A stretch of 64,000 bases of DNA from Siphonodentalium dalli (taxonomy: Eukaryota; Mollusca; Scaphopoda; Gadilida; Siphonodentaliidae): NCBI GenBank assembly GCA_032622095.1, contig CP136066.1, positions 102,135,319-102,199,318 on the forward strand, read 5' to 3'. The first letter of the stretch is position 1. Each line of letters begins with the position of its first letter. Positions 1-64,000 of the stretch are shown in pieces. The position numbers and the translations under genes are program-made. Below the pieces are notes generated by a model that saw only the letters and a program-made list of their open reading frames with translations, was not told the origin of the DNA and searched no databases.

Positions 1-1932
1 CCCCCAGCAACGTCCCTGGTACCAATGGAAATGGACATCACTCTGGAATAAAACATGTTTGTGGACCAAAATCTGACAACTTTCACTGTATTGAGTACGA
101 CGGGATTGAGTACGATTGGACGGGACTTAAATAGTTCACGGATGGCAGCAAAACGGAATACAATGAATAGAACCCTAAAGTCATCGAGATATTCTCGTAC
201 GATTTTCAGGCAAATGTATCAAATAAAATGTAAAATGTTACATTATATATATATGAATTCAGCCATAAACTAATTTATATTAAATAATTAAATTTGATTT
301 TTTTTATGATAACATGTTAACCGGAACGTTTTCAGCAGACAACATCGACTCAAATTAATTATTTTTAATATGTTATCGATACTAGATCGTTGTTACTGTA
401 AGTGAATGTATTGAAACTGGCGTAGTCTCCCTTTAATGGGTGCGGAGGAAGTAAATTTATCATTTGTGGTCATGGCAATTTCTTTCAGAAGTATTATCTT
501 CTAAAATTGTATGAATTTAAAGGGGCTTCTCGTGATCACATTCTATCCTCCGGTGGGATAAATTTGCTAACTAAATGAGGAATATCTTTGCAACTTTATT
601 CAAAATTCCCAATTTAGTTGTATATATATACCTTTAGCCATCAATCTAGATATTGCGAAAAAGAAGATCGGCCAGCAAATACGATCATTTAGTGTGTGAA
701 AACGTCGTCTAAAAACGTCGTCAAAATAGGCGATAATATTGGGAAATCGGAAGAAAGTCGTAGCATATAATCGGAAGAAAGGCAAATCCTCGTGTAGGTG
801 AAGCCGCGGAAGCGAAGCGACCTAGTGTATACGTATTCGGATATGAGATATACTAATCGACTTTTTCAGTCCAATCTAAAATTGGATTGAACTTACCTAA
901 AATAGAATAATTTATTCATAACTCAAGGGTCAGCCGAGTCCAAAAAAATATTTTTGGCGACGGCCGCCATTTTGTATTGATTAATACCACCTCGAAATGT
1001 GTAATTAGGCAAAATGCTCCAGGGCAAAAATAAAAAACTTTGTTCCGGTAAATGTTAGCTATATTTCATCATATGTAGACACATCATGATCCTAAAGCCA
1101 AAGATATTTAAGAGATTGAATATAAATTAAACCAAAGCCCTGGTTAACAAAAACTGAATTTGCATGAAAATGTTTTGTTAACATATTTTATAAAAATATT
1201 AAAAATATTTGCCCCGAAAGAGGATTCTAGGGGCCTTACTGGCCGTTTAGATTTGATCTTCAATTTTCTAACGGTATTTCCGCCTAAAAGATTGAAGAAA
1301 TATTCTCAAAGTTCAAGGCCGACAAACGGAAACTTTAAGTTCCGATTGAAAGATCGCATGCAGAGTCCTTTTAAGTTTGCTTCCTGGGAAACCAATAAAG
1401 GCGTCATGACAATAATACGTACATCATGACGTCACAACCTACATCAGTGCGCATAATTCCAGACAGGTCTGCGTCGATGGCCAGACAGCTGAGACTCGGA
1501 TTACACGGGCAGGCTAAACATCCACATTTACGTTATATGTGATTATTTACATACATTGTATATATTATTTTCTTGTGTCCCGTTATGGTTTATCATCAAA
1601 TCCTTCTAAAGATAAAAATTCATCCGATAATCCCATGAACAGTGACAAGCGGGCGCAAATTACGTTTACGTATGATCATATTATTTACACTCAATCGAGT
1701 CAACTGGCAAATTAAAAACGCATTAAGCCCATTAGCAAGTTGCGTCAACACAAAAATAGATGCACAGTAGGGGTCAGCGCGCGACGTCATGTGACGTAAT
1801 TTCGACCAACCAACGTCCTCTATACATGTTCCACGGCGCTGTTGCATGTGGGAGTGTAAATATAAGGATTCGACTACAGTTTGATTCAGTTTAGTTTTCG
1901 AAAACAAGTCACCTAATTATGAGGTATGAAAT
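1..1932. other. No recognisable gene
   Basis: AT-rich sequence with only short frames (up to 95 codons) that show no domain, signal peptide or splice-supported continuation. I see no repeat shared with the rest of the window except short low-complexity runs. Confidence 0.6.
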
Positions 1933-3341
1933 ATTAGTGGGGGGGGGGGATAATTACAGGAAAACATAAAAATCGTTCACTTTTTGATAGAAGCACCAAA
2001 ATTGGCACAGAAGTAGTTTAATATATTCTAAATGAGAATCTAGCTGGTTCCAGCTTTTCAATGAGTGGAACTTGGAAAAAAATTGACCGGAAGTAGAACA
2101 CCCCCTAAAAAAGACGATTTGTTTTATTTATTAGTTTATGCAAATTATAGCGGGAAAATCAAGTATAATGTATACAAATGTATATATTTTCGTAAAGCTA
2201 AGACATAATGACACTTTTCTGAGCTAAAATTGAAACTCACCATCCAACATGGCCACCAAAATGGCCGCCGGAAGTTGAAAAATATGACATTTGTTTTTAC
2301 AAATATCTTCTAGATCAATTCATGCTGTTGGAACTAGTTGAGTAATATGACTTTATTTTGTGTTTTGTATATTAATTGATCATTGACGCAATTAAATATG
2401 CAATTATTGGGCTCCTAGCCCCATCCGATATCTCAAAATTTTGAATTTACAGAACGCGGTATAACATTTTACAAAAAAAATCACAATTGGGATTCTAGTT
2501 ATAGTTCAACAAGAAATGAAAAGAACGTTGTAATGTAAGTGAGGCATATCATTATCTATGAATATTCCAACTCTCGGGAACCAAAAATCTTACCTTGGAT
2601 CAAAATGGCTGCCAAAATGGCCGCCAAAATATGGAAAATGGTAAATATTGCCCCAGGGTGTCCTGCATTCGCTTACAGGTTGTGGTTCAACAGTGGTTGA
2701 TGTATACAATTGGCTAATCTGTATTCTATACATTGAATACTAACATGTCTGATGCACCATGTGTCATTTTTACTATTGTCACCACTGACATCACCAGATA
2801 TATTGGATTTTTCTCTCACAAAACTTGACATAAATATCGGCAAAAATTCAGTTTTCAGGGTTCGACCATTTTTTCAAGTAAAATGCAACTACCTTTGGCA
2901 TCAAAGGTGTTTATTGTTTTGACCTATCTTAAATGTGTCACACTACGATGTTTATAGACTAAATTGCTCAAGATGGCTTCCAAAATGGCAACCAAATTTG
3001 TAAAAAAATTAATTGTTTACACATATCCCCGAACATTATTCTCTGCGTTATCCGAAAAGGTAGCAAATTGTGACTCACTTGGTTATTATACGTGTTAGTT
3101 AATTAACTGACAACTATGTTCTATTATGTTTGTCCTAGTTCCGTATGGGGCATAACAAATTCATTTTAAAGTTGCAGTATGGAATTTTTCGGAGAACCCT
3201 CTTTTGTGATTGATTCTGGCCATATTATTGAAAGGAAATGAGCAGAACTTTGAAACGGAACTCAGATGAACCATGAGATGTGGGTAGTCTGGATCATTAT
3301 GATAAAACTGAATACAGGGTGGAAGCCAAGGTGGCAGCCAG

Positions 3342-5681
3342 GGAGTTACTCTATGGTCATAGATGAGGATAACAGGTATACAGCGAGTTATTGTATGGTC
3401 ATGAATGATTTGTGGGTATATAGGGAGTGCCCTGTTGGTAACGGTGGGACGTATATTTATATATGTTGTGGATGTATTATCATTGGTGGTGTATGGGGAG
3501 TAGATGTATGATCATGAATGGCGTGTATGAGGATGGCAAGTGTGAAACTTATGAGTGGTCGTATGTGATGGTATTATATATATGGAAGGGCTCACCATTG
3601 GTGATGTGCATATGTATGCATGGATTGACTCTATGGTCATGGATATGGCGAATAGGTATACATGTAGTGGCTGTATGGTCCATGGTGAGGTGAATAGGTA
3701 TACAATGAGTGACTGTATGATCGTGGGTGTAGTGAATATGTATACATATAGTGACTATATGGCCATGTGTCGGTGTATGTGTATACCTGGTGTTCATACA
3801 TGTTGACTCGTGGCCGTATCGTCATTTGTGGTATGTACGGGTATAACCAAGTATGGCTGTATGATAAGGTGTACGTGTATAAAGTGGGTGGCTATGTTGC
3901 CATTTTTGTTGTGTTTATGTACATATGGAGTGACTGAGGTAATGGGTGGGTTGTACATGTGTACATTGGGTGGCTATCGCTTTCCACAATAACTCAAGGA
4001 TATGTTAATAAATGGAGAGGCATCTCAAAGAGTTATCCATCTTGATGGTGTTTATGTACATGGGGGGATGTTAAGCGCGGAAAGCGATAGCCACCCATTA
4101 TCACACAGTCATTACATATATACATAAACACCACAGACATAACAATATAGTGACCCACTGGATACTTGTACACCTGACCCATGACCGCGGATGACCATAC
4201 AGCCATGCGTCACAATACCGGGTATACTCCTAAACATGACCCATAACCATATAGTCGCTCCTTGTATACCCATTCATCTCACCATTGACCATAAGGCATC
4301 CCTGTTATACCTACATGTATTCTCCAAACACATGGTCAAATAGACAATCAATATATACATCAACACCACAACAATGACCATAAAGTCACTCCGGGTATAC
4401 ATATGCACCTCACCAATGGCCATATAGCCACTCGCTTCATACGCATACCCTCACCAATGGCACCTGGTATACTCCTTCACCTGACCTATGGCCATATTAT
4501 GCATATAGTCACACCGGCTGTACCTATTCATAAAACATTCATACACGATCATGGTCAATCCTTGTATACATATTCACATCAACATTGGTCATGTCACTCC
4601 CTGTATCTCTTATTTGTCACACCATAGCCGCATAGTCACTCAAGATATACTAATACACCACAGCCATGTCAGTATAGTCACCCCATGTATGCATATGCAT
4701 CTTATCCATGGCCATATAGCCACTCGCTATATACAAATATCCCTCGCCCATGACAATAAAGCAACATATGTGTATACTGGTATAACATACACATGACCAA
4801 ACCACCACGAGTCACCAAACAGGAACACCAGGTATACTCATACGCCTGACACATGACCATTTAGTCACCCCTGTAATGATGTCCATTACATTTATGATCA
4901 TACAGTCACTACTTGTATACGGTACCTACATGTACTCATCTCACCATTGACCACAGTCACAACCTGTATACCTATTCGGCACACATAGTCATATAACCAC
5001 TCGATATACATATTCAGCCCACCGTAGACCATAGATTCACTCCAATGGCCATTCAGCCCTTCCAGATATACACACGACCACTCAAACAATCCATACTTGC
5101 ATATACACCTCACACATGACAAATAAGCAATTCACTGTATAATCATACACGCCATCCATGACAATACATCTAATCAATATACACCCACCAATGATAATAC
5201 ATCCACGAGATATATAAATATCCATCCCACCCGTTACCACAAGGACACTCCCTATATACCCACATGCTCGATAATGTCCACCCAGCTTACTCCAGATATT
5301 CATATTCAACCATGACCGTACAGTCATTCCATGTATACCTACATGATCATACAGACAACACATGTACATCCCACCCACGACCTACCTTACAGTCACTCCA
5401 TATATACATAATCAACACATAGATGACCATGTAGCTATATCTATACACCACACCAATGCCCATACAGGCACACCTGGTGCGCCCGTACTGGATATCCACA
5501 AGCATACACCATACAGTCACTCCATGCATACCGATTCAACTCACAACTGACCATGACCTCTCCCTGTATACCTAGATGCATCTTACAATGGACAACCCAC
5601 TCATAACCATATAGTCACTCATTGTATGCCTATTCACATAAGTCATGACATACAATAACTCCCTGTATACCTAATCACCTC
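3342..5681. repeat. Mirrored minisatellite core of the foldback element
   Basis: Diverged tandem units of about 42-48 bp share aggtatacannnagtgactntatggtcat. They are read on the + strand up to about 4010 and in reverse complement from about 4078 on. The switch is marked by a short inverted pair, ggtggctatcgctttcc (about 3970) and ggaaagcgatagccacc (about 4081), around a ~90-bp loop. The right half is roughly twice as long as the left. Short frames of 60-98 codons on both strands here are by-products of the repeat. Confidence 0.85.
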
Positions 5682-7017
5682 CCTGGCTACGATCTTGGGA
5701 TCCATTTTTTTTAGCATAATGGACCAGAATAGTCAAATATTATGGTCCATCTCAGATCTGTCTCAAAGTTCGGCCCATTTCCTTTCAATAAATATGGCCA
5801 ATATCACAAAAGAGGTTCTCGGCAAAATTACATTGTTTAAAATGAATTTGTCTTGCCCCATACGGAACTGGGACAACCAGAATAGAACATGTAGTTGTCA
5901 GTTAATTAACTAACACGTATAATAACCAAGTGAGTCACATTTTGCTACTTTTTGGCTAATTAATGCAGAGAATGTTCGGGATATATGTAAAAAATTAACC
6001 ATTTACAAATTTGGTTGCCATTTTGGAAGCCATCTTGAGCAATTTGGTCTATAAACACCGTAGTGAGACACATTTAAGATAGACCAAAACAATAAACTGC
6101 TTTCAATCCAAAGATAATTACATTTTACCTGAAAAAATGGTCCAAACCTGAAAAGTGAATTTTTGCCCATATTTATGTCAAGTTTGTGAGAGAAAAGTCC
6201 AATATTTTTGACGATGTTAGTGGTGACAATAGTAACAATTAACCATAGTGCATCAGACATGTTAGTATTCACTGTACAGAATGCAGAATAGCCAATTGTA
6301 TACACCAACCACAACTTGTAAGCGATTGCAGGTCACGCTGGTGTAATATTTACCATTTTCCATATTCTGGCGGCCATATTGGCAGCCATTTTGAGCCAAA
6401 GTAAGAATTTTGGTTACAGTGATTTGGAATATTCGTAGGTAATAATATGCCTCACTTACAATACAAAGTTCTGTTCATTTCTTGTTGAAATATGACTAGA
6501 ATCCCAATTGTGATTTTTTGTGAAATTTATACCGCATTCTGTAAAATCACATTTTTGAGGTATCGGAAGGGGCTAGGACCCCAATAATTCCATATATAAT
6601 TGCTCCAATGATCAGTTAATATACAAAACACAAAATAAAGTTGCATTACTCAACCAGTTCCAAATAGCATGAATTGATCCAGAAGATATTTGTGAAAAAA
6701 TGTCATATTTTCAACTTCCGGCAGCCATATTGGCGGCCATCTTATGAAAATTTTGATATGTTTGTGCCCAAATGAAGCGTGATCACCTCCCAACTATAAT
6801 TGCATTGAGAAACTGTGAGAAGATGCGATTTTCACAAGAAAAGGATGGCATAAACCACCCAACCCAAAAACTGAGATTTTCAAAAAGGTCAAGGTCAAAT
6901 TCAAGGTCAATGTGACCTCCAAAATCTGGAACCAGCCAGTTTAGTGATACTCACCAACCACTAAACAAACTCTGAAAGTTTGGCGCTTCTATCACAAAGT
7001 GAACGATTTTGCAACTA

Positions 7018-7018
<1 letters not shown>

Positions 7019-7054
<36 letters not shown>
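7019..7054. repeat. Poly-C run of 36
   Basis: Uninterrupted C at the right end of the foldback element. The mirror position at 1939-1949 has only 11 G, so the homopolymer has expanded on one side or is an assembly artefact. Confidence 0.95.
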
Positions 7055-7367
7055 ACTAATCTCCCTTTGAAATTCAACAGTACATATAGTTCAGAAAAAA
7101 AATGTCCAGTTTACAATGAATGCAAATCAGTGGTTTGAAATGTTTTGAATTCCTATCTGAGAGGAACTGTGCTTTATATACAAAGATGATAAAATGGTCA
7201 CATATCAGCGCCAACTTAAAATAAATCAATTATGATGATGACAGATTCTTCTTGTTGGTGTCTACGCTCCCATGCCATCATGTTATACCTTAAATGTATA
7301 TACATGTACATTTATTCATCTTATATTTAGCATCGAGACTCAACTCCCACGTTCGATAATGGCCTCA

Positions 7368-7786
7368 TTAAAAGTATGTCGGTCATTTGCATAATGAGGT
7401 CCCCAGAGGGTGTATTTAGTGACGCTTTCCCACACAGCGGGCTAGCGTCACCAAATTCACCTTCTGGGACCGCGTTCTGCTTAGGCCTCAATAGCTATGG
7501 GAGACCTAGGATCAAGTTGAAGTTCATCTGTTGAAGTTAGTGATGTTCGCTCATTAGTCATCTCTATTATGCATTGTATCTTTGGTAAATTTGGGGATAT
7601 AGAAACTTCTCAGAAGGGAAAAAGTTACTAAAATAGTGTTAATTTGAGACTATACTTTCCAGAAGATGAGGTCTAAGCAGAATGAGGTCCCCACAGGGTG
7701 AATTTGTGATACATTATATTCTGCTATGCGGGATAGCATCACTAAATTCACCCTCTGGGGACCTCATTCTACAAATGACAGTTGCA
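7368..7786. mobile_element. Palindrome-ended MITE, copy 1
   Basis: It starts gtcggtcatttgcataatgagg and ends cctcattctacaaatgac. Each end carries a ~95-bp hairpin (7398-7490 and 7675-7773), each half reading gaggtccccagagggtgaatttagtga and the reverse. It is homologous to the element at 38769-39217. No coding capacity. Confidence 0.7.
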
Positions 7787-8164
7787 GACTCGAATGGCCT
7801 GTACTGAAACATTTATAGCAATTTGCAGCCCATTATGAATGATATTTTGTATGATTACGGTCCCACAACAAGACGAGTAATCAACGGAAATTAGATGTGT
7901 TTTCGCGCGATTTAGTTTGATAATGGGGGCTTATGGTTGTGGTAATGAATGTGACAGGCTGTTTTTGGATTGGCAAAGCATTGTCATGTTTAGATAGAAA
8001 ACCCTCTGACAGTCTGACTTCACCCGCTAAGCACAACGTAATTATATGTGCTATGTAGTATTCCATAATATGTGGCAGGATATCATCACGATTATCAGCA
8101 CCGGCCAGTGGGGCTGAGGGGGCTGCAGCACCCCCAAAATGTTTTGAAAGCTCAAAATTCCTTT

Positions 8165-8395
8165 CTGTTTTTTAGTTTAGTATATCACCAAATTGACAAC
8201 GACACAATGAATAATTGGCCATCGCCATCACCATCTTCACCATTTGGGAACTTCAATCTGAGTCCATGTCTTCCACAGCTGATGAGGCCATGCAGAATGA
8301 GTCCCCATATGGTGAATTTAGTTATGCAAGCCCGCCGTGCTGGGTAGTGTCAACTAAATTCACCCTCTGGGGGATCTCATTCTGTAAATATCTGG
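8165..8395. mobile_element. Same MITE, partial copy
   Basis: The segment cacaatgaataattggcc through cattctgtaaat matches the right half of the copy at 38769-39217, including caccatttgggaacttcaat and the hairpin gagtccccatatggtgaattt / aaattcaccctctgggg. Confidence 0.7.
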
Positions 8396-8483
8396 CGCCA
8401 TATTTTCAGGTTGTCTCACTACTGGATAATAGTCTCCAGCCGGATGCATGGATTAGCATTGTTTGTGTGCTCTGCAGGCGAAG

Positions 8484-8775
8484 TTAAATGTACATAATCC
8501 GAATTGACGTTCCTAAATTGCTATTTCTTAGGCATCGAGGGTAAAAATATTCGATTCGAGTCGAGAAACCCATCCATCAAATCTCAGAGTTATCAGATAT
8601 CGATTTTTGAAATCTGTTATTTTTCACCACCTTCAATATTTGGCGGCCTAGCAGATATTCGACGAGCCGACCGACATACCCTCGATACTAAATTTCGTTG
8701 AAAAAAGATGTTGATATATAACACGTTTTGGAAAATTTTATACTAGAGTTGACAGTGGTTAGCATTAGTTTTTGT
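8484..8775 (+). repeat. Dispersed repeat family F, copy 1
   Basis: Shares the blocks gtaaaaatattcgattcgag, gatttttgaaatctgttatt and cacgttttggaaaatttta with copies at 24570-24705, 51923-52245 and 53267-53605. Other copies open with ttaaagatgcataatccg. No tRNA-like boxes and no clear inverted ends, so the class is unknown. Confidence 0.7.
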
Positions 8776-8787
8776 TAATTGATTTGT

Positions 8788-8828
8788 GTTGTTGTTGTTG
8801 CTGCTGTTGTTGTTGCTGTTGTTGCTGG
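8788..8828. repeat. (TTG/CTG)n microsatellite
   Basis: About fourteen imperfect trinucleotide units, mostly ttg with three ctg. Confidence 0.9.
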
Positions 8829-9248
8829 AATCTGATGATACGGGGACCATCGAATCTGACTGGGTACCTTTAAATGTTTCAATCTAAACCTGTCTACATG
8901 CTTTCGAATTTTAGGCCACGCAATGTCAGTCCACAATTTATGCAAAGGCACCAGTCTTTGGTTATTCTTGCTAACCATACCAAATAATCTACAATACTAT
9001 CTTTGTGTCACCCCATTGAGGTGAGTTCGAATTGATAACTATAAGATGGTCTCGGATAAGCGTTGTACAGACCAGACCAGGTATACCGATATGGGTGGGC
9101 ATGATGGTTGGCTTAAAATTGTGAAAAAAGGGTTACTACTCGACCTTTGTGATAGAATGATGGTTAGTTTTAGGTCACGGGTGTCGATCAGTATGGACAT
9201 TTCCATTGAACTATCTATAGTATATAACGATTTCCTCTTATTCCACAG

Positions 9249-9279
9249 GTGGAGACACTGACGAAAGAAAAGATGAGAG
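9249..9279 (+). CDS. Gene A exon 2 (31 bp), N-terminal residues
   Basis: A pyrimidine-rich acceptor ending ttattccacag precedes GTGGAGACACTG and the exon ends at donor gtgagt. It encodes VETLTKEKMR plus the first base of a split Glu codon. This aligns without gaps to the LTEEQIAEF region of calmodulin, and 31 bp is the length of the equivalent exon in many animal calmodulin genes. It is too short to be found as an open frame. Exon 1, expected to contribute only ATG, lies upstream and was not identified. Confidence 0.75.
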
Positions 9280-12200
9280 GTGAGTCCTTACATTAGATGA
9301 TGTTGTGCTCTTAGTAAAAGTTACACCTAATTCCACGACATAGTTTATTCGCATGCCAAAATTAGATGTCACTGAAAGTTCATAAAACTGAACAGATTTG
9401 AACGGATATGCCTCATTTGAGTCTCCAAAGCACATGTTTGCTGTGAATATTATAGTTTGTATATTACAGTTTGTATATTATAGTTTGTATATTATAGTTT
9501 GTATATTATAGTTTGTATATTACAGTTTGTATATTATAGTTTGTATATTACAGTTTGTATATTATAGTTTGTATATTATAGTTTGTATATTATAGTTTGT
9601 ATATTATAGCAATGCGGAGTGATTTGGTATCGTTCACTATGGGAGGCTAAATTAACTTTTAATAATTATTTGCGGTTAAGCGAAATTATTTGTGCTTAAG
9701 CACAATTATATTCGCTTAAGAACAAATATTTTCGCTTAAGCACAAATATTTGATCTTCAGCTCAATTATTTGAACTTAAGCTCAAATTGTTGTTCTTAAG
9801 CGTAAATATTTGTGCTTAAACTCAAATATGTACATTTCATTCCCCATCAATATAGATCTTCCCTCAAAAAATAAAATAGGCTTCCGCATGTTTGAACTTT
9901 TAATGTGTGGTGGACTCTGTCAATATCAACAGGGTGTGTTATGTAATTGTTTTTAATTTCCTTATAAGTGCTTAAGCACAAATAATTTTGCTTAAGCGAA
10001 AATAATTGTGCTTAAGCATAATTTTTGTATTTGTGCTTAAGCGTAATTATATTATTTGCAATTAAGTGCAAATAATTGAGATTAAGCACAAATAATTGCA
10101 CTTAAGCGTAAATAATTATTGAAAGTGAACTTGGCCTCCCATATATAGTTCACACAACGCACGCTGTCCTGCCACTCCAAATATCTAAACATCTTGAACG
10201 CTATATCTACTGGAAAGAAAAAATCTCGTTCTTGTATTATAATAGGTAGGTTTCGAACGTGACATGTTCCCGTTCAAACTGTTAACAATAAGCTGTAAAT
10301 TTGGGAAAAACGTCATCAATTTCGTGGTTAGATATTAATATGAGTAACTGAGCTACATGCAACTTGTTGTGTATGGCAAGACATGCGTATAAATGCATTC
10401 GGTCAGCATGTCACATTCGGTCGAAATTCGAATGGTCTTCGTAATTGGAACAATTAGTTTGACGAAGTAGTCCTGGGCCCTGTTTCATGAAGGCAACTTA
10501 TGACATAGTTGGGACTTAAGATGGTCATAAGTTCAAACTTCAGTCATAAGTGCGTTTCACGAACAAAGTCTTAACCTAAGATGGTCTTAACTTTGGTCTT
10601 AACTTTAAGACTGGTGTGAGGTGTCATAAGATAATCTTAAAGTTAAGACCTACGTTGTAATCCGCAGTTGGTCCGAAATGTGGATGGGATCTAGTTCATG
10701 TATATATTATTATAAACACATTTAACTGAATAACACCTTGCTAGCACGGAGGGGTGTTTCGGAAATGGTAGTAATTAATAACCAATTGGTAAGCTATAGC
10801 AGTGACGTGGCTAGTGGTTGCAAGATTGGCGGGGTGTCCGCTACTAACTGTAAACCGCCAAGACCGGACTATATATACATTTCTAATTGCTGTTACAAAA
10901 AGAATATATTTACATAGAGTTGAACATCATTTGCGATTCAAATCACCCAATCGCACTGTAGACAATAATCATGTTGAGACAATTAGTCCGAACATTTTCA
11001 CATCGAGGATAATAGTGAATGATTGATACTCATTTTTTTTTTATAAATGCTTATGTCAGATATTATTATTATTATTATTTACTTGCCTTTCTATATTATT
11101 ATGTTATAATTTGATTGTAAAAATGTATTGTATATGTACCCCGTATATATATCAACAAGATAATAATACATATTATGTGTTATTTTATTATTATTATTAT
11201 TATTATGTATATTATCATAATCTATTAACTATGAAAAAAAGAAAGATATATAGCATGTATATAGTATACGGACCGCGCGGGCACACTGGGATCCGCGAAA
11301 GAACATATAATATAACTGTGAACTGGCCCACAGACCCCTGTGGGAATTACTAAAATACCAATATACCAGTGGTATAGTCTATATTGGTATTTAGTAATTT
11401 TCCCCAGGGGCCTGTGCACCGGCCGTCTGTTCACGTGTTGGTTAAACGCTCTTTATTAGAAGTCGTTGATTTGGTTTTTATTAAAACATATATGCAGATT
11501 GTCGTTCAACGTAACGTACTTTCGAAGTTCATACGCAGTTTGTTAATTATAACAGGCGTTTAGCACATTTGTCAACAGAACGAGAGCAAATGTCACTAAC
11601 ATCATTTATATATGGCTTCTACAAGTATGTCTCAGATTGGAAATAAGTCTATTTGGAGCACGATATGAAGTCCTATTCACATTATAGCAATATAAATAAA
11701 GAGCGTTTTGTGTTAGTATTCCATGAATGTTGGCAATCAATAAAGAGCGTTTAGCTCAGTGCTTCCATTGTGGTGCATTGTATGTGTATGCCGTGTTGGC
11801 GACATATTCGGTTTCCTTGTATTATAGATGCTTCAAAGACGTATAATGTATTAGAACCTAATATCAGCATTGAAAGGAGCGAACATATGTCTCGCGTCGC
11901 TTTAATGGCATGTTATATGGGTGACGGTTCACATTCTGAGTTAGGATGTATAAGTCCCTTTAATAACTGAAATAATATATTTGAGCTCGATACGTTTGTA
12001 TAAAATAGGTATTGGAAGCATGCAGCTATGTGTGGATGGGGTCTGACACGAAAAACACAGTTAAAAAGCGCGCTCGTGCAGTTAAGTATGCACCAGTCAT
12101 TATACTGATTATCGCCCTTGCATTAAAATATCATAATTATTCTTAGACACGCCCTAGTGTCTGTTACCAGACACTGTACCTAGGCATATAACACACACAG

Positions 12201-15200
12201 AACCAACATTGTCTGTGCATAGCTGTAATAAATTGTCGAGAGCCAGTCTAAAAGCGCGCGAACTTAAATTACTACTTAAGTAGGACTTAATCTTGTTTTG
12301 TGAAACGCGTTCTTGAAACGGAAAAGTTACATCATAAGATCCACCTTAGATCTTAGATTAAGTCCATCTTAAGATAATCTTATGACATTGCTTCATGAAA
12401 CAGGCCCCTGTTTTATATGTTTGAAGACGAACATCTGCTATGTCGTTCTGTGCATATAGAGAACCTGTTATAATATGTTCGGGATACAAGAAAATATCAA
12501 AACAATTTTGATTGTCCATACATTTTCATTTAAAAAAAACAATATTATGGCAGGTTAAATGCTACAGCTTGGATGTGTCCAATTAATACAATATTTTAAG
12601 ACCTATAGCAGTTCCAAACTTCCCCATCTGCTCATATTATAAATTGACAATCGGGGCACAGGTGGTACATGTTTCAAACATGTCGTAAAATCAATACGGA
12701 TGGCGAGATAAATTCTTCCCGTTATCAAAACAAACACAACAGCGTGACGTTCATCACGAGGAATGTATGTTTCCCGTGCTGTATAGTGCTTGGCGTTAGT
12801 CGTTTGAACTGTAACTTGTAGTTCGCAACCTACATATTAGCCAGTTTTAGCCAAATGTACGTGTAATTAACTCGCAATTATCGTGTGTTACCATTGCCAA
12901 CGGACGTCATCTGACTCATGCACCGCCACACTATAATTAAATGGGACGAATGTGATCCCACAGAATGTTTGGATATGTCTCCATGATTCACCATACATGA
13001 TGTCGAATGTGGTTAACCCTCACTATACTAAGTGGTTTCTCCCATTTAGTTATATAAAGGTATATATTGGAATGGTCTATTATCCATTTCGATCGGTGTT
13101 CAGGGTAAATTAGCATACGACAGTCAGGCCAAAAGAATGCTGAATGATTCTTATTTGTTGGAGGGGATTGTTCAGATAATATAAGTTAATCAAAACGACA
13201 TATTTAAAGGCACGAGTGACCTTTGTGGTGGGTTAACTGATATATGCTGTTAATATATTCACTTCCGTTAAACACTCCATAAACGGAAAGAATATTAAAC
13301 AGAACCTGGCTTTTGTTTACATAACAAAGCGTACAAACTTGACAATAACATACTATTTACACGATATGTATGATTGGTATCAGAATAAAATATGTCTATA
13401 TTTTAATATTCTTTAAGTTTATGGTAGTCTTAAAGGGTGTGACTATTTTAACAGCATATCCACTGCGAATGCCATCCGTGCCTTTAATGAGGGGACTACT
13501 CACCAATGAGTATTTAGTATAGCCAGGGTTAATCCAACAACCCGCGTGTCAATATTCGCATATATATTGCGTATTGTTGTGGCACAAAACCACTTAGTCT
13601 GATCAAATGCGCTTTACACTATGGGAGAGAGATCAAGGGAACGTCAAATATGAAAGCACGGTGTTATCCGACTTATCGAAAAACTATTATACGAGAGTAC
13701 ATGTTCATTGCCCACTGGGGCCCAGACATATTTTTGTGCTGCATACTATTTACATAGCCCGTCTGTGTGACACTAAATCATGTTCTGTGATTGGTCAATT
13801 GCCAATTGGGTCACCTGTTTCATACCCCAATAATACAGACCGTAACACAAACACGACGTCACAAATTGTTAACCTAATCTGACCTAATACAATAAACGTG
13901 TTCAGCAGAATATTTGGGTGTGCTTTTCAAAGTTCAGCGAATTGCTTCTGAAGCCAGTTAATTATATCGATCACGTTATCGTCGCCAAGTTTTTGGAAAT
14001 CTTATATTTGGCTGACTTAATGTGCTGCGTGAGCCATTCTGAATTTCTCGTCAGATTTTGTGAAAATAAATAAGAATACACTCAGCTTTTTACGGGAATC
14101 AGTTATCAACTAACTATATTCGCGGTTCACACAATTATAATGTGTCACAATTACAACCACAGCACCGTATCCCCCAATAACACACACCCACTACATTAAT
14201 TTCTTAAATATATGATCCGACCCTTATTCCATTCATTAACCCCATTATATTATAATTATATACAACGATAATTGTATGACAGGAAATAGTGTCAAGTGTA
14301 CCCAAAATTTTAGTATATGGTTGTTCCGCAAACGTGACCTTTGATTTCCGGCTTGTCGTACGCTAAATCTATGTTTGTGACTATTGTTTATTTAGTTTAA
14401 ACAAATATTACATTACATTTACGCCATTAAATATGTCAAATAGTCTTATTTATCTGGGACAATTTCTTTACGCGGGCAAACAACGCACATGCCTTATAGA
14501 AGCCGCTGTTAGATGCACGTCCATTTATTGATAAATTTATGTATGTTTTATTGAGATTTTGGATCAAATAATAAATATCGTCCCCAGTTTATAGCGAAAT
14601 TTACAAAACTTGTCCAGTAAATAGGACTGGACCTCGCAAAAGACCTAATTTGCTGGGCTCGTTTTGTAAATTTCGCTATAAACTTGGGACGACTGGTAAA
14701 TCCTCTATATAATTATATCACAAAAGAGTCCCATGCTGGTTCTCTGTACAAATAACACATCTTATGGATAAATGGCTCCCACAACACCTGAATTTTAAAA
14801 TATGAATCCAATTGACAGCATTGTCCTTCCCGCAGACATTATTCGACACTATTATCCTTAAAATAAAGTTCAGTTGATTCGACTAGGGTGTGAAGCAACC
14901 AAAGCGTAATAATTCTGGTACCTAACACAACTGGGTCGAATTCGTCAGCTCCAGTTTAAACCGGGTCATTGACGGTTCAACTAAATTGTGGTCTAAGGGG
15001 GCTCTTGTGACAATGGGCATGTGGTCAAACTACCCTGCTATCATGCAGACCAAAATGAGATTTATATGCTTCAAGCCGTCAAATGGCAGTTTAAATCGAA
15101 AGTTTCCATAAACTGGGTTTAAACTGGAGATGACGAATCTGGCCCAAGGTTCAAATCGACGAATGGTTGAATGTATGTACGCTGTACATGTATCACACAT

Positions 15201-18200
15201 TTTCTTTGGCAATCAGTCCAGTCTTCACATACGTGTACGATTATACATATAATGTGGCAAAATCAGATCCATTGAATCCATTGTACGGGTACTGTGAGTT
15301 TCTTTCGGACGGTCCTCGACATTTTGAGCTGGGTGCTGAGGCTGAACAGACGATCGGTGAAATATTTGAAGAGTGCATAATTCTTTCTCATAGAAGATTT
15401 AGTAGCGGATAAACCATGTCGTTACTCAAGGTTTGGGGTGTAATTGGGGACAACGAGCAACATTAACCCTTTACCCAACAGAACGGCCCTGTGCCAATGC
15501 ATTCTCTTATATATGCGAGTCGACCATAGGTCGCCTCGCATATATAAGAGAATGCATTGGCTTAACACATTAAAAATTATAAAATTGTTAAAGAATGTAA
15601 GAAAAAATGGTAAAAAGTGTTAGGCCAATGCATTCTCTTATATATGCGAGGCGACCTATGGTCGACTCGCATATATAAGAGAATGCATTGGCACAGGGCA
15701 TAACTGTAACCATCACAACGTGGTCAATGAGCCGGTTCCAATGATATCCATATTTGTATGGTTCTATTGAGACAGACCGAAGATATTTTAGGCTGTTGAA
15801 GCTTTATTTGGCCGGTTTTGGCCGGTTTGTTGGGTAAAGGGTTAAACATTTATTACTTGTTTTCTGATATATAGAGCGAATATTCGAATATTCGCACCAA
15901 ACATACATTTATATATACCCTAAACCGCGAATAACAAACAAAGTTGACTTTCCGCTTTTCGGTAATTAAAGGGGTACTGTACACTAAATCCAGCCATTTA
16001 TGGGACCATATCCTTTCATACTCAACATAATCTATGCAACACATGAATGAATTTGAGCTATTGATTAGTGCAAAATACACTCAAGTGCTCTAAGAACGAT
16101 ACAAACAACATGAAAATGAATGTATGACTCGACTCATAAATTAATTTTCATTATAATTACCCTGTTATTTGCATCGTTCATAGAGCAAATGAGTGTATTT
16201 TGCACTAATCCATAGCTCAAATTCATTCATTTGTTACATATATTCTGTTGAGTATAAAAGGAGATGGTCCCATGGCCGGATGTAGTGTACAGTCCACATT
16301 TAAGTCCAGTCGTCTCTTCGTTAAAGATATATTCAAGGTTCCAGACGTCCAGTTACAACAACAACATACAAAATTCAATTTAATACAGTTTCTTTTTTGC
16401 TATCCCCATTACAATTTTTAGAAAACCAGAAAACCAATCCCTCTAAAACATCAAAACTATATGAAATATTTAGAAAATTCTATATCAAACAATGTATTGT
16501 TTTATCCGATCGAACGTATATCATTTTAAACGTGTTGTTTTATACACCTTTAACAAGCCTGGGTCCTATCTTTCTTTTGTTCATATTTCGCCCCATCTGT
16601 GATACATGTTGGGGGAAATCGTGATAAAGCTACTGTGGTTACCAAATTTAGTGTATTCATTACGTGTTTGTTTAACATGTATGGCCATGTCTATCCATAT
16701 CCGGTATTAATAGTTAAACATTGACGATCAATGAGGATGAGCTCTCAGCAAACTGGACAGTATAGATTTATACGGACGTATATATGTCATTAAAATTAAA
16801 GGAGACTAAATCTGTTCATAAAATGTTCTCACTGTGGGTAACTTTATCACGTTTTTTTGGAATATCTTTTTAACCTTTTCACTAAAACAACTTTACCGAC
16901 GAATATGACCAATTCAACGTAATACGTTGGTCATTTTATCCCGAAGAGGTGTTCTGTAAGCTGTGTATATACATGTTCGATTGTCCCAACATCAGGTTTG
17001 ACCAATCGTGACGTTGCTCTATACGAACACACCTTGGTTGATGTCAGCTGACGCCCGATCAATATAGATCGGCTCCTGGTATATTGTCATTTTATGTGAG
17101 GATCAATGGAAACCACGCGGACCTTGAAGTTGCATATTTCCATTGTAGTGGGGACAAAATCGTTATCTCTGACAACATCGGGTTGGATTCAAAATTGACA
17201 TCCTGATATCAAATCCCCATGCACCCCCGATATTGCCGTAGTAAACTTGTAAAGGAACATTTTTAAAGTAGCCACCAGACTGTGTTATCCTACGTGTTGC
17301 TACTACTGTTTTTTCAGAATACAAAGATGCATTTTGTTTCTACGACAAAAATGGCGATGGACAAATATCATCACGAGAGATAACCAGTGTTATGCGCTCT
17401 CTCGGCCTTGATCCTTCTGCTGACGAAATAAAGGATATGGTTGATGAAGCCGATCAAGATGGTATATATATATTAAATATAGCAAACATTGATGACGACT
17501 AATCCGATATACAGAAAGAAAACCGTACACGGAATTTTGTACTCCCGAATCTATATATATACCTTAACAGCACATTTTTTCGTTGTGTTCGTGGTTGTGT
17601 GGTTGTGAACAACCACGAATTTAAGATCCCTTCTATGCACAATTATTTTTACTTTTATTACATGATCCGACCCTTATTCCATTCATTAAACATTTTCTAA
17701 TATAATGATATGCAACGGTTGTTGCATAACAGGAAATAGTGCCAGGTGTACCCAAATGTAGTATTGTTGCGCAAACGTGATTCTGAAGCGGGGACGAGGA
17801 GTGAACAAGAATCGGTGTCTTTGGCTGATATTGATATAGTTTGAAATTTGTTTTAATTAAATTTACGCCATTAAATACGTTAACGAGTCTTATTTATCCA
17901 GGGACTATTTCTTTACGCGGGCAAACAACGCGTTTTTGCGTGAAATGTTATTGCATGCCATTTATATAGAAGCCGATGTTATTTTCACGTCACATTTATT
18001 GATATTAATGGAGGTTTTGGATCAAGTAATAAATAGAATCCACAATTGGTCCCCAGTTTATAGCGAAATTTACAAATCTTGTCCAGTAAGTTAGGTTTAA
18101 TTTACTTAACTTGTTTATTATTTGAATTGATGTTATCAACTTACATGTATGCTATCGGGATAGGAAAAATAAGTATGTTTACATCACATCACATTTAAGA

Positions 18201-21200
18201 TCCCCTCAACCAGAAATTTATAGCTGACTGAATTTTCGACAATATCATGGGAGTTGTATAAATATATTTGGGCGGTAACTATCGATATGGGAGAATACCA
18301 ACGAACACATTGCAGTCAAATTCTAAGCAAAACCTTCATTAAGCCAAAATATGGCCAATATAATACGTTAATTCAAATTAAAACATACCAATAACACTAA
18401 AATCGTGCATAGACGCTGTAAATATGTCCAATACCCATTGCGTGTTTTCGGGAATGAGTATATGTATTTTCATCCAGCTTATGGTGGCTTACGTAATATC
18501 ATGGTGTTACTATCTCTGTTGAGAACAAAAGCCTAATCCAGTGATAATTAATTATTCCTGCAGCTGTCTGCTCAATTCCCATGCATCAGCCAATAATATG
18601 TATGCACTTATAATATTTGAGCTTGAAGCCCATTATTAAGGGCATGGATGAGACAATTAATAGCGGCAGACCCACGAATTTACGAACCAAACAGGAAGTT
18701 AGCAAATTGCTTAACCAAGAAAAATGATACCATCGAAATTAGAGCCATTTGCAGTAAAAAAAAAACACAGAAAAAAGAACACATATATATAAGTGGAAGC
18801 TCGTGTCGAATTATAATGGCCATCTTGCATTACCATAGTCCATGTTTCATTCGACGTAAGCCAGCAAATGAAATCGGTTGTGATTATGCTGTTTTACGTC
18901 GAAGTCCCGTGCATATATCTTTCTATAGCAGACTTTACGCTCAGATCCAGTGGTGGGATGTTTTTGTCACATTTAATCAATGTTACCTTACAAATCAATA
19001 CATGATGCTATATATGTCGGTCATAATAACTTTCGTATTAAATTTGGATTAGACTATGACCCGTAATTACAAGAAATCTCTGTCACTTCGCGAAACATTG
19101 TGTAAACATTGGGACAAAATAGATTTTTCATATTAAATTACATTACTACTTTCAGTGGCAACTCTCGTGGAGTTCAGAACAAATATAATATTTGCTATGT
19201 AATAAACCTGTTTACGGTCACAATTGAGACATTTTATTAAAAACATTATTATGGATTTTGGGTGAGCGGGTCAACAACTCTAAATCCCGATATGGAAAGA
19301 CTTATACATGAGGCAATAGTTTGTTTATTATATAGAAAATTATTTCCCTACCTCTGCGATTTTAACCAAACTGTCTGGTTCTTCTTTCATCAAAATATAG
19401 GTAGTGGAACTGTTGAGTTTGATGAATTTCTGGAAATGATGGCGAAAAGTCACCGAGAGACAGACGATCCAATGGATGAGGTTATCGCCGCATACCGGGT
19501 GTTCGATAAGGGGAACACCGGGAAAATCCACTGTGATAAACTACGTCATATCATGCAGAACATGGGCGAAACGATGACGACAACGGAAGTGGACGAGATG
19601 TTCCGTGATGCGGGTGTGGACCGCGCAGGAATGGTCGACTACAAACGTGAGTGCTCCTGAAACGAACATTCCTCATTCAGGGCCGGGAAATATTTTTTTG
19701 AATGCCACCTATACACTTTCAAGAAAGAATTACGCTTCGTAATAATCTTCTGCGTTTTAATATACATTAAGTTAAGACATTATTATATGGGGACCAGAAC
19801 TTAAAACTATTTAGAAAATGAAGATATCTTCAAAGCTGTGCAAAATTACTTACGAGATACAACATACGAGAAAAATCTTACAAAGTTCTATTAAGACGCT
19901 CGCATCAAGATACAAATTGTAATATGTTATCAGTGCAAATTTAGGTTCATGTATCACATTTAAAACAGCTACTCGATAATCTTATTGAAATTATGAAGAA
20001 TGGATGGGGTGGTGAGATTACAAATTATACTTCAAATAATATACAATGATATATGTATATACTTGTAAATATGTTATACCTATTGTGTTGACAACCCAAA
20101 TTATCATAAATATATCAGTGTTATAATGGCAAATGGGAGAGGGGGTTATGCATAAGTGGATCTCACAATGCCCTCCAATCCCAATGCCAATTTGTATTGT
20201 AATTATTGCAATGTAATATACTTATTTGTAATAAATATGTTTAAACCACGTGGCTCGAAAATTGTGACAAGATGTCTCACATCGAAGTGATTATTCATTG
20301 TTTTCTTCACCTACATAAATAACTCAACCAAAAGTATAGCGAATTATCTTTGTATAATGTTTTTGCTAGCTCGTTTTCTAGAAAATTACGGCGTATGTTC
20401 CCAGCCCTGTCATTTTAACCTCAAAGGGGATACTTTACACTAAATCCGGCCATTTATGGGACCATCTCCTTTTATACTCAACATAATATATGCAATAAAT
20501 GAATGAATTTGAGTCATGGATTAGCTCTATGAACGATATACAAACAACATGGTAATTATAATGAAAATGTGTTTGTGGCTAGAGTCATAAACTCATTTTC
20601 ATAATAATGACCATGTTGTTTTCTTCGTTCATAGATAACATGAGTGTATTTTGCACTAATCCATGACTCAAATTCATTCATTTGTTGCATATATTCTTTT
20701 GACTATAAAAGGAGATGTTCCCATGAATGGCCGGATTTAGTGTACAGTACCCCTTTAAATAGTATGTACCCGTAATGTGGTAGGAGGGACAATATAGGTT
20801 TAGGTCGATAAATACAAGAAATATCGATATCATTGTTTATATTTACATACTAAGTGTTATTATCACTAAATCCAGCATTCTGATTGGTCGGCACCCAAGT
20901 GGCTAGTTGCAGTTATTTCTCGGTGAATGCGCAACGGCGTATAACTGCAAGGTCATAACAACATCGATACGTCATTTGGGTTTGGAAAGACGAACGCGTA
21001 ATGTTTTGGGCGCATTTGGATTCGCGCAGGATTAACTTAATAAATCATCGGGTTTCAATTGTTCCTGTTAACCTTTGCCAAGGGTGCTATGGGATATTTT
21101 TGGGCTGGTTTTGTCACGATACACTTTTCGATTTAAATACATTTACAAAAGTGGCTTTTTCGCTAAATGTATATAAATATAAGGATTAACTGTCATGTGG

Positions 21201-24200
21201 ACTGTTTTTGTAACCGTGAGGTAAGTGGTCATAACTTGTATGTAAAACCATTCGGGTTTTACATACAAGTTATGACCACTTACTTCACGGTTACATCTCC
21301 ATAAAAACAGTCCACATGACAGTTAATCCTTATTTATTTTCCACACAAGCTCTCTTTATTTTCACCATAGCAGGTGTATACATAATGATCGCAATTGCTT
21401 TTTATTTTTTCACGCCATGACCTGAATAAAAGTCTTTCCATGTCATATTAAGTCCGTATACAAATATGTCACATATCTATCGGCCTAATTTCAATCCCGA
21501 ACCCGGACCTTGATTGTGTGCAATCATGTTGGGGAAAATCGTGATAAAGCTACTCTGGTTCACCAAATTTAGGGTATTAATCACGTGTTTGTTTTACATG
21601 TATGGCCATTTGCACTCATATCCGGTAATGATATTTAAACATTCACGAACAATGAGGATGAGCTCTCAGCAAACCGGACAGTGTAGATTTGTATCACAAG
21701 TGCTTTTTATTTTTTGACGCCATGACTTGAATAAGTCTGTCCATGTCACATTAAGTCCGTATACAAATATTTCACATACCTATCGACCTATATTAATCCC
21801 GAACCCGGACCTTGATTGTGTGTTTTCGCATTGCATGCTTGTAACGAATTGCCTCGCTTGCAATTACCCCTTTCTATGCTAAATACTCATTGACGAGTAG
21901 TTTCCTTAGAAACTATTCAGACAATAACTTAAAGGTACGGTTGGCCTTGGCGGTGGGTATCCTGTGAAAATATTTCCACCCGTCAAAAACCACCACAAAC
22001 AGAAAGAACATCAAAATGTAGACAGACTTTGTCCGTATACAAATAAGAAATATCGCATAAACAGTATGTTATTGTCATATATTTGACCATTTTTATGTAA
22101 ACAAAAGCATAAAAAGTAACTTTTCTGGTGTTTGTTTATATTATGATGGTAAACATAAAGAGCGTTACTTGTTGGCGAATTCCTGATATGGAACTAATAA
22201 AGAGCGTTTATGCAATTTGTGTGTGATTAGCCAGTAGCATTGTGCTGTCTTCTGTAACACAACCAGGCTCTTGCTTAGGTAAAATATAGTAGGTCTTTAT
22301 GATAACATGCTGTTTACGCGATGGTCATGGTATATATGAACGAATCTGTATGCGTTTTAATGTTTTTCTGTTTACGGTGATTGGAACAGATATGAATATT
22401 TTCGACAACTAAGGCCTCACGTGCCTTTAAACAAAATTATTCTCTGAACATTTCCCATCCCAAAGAATATGAATCCTTCAGCACTTGTATAATTTTTTTT
22501 CTTTTCGTCATACTGTCGCCTGCATATTTTTTCCTAAACATCCCTCCAAATGAATAATAGACCAATACAAAGTATAGTTTTTATAACTGAGTGGGAGAAT
22601 TCATTTAGTATAGAACGGGCTATTTTTTCTATTCGCTCCTTAAATGGAATTTTTGTCAAATCATATGAGCATTTGATGACAAAATCTTTAGGTCTGGGTG
22701 GATGAATTGATGCGCGGTTTTTTTAATTTTGTGTGAGTGTGGCGATGATGCCATCATACCCATCGGAACAGGGTATTTATCTCATATTACAACGCACATA
22801 TGTCTGGTAATAATCTTGATGTTCTGATGGAATTAGTGAGCTCGGATTCCAACCGAGCTCGCTCTATAACTCGGATATGCGAATGGTAATGCTAGGCGGC
22901 TAGGGACCAGTTCTCTGTCCTCTGGGTTTTCGATACATTGGGTTGTGACTCATAAAGATAATTAGAGAATGGAAGCTGTCTGTTATCGCCTATTAATAAT
23001 TAGTAAGCCTGGATACGGATAGAAAAGCATTTTGTTATGACGTCCTGTTGCTAACCAGTATAGAAAGGATCAAAAGGCTGTTTACAACTCTTGTTTTCAT
23101 TTGTATCCAGCCTCCCTGATGTGGAACATACGACGTGGCATTTTCGCCGCAATAGACCGTATAGCGAGAATGATGCGTTATATGGACTAGATATTCTCCG
23201 AACACAATAACTTGTACTGGGAGCCGCATGCATTTACTATATATGGGATATTTAGAGTGGATCTATAAAACGTACTATATCTTATGTATTTTTCACCGAT
23301 TTTGCTTAAATCTCAAACATATATCAGGGACAACCATATACTCCTCCCAGAATGTTAAAACAAATTGAAGGACTCATCGTAATTTTATTGCTTTTATGCG
23401 ACAAAATAGTCGAAAGTCGGAACTCCAGAGCTTCGATGATAGACAAAGGCCGTTCTATTTGGAACTTTCAGAGAATATAGGACAAACATAGTCCTATCGG
23501 GATATCTTAAAAGATTGTCGATTATTGGGATTTGTTCACCCCCAAGACAACCGACATGCAAATATCATTTAACCCTTTCTATACTAAAGCATCGTTGGTG
23601 AGTAGTTATCCAATAGGAATGTAAACATTTCCCTTAATCAATATGACATCTTCTGCACTTTTATTTATCTGTCGTCATCTTTTATCACCTTAACATCCCT
23701 CAAAATCAATACTAGACCATTCCAATATACACTTTTTAACTGAAACCCAACGAACGAAATATCAGGGCCTCACAGACTGTGAGTCACAGTTTGAAATTGA
23801 AATACTTGATGCCACTCATTTGAATGTATAGTATATATTCTGAACATCCTATTTTAATTATACCGACTATCGGATTTTAAAAGGATATAATGCTTGTAGG
23901 TTCATACATAGGACCTAAATATTCACATAGGTTCACATTGAACATATTTGATTATGAAATAATCCCAATATAGGGCTTATACCGTTATTCCGTTGAATGG
24001 CGCGGGCCGCAATGCAAACACATTATAAAGAGCGCCCACCTGGTAAGTCGTGTCGATGAAAAAGTAGATTAAATCCACGTGGCGGTTTGCGCTCCAAAAT
24101 ACAAATAATATTATAAGCTTTTGAATTTTTCGCTGTATCGAAATAGGTCGATAAATATCTTAACTACCTATCTACGAGTATTCTGTTGGAAAATGCAGGG

Positions 24201-26612
24201 GGTAGCAGGAAGACAGCCCGATAGGGCTATGCTACCCACGACAATACACTGCTTTACTTTATTATGTATTAATGCCACTGTATCATTCGTGTGTATTGTA
24301 AATAAACTATCCTATCCTATCCTATCCTATCTGTAACCCAAAAAAGACGCATTGAAGTAATGAAAAATACAACTATGAACAAGGTGTTTGGGTCCCAAAC
24401 AAAAAACAGCCATATGCACGACATGGAACAGAAAAGAGCGTTCCGTGCTATTATATTCCTGATATGGTAGCAATAAAGAGCGTTTGTCTGACTTCGGGCG
24501 AAAAATTTAAAACGGCTGGATAATACAAACAACATCTTTTCCTAGAAAATAAACAAGTGTTTGCACTAATTAAAGATGCATTATCCGCATTAACACTCCC
24601 AAAATAACTATTTCTTTGGCTTCGGGGGTAAAAATATTTGATTCGAGTCGAGGAACCCACCCATCAAAGCTAAGAGTGATCAAATACCGATTTTTGAAAT
24701 TTGTTAATTAAATATATCTCTTCATTGTTTTTTCACACAGCCACTGTTTTTCCCCTCAAATTGCTCGGATTAGACAAACACCGTGAACTTGGACAATTTT
24801 AGAAAACATGATCATACTAAACATAATGGCACTAAACATAATGGCACTAAACATAATGGTACTTTTTCTCAACGCCATCATTTTGCAGTAATTCCAGCTT
24901 GTGTGATATGGAAGATAACTCTACTCGGAGTAAGGTCGTTGTCAGGGAATCTATGGAATAAAATGCTGTAGTGTTATTATATCGGATTGTTTGATTTATA
25001 CTTTAATTGAGATACATAGTTTACTTCATACAACAATAATTAAGATGAAAAAGGCAGGCGCCAAGTGTGGGTTTTTATATATTCGATCCCAAGTGCTTGT
25101 ATCACATGTGTTTGTACATCATGTCATGAATCTCCACTCAGCTAACCCCGTAGATATCATATATTCCACGAGTACAAAACCTGGGAACTTTTTGATGTTC
25201 TGACCCATTCTGACCGGGAACTTTATTATATTGAGCAAACAAGGAATATATTTCTGTTTTAATACGTGTTCCTCAATAATCTGCTTCACATTAGGCGGTG
25301 AGCCCAGCTCGAGATTGCATGCTTTTTTGTGAGCCGATATCGCAATAACGTTGAACTAGTTACCCAGGAGACATTCCATAATTGTAAGTGAAGTGAAGTA
25401 CATTATTAAGGAACAGGCAATAATTCAGAAATATATTCCCCGCGTTATTTTTCAACTTTATAAGGTTCAAAACTTCAAAAAGATCCCAGGTTTTGTACTG
25501 GTGGAATATGTCTCTATGGCCGTTATTCAGAGTAGAGATTCGTGGCATGATATAATGGGTTTGTACCAATATCAATATTAACAACAAATGTTAGACAAGG
25601 GGATAACTTAGCTGGGACCAACATGGTCTGGTCTGGCGTGTTAAGGGGGAGGTCAAGTGATCAATTTTGAATGGGGGTTTGCATGCAAATCTGCGGAGCA
25701 AAAGTTACAGAGTTGCACATACTTCTGAGTGTGGCTTGATGTGGTATTGGAAACAACTGGTATTTATCTAGCGGTATAGTTTTATATTTATATATAAATT
25801 GTTCAACGAAGACCATTCAAATATCGATCGACATGCCGGCCAAGTTCCATGTACATGTATAACTCAGTTACCCATAACCACGTTCCAATACAAGAATCTA
25901 CCGAACGCGAACTGCAAGTCACTATTGTGAAATCGAGCCACGAAATTAGTGACGTTGGCAGCTTGACGTTAACCGTTTTAACATGAACGTGTAGTTCGAA
26001 ACTTATACCTAATCACGGTGAGGCATCCCGTTGTTTCGAGTTGTTGGGTATCATTCAGAATGGCTGAGGCTATCGAAAGCGCGACCAGAAACGAGGAAAA
26101 CGGTACTAAACTATGATATGACATATTACATAGTATGTTGACAGCTACGAGCAGATGCTATACTATTTTTCAAACAAGCTGATACCTCATTTGTTTCCAA
26201 ACTCACAGTTGTTTGCTCTAATATTCTGACCAAAGTTGTCAGTCGAAGACTTCTCCTAGATGCAGGGAGTGGAGTGTTCCACGAACCTCCGATTGGCAAC
26301 TTAACAACTTTGGTCAGAATGTTATAGAGAACTACTGAGTATTTCGGAACAAATAAGATATCAACTTGTTTTTTAAATATACTAGCATATGCTTGTAACA
26401 GTCCAAATGCTGCGTTTTGTGTCAGTTCGTCATATATTATGTTTTTCTACGTTTGCGCTCGCCTCTTGAATGCGTGGTCCTCACCAACCTCGAAACCACG
26501 TGATTCCCCACCAATGGATTTGAAAATGTTGTTGCCATGGTTACTCATGCTATATCTCTTTTCAGAATTTGTCAGATTGCTGTTTGGTCGCCCACCATCT
26601 CCGAAGAAATAG
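9249..26612 (+). CDS. Gene A: divergent calmodulin-like EF-hand protein (4 coding exons found)
   Basis: Joined exons 9249-9279, 17318-17461, 19401-19646 and 26566-26609 (stop TAG 26610-26612) give 155 codons, so 156 residues with an initiator Met from an unlocated ATG-only exon. Intron 1 would be phase 0 and all later introns are phase 1, as in calmodulin genes. Introns are about 8.0, 1.9 and 6.9 kb. EF-hand loops fall at residues 21-32 (DKNGDGQISSRE, canonical), 57-68 (DQDGSGTVEFDE, canonical), 95-106 (DKGNTGKIHCDK, no acid at position 12) and 131-142 (D1 to G, D5 to A, E12 to Q). The N-lobe should therefore bind calcium and the C-lobe probably binds weakly or not at all. The linker has one extra codon, and the tail ends in a short basic Pro-rich stretch. 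Family membership is firm; the role is unknown, with a calcium sensor or a light-chain-like subunit possible. Confidence 0.85.
9452..9609. repeat. 14-bp tandem array, about 11 units
   Basis: The unit is atagtttgtatatt with a frequent acagtttgtatatt variant; the repeats are head to tail with no spacers. It lies in intron 2 of gene A, about 170 bp after exon 2. Confidence 0.95.
9632..10153. mobile_element. CTTAAG foldback element, about 520 bp
   Basis: The ends gttcactatgggaggc and ggcctcccatatatagttcac are mirror images, followed inwards by ttaataattattt and its complement. Each arm is a tandem series of roughly 20-bp units of the type attatttgtgcttaagcaca, each unit itself a small palindrome around cttaag. 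The arms (9660-9830 and 9967-10110) surround a ~135-bp unique centre. No protein frame. Confidence 0.85.
10225..10460 (+). repeat. Dispersed repeat, inverted partner at 25795-26025
   Basis: The reverse complement of gaatggtcttcgtaattggaacaatt and of gaacgtgacatgttcc near the start matches 25795-26025 (gaagaccattc, actcagttac, catgaacgtgtagttcgaaa), with moderate divergence. Confidence 0.6.
11059..11211. repeat. (ATT)n microsatellites
   Basis: Two short runs, at 11060-11080 and 11186-11206, inside the 1.9-kb element. Confidence 0.85.
11322..11428. repeat. Hairpin around a short loop
   Basis: Left arm actggcccacagacccctgt followed by gggaattactaaaataccaatata pairs with tatattggtatttagtaattttcccc and aggggcctgtgcacc. 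Arms are about 45 bp, with a ~15-bp loop. Confidence 0.8.
12411..13012. other. No recognisable feature
   Basis: Intron 2 of gene A. AT-rich, with no long frame, no splice-bounded EF-hand exon and no shared repeat seen. Confidence 0.6.
13013..13532. mobile_element. TTAA-bounded MITE family B, copy 1
   Basis: The ends ttaaccctcactatactaa (13013-13031) and ttagtatagccagggttaa (13514-13532) are near-perfect inverted repeats with TTAA at both extremes. It is interrupted by a family A element at 13204-13487. Related pieces lie at 21864-22622, 23569-23765, 32507-33010, about 41200-41369 and 51690-51915. Confidence 0.8.
13204..13487. mobile_element. TTAA-bounded MITE family A, short copy (284 bp)
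   Basis: Begins ttaaaggcacgagtgacc and ends catccgtgcctttaa. Blocks gacaataacatactatttac and cgtaaac-type motifs match the 502-bp copies at 21929-22430 and 37214-37715, of which this is an internally shorter relative. It is nested in family B copy 1. Confidence 0.75.
13533..14212. other. No recognisable feature
   Basis: A 91-codon frame at 13607-13882 has no recognisable domain and no splice support. Otherwise AT-rich intron. Confidence 0.55.
14213..14630 (+). repeat. Dispersed repeat, direct copy at 17661-18095
   Basis: Both copies open with atgatccgacccttattcc and run through gacaggaaatagtgtcaa, cgcaaacgtga and cgggcaaacaacgc to ccccagtttatagcgaaatt, with small indels. Both lie in gene A introns. 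Confidence 0.8.
14580..14690. repeat. Hairpin at the end of the above repeat
   Basis: gtccccagtttatagcgaaa followed by tttacaaaac pairs with gttttgtaaatttcgctata followed by aacttgggac. The second arm is absent in the copy at 18050-18095. Confidence 0.85.
14945..15140. repeat. Imperfect inverted repeat
   Basis: tcagctccagtttaaaccggg near 14946 faces ctgggtttaaactggagatgac near 15112. Similar words (ctccagttttgacc, taaactaccagtttt) recur near 58619-58660. Confidence 0.5.
15463..15845. mobile_element. TTAA-bounded MITE family C, copy 1 (383 bp) with double palindrome
   Basis: The ends ttaaccctttacccaacag and tgttgggtaaagggttaa are inverted repeats with TTAA at both extremes. Inside are two 74-bp palindromes (15487-15560 and 15622-15694). 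Each has 27-bp arms beginning gccaatgcattctcttat around a tcgaccataggtcgc centre, and the two are themselves inverted. A second full copy is at 38041-38443. Confidence 0.9.
15966..16303. mobile_element. TTAA-bounded palindromic MITE family D, copy 1 (338 bp)
   Basis: Left end ttaaaggggtactgtacact, right end agtgtacagtccacatttaa. The two halves are reverse complements over most of their length, for example gtgcaaaatacactcaagtg against atgagtgtattttgcac. A second copy is at 20421-20758. Confidence 0.9.
16605..16775 (+). repeat. Dispersed repeat, direct copy at 21527-21693
   Basis: Blocks aatcgtgataaagctact, acatgtatggccat and aatgaggatgagctctcagc are shared in the same order with point differences. 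Confidence 0.85.
16776..17317. other. No recognisable feature before gene A exon 3
   Basis: Intron sequence. The last 20 bases form a good pyrimidine tract and acceptor for the exon at 17318. Confidence 0.6.
17318..17461 (+). CDS. Gene A exon 3 (144 bp), EF-hand 1 and start of EF-hand 2
   Basis: The acceptor tttttcag at 17310-17317 and the GT donor at 17462 bound a 144-bp phase 1 to phase 1 exon. It begins EYKDAFCFYDKNGDG and ends in the D-Q-D-G start of EF-hand 2. Loop 1 has Asp, Asn, Asp, Gln, Ser and Glu at ligand positions 1, 3, 5, 7, 9 and 12. The exon length and phase are those of the classical calmodulin exon. Confidence 0.92.
17661..18095 (+). repeat. Dispersed repeat, direct copy of 14213-14630
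   Basis: Starts catgatccgacccttattc and ends atttacaaatcttgtccag, with an extra block near 17770-17800. It lies within gene A intron 3. Confidence 0.8.
18096..19261. other. Intron sequence; unassigned 134-codon frame at 18648-19052
   Basis: The frame starts MRQLIAADPR and has no domain I recognise, no conserved splice context and a biased Lys run (KKKTQKK). It sits inside a gene A intron, so I do not call it a gene. The rest is AT-rich without shared repeats. Confidence 0.5.
19401..19646 (+). CDS. Gene A exon 4 (246 bp), rest of EF-hand 2, EF-hand 3 and most of EF-hand 4
   Basis: The acceptor is caaaatatag and the donor gtgagt at 19647. The frame opens G-S-G-T-V-E-F-D-E-F and continues through the central helix, a degenerate EF-hand 3 and a degenerate EF-hand 4. 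The open frame runs upstream to 19262, but that part has no EF-hand similarity and is intron. In vertebrate calmodulins this region is split into 107- and 136-bp exons (243 bp together). Here it is one exon with a single extra codon. Confidence 0.92.
19660..20420. other. No recognisable feature
   Basis: AT-rich gene A intron 4 sequence without long frames. Confidence 0.6.
20421..20758. mobile_element. TTAA-bounded palindromic MITE family D, copy 2
   Basis: Left end tcaaaggggatactttacac (degraded), right end agtgtacagtacccctttaa. The interior matches 15966-16303 in the same orientation, with a ~30-bp deletion in the left half. Confidence 0.9.
21181..21331. repeat. Long hairpin, about 65-bp arms
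   Basis: aaggattaactgtcatgtgg through gtggtcataacttgtatgta pairs almost perfectly with tacatacaagttatgaccac through ccacatgacagttaatcctt around aaaccattcgggttt. One arm has a small insertion (atctcc). Confidence 0.9.
21395..21822 (+). repeat. Direct repeat pair flanking the 21527-21693 repeat
   Basis: About 120 bp (tgctttttattttttcacgc through cggaccttgattgtgtg) at 21395-21520 recurs at 21702-21822. A copy of the 16605-16775 repeat lies between them, suggesting a composite or tandem unit of about 305 bp. Confidence 0.75.
21864..22622. mobile_element. TTAA-type MITE family B, copy 2, split by family A
   Basis: Left end ttacccctttctatgctaaa, right end ttagtatagaacgggcta. The inner words cattgacgagtagt and ctgaacatttccc match other family B pieces. 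A 502-bp family A element sits at 21929-22430. Confidence 0.7.
21929..22430 (+). mobile_element. TTAA-bounded MITE family A, 502-bp copy
   Basis: Begins ttaaaggtacggttggcctt and ends aaggcctcacgtgcctttaa. It is the reverse complement of 37214-37715 along its whole length with equal total size. It contains a pair of AAAGAGCGTT motifs at about 22158 and 22196. Confidence 0.92.
22623..23568. other. No recognisable feature apart from a small hairpin
   Basis: A short stem gagctcggattccaaccgagctc lies at 22839-22861. Frames of up to 64 codons on the minus strand near 23040-23230 show no domain. Confidence 0.55.
23569..23765. mobile_element. MITE family B fragment, copy 3
   Basis: Starts ttaaccctttctatactaaa and continues through gtaaacatttccc, catccctcaaaatcaata and cattccaatatacac, matching 22450-22610 and, in reverse, 13045-13170. 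The right end is missing. Confidence 0.65.
23895..24075 (+). repeat. Dispersed repeat, direct copy at 37735-37960
   Basis: Shared blocks: ataggacctaaatattcac, tatgaaataatccca, ccgttgaatggc and cctggtaagtc / tctggtaagtc followed by gtcgatgaaaaagtag. Confidence 0.75.
24190..24332 (+). repeat. Retroposon 3' tail with (CTATC)n
   Basis: tgtattgtaaataaa is followed by ctatcctatcctatcctatc. A pentanucleotide tail after an AATAAA-like word is typical of the 3' end of non-LTR retroposons. The same arrangement (gcaataaatattctattctattcta) ends the LINE remnant at 28078. Confidence 0.45.
24570..24705 (+). repeat. Dispersed repeat family F, truncated copy 2
   Basis: attaaagatgcattatccgc, cttcgggggtaaaaatattt and gatttttgaaatttgtta match the other family F copies; the 3' half is absent. 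Confidence 0.75.
24809..24862. repeat. 16-bp tandem, about 3 units
   Basis: The unit ctaaacataatggcac is repeated head to tail. Confidence 0.85.
25075..25585. mobile_element. Diverged palindromic element
   Basis: gagtacaaaacctgggaactt near 25168 faces gatcccaggttttgtactgg near 25482. Likewise caaggaatatatttctgttt faces cagaaatatattccccgcg, and ttcctcaataatctgcttcac faces gaagtacattattaaggaac. Arms are about 140 bp or more around a ~90-bp centre. Confidence 0.75.
25648..25720 (+). repeat. Short repeat shared with 55311-55380
   Basis: ggaggtcaagtgatcaattttgaatgggg followed by catgcaaa matches gggagatcgagtgacaaattctgaatgagg followed by catgcaaa. Confidence 0.5.
25795..26025 (-). repeat. Dispersed repeat, inverted partner of 10225-10460
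   Basis: caacgaagaccattcaaat, actcagttacccata and acgaaattagtgacgtt match the complement of the 10.2-10.5 kb copy in order. Confidence 0.6.
26140..26405. mobile_element. Palindromic element in gene A intron 4
   Basis: gatgctatactatttttcaa, attctgaccaaagttgtcag and intervening words are complemented by aacaactttggtcagaatgt through atatactagcatatgctt. Arms are about 105 bp with a ~60-bp centre. It ends 160 bp before the terminal exon. Confidence 0.8.
26566..26612 (+). CDS. Gene A terminal exon with stop
   Basis: A good acceptor, tatctcttttcag, is followed by AA TTT GTC AGA. Joined in phase 1 to the preceding C it reads Q-F-V-R-L-L-F-G-R-P-P-S-P-K-K-stop. This corresponds to E-F-V-Q-M-M-T at the end of calmodulin, with an extended basic Pro-rich tail. 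It was chosen because phase, acceptor and the F-V start of the last helix all agree. A possible AATAAA lies at 27394-27399. The 6.9-kb intron leaves some doubt that this is the used exon. Confidence 0.7.
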
Positions 26613-27580
26613 CATTATGCCGTATTGGGCTACACGGAATATGTTCCGTTGCTGAAACCGACGGCGTGACTTGTGCACAGTTCGACAATCCGATGTCTTC
26701 GCTGTATTCAATCGGACGTGTGGAACTAAGTCATTCTCTGCGGAGATCACAATGCATGTCACACTTTACTTTGAGACAACTACGACCATTCAAATGTCAA
26801 GAGGCATCCACTTCGAATCGGCAATATCGCACACCTGGTTAAGTTGTCTTGTTTATTTTATATTATGCTGGTTGGTCCTGCTGAATTACCATGATGCTGG
26901 TGGGACAAAGTGACGCTGTTGAAAATGTGTACTGTTATTTCTTTCTTAAGTTGACATTTTCGTGGCCTTAGGCTATAATATGAACAAATGGATAAAACCC
27001 CATGATATGTATAAAACATTTAAAAAAAAAGCACCCATGATTATAATATTTTTTTAAGTATTATGTCCATAAACGTTTTGTGTAAACAGTAGTTATTCCA
27101 TATTAGTAATTATTTGCATATTACAAAACAAGTATTAACACTGATTAAATGAAAGGGATTCGACAAAAAGTTTTAAGTGTATGGCTCAAATTAGCATGAC
27201 CAATCAGCACATAGCAAATTAGCAGGACCACTGAACCAGGGGTGTATATATATGACTTATTACATCTTGCAATGTTCTCTCAATATCAGTGCCTGAAATA
27301 TGTGTTGTAACCTTTGTTTTAGCCAATTGAGTGCGCCAGTACACTTATATTCAATGAAAATATCATTCATATTCGTACTCCTGTTTAGTACACAATAAAA
27401 GGGTAAATCCACTATATATACATAAATTTTCTGATCCATTGTGCATGATTACTAAATATCGAGGAGCAAACTGTAAAGTAAATGTAGTTCGGTCCCATCA
27501 GAAGACTGCCGCCACGTGCAAATGTCTATTTTTGAAATAAGGAAATGCATAACATAACATGTTTACAAGACTTCGTATTA
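26613..27580. other. Downstream of gene A; no further gene seen
   Basis: Frames of 101 and 80 codons overlap the terminal exon in other frames and are shadows. There is a possible polyadenylation word at 27394-27399. Otherwise AT-rich. Confidence 0.5.
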
Positions 27581-28078
27581 TGTGGAAATAGAGAAAGGTA
27601 GACATAAACAACCGAAAACTCCAGTTAAAACAGATTGTGTACAATGTGCGATCAGGCACGCGTTGAAATTGAATATCATTTTGTTATCGAGTGTAGTGCA
27701 TACTCTGATCTCAGGGCAAGACTATTTCGAGATATTCAAGAAAATAAGAGTGAATTTTCAAAAATGAGCGATAGTGAAAACTTTCAAACGATTATGAGAA
27801 ATGATGACGCAAAGATTATAAATATCGTATGCAAAATGGTCCGGTTGTTCTTTCTCGGAAGGGGGGTCTTTGAAAGTTTAGTATATTATTGTGATAAACC
27901 TGATAATTTATTGGTGGTCGTTGAATGACGAAGCATTGCGTCAAACAGTTATATTGAACACAATTTATGTTCATTTGTATTTACATGTTTTAAGTTTTAA
28001 CTCATTTTGTAACTTGCAACTGCCTATATATCTGGTGTATTGCAATAAATATTCTATTCTATTCTAACAATGACTGTC
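27580..28078 (+). pseudogene. 3' end of a non-LTR retrotransposon (LINE remnant)
   Basis: The frame 27635-27925 reads C-T-M-C-D-Q then E-Y-H-F-V-I-E-C-S-A-Y-S-D-L-R. This Cys-x2-Cys-x9-His-x4-Cys pattern with YSDLR is found at the C-terminus of jockey/CR1-like reverse-transcriptase polyproteins. The preceding GRHKQPKTPV segment, also typical, is in another frame (27582 onwards), so there is a frameshift near 27630. After the TGA comes about 130 bp of 3' sequence ending in gcaataaatattctattctattcta. The reverse transcriptase itself is absent: a 5'-truncated, dead copy. Confidence 0.65.
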
Positions 28079-28261
28079 TCTACGTGTCACATTTGTCGTT
28101 TCTAATCACGTTTTCTTGTGTAACTGTGACAAATCTAGTTGATTCGAACTTACTCAACATAAATACACCAAAGAGAACATTTCCAGAAATTTAACTTCTT
28201 CAGGGGGTTTAGCGAAAGGGATACCATGCAAACTCGTTTCATGTTTTCATTTACGTCTGGC

Positions 28262-28362
28262 TAATCGGTGTACTAACCGGTCTAATATAATCGGTGTAAT
28301 AACCGGTGTACTAATAGGCGTACTATAATCGGTGCATTAATCTATGTACAAATCGGTGTAAA
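28262..28362. repeat. Degenerate tandem, unit about 14 bp
   Basis: Variants of taatcggtgtacta repeated about seven times. Confidence 0.75.
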
Positions 28363-29094
28363 CTAGTAGTTCTCGGGACTATTTTGCACTACTATATCGG
28401 ACGATGTCCGACTGATTTGATCTGATTCGGCCAATTTCCAACTGAATATGGACAGTTTATTTTCTCAGAATGATGTAAAATTAATTTTAAGCGACAAAAG
28501 TCTTTAATAATTAAATATGGATAAAACTTGCATTATGTGTGTTATATACGGCAGTGGTCGGACCAGCGTATGGCGAGGGACAGAATTATGCCTTGCAGTT
28601 TGATCGAACAGCAGATGAGGTTGTGGTTGATGCTTCGTTGCTTCGTGACTAAACTGTTGAACAGCACATCCACTTTGACAGAAAATTGTTGTTTCTCAAG
28701 TTACGATCGTGATGTACCGTCTATGACGTATTATTGTTGAAGGAATTTCAGCTGACATGCCGTCTTCTACGAGATATTCTCAAAACAACACTTTTTGCTT
28801 TAACTTTTTGCTTTTGCTTAAGTTTTCAATTCTTATTCCTTTATTATTAATCAGATATCACATTTTTGCCCAGAACGGCCTGTTATCGAACTATGTCAAT
28901 ATCGCTTCCATTTGCACTTAAACCGAGCCATATCGTTTTGCGACATCACCAATCCTAGTAATATCGTTTTACGACATCACCAAGTAACTGCATTGCTAAA
29001 TAATATACATATATCGATTTTTGTGACGTCACTCATTTGAAAGAGTTGTCGAACTTAAACTGTTACTAGGTGGCGATCTAATTAATAAACAGGG
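28363..29094. other. No recognisable gene; short duplicated word
   Basis: atatcgttttgcgacatcaccaa and atatcgttttacgacatcaccaa lie about 40 bp apart near 28932-28983. Nothing else is recognised. Confidence 0.5.
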
Positions 29095-29233
29095 TATTAC
29101 TTGGTTGGTTTGATATTATAGGCCTGATGTCAGCCCTTTATAACCTCATATCAGACTTCGACATTCGGTTTCAGGCTGATATGAGGTTACCTCGGGCTGA
29201 TATCGGGCCTAATATCAAACCAACCAAGTAATA
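29095..29233. repeat. Near-perfect palindrome, 139 bp
   Basis: tattacttggttggtttgat followed by attataggcctgatgtcag pairs with ctgatatcgggcctaatatc followed by aaaccaaccaagtaata. The inner stem aacctcatatcag / ctgatatgaggtt surrounds a ~20-bp loop. Confidence 0.9.
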
Positions 29234-31586
29234 AATATCCTCTAAGTATTACTCACAAAATACTTATTCATATCTAAACTTTTCAGAAGAAATTCCATAC
29301 GATTTGTTTATGAGAAGAATGCATAATTATAACTATGAAATAATTAATTTTTGACTGAGTTTGTTGGGAACAAACAAAACATAAGCCTGGTAGCTGTATT
29401 TCAACTCTGTGAATAGAACACATTTGCAGTTATGCCAGACCTGTTGTGTCCACGGTATATTACGTCATCAACGAGACCAGCTACTAGCTGTCGGACAGAA
29501 TAAAACTTCTTTTCGGTTGTGCCTACTGTATTGTATTATTACTACTGCGTGTCTATGAAGTATTCTTTTGTGAATTGTTCTCATTTGTTCAAATGACTCT
29601 TGGTCGCTTGTGCCGTATCTTGATCAAATGTTCATTTTTTGCATCTTTATGTGTATGTTTCTCATTATGTCATCGTTATGTCATTGCAAACCACTCGCGC
29701 CTTACTCAACATTTGTATTATATCAAAATGGATATCGATTTTTTTTTGATTTTTTCAATCACATATTCTGCTGTATAGATCGATCTTCGTGTTCGACCCA
29801 ATTAATAAGTTACCACCTTCTCAAAGGGACGATGCTGTGTTTTGGGAATTCTTACCAGTTCAATATTATATCTATGGGCGCTAAAAGATGACGTTACCAG
29901 GCGGTGTGTATTCTCAGCACGCATATATAAATGTGACTGTTAAACAAGTCAAATTGTGGAAATGTATTCATATTTCTCAAAAAATTTACAAGAACGGAAA
30001 GACAATGGACAATGTGATTCTGTCTAAATTTTCCATGGTAGTCAACGGATATATTATACATTTGGTAGTCTGGAGTCACACCGCACAAAAAAACCGGCGT
30101 GTAGCTGCTGGCAACGGCGTTTATCACAATGAGAACGGCGTTTATAAATTGTGTAGGGTAACCGTATAAAATGGTTATAATTATCTTGACAGTGAGAAGC
30201 ATGTTACTATTTAAAGATGGATTATCTCTTCCTAAATAAGTATTATATAGTTTCTGGGGTATAAGATATTAAAATTGAGTCGAAAGCGCCTGTTCAGAAC
30301 GCTATCTATGTTGATTTTATACCGATATTTTCTTATATAATGCGATAATCAATTGGGGCATATTTTCATAACTATTTTGGAACAGACCGTGATGAGACGT
30401 TTTGGCGATCTCATGCAGTGAGAGATATAGTTCTCCCGCTTGCTACGCTCTGCGGACCGTAAAATGTCGCAAATATGTATTATACCAGAACATTTTAAAT
30501 AAAAACAATGTTAATTGGTAGAAGCGTTTCCGGACAGGGGTCTTCGGTTCATATGTATTATGTTATGCCCAGGAAAATATATGCAACTTGCTATAGGAAG
30601 AGATAGACCATCTTTAAAATCATGCATCAAGTAAATAGATAATAGCCGGAGAAATATGCAGTATAACACAAATATTTACATTCATGGTATACCCAAAACA
30701 TATAGCAGAATGTGCAATGAGAACTTGAGAATCATCATTAAATTAGCTACGGCTTTGTACATTGTAACTGCATACTGCACTCCGAGTTATCCAGCGATAC
30801 AGTTCAGCATAATTTTGATAAAACAAGATCCTCGTAATATTCATATGAAATGGGGAGCCAATACTTTTTTTTTTAATTTATCAAATTATGAACTGTTCTA
30901 AGTTGGTTATATATAGATAAATACGCTGATAAACGCCAGTGTCGCTACAATAAATGCCGTTGCTAAGAAAAAACACGCAGTTGACAGTAGATACGCGGCA
31001 TGGTTGCGCGGTTGAGTGGATTTATTTATACTCACACGGATGTATAGTATTCAATTGTTGTGTTATATCACCGTTCGACCTTATAAACGTCGAGAACAAT
31101 TCTACAGTAATGCTCTAAATAATCGACTCCTTAACCACAACATAATTATGGGTAACTTTTCAGGATTTAGTCGGAAATATGGCGTGTTGCCATTCAACGG
31201 AAAGCTCTCAATGAGACTGTATATAATGATTACTTCTGGCAAGAGTGGACTTCAATTTATGTGACTCATTTCTAATTGTTGTTTCCATGATGCATGTTAC
31301 ATATTATGATACACATTACTCAGATTACAGAGCATTGTTGCGACCTTTCATGAAAGACTTTTATGACTGAATTTTATCAAGCAACTTCGTTGAATTTCGC
31401 CTATGTATGCACTCAAACAATTCATAAACCGCTCATATATGTGTAAAGAGTCTTGTTTTTTTATCGCTGATTATTTTGTTCCAATAAAATATCTACTAAA
31501 CATTTGTATTTCATCAAGGATGCCCCCTGTCAGATTTGACACCAAATCATTCAAATTTTCGTAAACCAACGTTTCATTTACCACTG
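29234..31586. other. No recognisable gene
   Basis: Frames of up to 102 codons on both strands (29575-30202) show no family. Near 31100-31190 is one arm of the palindrome at 39393-39566 (aatcgactccttaaccac, ttcaggatttagtcggaaat). Confidence 0.55.
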
Positions 31587-32496
31587 TTAAAGAGCCACTT
31601 AATTTTCGAACCCCCAGATCACATATATAAAATATATGCCATATTATATATCATTTGATAGAGGAAGCTCCAGTAGATTGTATTATCAACTTATCCGGTG
31701 TAATAAATTGTGAACATGTTATTTTTGTTGAGTTACTGACGTGTTTTTTTCCATCTGGATTGTAGTTCATATTGTATTATTTTCAATGGAGGGGGAATAA
31801 CACTAAATCTTAAAGATAGAGTTATTCCCCTTCTATTGAAAATACATTTTTAGTTTGAATTCTATTGCATTCTGGGATCCAAAACGGGGGTTATCTTTCT
31901 ATGATTTCAGCTGTTTCTATTTCTCTATATGGGCATCTCCTGAGACACAGACGTTCAAATGGTAATGAATTATAGTATTTTTAATCATACTTTATGGCAT
32001 AGATTGTTATTAAAACCGTATATCAAGTCATTATGGAGCTCCGTGGTCCAGTGGTTAGCGCGTTGGGCTTGTCTTCGCTGTCAACACAGCGAGGCGAGTT
32101 CGCGGCTGGCTGGTGGTCTGTTATGAGTTTCCACACAGCAGTGGCTTGGCCGACTTGAGCGATGTGCAATTGTTGGATTGTACACTGTTTGAATCTCGCG
32201 CCAAGTTGTGACCCTTGAGCAAGGTCGCTCGTACTGTGTCTGCTTTGCACCACCCATGCATTACAAGGGTACCTGATAATGAGCAGTGAAAGATCTTGTC
32301 AGTATGCTAGCCATATGGTATCCTCGCATACTCCCGGCTGTACCTCCCCCTGTCCCCGGGGAGCAGTAGATGGTTACTGAATGTTCAGGCTCATCAGGGT
32401 AATAATTGTAAAACTTTGAGCGCTTTGGGCCTCATGGGAAAGGCGCTTTACAAATGCTATACATTACTATTATGAAAAAAATAAGTGGGCCTTTAA
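31587..32496. mobile_element. TTAA-bounded element family E, carrying a nested SINE
   Basis: Left end ttaaagagccacttaatttt (31587), right end aataagtgggcctttaa (32496): inverted ends with TTAA. The SINE at 32031-32472 accounts for nearly half its length. A second left end is at 38497. A small hairpin (ttttcaatggagggggaata / attccccttctattgaaaat) lies at 31781-31852. Confidence 0.7.
32031..32472 (+). mobile_element. tRNA-derived SINE
   Basis: The head ggagctccgtggtccagtgg contains an RNA polymerase III A box (tggtccagtgg); a weak B box (gagttcgcggct) follows about 50 bp later. The 3' part (gagcgctttgggcctcatg, aaggcgctttacaaatgc, then tacattactattat) resembles the gcgctttataaatgc tails of many invertebrate SINEs mobilised by L2/CR1-type LINEs. 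The anticodon arm does not fold into a functional tRNA, so this is a SINE. Confidence 0.75.
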
Positions 32497-32506
32497 AACG
32501 ACTTGT

Positions 32507-33010
32507 TTAACCCTGTCTTTATTAAATGGGTTCTCCAATTCCGATATGAAAGTACACATATTTTTGGAGGGGTGATCAGAAAAATATAGCAGACGATAGA
32601 CAGACGAAAAGATAATGCAAGTGCAGAAGGATTGTTATTAGTTTGTGGCAATTGTTGAGATAATAAGTTCAACTGGACGTTTGTTGAACTTATTATGTGA
32701 ACTAAGGGAACTACTCGTAAATGAATATTGAGTAAAGAAAGCGTAAAATATTGAGTGTTCCAAAGCTCCATTTACAACAACGATATGCACATTCTAATTT
32801 AACATCATTTTGACTTTTTCCATTGAATATATTGACCTTTTCTTTGCTAAATACTCACTAACGATCAGTTGACTACGGAAATGTTCAGATAATTAGTTCA
32901 ATAAACGACCATCAACTTATTATCTAAACATTTCCGATTATTCTACAGTTGTATTTTCATTTCGTCTAGCTGTCGTCTGCTATTATATCCCAGAATTATA
33001 GTCACGAATG
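32507..33010. mobile_element. MITE family B, two adjoining pieces (copies 4 and 5)
   Basis: Copy 4 starts ttaaccctgtctttatta and includes gataataagttcaact / gttgaacttattatg hairpin arms. Copy 5 starts near 32833 with ccttttctttgctaaatact and has ttcagataattagttcaat / caacttattatctaaacatt arms. Confidence 0.65.
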
Positions 33011-34032
33011 AGAATTTTTTTGGTATTCTCTCAAAAACACTAGATGTTATTTTTATTACGTTTTCAAAGAAACTCACAATTAACAGCAATACGTTTTCTC
33101 ATAATCACCTTCAATTTATTCACCATATCCAACAGCTTGTTTGTTTACTCAGTCAGTCTTCATTCACTGCTCACCGCAGTCAAAATATAGTTCCAATATT
33201 AATAAATTGATTCCCCCCATAAGTATGCCGAATTTCAACGGGCATTGGTACAAGTAATTATACGAAAACCGGTCGCTCGAACACGGGGTACTATGAAAGC
33301 GACAAATTATATATTCCCTTATACTTATATATATACATCGATATCTATCTAAATGCAACTTTTTTCAATTATCCATTGGTGAGCGTATATAATAAAATAC
33401 AAAACAAAATCCTTAAAATAGAACCGGAACCCTGAGTACATCTTTAATTGTAATCAACGTAATGCGTAACAGACCGGCACCACGAATACTTTATCCAAAC
33501 CAATATGACGATGATACAAATCACATTTGCACTCTTGTTATTTTTCGCTGGTAAGGTAATTATAACGCGTTTTGTCATTGATGACATGGTGGTTGTTGGA
33601 TGCACCATCAAAATTAAATACACGATCAAACTGCCTCGTTTTTTAAATTATTATATCGGCGTCAAAACCTCACATGGATCGGCTGATATATTCGAAGTCA
33701 TTATTTTCTGCTATAAAACAAAATCGGATGGGGCATATGTAATAACCCGATTGGGTGCAAAAGATATAAGGTCTCTTGAGTTTATAAATGTGGTAGAATA
33801 AATTGACTAATAACCCCATGGAGTTACCAAGAACCCCAAATAAAAAGGTCAGGCCCTGTTTTTTTTTACACCATTGTCTGTATATATGACGCCAAGTTCA
33901 TATATTAAATAGTGTGAACCATCAGTCAAATGAAAGTGACAACGGTAGAACCTTATCTCGGTGTTGTCGGTGCATGCTACCCTTTGTTGAACTATTCCCG
34001 TTAATCGAATACAAGAAAAAGAAGCCTCAATA
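33011..34032. other. Possible signal-peptide exon at 33505-33551; otherwise no gene
   Basis: A frame opening M-T-M-I-Q-I-T-F-A-L-L-L-F-F-A-G (33505-33551) is followed at once by gtaagg, a good splice donor. This is the pattern of a first exon encoding a secretion signal on the + strand. The frame also runs on to 33801 without similarity to anything I know. No second exon was identified. This could equally be chance. Confidence 0.25.
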
Positions 34033-34471
34033 GGTTACACTGGTGTAAATAGGGTTCGAAATTACATCTAGCGGATGCGGGAGGAGAGAATAAAATAGAC
34101 AATGGGCCCTGATTGGTCAATAGCCTTGTGTGCTTTTTGCATAAAAAAATCATCACACCTCTTACCTATGATTTCCCATAGGTAAATAGCCATTGGCACA
34201 GGAATTAACCCTCTGTAGTGAAGTTTGAATATTTTGGTGTGGTCTAAAATATGACGGTATTTTATATGCGGTTCTGACACTAGTTACGAAAACACAAGAT
34301 TTAAAGGCCAATTCCTTGCTAAACGGACATGAGTTTTTTGCGTAAAAAGTGTCCCCAAATATAAATTTTTCAGATTTAAAGAACATTTTTGACCCAAAAT
34401 TTATATTGTCAACAGTATACGCTAAAACGTTAGCACCGAGGCCTATGGAAAACATTTACACCAGTGTAACC
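34033..34471. mobile_element. TIR MITE with ggttacactggtgtaaat ends
   Basis: Ends ggttacactggtgtaaat and atttacaccagtgtaacc are perfect inverted repeats of 18 bp. AATA lies directly outside both (34029-34032 and 34472-34475), a possible 4-bp target duplication. Length 439 bp, with no coding capacity. Confidence 0.8.
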
Positions 34472-35623
34472 AATAGGCAGTGTAAAAAATTAGAGTTGTC
34501 TCTCTGTTATTGTTTATAAACAGGAGCGGTTAAACACGTTGTCGCGTTTGGCCAACGGCTGTAAGTCAAGCAAATGATATTTACCATGTAACAGCTTATC
34601 TGTTTGCACTCTGGTTGCAATCAATGAAAACGCCACATCGACAACACGTGTGACGTGTGGAAGCATTTTTCCATGCGAATTATGAATAGAGAATTATGTA
34701 GTAGAGAAACTTTAGCCCAAAATCTAAAATATCATAGTCAACGTTGATCACGATTCTCGTGATGACCTAGTTCTACGAATTCCAGCGTGAGAAATGCGGA
34801 GATGCTGTTGTTAGTTTATACCCCGGTATAGTTGACAGTTTCAAACATCTCAGTATAACCTAAGTTTTAATTATGTTGCACACTAGATGGACTATTTTTT
34901 ATGAAAGTATTCGAAGAGATGATTTGTTCTCGCTACATGGACATTTAATTACACTGTGACAATATCGACAAATCATTGTGAATGGTAGGACTCCTCTAAA
35001 ATGTGCGTGCACTGTTTGCGCACTCCGTAAGGGATGATATACAGGAGTCCCGGTGGAACCGGCGCCGTCGTATATCCCACGGGACATCTGTGGTTTAAAT
35101 ACAATACCTTGAGGAGAGGTCTTGATTTTCCATTGTCTGATATATCAGATTAAGCTGGTTCCATCGGGAATGCTGTGTGTAACATATATATATTGCGCAA
35201 ACACCCCACGTGGAATATACATGTGCTTGCTATTTTGAGATGTATATTACGTGCAAAAATGTATGGTCACGAGCAACTTGTTATTTATATTTCAGGTAGT
35301 GATATAATTTGTTTTTTATTAATAAATAATAAAGGCATGGCCTGACTCAGTTATCATTGTCATGGAACCTCACCTACATATGGCTTTAGCCATTAGCCAT
35401 CGTAGATGCAGACACCACTGAAGAGTTCAAACTTCGACTAGATGTGCATTCATACAGCAAGCGACATCAATACGATGTTCATGGACATTTGCAGTGAATA
35501 GGAAATTTCTGTGTAGCGCTCATACTATCGCTATATAATATTTCTTGCTACCGTACCATATCTAATATAAGATGCAATTGTTACCGGAAGGGAAAGTCTT
35601 TATAGACTTGTCCTGTAGAACAC
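34472..35623. other. No recognisable feature
   Basis: Unique-looking AT-rich sequence between the two genes; frames are short. Confidence 0.55.
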
Positions 35624-35652
35624 GATGATGATGATGATGATGATGATGATGG
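35624..35652. repeat. (GAT)n microsatellite
   Basis: About nine uninterrupted gat units. Confidence 0.95.
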
Positions 35653-36104
35653 TGTGGGCGACTGGCGTACATGTACTACACAAACGGTAACGCAAATGTA
35701 AACATGGGACTAAACCAATGTAGTGCCACCCCACCCTTCCAGACATCAAACCATAGTTTCTAGCATATACCGACTGGCTCTGGACCTCCGATCAGTCACC
35801 ACGTTGGGGTTAGATTTGGTGATTAGGCAGGTTTATGCATAGCTTGTTCTACACAATAAAGTGTAATATGTTAATATGTTTTGAAGCAGATTGGGATAGA
35901 ATTGTTTCACGCCATTTATTTTCATCAATAGTCAATAATAATTGTGAAGACTAAATGGTATGGTAGGATGTCACATATATTTAGTGACTTGTAAAATAGA
36001 TAGTGGAAAGTATTGGCAACAAGATTGAACAACGAATACATTTGGGAAGGTTTTGCTAATAAAAAAATTAGTTTAAAAAAAAAAGCTTTACAAATTGTCA
36101 AATA

Positions 36105-36260
36105 TGGGATAAGGAGGGTCACAAATTTTCCTGAGGAAAAAAATCCAAGTAGAGAGGTGGTGGGTCCCCTGAGGTCGAAATATTTATGGGATAAGGGAGT
36201 CCCAAATTTTGCCGAGGAAAAAAATAGAGGGGTGGTGGGTACCCTGAGAATGCGAAAACA
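36105..36260. repeat. Two diverged ~85-bp tandem units
   Basis: gggataaggagggtcacaaattttcctgagg and gggataagggagtcccaaattttgccgagg are each followed by aaaaaaat, then aggtggtgggt and ccctgag. They underlie the repeated P-P-P-L-Y segments in the minus-strand frame of the gene B terminal exon. Confidence 0.8.
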
Positions 36261-36321
36261 ATTTGGGCCTCGTGTTTGCAATTTTTCCACACCACCACCA
36301 CTGCCATAACAGTTAAAAACT
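36119..36321 (-). CDS. Gene B candidate terminal exon with stop
   Basis: After minus-strand cattagtag the sequence AG TTT TTA ACT GTT ATG GCA joins in phase 1 to give E-F-L-T-V-M-A. This matches the E-F-V-Q-M-M-T end of calmodulin and supplies Glu12 of EF-hand 4. The frame then runs about 60 more residues (Val-rich, then two similar Pro-Pro-Pro-Leu-Tyr segments) to a TGA. That tail lies over an ~85-bp duplicated low-complexity repeat and may not be real coding. The acceptor has a poor pyrimidine tract. Confidence 0.45.
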
Positions 36322-39300
36322 CTACTAATGACATCCGGATATTGACAACATGGCACGTGTTGTAGTACAGTTACTGCCAGTGAAAATCAAAGAATCAAAA
36401 CAAAAATTCTTTACAATCTTTATAAATTGTTTCAGTATAAATAAACTAGAGAATATCAAATACATGCACACACGAAGAACTCTATAAAATCAGTCCGATA
36501 AGTCTGTTCGGAGTCATTATCGTCGGTATAAATGTCAACAGGCCAATTGTCTGTTTCCCACACACAATAATTTCGCTGGAAGAGCGTGTTGAACTTCCAT
36601 AGACGTGCTTAGTACTGCTTACTCTATGGCTGCCAGACAAGTTCGAGCTAAATGCCCATACGTGTACAGCGGTAACCGCCGGTATTTCATCCCTTGTGGT
36701 ACGGTGATGTTTAAGTTGGACCTATTCACTAGTCAGTCGTAGACAGATCAAAGGGAGAGAAAGTAATTCATTCTCGTCCGCAATTGCAGATTCGTCACAC
36801 AGTCGTTGCCTGGTTACACACTCCCACGCAGCTGTCACCTCGTCACCGCCAACTTAAATTCTAAAAGAGAAAATTACTCAATTATAAACTTTTTTCTCTC
36901 GAAATGATTGGCTGAGTGAATAGTTTCATTAGAAGACATTAGTTACATTACCTCCCAATTAAAATGCAATCACATTCAGCTTAAGTATCTGTGGTTTGGG
37001 GTTTCCTGCATGATAAGGTACTGTTTGGTGTTGTTTGTGCTTGCAAATTATAGGTAGTTTCCAGAAAGGGGAAAAAGAACCTGTAATACAAAGCCAGCTC
37101 ATTAGCTGCTCTTTTCTTTCAATTCCCAAAAGTGTGACATAGACTTGAGTTCTTCGTTAGGCAACATATCCTCGTGCAAATCGGTTCATATAGGACTTAA
37201 ATGTTCACATTGGTTAAAGGCACGTGAGGCCTTAGTTGTCGAAAATATTCATATTTGTTCCAATCACCGTAAACAGAAAAATATTAAAACGCATACAGTT
37301 TCGTTCATATATACAATGACCATCGCGTAAACAGCATGTTATCATAAAGATTTACTATATTTTACCTAAGCAAGAGCCTGATTGTGTTACAGAAGACAAC
37401 ACAATGCTGCTGGCTAATCACACACACATTGCATAAACGCTCTTTATTCGTTCCATATCAGGAATTCACCCACAAAGAACGCTCTTTATGTTTACCATCA
37501 TAATATAAACAAGCACCAGAAAAGTAACTTTTTAGACTTGTGTTTACATAACAATGGTCAAAAATATGACAATAACATACTGTTTATGCGATATTTCTTA
37601 TTTGTGTACGGACAAAGTCTGTCTACATTTTGTTGTTCTTTCTGTTTGTGGCGGTTTTTGACGGGTGGAAATATTTTCACAGGATACCCACCGCCAAGGC
37701 CAACCGTACCTTTAATACTGGACAGCGAATAGTTTCATATAGGACCTAAATATTCATATATGTTCATATAATATTGGACTGAAAATAGGTTCACATTGGA
37801 CTTAAGATTCACATATGTTCATATTGGACTTATGTTATTATGAAATAATCCCATGTGAGCTTATATCCGGTGTGCCGTTGAATGGCACGGACCGTATTGA
37901 TAGAGAGCATGAATCTGGTAAGTCCTGTCGACGATAAAAGTAGTTAAATAATACCAATATGGGCTTATTTCGTATGGTAATTGTCCCATATTGGACTGTT
38001 ATAAAACTGCATTTTAAATTCATATAGAACGTATTTCAGATTAACCCTTTACCCAACAGAACGGCCCTGTGCCAATGCATTATCTTATATATGCGAGTCG
38101 ACCATAGGTCGCCTCGCATATATAAGAGAATGCATTGGCTTAACACATTAAAAATTATATAAAATTGTTAAAGAATGTAAGAAAAAATGGTAAAAAGTGT
38201 TAAAAACAGATTTTTTGTTAGGCCAATGCATTCTCTTATATATGCGAGGCGACCTATGGTCGACTCGCATATATAAGAGAATGCATTGGCACAGGGCATA
38301 ACTGTAACTATCACAATGTGGTCAAGGAGCCGGTTTTCAATGATATCCATATTTGTATGGTTCTATTGAGACAGATCGAAGATATTTTAGGCTGTTGAAG
38401 CTTTATTTGGCCGTTTTGGGCCGGTTTGTTGGGTAAAGGGTTACAATAATACCGATATGGGCTTACAAGCTGCAAAACAGAGTTCAGTCCACTTAGTTAA
38501 AGGCCCACTTAATTTTCGAATGCCCAGATAACATTATACACAACATGATATTCCATATTATATACCACTTGGAAGAGGGTCCAAAAATATATATATTCCA
38601 CCAGAATACGGAACAGCTGTGGCCTATAGGAGTGTCCACCAAGTGATAGAGATTCTCAGATCCATTCCAAGACTTCCCCCTTGTCAACCCAAAATGCATA
38701 TTTATCCCGAGTACAAGTTAACAGAGGGGCATGAATCCCGCGTACCGCCTGAAAATAGAGGCCTGTATCAAGCCTGAGTTTAGTGTGCCGGTCATTTGCA
38801 GAATGAGGTCCCCAGAGGGTGAATTTAGTGACGCAACCCGTATAGCGGGCTAGCATAACTACATTCACCCTCTGCTCATTCTGCTTAGGCCTCGTCTTCT
38901 CTGGAAAGTTTCTTTATTATAAAATTTATATGGAAACTTCTTCACATATAGGTTCTATTTCTTTTCTAGTTTATATCCCCAAATTGGCAGACGACACATT
39001 GCATAATCGAGGTTCCAATGGGTGTACATCACAATATCCACCATTTGGGAACTTCAATATGAGTCTATGTCTCCCCATATCGGATTATGCCATATAGAAT
39101 GAGGTCCCCAGAGGGTGAATTTGGTTATGCTAGCCCACTGCATGTGCGGTATAGCATCACTAAATTCACCCTCTGTGGACCTCATTCTACACATGACAGG
39201 CACGCTATAATCAGGTTTTGTCTGTACCCCGCGTACCAAAAGATGGGGTGACACCACCAGAAATGATTCGCACTTCTTCGCGGGGTATGATTTTCTGTTT

Positions 39301-42300
39301 CCGCCCAGTGTCTTTCATATATATAATGCACCACTCAGCTCCAGATTTGAATGAGGTTTGTGATAACTATGTTGATTCAATTGCTTGTAACCTACAGTAA
39401 TACTCTAAGTAATCGACTCTCTAACCACGGCAGAATTATGGGTAACGTTTCAGGATTTAGTCGGAAATATGGCTTGTTGCAACAAGCCATATTTCCGACT
39501 AAATCCTGAAAAGTTACCCATAATTCTGCTGTGGTCAAAGAGTCGATTACTTAGAGCATTACTGTATATATTGTTCCGTTCGCAACCAACCTTCGTAATT
39601 TATTCTTCCATCGCCATCAATATCGGAGGCATCGAGAATATCCTGAGCTGTTTCTTGTGAAAGTTCTTCTCCAAACTGTTTCATGACGCGCCTGAGGTCA
39701 TTTGTGACGATGTATCCCTTCCCTTTCTGGTCAAAGACGCGGAAGGCCTTCATTAGTCCGTGTTCAACGTCGCGGCCTTGCTTGTTCTTACTAACCAGCT
39801 GTAGAAACTCTTCTTCATTGATGTTCATGTTGCCTGCAAGTTATAGTTAAATGGTTAAGGCTTAACCAAATCAGTCCAATATGGCCTCCATGCAGTGATA
39901 TGTTTATCAAATTTTCAAATTTGCAGAAAAGTATCAAAATGTCACAAAATTCGCAGAAAACAACTAGCAACATTATGATATGTAGTAAATAACACTATAC
40001 TGATATCAGATTAAAAAAAATAGGTGGCACTTTTTTATTCCAACCAAAATCTGACTATGTGCGCACGTAAAATTTCCATAACAGAAAGTATATTTTGATT
40101 CAGGAGAACGCTTTTTTGAGAAATCCACATTTTATAGTACAAAAACTTTAATTTCAATTTTCCAAAGTGAGAGTATGAGCTTTGACTCAACTTAAAAAGA
40201 AAGTAAATAGCCATGTTTGGTACGGACTGTATAGTGGCTTGTTTATACCGTAAGTCAAGTTCACTCAACCGTTCAAGCGTACAATTTAACATAGCTAACC
40301 TGGTCCAAATCCCAATCAGGATTAATCAAGAGATTTTCAATGTATGCTCATTGGCAGAAAGAAACTGAATACAGTCATAGTCAAACAGCGCTGTGTGATA
40401 CCTGGTTGTGGCATTTCAAATTTCAAACACTCACTTCAAAAACGTGAGAATAAAGTCATGTTATGTGGCATGCATGCTGTATGGATTTCTCGACAAAGCG
40501 TTCTTCACAGAGATCTCCCAAATCAGGATGTACTTTTATTTATGGAAATTGCTCAACTACAAACCCTGTGCCTGCGCACAAGGTCGGATTTCAATTGGGA
40601 AGAAAGTATCACATGTTTCCATGTTCTGTCACAGGTGAAGTGTTATTTCCTGTATATAATGCATGTATAATTGTTTTTAGCCACTTCTGTAAAGTTTGTG
40701 CCATTTTTCTTCTCTTTTAAAATTTATCCAACTTATTCTTGGAGTCCATATTGGAGTGGTTTGGTTAAACTTTAACACTTTCTTTGCAAAATGTATTGTA
40801 TACGATCAATTGGCTGTTTTAATGACTTTTTATTAGCTATAGATCTTTAGATTACCAGTTCTTTTTGGGCTACAGTACTGAATAACTTGGGTTTCTGTCT
40901 GCATTCAGCATCAAACCACTTATTGTTTCTATCACTAAGTAGTCGCTTCGTTGTTAAAGGCCACATTCATTAAATATTTTCTCAGTTTTTAAGTTAAAAC
41001 GACAATAAATGACTCCGTCAATTTTGATACCCGGTACACCAACAAAACGTCATGTCTAAGATCATCGAGTAGTGATGCTACCTCGACCACATAAAGGGAG
41101 CGATTTCCTTGTACCTAAGGCAGCCCAACGCCTTATTTTTGATGCCAAATGTTATGCTCGTCCTCTATTTCCTATTATCTTGTTATAAATGTTGCACATT
41201 TGAATGATTCATCTGCAGGGATGTTCAGGAAACATAGACGCCCAAATAATACGGGTGGAGAAGGAATCCTATTCATTGGTGGGAAATGTTCAGATAATAA
41301 GTTCAACGAACGATTGAGGGACTTATGATTATCTAGAATAACGGAACTACTCGACAATGAGTATTTTATCGGTGTGACTAATTAGTGCCCGGGCAAGCCC
41401 GGGCACGCCCGGGCACGCCCGGGCAGGTCTTGGTGGTCTCATGGGCCCGCAGACAGTCTAATATGATGCCATATGGTAGTAGGATACAGAATAAGCATAT
41501 ATTAGGAAAATTGACTTGCTGTGTCGTCCCCCGGCGGGTTTATTAACCATTTAAATGCCGATATTGACTAAAAGAACCCGGGAGAGCCCAGACGGACGCA
41601 TAGACCCGACCATAAGATATATTGATGACTAATGGTAGCGAGACACTTACTAAAGGTATATATTGCCAATATTGACTCGCTATCTCGTTCGCGGCCGGCT
41701 TCATTAACCCCTTAAATGACGATATGCGCCAGAAGAACTTGGCGCAAGCCCGGGCACACCCGGGCAGGTCTTGGTGGTCTCATGGGCCCGCAGACAGTCT
41801 AATATGATGCCATATGGTAGTAGGATACAGAATAAGCATATATTAGGAAAATTGACTTGCTGTGTCGTCCACCGGCGGGTTTATTAACCATTTAAATGCC
41901 GATATTGACTAAAAGAACCCGGTAGAGCCCAGACGGACGCATAGACCCGACCATATTATATATTGATGACTAATGGTAGCGAGGCACTTACTAAAGGTAT
42001 AATTGCAAATATTGACTCGTGTGCTTCATTCACAGTGGACAACTATGACAGACGAGGAGAAATCATGCAAGGTCCGTAAATTTTTAAGCGGTCAATCGAG
42101 GAAATCAAGCACAGTAACATCAACAGATGGTACACTAACCGTTCCACGAACAACACCAACGGCACGAAAACCATCGCCGAAAAAACGTACAATATCGGCA
42201 AAGACATCCAGCGCACCGAAAAGACAAAAAAACTGACAATACTTCTTATTTGATAGTGACTATATAGTGTCTATGTGATTTTAAATTGATAGTTCAATCG

Positions 42301-45300
42301 ATGTTTCAATGTTTGTTTCCAAGTCCAATGTTGCAATTCTAGTGGTTCTGAATTTTAAACAGTCTGATCGAGCGTGTGATACATACAAATAATGTAATAA
42401 GCATTGACAATAACATAGTTCGGTCAGTTTTGAAGAGAGAGCATCGTTACTATCCTTAGCGAAAAAAAGGTCATGTATTAAATCACATATATATACATAG
42501 TTATATTCCGATTTTCTTTAGAGTAGCTTACTTTTCTGAAATTTTATTTGAATACTACAATGTCCTGGAATTCACCCATTTACGCAAATTGTTATGCTAC
42601 AACACCAGGTTTTACATGTTTGATATGTACAGCCAGTAGCTAGTATTCTGTTAAAGTTTTAAACATTCGACCAACCTCAGTGTATTTTGAAAATACGTCA
42701 ATATGGTATCAACTTCAAATAAGCGATACCATTCTTATACAATATTGCAAACATCTGGCACATCATGGGTCACCCACTAAGACAGGGGCCGTGTAGTAGA
42801 TGCACATCTAGTTAGATCTGTTCAATAACATAGCTTTCGGCATCAGGCCTTCATCAGTGATGATATATCATCACTGACGAAGACCTTGTGCAGAAAGCTA
42901 TGTTATTGGGTAGAACTATGCAAACAGTTTGAAAAAGATTTGAATTATATATCTATTCACGTGTATGTATATATTATACTTTCAATTGTGCTATTAGTAG
43001 GTATGATTGTTAAATATATCTTGTGGTTCTCATATTTGTTTTGCTTGTTATTATTATTCATAAATTGTTTCATGAACATTCCTGGAAATCATATATGCAC
43101 GAACTGTGAGAAACAAATTAGTTAGAAATCAATCACTCTTGAAGTTTAACATATGAACATTCCGCCAATCACCCAATTGTTACTAACTAGTTTTAGCATC
43201 CTTTGTTAACTGTAAACATTTGAAAATGTCCGATAAATCTTTCGAAAATACACATATATATGGAAGTTCGAGTGCTTAGATTTCCGGGAAATGTTCTAAA
43301 CAATTTGACAAAATTATATTCATTTGCCCTATATTGCAAACACGTGTATATATGTGTGTCTTATATAGTACTGTTGGTGGACATTTTTCGTTTCAGCTGT
43401 TGTGAGTTTTCCCCATAAATGCTTTTATACGATCATGTACATATTGTTTCCCGAACATTCCTGGAAATTATACGCGTATCCAAAAATATTCTGTTTATTT
43501 GAGAATTTAGAAATTTTAACTGATCTATACACAGAACAACTTATTTGAAGATAGCTATTCTGTTTTTCTCGGACAAAATGTCCTGCAATTTTAAGTTCTA
43601 TAACTTACCAAAAGGGAAAATATAGAGATTAATGGAATATAAATTATGCATGACGCATAGTTTAATTTCTGAAATTGAAATGACAATTATTTGGATGGAG
43701 TTTTGTTATCGTACTTCTGTCTCCATTATAGTAATATCATTCAAGCGATTCTATTTCCGGGAAATGTTGTGCACAGTATGATTTTTACTTGCAATATATT
43801 TATGTATAAAATGTTTCAAGGTGATGTGATATATATATATATTTTTTTTTTTATTATTTACTGATAGTGCCGTTTAGATGAAATAAAGTTTATAAGTTCT
43901 CTAAAACCTTATTATTTATTCCCGTAGTTCACCCCGTGTACGTGGTATATCGCCAAACCCGAAGGTATCACCGAACCCGAGAAGTCTCCAGGGTTCTTCT
44001 AGTTAATATCGGCATTTAAATGGTTAATTAACCCGCCGGTGGACGACACAGCAAGTCAATTTTCATAATCTATGCTTATTCTGTATATATCCTACTACCA
44101 TACGACATCATTTCGGCCAATTTGGCCGGTTACTTCATGTGAGTTTTTCATCTGACGTGTGTGTCGGAATAATGATATGGAGGATTTATGTAAATGTTAG
44201 CCCAAACTACATTTCCAAGTAACGATGGTTTTATTGTTTATTTTGAGGAATAATACCGCGTCAGATGAATTCAGCCCAAATATGTTAACAGTTGTCGTGT
44301 AAAACATTCGGCAGTAAGTTAGCGTTATTTAGTATTTGTGGATGTCCTTTAACATGGGGAAAATAGACTACTGCGCTTGTACGAGCATGTGAATTGTCGT
44401 ATTTAATGTATAGCAACTTTATAATCAATAACAGAGGCATTCTCTGTCAAATAAGGTCGCTCTATTTACGATACCAATTGGGGAACTTTGTGAATTAAAT
44501 TACGCGTAAACTTAACCTGCTGCAAATAGAAAAGGTGTCGGAATCGGCGTACTCGCCTCAGGGCTAACTCGCCCCAATCGGCGAGTGCCAACTCGGAATA
44601 AAAGATGCATACGGGGTGTTATATGGCGTTTGGTCCGTTGTTTCTCAATGAATATTATTGAAATTTGGTGTATATGTCCGGGCTGGGACATGGAATACAA
44701 CAACGTTTGAATTGTTTTTAAATTTACAAATTTGTTGATTTTATTCATTTTGTTTTCGTTCTGAAACACACTATAAAGTGTATATAATATAATAACGAAC
44801 ACGAGACATACATAATTTATAAACTGTTAACAAAAGATATCAAATTCAATACATGACAAAGATGACTCAGTGGAGTTTATAAAGTGAACATAAAAACATT
44901 GAGGTAAGAATCTTTTTAAGGAATGCAACTTTATTTAATGATAATAAACACATAAATTAAAATAACAAACATGAGACATACATGATTTATAAACTGTTAA
45001 CAAAAGATATCAAACTCAATACATGACAAAGATGACTCAGTGAAGTTTATAAAGTGAACATAAAAATATTAAGGTAAAAATCTTTTTAAGCATTACTAAA
45101 CCGTTTAGCACAGTCCACTTCACTCATCCGATCATCACTAAACTTCATATTTATCTTGATATTGATCTATCAGATGAGAACTATCAAATATTTTTTTAAT
45201 TTTATAGGAAAAAATGGTCGCCAGCGGCCATATTGCATTTACGTTATATGTTATCGCGTCATGTCGATATCTAGTATTAGTTAGAAATTTCACCTTTCCA

Positions 45301-48300
45301 GATTCATAATTGCTCCATTGACTGTAACAGATGGAATTATTCCCCTCTTCGGATAGAGTGTCACTGAAACTTTATTTTGTCAGACTGTCTGTATAGTCAC
45401 TGATTATATATGGCAATAATCTGTAATAAGATGTAGCACTATTTTATTTTATATTTACATGCAGTGCTGTTTTTATACAACAATTCTAATCCCCCCTAGA
45501 TCATCATGTGATCGACCATACATCGCGCGAGGACCTGGTTGAATTAAGGGGGGTTTTATGGATAACTTCTGTCCTCAAGCTAGATTATACTTATGACATT
45601 TAATGGCATGTTTTCTAACGTGGAGGGTTAGATATGCTTGAGACACCACCACTCTTCAATTCACACCAAGTTATCAGCTGTCATATTCGGATATTAGAAC
45701 CCATAGCCATGATATATGGTTTATTTTGTGTATACTAGTAATATTGTTATTTTCAGTACCTTTATATACCAGTACTGTGTATAACAATGCATATAAATTA
45801 ATCCATGTATACATGTATATTGATTCAACGGATTCAGTGGTTTTGTCCATAAGTCTATCAAATATGCGGGGAAAACATGGCCACAAGCAGTACACCCTGT
45901 TAAATTTCGAATTTGAATCAATTGGCGCACCCTGCAGCCAGCTTTTATTGGAGAACTTTTTCTCACGTGGATAGTTTGGGTCACCGCTAGATGTGAGCCA
46001 TGTTTTGTTCTCAAGCTGTCCTTGTGAAGACATCACTGCCAGCGGTGATCTGGAATTTTACTATTTTTATGGCTAAATAATTTGGTTGATCCTACAGACG
46101 ACACCCCTTGTCCGATCGTCACCAGATTCCACAATGATCTTCTGGATAACCAGGGTGAGAGTAATCTAATTTTCCCGAATTTCGTTAAAAAACATTACCA
46201 CAGGCAGCAATTTGGTATCTTACTGTTTGATCCTCTTTTGCGTGACTGAATTGTTTAGCAACTGTACAGTCATATCCCTCATCTGATAGTCACCACACTT
46301 TATATTGATCTTCGGGCTGACAACTAGATGGGAGCTATCGAATGCTTTGAATTTTTTTGGAAAACATTGTCGCCAGCAGTCATCTTCTATTTTGGTTTTT
46401 ATATACATGTATATCTCTTCATTCGGATAGTCAGTATTACGTAGGTACTTCAACTTTCCGCATTCCTGTCATCATTTGAAATATAAAAATTTACCTGATA
46501 CCATGCACCCTTCAAAATTTGTTTCGTCGTATCTATTTTAATGACCCGTGTGGTAATATTGATACAGATATATTTGTCAAACATTTCTTTGTACAATATA
46601 CAGGTATTTAGTTTGTAACTAAATCTAGAAATATATAATAGTAGCTGGTGGACCCTACTTCGTCCGGGATGTTCCCCTCTGATTTTCGGAGAATTGCGCG
46701 ATTTAACCTTGAATTGACCATTTTAAAGGTGAACGATTTGACCCGTCCAAAACACTCCCCGGACAAAAGTCACGACAAAAATACCCGTCGAAATCCGCCA
46801 GGCTTTACCCGATTTGACCTTGAATTGACAATTTTGAATGTCAAGATCAGGTCAGGGTCATAATTTGACCCACCGAAACACTCCTGGGACAAAAGTAACA
46901 GTAGGTATTATATTTCGTTGAAATACTTCCGTTTTACCAGATTTGACCTTGAATTGATCTTTTTGAATGTCAAAGTCAGGTCGGGATCAAGATTTGACCC
47001 GTCCAAATAGTCCAGAAACATGCCTACATCAGCACGTTCGAGAACATGGTCCCACGTGAAATTGGACCCGTCCATATTGCTCCCGGGATCGAAGTAGTCC
47101 TACACACTTCTTTTAGTCGGATCGGTCAAGGTCCAGAAACATGCCTATGAGCGAGGTCAAGTTGACACGTTAAATACCAAATCCGAGTCGGATCAGTCGA
47201 GCAGTGTTAGAGTCTATAACACATACACACATGCATTCATGCATACACACATACATACAGACAGGTGTTCCAAAATGTATAATCGATAGCTACAACAATT
47301 CTATGGTAGATAGTTCACGGCCGACCTGATGCATGCATCTTAGTTTTCTTGTATTAGACTGTCCGCGGGCCCATGAGTCCATCAGGGCCTGCCCGGACTT
47401 GCACGGGCTTTCCCGTGCTCTCTTGGTGCAGATCGTCATTTAAGGGATTACTAAAGCCGGCCGCGAACGAAATAGCGAGTCAATATTTACAATATACCTT
47501 TAGTAAGTGCCTCGATCCCATTATTCATCAATATATAATATGATCGGGTCGCTGTGTCAGTCGAGGCTCTCCCGGGTTCTTTAAGTTAATATCGGCATTT
47601 AAAGTGTTAATAAACCCGCCGGTTGATGACACAGCAAGTAAATTTGCATGCTTATTCAGAATCCTACTACCGTACGGAATCATATTAGACTGTCCGCGGG
47701 TTCAGGAGGCAGCCAGGGCCTGCCCGGGCTTGCCCGGGCTTGCCGCGTTCTTCTGGCGCATATCGTTATTTAAGGGGTTAATGAAGCCGGCGGCGAATGA
47801 GATAGGGAGTCAATATTTGCAATATACCTTTAGTAAGTGCCTCGCTATACCATTATTCATCAATATATAATATTATCAGGTTTCTGTGTCCGTCCGGTCT
47901 CTCCCGGGTTCTTTTAGTTAATATCGATATTTAGAGGGTTAATAAACCCGCCGGTGGACGACACAGCAAGTCAATTTTCAAAATATATGCTTATTCTGTA
48001 TCCTACTACCATATGACATCATATTAGACTGTCTGCGGGCCCATGAGACCACCAGGGCCTGCCCGGGCGTGCCCGGGCTTGCGCCATGTTCTTCTGGCAC
48101 ATATCGTCATTTAAGGGGTTAATGAAGCCGGCCGCGAACGAGATAGCGAGTCAATATTTGCAATATACCTTTAGTAAGTGCCTCGCTACCATTAGTCATC
48201 AATATATAATATGGTCGGGTCTATGCGTCCGTCTGGGCTCTCCCGGGTTCTTTTAGTCAATATCGGCATTTAAATGGTTAATAAACCCGCCGGTGGACGA

Positions 48301-51300
48301 CACAGCAAGTCAATTTTCATAATATATGCTTATTCTGTATCCTACTACCATATGACATCATATTAGACTGTCTGCGGGTCCATGAGATCACCATGGCCTG
48401 CCCGGGCGTGCCCGGGCTTGCGCCATGTTCTTCTGGCGCATATCGTCATTTAAGGGGTTAATGAAGCCGGCCGCGAGCGAGATAGCGAGTCAATATTGCA
48501 ATATATACCTTTAGTAAGTGCCTCGCTACCATTAGTCATCAATATATAATATGGTCGGGTCTATGTGTCCGTCTGGGCTCTCCCTGGTTCTTTTAGTCAA
48601 TATCGGCATTTAAATGGTTAATAAACCCGCCGGTGGACGACACAGCAAGTAAATTTTCACAATATATGCTTATTCTGTATCCTACTACCATGTGGCATCA
48701 TATTAGACTGTCTGCGGGCCCATGAGAACACCCGGACCTGCCCGGGCTTGCCCGGGCGTGCCCGGGCTTGCCCGGGCACTAATTAGTCACACCCTATTTT
48801 ATTTATCAATGGGTTATGAAACATCAATTCCGCTCTCTTCCAAACGTGAGACGTCCTTACACGAATGTCGTAGTCGGGTCAATACTCAAATACAGACAGA
48901 GGTTGTTTTCCCCGATAAAACCGCTTGAATGCCACAGAGATAATTATTGCATAATGATGATAAACAATCGAAAAATCCATACAAAAATATAAAACCTTTT
49001 AGCTACAAAAACAAACCAGTTGTTGGAGATTCCAGTCAGATTTTAAAACGCTCAATTCAATTTACAGTGTTCACATCAGGGTTCCCATAGCTTATCTGGA
49101 CGATTATATACCGTTTTTGTCGGCATCCATGATAATCTCGTCAACTTCTTTGCGTGTGGCCTTGAACCCCAAAGCCTTCATAAACGACATCAACTCGTCT
49201 GACGTAATGACACCATCGCCGTTCTTATCAAACACTTTAAATGCTCCTTTATATTCTGGAATGAAACGGAATAAATATCCTAATATGTTGTGACAATGAC
49301 TCACAGTTCTCAAAATCAGTTATCATGACATCATCAGATTTTAGCAATATACGCCTGGTCATTGAGTCATTGTATTCATCCAGCACCGTTCGGTTTTGTT
49401 TTTTTGTGTGTGCTACAGGTCAAAGTTCTGGAGTAGCATCCAAATATGAATATTCAGAAGCTCCACATATGTAATGCTACTCCAGAACTTTGACCTGTTG
49501 CACTAAAAACACGAAAAGGGGGATGGATGGCTCAAATATGACCGCGACACAGTGACAAGGCGTATACACGTGGTGTTTAAATGTTCCAGAATGTGATTAT
49601 ACGAGCTTGTAGACGAAATCGTTTAATAAATACTTGGCGGTTATAAATGTTCAAACTTGAATGTCGTTGTTTTTTTTATGGGACTACCGTGCATTCGACC
49701 ATCGTGACGTGCATCGATCGTCATTGGTAATTGTTAAGAGATATACACGAAGAATTCATCGCCGGTTTAGGTTGGATACACACATGCATGTAATCTCTGT
49801 AATTATCGTGTATTTGGAGTTTTACATGGATCATACAGACAGTGTAATATGTGTCCACTGACAACCCAATCACTGTGGATGTGTTGTCCGCACTGAGTTC
49901 CAGTTCCAATTAAGTCGGAATGAAGATAAACCGCTATATTGGCCCGAGTCGCCATGCCACTTAAAATAATTGTTCGTGGGATAACCAAATGGTGGACGTT
50001 CTATTTAAATAATTACCAGTCCTCTCTTGATATATAGCAGTGGTGGATCAGGATTTCCCCGACTTGGGTCTATATATGATCCCCGACTTGGGCCTTTATA
50101 TGATCCCGAAAGCTACCAGGCGAGGATGGCTAACTGAGCTATTTAAGTAAAACATATTATATTATTGCACCTTCTTGCCCAGATTATTTCGACTGATACA
50201 TTCAACTAAGTCCCTTAGCGATTTGAAGCTTTCGAGACCCCACGCCAATCAAGCATCATGGTCGAACATGTTCTATATCAAGCAGTGTTCGCGCTGTCAG
50301 TAGCCAATGGCTAATATTTTTCGAATTTGGCTAATAAAAATTTCATTTGGCTAAACTTTTGGCTAAACTTTTTTTGCCCCAAATGGAGACCGAAAGCATA
50401 TAGAGTCGTAAAGCTAATACGTAATCAAACTTCACGGGACAGCGAAATGTAAGCTCTAACATTTAACCAGACTAATCGTCAAAACGCATAAGCTGTACAC
50501 TGGTTATGTAATTGATTAAGCCGTCTTGATAAGATAAAACACCTAAATCCTTTGTTCATTATAGAAGAGCAGTTCTTAACCAATGGTTGCGTAATCTGCA
50601 TCCCGTTTAATAAACTGGCTTCTCGTCATAAAAGTGTCAACGACATAGAGTTATTACAATTAGCTTAGCATATTTATGCGGGCTATTTTGCAAATTGTTC
50701 GGTGTGAAATCCCGTCGTATTCTATATTAATTTTTAAGAATTGATCTGCCTGTGTAATATACTGCATATATGGTCGTATAATATTGTTTTTTAAAGTTGT
50801 TTTTGTGTTGATTTAATTATGTTTTTATACTGAGTAACAAATAAAGTTTAAAGCAAATATTTTAGTCATTAATTGTGAACCGCCCAGAAAATGAGGATTT
50901 AATTTGGCCAAAAACATTTGGCTCAAGTTTTTTTCATTTGGCTAATAAAATGTTCATTTGGCTAAACTTTTGGCTAAAATATTTTTCGGTCCAGCGCGAA
51001 CACTGATATCAAGCCTCTGTATATACCAGACGTGTCGCTTCTGGTGTTCGTGTATTAATAAAATGCCAGATATCACACAGACTTGACTAATTTCCGCATC
51101 CGTAAGAGAAGGCATGGTTTGGACTGGCCTTAAATGTCCTGATAGCAGACATTTTGACTTCGCTCATCACTACTCACTTGTCTGGCCTGTTAACAATGAA
51201 CCTCTCGCGCGCAGGTGATTAATGTTGTCAATTATTGGTGTTGCCATGTAAAATACATGCAGAAATTACATGCATGTGTGTATCCACCCTTAGCGGGACT

Positions 51301-52548
51301 CAATGCATTTGCATTGAGTACATATACAAAAATCACAAATGCCTGTAAAACCGCGATAATCAAGAACAAGTTTTGAACGTAAAAAACATAATATTTTTGT
51401 TCTTGTTTTGATAATTGTCATTTAACGACATTTGCATGCTATAGCCATTGTTATGTCAACCTAAACTGTTAGTAACAGTCCTATTAACAAATAGTGATTG
51501 ACAATTGTGATTCAGATAGTCGAAAATCTGTGTTTTGTTGAATGTTTTACTGTTTCACCTTCTCCAATGTTCAACTTTCACGATTCGACCATTTAATTTT
51601 AATGCACTATAGTGATATCAGAAGAAACGGCAATGTAACTGAAACAGTTGACATATTGATATATACCTATGCTAAATTAATCCCCCCACCTAGTTATAAA
51701 AGTATACATTTGATTGATTGGAATGGTTTGTTATACATTGGGGAGGTGTTCAGGAAAACTGAGCAGACAGACGAAAATATAATAGAAAAGTGTATATAAG
51801 GATTCCTATGAATTGGTGGCAAATGTTCAGATAATAAGTTTAACGTTTGTTGAACTTATTATCTGAACATTTCCCAAGTGAACTATACTCATTAATGAGT
51901 AGTTAGTGTTAGAAATGGTTAAAGATGCATAATCCGAATTAACGCTCCAAAATGACTAGTTCTTTGGCTTCGGGGTGAGAAATATTTGAATCTAGTTGAG
52001 GAACCAACCCGTCAAAGCTCAGAGTGATCTGATTTTGATTTTTGAAATTTGCTATTTCTCGAAATGTGTAATTAGTTGTGTCCCAGAAGAGTCGTCAAAC
52101 GATTGTCAAGGACAAAATTGCGGATGAAGATGGATAACTCTAAAATCAAGTGGTAATAAGAAACAAAATGTTGATAAATAACTCGTTTTGGGAATTTTAT
52201 GGCATAGTTGGCGGCGGATAGCATTATTTTGTTGTAATTAATCGATTCTGATAACAAAAGCGTATTTTGATCGTATACATTTTATTAAATTCAGGTATGA
52301 AATGAGGAATAATTTCAAATAAATACACAAGATTATCACAGGGATAGATCAGGACTAAAACAAATTTGGGGAATAAATAATAAAAGTTAGGTTGGTTAAG
52401 AGGTAAGCGGAAGGGAATGACACAGTAAATGGAATCTGCATGTGTAGGTGCTCTATCCGGGAATTACATGATAACAAAATAGTGCACCTTGATCGTCGGT
52501 ATTGCTAGAACAATTGTTCTCACCTTCTTGTTCTTTGTGCGTCAGATC
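36119..52548 (-). CDS. Gene B: second divergent calmodulin-like EF-hand protein (4 coding exons proposed)
   Basis: On the minus strand the exons are 52548-52524, 49255-49112, 39833-39591 and tentatively 36321-36119. All joins are phase 1, giving 205 residues with an initiator Met from an unlocated ATG exon, or about 145 if the long tail is not used. EF-hand loops are residues 19-30 (DKNGDGVITSDE, canonical), 55-66 (DKNGNMNINEEE, Gly6 replaced by Met), 92-103 (DQKGKGYIVTND, weak) and 128-139 (DIDGDGRINYEE, canonical). Calcium binding is thus expected at sites 1 and 4, a different pattern of loss from gene A. The two genes converge, their stops about 9.5 kb apart, with the same exon plan. Introns of 3.3, 9.3 and 3.3 kb are filled with mobile elements. 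A possible AATAAA is at 35915-35920 on the minus strand. Confidence 0.8.
36322..37213. other. Gene B intron, no other feature
   Basis: No long frame and no shared repeat recognised until the family A element begins at 37214. Confidence 0.55.
37214..37715 (-). mobile_element. TTAA-bounded MITE family A, 502-bp copy, inverted
   Basis: Exact-length reverse complement of 21929-22430, with TTAA at both extremes. It is nested in the repeat whose other copy is at 23895-24075, whose words (gttcatataggacttaaatg, atataggacctaaatattca) lie on either side. AAAGAGCGTT motifs lie at about 37437 and 37482, reading on the minus strand. Confidence 0.92.
37735..37960 (+). repeat. Dispersed repeat, direct copy of 23895-24075
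   Basis: Same ordered blocks, with extra internal cacatatgttcatattggac repeats. Confidence 0.75.
38041..38443. mobile_element. TTAA-bounded MITE family C, copy 2
   Basis: Nearly identical to 15463-15845, in the same orientation, with a ~20-bp addition between the two palindromes (aaaacagattttttgttagg) and the last TTAA mutated to TTAC. One arm has cattatctt for cattctctt. Confidence 0.9.
38497..38620. mobile_element. Family E left end, truncated
   Basis: ttaaaggcccacttaatttt, then ccatattatataccacttgg, matches 31587-31700. The right end was not found. Confidence 0.65.
38769..39217. mobile_element. Palindrome-ended MITE, best-preserved copy
   Basis: Left caagcctgagtttagtgtgc and right gcacgctataatcaggtttt are inverted, followed inwards by two hairpins (about 38800-38890 and 39098-39195) built of gaggtccccagagggtgaat and its complement. 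It is homologous to 7368-7786 and 8165-8395. Confidence 0.75.
39393..39566. repeat. 174-bp near-perfect palindrome without spacer
   Basis: The centre lies at 39479/39480 (gcttgttgcaacaagc) with 87-bp arms that differ at only a few positions. It ends 24 bp from gene B exon 4. One arm also occurs alone near 31100-31190. Confidence 0.95.
39591..39833 (-). CDS. Gene B exon 4 (243 bp), rest of EF-hand 2, EF-hand 3 and EF-hand 4
   Basis: The minus-strand acceptor is aacttgcag and the donor gttggt. The 243 bp equal the sum of the two vertebrate calmodulin exons for this region. The first codon is completed by the G of the preceding exon, giving G-N-M-N-I-N-E-E-E-F. Loop 3 has Lys at ligand positions 3 and 5. 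Loop 4 (DIDGDGRINYE) is intact up to its last residue, which the next exon supplies. A 174-bp near-perfect palindrome begins 24 bp past the donor. Confidence 0.92.
40030..40610. mobile_element. Diverged palindromic element in gene B intron
   Basis: ccaaccaaaatctgactatg and tttgagaaatccacatttta face caaggtcggatttcaattgg and gtatggatttctcgacaaag. The words between are complementary but diverged. The 85- and 108-codon frames on opposite strands are by-products. Confidence 0.7.
40611..41369. other. Mostly unassigned; family B fragment at about 41200-41369
   Basis: atgttcagataataagttca, gaactactcgacaatgagta and flanking words match family B. It was cut by insertion of the 7.4-kb element at 41370. 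Nothing recognised before that. Confidence 0.55.
41395..42020 (+). repeat. Left subterminal ~340-bp repeats
   Basis: About 1.8 units. Each holds gggcaggtcttggtggtctc, ccatatggtagtaggataca, ggcgggtttattaaccattt, gagcccagacggacgc and tcattaaccccttaaatgac. Adjacent units are nearly identical, pointing to recent amplification. Confidence 0.9.
42003..42236 (+). CDS. Basic Ser/Thr/Lys-rich tail, possible last exon of an element protein
   Basis: The frame is 77 codons. A likely acceptor, gtgcttcattcacag, ends near 42033 at the junction between repeats and unique interior. Beyond it come K-S-C-K-V-R-K-F-L-S-G-Q, then Thr/Pro-rich sequence and a nuclear-localisation-like end (S-P-K-K-R-T, A-P-K-R-Q-K-N). 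It does not resemble a catalytic domain I know. It may be the remnant C-terminus of the element's own protein, or chance. Confidence 0.25.
   Translation: MQILTRVLHSQWTTMTDEEKSCKVRKFLSGQSRKSSTVTSTDGTLTVPRTTPTARKPSPKKRTISAKTSSAPKRQKN
42237..44110. other. AT-rich interior of the 7.4-kb element
   Basis: It contains a 79-codon frame at 42886-43125 with hydrophobic segments, repeated words (ttccgggaaatgtt; cattcctggaaat) suggesting a diverged internal duplication, and a partial subterminal repeat at about 43960-44110. No enzyme domain seen. Confidence 0.5.
42816..42913. ncRNA. Inverted pair of hammerhead-ribozyme-like motifs (tentative)
   Basis: A ~95-bp hairpin with a few-base centre. The minus-strand half reads ctgatga, aggcctgatgcc, gaaa, then agctatgtta. 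These fit the hammerhead core CUGANGA, stem II (GGC/GCC), GAAA and a tiny stem III with a UUA cleavage triplet. The + half has ctgacga and gaaa but a poorer stem II. Stem I pairing is weak. Penelope-like retroelements are known to carry such motifs; this could be such a remnant. Confidence 0.35.
44111..47351 (+). mobile_element. Element G, copy 1 (3.2 kb), nested in the 7.4-kb element
   Basis: Starts tttcggccaatttggccggt and ends catcttagttttcttg. It splits the host repeat word gacatca / tattagactgtc without duplicating any host base, inserting between A and T. It is the inverse of 60514-63924. It contains a ~168-bp tandem pair (44800-45090) and a cacatacatacaga microsatellite near its right end. 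Insertion at AT without target duplication is Helitron-like, but the 5' TC and 3' CTRR hallmarks are not clear. Confidence 0.75.
47352..48794 (-). repeat. Right subterminal ~340-bp repeats (about 4 units)
   Basis: Units starting near 47357, 47683, 48024 and 48360 each read attagactgtctgcgggccc, cttgcgccatgttcttctgg, gaagccggccgcgaacgaga and taaacccgccggtggacgac. This is the reverse complement of the left array. Neighbouring units are almost identical. Confidence 0.9.
48803..49111. other. No recognisable feature
   Basis: Gene B intron between the 7.4-kb element and exon 3. Confidence 0.6.
49112..49255 (-). CDS. Gene B exon 3 (144 bp), EF-hand 1 and start of EF-hand 2
   Basis: The minus-strand acceptor is tcattccag and the donor gtatat. 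The exon is exactly 144 bp, phase 1 to phase 1, starting E-Y-K-G-A-F-K-V-F-D-K-N-G-D-G and ending D-A-D-K-N-G. Loop 1 has every calcium ligand. Length and phase equal those of gene A exon 3. Confidence 0.92.
49398..49512. repeat. Hairpin upstream of gene B exon 3
   Basis: gtgctacaggtcaaagttct followed by ggagtagcat pairs with atgctactccagaactttga followed by cctgttgcac, with a ~35-bp loop. Confidence 0.9.
49513..50274. other. Unassigned; short repeat shared with 51260-51292
   Basis: ggatacacacatgcatgtaat near 49764 recurs inverted as attacatgcatgtgtgtatcc near 51272. No gene recognised. Confidence 0.5.
50283..51005. mobile_element. Non-autonomous hAT-like element, 723 bp
   Basis: Ends cagtgttcgcgctg and cagcgcgaacactg are perfect 14-bp inverted repeats in the CA...TG form of hAT elements. 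ATATCAAG flanks both sides (50275-50282 and 51006-51013), a perfect 8-bp target duplication. Several tttggctaa words near both ends, all in the same orientation, may be transposase-binding sites. No coding frame. Confidence 0.92.
51014..51689. other. No recognisable feature
   Basis: Gene B intron 2 (between exons 2 and 3); AT-rich, short frames only. Confidence 0.55.
51690..51915. mobile_element. MITE family B fragment, copy 6
   Basis: aaatgttcagataataagttt and aacttattatctgaacatttcc form a close hairpin (51822-51874), and ctcattaatgagtagtt follows. It overlaps an 85-codon frame at 51542 that I regard as chance. Confidence 0.7.
51923..52245 (+). repeat. Dispersed repeat family F, copy 3
   Basis: ttaaagatgcataatccg, tttggcttcggggtgagaaa and ttgataaataactcgttttg match the other copies, with gatggataactctaaaatca near 52130. 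Confidence 0.8.
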
Positions 52549-53266
52549 CTGGAAAAGATATACGAGTGTATTAATAACAACAAATTAAAAGGTCAACTAT
52601 ATCATATATGTACATTAATGTGATTAATCTGTATAATATCAACCGAAGAAGGCCTATAGACCGAAAGCTTTTGAAGTGCGACTTCTTGTATTGGTAAACT
52701 TATAGGGTTTTTTCCAAATATAATCCGCACAGGCACCACCCATGCTCGTGGTTCATATTATATATTAAACGCGGTGAATTGGCAGTTTCTTCTTGTCATC
52801 CATCGCAAACGAATTTTAGCGGGGGTATAGAAATTAGTTCCGTCCGTAACAACTTTGGAGATCTGTATCTCACTCATCTAAGATCGGATTTCAATTATCG
52901 TCAATTCCTTAATTTGCAGAGTTATTGCCATTGGAGTGAAAATGTATCTGTGATAAATGATCTTTAGTATACTCATGGGGCAGCGTGAATGGTACATTTT
53001 ATTTAGAGCGTAAAATATGTCCAGCCCTGTATCTCCGTCAGAGTTCAAGCTGGCCGGAACATTATTTTTGGCAAATGTTTTGGCCATTTCTGATATATTT
53101 TTTTCGTCATTTTCCAGAATATTTGACCAAATTGAAAAACAAAAATATTCTATCATCGAGAAAACTGAAACTAAAACAAAAATATGAAGAAACTATGAAC
53201 AAATATAACTGATTAATTTATATCATCTAAATTTGAAACCACAATGCAGTAAAGTAGTGTCGCTTG
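52246..53266. other. Contains gene B exon 2; otherwise unassigned
   Basis: gaagaaggcctatagaccgaaagcttt at 52644 resembles the Penelope/hammerhead-like word set seen at 42.8 kb. Frames of up to 92 codons near 52.8-53.2 kb on both strands have no recognised domain. Confidence 0.45.
52524..52548 (-). CDS. Gene B exon 2 (25 bp), N-terminal residues
   Basis: Reading the minus strand, acceptor atcttttccag is followed by 25 bases, GATCTGACG to AAGAAG, then donor gtgaga. It encodes DLTHKEQE plus a split Glu codon and runs into EYKGAF. L-T-x-x-x-x-x-E-Y aligns with L-T-E-E-Q-I-A-E-F of calmodulin, two codons shorter at the front. Both splice sites and the phase are right, but the exon is very short. 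Confidence 0.65.
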
Positions 53267-53605
53267 ATTAAAGATGCATAATCCGATTAAGCGCCCCTCA
53301 GTTACTATTTATTTGGATTCTAGGGGGGGGGTAAACAATATTTGATTCGACTCGAGAAACCCACCTGTCAACTCTCAGAGTTGTTAGATCTCGATTTTTG
53401 AAATCTATTATTTTTCACCATCACTGATTTATTACTGGCACAGTGAAAGTCGACGAGCCGACGTTCTCTGACCATATTGCGGATGAAAATGGATAACTCT
53501 AAAATCAAGAGGTTTTCTGTTGATAATAAGGCCAAATTTCGTCGAACAACATGTTGATAAATAACACGTTTCGGGCAATTTTATATTATAGTTGACAGTC
53601 ATCAA
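53267..53605 (+). repeat. Dispersed repeat family F, copy 4 (longest)
   Basis: attaaagatgcataatccga through tatattatagttgacagtca. It includes tgaaaatggataactctaaa and ttgataaataacacgtttcg, shared with copies 1 and 3. Confidence 0.85.
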
Positions 53606-55389
53606 AACAATGATATCCACATACAATAGAATTTGTCCAGTCATCGCAAGTAAGATTAAGAAACATGTCATCTTGCACCTCATAAATTTAATAAACAGAG
53701 CAAAGCAACATCTCTCTTGTTTTAATAAAATTGTTTATTTATTCCGTTCAACCCAAATCATGTATAATACAGCAACATAGCTAATATTATGTTCATTGTG
53801 TAGAATATAAGCCCGTAATGCGTATTACGCCGAATGTGGTATACTGCCAAGCTGATCTGGCCGTGTCAATGGAGCTATGGCCATGGGTATATCTCGCAGA
53901 ACAACACATTTCGGGTTTCTCAGGATGCGAGTTATTTTAGGAAATATGATTTTAAATGTACTAGCTCTATTGCGTACCGGTTATACTTTTTGCAGGATGT
54001 ATGTATTCGCGGATGTATTTTCCCGGATGTGTCATTGTTGCAGTATGTAACTTTTACGACCGTGGCGTTAATTGCTTTCGATATTTATGTTTGAACATGT
54101 CTTGGGCACTCTTGGAGATTTTATTGCGGGAACATAATGCATAATAGGAAAGCTAACATTGCTGATTAAGTATGTCACAGTTAGAATATAGACTAAAGGT
54201 CGTATTTCGAAGTATCGGGTGCGTATATTTAATCCGATTAGTAGAGTTTTGGTTCGCATTTAGAGACTTTCTGGTGTGGTGAATGAGAAACCAGTTGTGA
54301 TAATATTTTGCCGTAGTTGTAATAATTTGAAGTATTAGTTGTTTTAATGGAATTCTGAGTTGGTGCATTCGTGAAACCAATATATGTTATATTATAATTT
54401 ATATGTATACCTAGTAATATGAACTTGAGGGCGTTACCATTTCTGACAACATGTATAATTTTCTTGTAGTTGTCGTCTCGGCAAGTGACCATATCTAATT
54501 TGGACGCTTTTGTGTTTCTTTGAGGCAGGGAACGTATACGTTAATTTATCATGTTATGTGTAAATTTTGATTGAATGAGAACACTGAGAGAAATACACGT
54601 AATTATGCACTTAATACTTCGATGTCGCTTGCCATATCATTCATGGCTACAACTTCATTATTTTAGCTCGAAAAAACATTGTTTCGTAGTTATACATTTC
54701 TGAACTATATTAAAGGTAGATATGTTTTTACTTAATTATTTTGTAGTTCTTCCTTTCAGTGCAGACTCAAGAGTCAAATTTCGATGCACTTGATTTTAGT
54801 ACTTCGGAAACTGGTCTACTTCCTTAAAGCGAAACGCACTAATTTAGGTGTTATTGCCTCCGTCACCGTGTACCCGGGGAAAACGGGAATGCTGTAGATT
54901 CATGCGGTGTCGGTTGCACATTCAAAACACTCCTCAAAAAGTACAAAGAGACGATATGTCATGCCAATAAGCTGATTGTCTGATATTGGATGCAATGTCT
55001 GACTGATTTTCGATAGAGGCTTTTGTTTATACTTACTGGGCCATGTGAGCGCATTACTGCGAGACCACCCCTGCTGGTATCCGACAAAAGATGCTTAGCG
55101 GTTGACACATAAATTGATTAATATAGCCAATACCGGCTCCAGGGGGGCTTATAGAAAACGATATAAAAGTCTTCCCGGTCGATTGTTCATTCGACACATC
55201 TCATACAACAACAAAGCACAGCATAAAATCCTTCTCAAGAGACCTGTTCATAAGAAGAACGGGATGCACTGGCTAGGATATACATGTAAATTATTGTAGA
55301 AGCGTAGTTTAAGAGGGAGATCGAGTGACAAATTCTGAATGAGGATTGCCATGCAAAATTGCAAAAGTTATATAAGAAGCAGATGAAAC
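53606..55389. other. No recognisable gene
   Basis: Frames of 60-86 codons on both strands without domains. Unique-looking sequence apart from the 55311-55380 repeat. Confidence 0.5.
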
Positions 55390-56205
55390 AGTAACTAAAC
55401 AGTCATATAGCATTGAACTTGTCGGTTGTCTAGGTAAATAATCAATATTGATATAAAATATACTTTTGAGAATAACCAGATGACCAGTAACTAAACAGTC
55501 ATAGCATTGAACTGGTCGGTTGTCTAGGTAAATAATCAATATTGCTACAAAATGTACTTTTGAGATTTTTTTCTCTGGAATTACAACACTTGACCCTCCT
55601 TGTGGGCCGCGGTAGATGGGCAAACCGTCCCACTGCGAGAGAGAGAGAGAGAGATATGGTTTATTGCCTCCTCGTGGGAGCGTCATTAATTTACATAATT
55701 TATATACATGTTTACAGATATGCATTTATAACATGTCGCAATTCATTAAGAAAAATAACTGTCACACTCGTATGGTCGGCTGAGATCGTAATATGTCTAT
55801 GGTTAGTCACAACATATAAAGAAGATGGTTATTGTTTGGTTGAGTTGAACGTATGTTTGGGAGCTATTAGAACTCGGGACGATAGTTTCTGATTCCAGAT
55901 TCATCAACTATTTGCGTGTCGCACGTGTGTGGACGAGAAGAATGTAACATGGCCATGTTTCCAAAGGATATTTATTTTGTCGTTTGTCTAGGTAAATAAT
56001 CAATATTGATATAAAATATACTTTTGATAATGACCAGATGACCAGTAACTAAACAGTCATAGCATTGAACTGGTCGGTTGTCTATAGGTAAATAATCAAT
56101 ATTGCTATAAAAATGTACTTTTGAGATTTTTTTCTCTGGAATTACAACACTTGACCCTCCGTGTGGGCCGCGGTAGATGGGCAAACCGTCCCACTGCGAG
56201 GGTAA
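55390..56205 (+). repeat. Duplicated segment pair with internal ~100-bp tandem
   Basis: cagtaactaaacagtcatag, ggttgtctaggtaaataatc, ttttctctggaattacaac and cgcggtagatgggcaaacc occur at 55390-55625 and again at 55978-56205 in the same order. The first segment starts with two head-to-tail units. A (GA)n run is at 55637-55654. Confidence 0.85.
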
Positions 56206-56384
56206 GACTCACATTGTGTGGTACCCTGTTTACCGTTGTGTGAACCCCGTGAGTAATTGTGGTGCAGAAAACACGTGGTATACCAGGGCGGCCGTATCAT
56301 CTGAGGCATATCCCTGTGGATACGACTAAACTCGTGGACCACTTCGGTCCTACATCTTTTCGAGACGGATGGTTGAGTTTACCC

Positions 56385-56490
56385 GGCTCAATCAATTGGG
56401 TTGTCGCGCCTATCCGGTGTTTCACCCGGCTCACTCAATCAGCTAGTCACGCCTCTTCAGTGTTTCACCCCGCTCAAACAAATTATTCAT
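56385..56490. repeat. ~44-bp tandem, about 2.3 units
   Basis: acccggctcaatcaattggg and acccggctcactcaatcagc open successive units that end ggtgtttc / agtgtttc. Confidence 0.75.
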
Positions 56491-57129
56491 TATTTCTCGC
56501 AGTTCTTGGTACCGAAAGGGACAAAAAAGAAAATATGTTCAAGCTCTCAAATATATTAAAACCCATTGTTTTTGTCGTTTTTGTCATCTCAGATTATATA
56601 TATAATGAAGATGATGATTTGTGAAACTCAAGATTTTTCGCCAGATAGATCCAGAGAAATTCTTGGTTGAAAACCACTTTAAATTTTTGTCTGGATTTAC
56701 GCAAAATGTGCGTCAGTCCCTTAATGAGGCTTTTTAAACGTTACCAATAACATTTGACACAAACTCAGTGATATATATACAGATAAACACGCGTGCGCGC
56801 GTGCTATATATAATTATACTATTAAATTATCATTGTAATGTTTAAACTGTTTCAAATTTTCCGCTCAGATATGAGACAAACGGTCTCCATACCAGGAACA
56901 GACTAAATATGAACGCTCTTAATTGTTCCATCCTTAATTGTTCCAAAATCGCGACTTTAGTTACTTTGGTGGCATATACTGTACTATATTAAGAAGCTGT
57001 CATGGTGAATTGGAACGGGATGTTACAAAAGCGAATATAAATTCATGTAACAGCATCTAATTCCATATTGAAATTTTAGACAAATTATGTCCGGTATATT
57101 TCTGTAATACTGTATATAAAGTCACCGAA
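56491..57129. other. No recognisable feature
   Basis: AT-rich; nothing seen. Confidence 0.6.
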
Positions 57130-57390
57130 GATTGGGCATCGGTGGTTCATCTGGTAATGTGCATGGTGCATGGTACATTAGGCCAACAAAAGTCGTCCAA
57201 AGACAACGAAGCTGGTTCGAATCCCGATATGTGCGGATTTATAATCCACGAACAGGGAAGGTGACCAGATTTGAGTATTTTGAAGAGTTTGTCAGGTCCA
57301 TCCGTCTGTTGGTGGGTTATATGTGCATTAGAGTGTAAGTCCTTCCCCCAGCCGTAAACCAGACAACGTCGTGATATATGACCTAGCGGC
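57130..57390 (+). mobile_element. tRNA-derived SINE-like sequence
   Basis: The A box-like tggttcatctgg (57142-57153) is followed about 55 bp later by a perfect B box ggttcgaatcc (57212-57222). The sequence cannot fold as a tRNA in the usual length. The tail gtgtaagtccttcccccagcc with a later cgtcgtgatatatgacctag is SINE-like. A 68-codon frame here is chance. Confidence 0.55.
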
Positions 57391-58849
57391 TGATGCGACT
57401 AAATTAACCAATCATTTACGTTAGTCTCCGGACCGGCACTCATTATAACACCATTGTAAAGCAAACATACATTTTAATAATGGATGCTCTGAAAATAAAA
57501 CTCGATTAAGTACGAATGAATAGCTCTTTATCTATTGAGCGTAGGCTGTTGACGTATTATTGTCAGCTTAATCGTCGTTGTAACAGCACATAATCTCAGA
57601 TGATAGTCCCTGAACCGATCGATCATTGTCCACTTTCTCGCTTGTTGTAGTTGTTGTTTGGTCATTGTCAGAAGGATGGTATTTCTTCGTCATTGTTGTC
57701 ACACTGTCGCGATGTGCAGCGTGGATCAATTCTCCGTTTTGCATTCATAATAACTACATGTTAAACTTAATCGACCGAAAAACTACCAGCGAACTACCGT
57801 GCATTAATATGAGAATAATTATATTAGAAACTACCCAGGAACTGATGAATATTGGCGTTCCAGACAGTGGACGTGGAAAATTCATCCCTAGTTAAGTAGT
57901 CCTGTCAAATTGCTATGGTGCGGGTGGCTCTTACTGGATAGCTATTCCATTGGTGGGGCGATGATGCTGTTTTTCAAATATTTTTTTTTTTTACATAATT
58001 AGAATATATCTCTCACAATGTACTATAGTACTATAGCATACATTGGTTGTGAAGGATGCTGATTTTTTCCCTCCAGTTGATAGTTTGAAATTGAAATCTT
58101 TTGAAAATTCACGAATTCTTAAGATGCACACTATCAGGTCAAATGACGTGAAAATCAGCCAAAATCCCTAATCCTCGTTATAAAATCCCGCCCACACCCG
58201 CAATCTCGGCATGTTAATTGGAGAAAGGTAGATGAAAGGGGAAGAATAATCAGCGACAAAAGTATGTTCAAGAATAGATACCGATGACGTTGATGTTCAT
58301 GTTTTGAGACAGGTAATTGTATCTTCTGTGTGTGAGAAAGAGTTAGGCATAAAATATACAACAAACTCTCCTTCGATCAACACATTAACGAAATGGTGCT
58401 CAAAGCTACAAGGCATGTATGCGCAAGTCACCAAATGGTCCTTCGTACAATTAGATCAATAAAATGTACTCGAAAATGGTGAGACAAATTCTCGAATATA
58501 AAAATACAATCTCGAGCCCACTCTTCTAAAACATTATGTTGCAATCGAAAAAGTTCAAAGACGCGAGACAAAACCTTGTTCCAGAACTTAAACACTCCGA
58601 TCGGGTCCGAATCGGCATCTCCAGTTTTGACCTAGTTTAAACTACCAGTTTTAACTGGGTTTTAGTAGTAAAACCAAGTTTTTCTCCACCGCTGGGACGA
58701 CACGGATTTGGTCGATTGCGCTATCTGTGGGCCACAATTGTCCAATTGCAAGGATAGGAGGCGTGGTCTGTCTGTTTATTATCGCTACGTATCAATGCAG
58801 TGTGCGGTCACTCGACCTTCTGTCGCTATCTAATATCTCTTGAGGGCAT
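57391..58849. other. No recognisable gene
   Basis: The frame at 57626 (89 codons, hydrophobic start) and others have no recognised domain or splice support. Confidence 0.5.
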
Positions 58850-60230
58850 GGGTGGGGGCCTGCCACAAATGTACCATAGAAACACCACCACCCCTCCCCG
58901 GGGGTACCATCCGGACGGGTGAAAATGGGGTATGGACCATTTTCGAGAACGGGAAGGATTTCGGCGAATTTTACGGAATGAATGGGTGGCCCGCCAAAAA
59001 TACTCGTTAGAAACATCACCACTCACCCCGGGAGAACTGGGGTATGGACCGTTTTCGAAAACGGTAAGGATTTAGGCTAATTAATTTGGCAGCAGGAGTG
59101 GGTGGCCCGATCAAAATACAGCATAGAACCCCCCCCCCCCCCCACCCGATGATGTGGAATTATAAATGGGGTACGCCAAAATACCGAATAGAAACACCCC
59201 AGCCCTCACTTCCGGGGAAGGGTACACCAATAACCCCTATAAACACCACACCCTCACATCCGGGCGGCGGCGGGATGGGTTACCACCCGAGGGGTGAAGA
59301 TGCGATATGGACCATGTTCGAGAACGGTAATTATTTCGGCCAATTTGACGGCAGGGGTATGTGGCCCACTCCAAATATCCGACAGAAACACCATACCCTC
59401 ATCTCTGTATGGTACCACCCTGCTGGGGTGAAAATGGGATATGGAGCATTTTATTCCTTATTCGCAAAAAACATGCATCTGTCGGTCAACATTTCGGCAT
59501 GTGTGGGTCGCCCGTCCCAAATACCCCATAGAAAGACCCCCACCCCTCACCCGGGTGTCGGAATGGGGTATGGACCGTTTTGTTCGGTAAGAATTTCGTC
59601 CAATATGACAATAGAAATACCCCACCGCGGATGGTTCTACCCGAGCGGGTGAAAATTGCGTATGGACCCCGGTGTGCGGGTTGGGGTGTTTCTAGGGGGA
59701 CATTTGCGGTGTGCCACCCATCGTTCTCGAAAATGGTCCATACCCCATTTCACCCCCTCGGAGTGGTACCCCGGGGAGGGTGTTTCTATGGGAAATTTGG
59801 AGCGGGCTACCCACTCCTGAAAATTGACCGAAATACTTACCGTTCTCGAAAATGGTACATACCCCATTTTCACCTCCTGTGGTGGTTCCCCCAAGGGTTG
59901 AGGGATGGGCTGTTTCTATGGGACATTTGAGCGGACCATCCATCCATGCCGTCAAATTGGCCGAAATCCTTACCGCTCTCGAAAATGGTCCATATCCAAT
60001 GTTCACCCCCCTCGGGTGGTACCACCCCCGCCTGATGTGAGGGGTGTGGTGTTTCTATGGGTTATTGGGACGGGATACCCAGCCATACCATCAAATTGGC
60101 CGAAATCCTTACAGTTCTCCAAAATGGTCCATAATCCATTCCCTCTCAGGGTGGCGTTACCATCCCTCGGATGAGGGCTGGGGTGTCTCTGGTGGGTATT
60201 TGGGCGGACCAACAACCCATGCGTCACATT
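58850..60230. repeat. GC-rich mirrored tandem array (foldback)
   Basis: Diverged units of about 110-138 bp contain gggtatggaccattttcgag, aacggtaaggatttcggcca and gggtggcccg. They run forward to about 59680 and in reverse complement (ctcgaaaatggtccatacccc) from about 59700. Forward copies of the first word are near 58927, 59039, 59306, 59437 and 59565; reverse copies near 59731, 59842, 59977 and 60115. The 188-codon frame at 59086 is a by-product. Confidence 0.9.
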
Positions 60231-60513
60231 GACCGAAAGATACCTTTTTGTGAATAAGGAATCAGTTTCAAAAGTTATGTTTGTGTCTAACGCTTCAAAC
60301 TGATCAGTCCGATCCCTCAGTGCTCTGTCACCAAAGCGACATCCGGACGAGCGAATTGCAAACAAACATACAGCAAGCAATTATCCACTGTCACATATTT
60401 TGTTAGAAGTTATCTCATAAGTACCGACATCGCCTCCCCGAATTCCACTAAGACTCTCCCGCATGTACATTGAGTGACAAACGCCCGAGCATAAACGCCT
60501 CTCCAATTCAAAA

Positions 60514-63500
60514 CAAGAAAACTAAGATGCATGCATCAGGTCGGCCGTGAACTATCTACCATAGAATTGTTGTAGCTATCGATTATACATTTTGAAACAC
60601 CTGTCTGTATGTATGTATGTATGTGTGTATGCGTGAATGCATGTGTGTATGTGTTATAGACTCTAACACTGCTCGAATTTGGTATTTAACGTGTCAACTT
60701 GACCTCGCTCATAGGCATGTTTCTGGACCTTGACCGATCCGACTAAAAATTTGTGTGTAGGACTACTTCGATCCCGGGAGCAATATGGACGGGTCCAATT
60801 TCACGTGGGACCATGTTCTCGAACGTGCTGATATAGGCATGTTTCTGGACCAATTGAACAATATTTTGGCCAGACGCTGTATATACTGGGTACTGTCCAG
60901 ATGGAGGCGATCACAAAAAAAATCCCTAACTAGCCCGAACGAAGTCGAGTACATCAGCTAGTTTAATATATATTTTGGACATTTGTCTGTCTGTTTGTCT
61001 GTTAGCTATGGCCGGGAAAACTGCCGGACAGATTTGACGAAATTTGATACCTAGGGGAAATTATTTCCAGGGAGTATTTTGGACGGGTCAAATCTTGATC
61101 CCGACCTGACTTTGACATTCAAAAAGATCAATTCAAGGTCAAATCTGGTAAAACGGAAGTATTTCAACGAAATTTGATACCTACTGTTACTTTTGTCCCA
61201 GGAGTGTTTCGGGTGGGTCAAATCATGACCCTGACCTGATCTTGACATTCAAAATTGTCAATTCAAGGTCAAATCGGGTATAAAGCCGGGCGGATTTCGA
61301 CGGGTACTTTTGTCGTGACTTTTGTCCGGGGAGTGTTTTGGACGGGTCAAATCGTGACCCCGACATGACCTTCACCTTTAAAATAGTCAATTCAAGGTTA
61401 AATCGCGCATTTCTCCGAAAATCAGAGGGGAACATCCCGGACGAAGTGGGGTCCACGAGCTACTATTATATATTTCTAGATTTAGTTACAAACTAAATAC
61501 CTGTATATTGTACAAAGAAATGTTTGACAAATATATCTGTATCAATATTACCATACGGGTCATTAAAATAGATACGACGAAACAAATTTTGAAGGGTGCA
61601 TGTATCAGGTAAATTTTTATATTTCAAATGATGACAGGAATGCAGAAAGTTGAAGTACCTACGTAATACTGGCTATCCGCATGAAGAGATATACATGTAT
61701 ATAAAAACCAGATGAGGGATATGTCTGTACAGTTGCTAAACAATTCAGTCATGCAAAAGAGGATCAAAGAGTAAGATACCAAATTGCTGCCTGTGGTAAT
61801 GTTTTTTAACGAAATTCGGGAAAATTAGATTACTCTCACCCTGGTTATCCAGAAGATAATTGTGGAATCTGATGACGATCGGACAAGGGTGTCGTCTGTA
61901 GGATCAACCAAATTATTTAGCCATAAAAATAGTAAAATTGAAGATCACCGCTGGCAGTGATGTCTTCACAAGGACAGTTTGAGAACAAAATATGGCTCAC
62001 ATCTAGCGGTGACCCAAAATATCCACATAAGAAAAAGTTCTCCAATAAAAGCTGGCTGCAGGGTGCGCCAATTGATTCAAATTCGAAATTTAGCAGGGTG
62101 TACTGCTTGTGGCCATGTTTTCCCCGCAAATTTGATAGACTGATGGACAAAACCACTGAATCCGTTGAATCAATATACATGTATACATGGATTAATTTAT
62201 ATGCATTGTTATACACAGTACTGGTATATAAAGGTACTGAAAATAACTATATTACTAGTATACACAAAATAAACCATATATCATGGCTATGGGTTCTAAT
62301 ATCCGAACATGACAGCTGAGAACTTGGTGTGAATTAAAGAGTGGTGGTTTCTCAAGCATATCTAACCCTCCACGTTAGAAAACATGCCATTAAATGTCAT
62401 AAGTATAATCTAGCTTGAGGACAGAAGTGATCCATAAAACCCCCCTTAATTCAACCAGGTCCTCGCGCGATGTATGATCGATCACATGATGATCTAGGGG
62501 GATTAGAATTGATGTATAAAAACAGCACTGCATGTAAATATAAAATAAAATAGTGCTACATCTTATTACAGATTATTGCCATATATAATCAGTGATTATA
62601 CAGACAGTCTGACAAAATAAAGTTTCAGTGACACTCTATCCGAAGAGGGGAATAATTTCATCTGTTACAGTCAATGGAGCAATTATGAATCTGGAAAGGT
62701 GAAATTTCTAAGTAATACTAGATATCGACATGACGCAATAAAATATAACGTAAATGCAATATGGCCGCTGGCGACCATTTTTTCCTATGAAATTAAAAAA
62801 ATATTTGATAGCTCTCATCTGATAGATCAATATCAAGATAAATATGAAGTTTGGTGATGATCGGATGAGTGAAGTGGACTGTGGTCTGTGCTAAACGGTT
62901 TAGTAATGCTTAAAAAGATTCTTACCTTAATATTTTTATGTTCACTTTATAAACTTCACTGAGTCATCTTTGTCATGTATTGAGTTTGATATATTTTGTT
63001 AACAGTTTATAAATCATGTATGTCTCATGTTTGTTATTTTAATTTATGTGTTTATTATCATTAAATAAAGTTGCATTCCTTAAAAAGATTCTTACCTCAA
63101 TGTTTTTATGTTCACTTTATAAAGTCCACTGAGTCATCTTTGTCATGTATTGAATTTGATATCTTTTGTTAACAGTTTATAAATTATGTATGTCTCGTGT
63201 TCGTTATTATATTATATACACTTTATAGTGTGTTTTCAGAACGAAAAAAAATTGAATAAAATCAACAAATTTGTAAATTTAAAAACAATTCAAACGTTGT
63301 TGTATTCCATGTCCCAGTCCGGACATATACACAAAATTTCAATAATATTCATTGAGAAACAACGGACCAAACGCTATATAACACCCGTATACATCTTTTA
63401 TTCCGAATCGGACTCGGGTACATGTTATAGTAGGTACCGAATTGACACACGTCGACTGGGCGAGTTGGCCATGGGGCGATTAGGCCGATTCCGGCACATT

Positions 63501-63924
63501 CTATAATTTACCGTATGTATCCGTTTACGCGTAGTTTACTTTAGAAAGTTCCGCAATTAATACCGTAAATAGAGCGACCTTATTTGACAGAGAATCCCTC
63601 TGTTATTGATTATCAAGTTGCTGTACATTAAAAACGACAAATTCACATGCTCGTTCAAGCGCAGTAGTCTATTTTCCCCATGTTAAAGGACATCCACAAA
63701 TACTAAATAACGCTAACCTACTGCCGAATGTTTGACACGACAACTGTTAACATATTTGGGCTGAATTCATCTAACGCGGTATTATTCCTCAAAATAAACA
63801 ACAAAACCATCGTTACTTGGAAATGTAGTTTGGGCTAACATTTACATAAATCCTCCAGATCAATTATCCGACACACACGTCAGATGAAAAAGTCACATGA
63901 AGTAACCGGCCAAATTGGCCGAAA
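60514..63924 (-). mobile_element. Element G, copy 2 (3.4 kb)
   Basis: Reverse complement of 44111-47351: begins caagaaaactaagatgcatg, ends aaccggccaaattggccgaaa. The flanks read TTTA before and TTTTG after in element orientation, again an A/T junction with no target duplication. It differs from copy 1 by an extra ~100-200 bp near 60850-61050 and a ~100-bp deletion near 61705. Confidence 0.8.
61080..61460. repeat. Diverged tandem repeats inside element G
   Basis: tggacgggtcaaatc..., gacctgactttgacattcaa and caattcaaggtcaaatc recur three times at 115-140-bp spacing. The same is seen inverted at 46690-47000. Confidence 0.8.
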
Positions 63925-64000
63925 TAAACACTCCCATATACATGTATACGCGAAGAAACAACATCAATACTGGGCGAAAAAAATCGACCGAATAATTAAA

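Follow-up and report, generated by a model that had tools for sequence, protein, structure and literature searches.

Gene A of Siphonodentalium dalli, a diverged calmodulin-like gene with two canonical calcium sites and a C-lobe that keeps its core but not its calcium ligands

The window analyzed here, a 64,000-nucleotide stretch of Siphonodentalium dalli DNA, carries two calmodulin-like genes, gene A on the plus strand and gene B on the minus strand, in convergent orientation. The four gene A exons proposed in a first-pass annotation (31, 144, 246, and 47 bp, with GT-AG introns) are borne out by direct inspection. Numbered according to the calmodulin layout, exon 2 (9249..9279, 31 bp) encodes VETLTKEKMR plus one base, exon 3 (17318..17461, 144 bp) encodes EF-hand 1 and the beginning of EF-hand 2, exon 4 (19401..19646, 246 bp, that is, 243 plus one linker codon) encodes the remainder of a canonical site 2 together with sites 3 and 4, both disabled, and exon 5 (26566..26612, 47 bp, that is, 29 plus six extra codons) encodes QFVRLLFGRPPSPKK followed by TAG. 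An AG precedes all four exons, the upstream sequence being pyrimidine-rich at three and less so before 19401, and the donors after exons 2, 3, and 4 are gtgagt, gtatat, and gtgagt. Exon 2 is entered in phase 0 and left in phase 1. Its reading lines up with the first residues of calmodulin, and none of the other candidates among 31 for a 31-bp exon upstream of 17318 is as good. Exon 5 was sought in the form AG|A[AG]TT[TC] with an in-frame stop within 92 bases; among the 26 such sites (12 plus, 14 minus) it is one of two in which the AG is preceded by a 16-base stretch with at least 12 pyrimidines. The joined exons (468 bp) form one open frame of 155 residues plus TAG, ending in LFGRPPSPKK; the 156 residues given in the first-pass annotation had counted the stop. 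A putative polyadenylation signal, AATAAA, lies at 27394..27399 (plus strand).

Gene A had been regarded as rebuilt from micro-exons. We take the exon lengths of a calmodulin gene to be 3, 31, 144, 243, and 29, which sum to 450 and equal the printed 447-base ORF plus stop; with these lengths the gene A series, 31 / 144 / 243(+3) / 29(+18), agrees in its intron positions. Judged by this correspondence, the exon layout of gene A is inherited from a calmodulin gene, not rebuilt. The series is that of the abalone and sea squirt calmodulin genes, for which the abalone report (PMC6171432) describes five exons and four introns, an exon 1 consisting of the start codon only, an exon 4 without an intron, and an identical layout in the sea squirt, the human genes having one intron more. 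Gene A shares with abalone CaM A-D and the sea squirt genes the count of exons that follow the start exon, the intron positions and phases, the intron-free exon 4, and long introns, and differs from them in its disabled sites 3 and 4, its one additional linker residue, and its six additional C-terminal residues; moreover, the abalone proteins are given as 94-98% similar to the human protein (PMC6171432), whereas gene A is 48% identical to calmodulin.

Because the 31-bp exon matches a layout in which exon 1 holds ATG alone, it is exon 2, and because it follows an acceptor and has its sole in-frame ATG at codon 9, the gene model very probably lacks a start exon. Translation could possibly begin at codon 9 of exon 2, which would clip the first helix. 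The 9,248 bases that precede 9249 yielded no convincing start exon, their single ATG|GTRAG site (3682) lying inside a tandem repeat. Weaker ATG|GT sites, at least 19 of them, are indistinguishable from chance. One further candidate, ATGAG|GTATGA at 1920, was rejected by eye for a phase mismatch with exon 2. A TATA-like sequence near 1858, with CRE-like sequences about 60 bases upstream of it, makes 1858-1925 a plausible promoter and first exon, again by eye. A lone start codon on a distant exon means that gene finders may mis-start such genes, a point on which the abalone paper agrees (PMC6171432).

The match of gene A to EF-hand proteins far exceeds chance. A Pfam scan returns EF-hand_7 at 4.6e-26, in keeping with the EF-hand assignment made earlier, and the description of a full EF-hand protein holds for the EF-hands, all four of which are in register with calmodulin in an alignment that reaches its residue 146 and needs a single inserted residue, though not for completeness at the start. 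A PDB search matches 499 distinct sequences below 0.001, the best 60 of which are calmodulins or calmodulin fusions (E 1.3e-48 to 1.1e-42). Identity to calmodulin is 48% (69/144), spread over the N-lobe (37/75) and the C-lobe (32/70), and calmodulin scores highest among ten sequences compared, CALML3 being a close second. Gene A is nevertheless no true calmodulin, given this identity and the absence of position-12 acids from loops 3 and 4. An 11-protein tree, built from the two genes, a calmodulin taken from the PDB search, and eight further sequences, decides nothing, with 0/8 inner branches supported; one fork, itself unsupported (60/78), groups gene A not with calmodulin but with troponin C, centrin, and gene B. 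An Rfam scan of the window gave 0 matches, and a viral-contig search for relatives gave one locus (L001) with a 20-residue match.

The calcium sites divide by lobe. Read residue by residue, site 1 (DKNGDGQISSRE) and site 2 (DQDGSGTVEFDE) are canonical, as the first-pass annotation had it, and the ligand losses that it reported in the other two are likewise present: the site 3 loop, DKGNTGKIHCDK, has Gly at position 3 and Lys at position 12, and the site 4 loop, GVDRAGMVDYKQ, has Gly at position 1, Ala at position 5, and Gln at position 12. The last intron splits the codon for position 12 of site 4, and since exon 4, with this donor, ends in C (19646), Glu is impossible there whatever exon follows. 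When positions 1, 3, 5, 9, and 12 of two sites are counted as ten ligand positions per lobe, the N-lobe differs from calmodulin at four, all occupied by residues still able to coordinate calcium, and the C-lobe at eight, both position-12 acids included. These eight of ten changes are not significantly commoner than the 38 of 70 across the whole C-lobe (P = 0.075).

The C-lobe had accordingly been called dead in the first-pass annotation, a description that is right about the calcium ligands and overstated for the lobe, whose hydrophobic core is kept at every position tested. At core positions that we chose from the calmodulin structure, gene A is still hydrophobic at 17/17 in the C-lobe and 17/17 in the N-lobe. 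We let codons change without constraint in 20,000 simulated runs that began at calmodulin and stopped at the identity of gene A, a procedure that assumes a calmodulin ancestor and is no substitute for orthologue comparison. No stop arose in 589 of the 20,000 runs (10/300, or 0.033, in a smaller first run), while the whole core survived in the C-lobe in 217 runs, in the N-lobe in 270, and in both lobes in 0. Frameshifts and splice sites were left out of the simulation, so the real gene is even less likely under neutral decay. The complete core and the simulation together argue for a C-lobe that is not dead but calcium-blind, and that is probably still folded. A structure model of exon 4 alone (mean pLDDT 60.9, pTM 0.38) is too poor for use.

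The first-pass annotation proposed a changed target or a structural role for the gene A product, which is a fair guess. We put forward, with a confidence evenly poised between acceptance and doubt, that gene A encodes a diverged but working calmodulin paralogue whose N-lobe would act as a calcium switch and whose C-lobe would act as a calcium-independent tether. Such a gene would have originated when a calmodulin gene was duplicated at the DNA level, its exon layout being retained. The N-lobe, with its two canonical EF-hands, is predicted to open upon calcium binding. The C-lobe, having lost its ligands and kept the residues of the EF-hand fold, is predicted to be fixed in a single calcium-free state that would hold its target permanently, our best guess for the target being an IQ-type helix; the N-lobe would then be the sole calcium switch. 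The sequence itself shows the exons, the intact frame, the ligand loss, and the kept core, and we infer expression of the gene, folding of its product, this combined action, and the kind of target. If expressed, the protein would be a natural split of the jobs of calmodulin, one lobe always holding and the other responding to calcium, and proteins of this sort probe the extent to which either lobe works without the other.

A precedent for such a division exists in a model of how SK channels are gated, with constitutive binding by the C-lobe of calmodulin and activation by its N-lobe; the precedent is weakened and contested, since the title of the source gives the calcium dependence of both lobes a part (PMC9803350). 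Among calmodulin relatives, the vertebrate calneurons 1 and 2 (CaBP8 and CaBP7) share with gene A a predicted pattern of active EF1 and EF2 and inactive EF3 and EF4 (PMC2873350). The same paper describes proteins only 20-21% identical to calmodulin and reported from no invertebrate, in which a deletion of three residues inactivates EF3 and the C-terminus is extended by 38 hydrophobic residues (PMC2873350); gene A has neither the deletion nor the hydrophobic tail and was rejected as a calneuron. Diverged paralogues of calmodulin in which one lobe is disabled are of a kind already known, and gene A is a further case; it looks like a largely ordinary gene, a modest variation on a well-known calcium sensor. 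A limited search of the literature, which is weak evidence of absence, found no invertebrate calmodulin-like protein that is calcium-blind in the C-lobe only.

Four other readings of gene A have to be weighed against the tether-plus-switch protein. The product may serve myosin as a dedicated light chain, like CALML4 or Dictyostelium CalB, and its own calcium binding would then matter little. A C-lobe core kept without ligands suits such a role, yet we regard it as unlikely. CALML4 is calmodulin-like with altered EF-hand loops, as is gene A, but its first loop is non-canonical, whereas gene A retains canonical sites 1 and 2. Human CALML4 is 32% identical to gene A (45/139), calmodulin being much closer (69/144). 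CalB, likewise calmodulin-like with altered EF-hand loops and different from gene A in that the latter keeps two canonical sites, serves DdMyo7 as a light chain, a role that the same source gives to CALML4 for human Myo7A and Myo7B (PMC12125552). However, calcium cuts CalB binding by about 75% (PMC12125552); as CalB is still calcium-responsive, altered loops alone need not mean a calcium-insensitive grip.

It is improbable, in our estimation, that sites 3 and 4 still bind metal weakly and that the C-lobe is of low affinity rather than calcium-blind. Site 3 retains Asp1, and site 4 retains Asp3 and Asp9, but both position-12 acids have been replaced, by Lys and Gln, and a Lys in an EF-hand loop should repel the ion. 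CalB again offers a parallel, being calcium-responsive despite unpromising loops, an effect that its authors consider may be indirect through CalA (PMC12125552).

Quite improbable, too, is a mollusc-specific calmodulin-like protein of mantle or shell formation, of the kind of Pinctada CaLP. Among the papers listed, those that name calmodulin-like protein, Pinctada, and CaLP are mostly about mollusc shell or mantle; any secretion signal at the N-terminus of gene A would lie outside the exons found. Finally, that gene A is a pseudogene, or a fragment without its first exon, can be given very little weight, since against the start exon missing from the upstream search stand a frame free of stops and frameshifts, intact splice sites, and two intact cores at 48% identity, and ATG-only start exons as in abalone are easily missed, the exon 1 - intron 1 fragment of CaM D exceeding 13 kb (PMC6171432).

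Gene B, which the first-pass annotation had missed, was found by tblastn with calmodulin and runs on the minus strand from 49255 to about 36835. Its exon 3 (49112..49255, 144 bp; tblastn E 1.1e-10 with calmodulin) encodes EF-hand 1 with a canonical site 1, DKNGDGVITSDE. Exon 4 (39591..39833, 243 bp; E 3.6e-19) encodes the remainder of site 2, which is canonical, a disabled site 3, DQKGKGYIVTND, and site 4 as far as DIDGDGRINYE-, and ends at a weak donor, GTTGGT. A probable exon 5 (36835..36860, 26 bp, EFKLAVTR plus stop) lies 2.7 kb downstream of exon 4 and is the second of the two strong-tract sites among the 26 described above; the chance of such a site on the correct strand within 10 kb is roughly 0.08, as estimated from its rarity in the window. 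Site 4 of gene B is probably intact, its Glu12 being contributed by exon 5 at 36860 to give the loop DIDGDGRINYEE; otherwise, if 36860 is not exon 5, gene B would run into GWLRTEQYIQ (read by eye) and site 4 would lack Glu12. None of the candidates listed for a 31-bp exon (15 of 16) fits, and the 14,745 bases upstream of exon 3 contain no ATG|GTRAG site for a start exon.

Gene B is identical to calmodulin at 56/129 positions, and its core is kept at 17/17 positions in the N-lobe and at 12 of the 13 readable positions in the C-lobe. In 20,000 runs of simulated neutral decay for gene B, 877 acquired no stop, 46 kept a core at least as good, and two did both. A Pfam scan detects EF-hands in gene B and nothing above the curated cut-off in four of 19 ORFs.

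Genes A and B are 33% identical to each other (42/129), less than either is to calmodulin. When gene B is taken with its probable exon 5, both genes differ from calmodulin at 48 positions, and they share a residue at six of these against about 4.0 expected. A blastn comparison of 8501-28000 with 35001-64000 gave 18 matches, none at gene A exons. The low mutual identity, the number of shared residues, and the lack of exon DNA matches lead us to reject a shared recent origin, so that neighborhood is the sole sign of a common local origin. We would entertain only tentatively, as something more doubtful than probable, that the window is part of a local, invertebrate-specific set of paralogues losing C-lobe sites stepwise, independently of the vertebrate calneurons. 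Gene B would then have lost site 3 only and gene A sites 3 and 4, toward single-lobe calcium switches. With a paralogue close by in which probably a single C-lobe site is disabled, the order of loss could be followed.

Several repeats and probable traces of mobile elements accompany the genes. Upstream of gene A, a foldback of about 5 kb (about 1938-7065) looks like a mobile or palindromic element, with a G run near one end, a C run near the other, and inverted arms that include 2469-2687 / 6307-6525 (89%) and 2821-3004 / 6002-6185 (90%). One of several dispersed repeats common to both gene regions, and probably a mobile element, is a 506-bp stretch at 21929-22434 that recurs at 37210-37715 in the opposite orientation with 94.9% identity. 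At about 27644-28060 on the plus strand, a stretch ending in TTCTA repeats reads by eye like the tail of a LINE reverse transcriptase (HFVIECSAYSDLR...). The Pfam scan of this retroelement-like stretch gave no match above the curated cut-off. Between exons 3 and 4 of gene B, a tandem array (47352-48761) comprises 4.2 copies of a 339-bp unit with GCCCGGGC-rich decamers.
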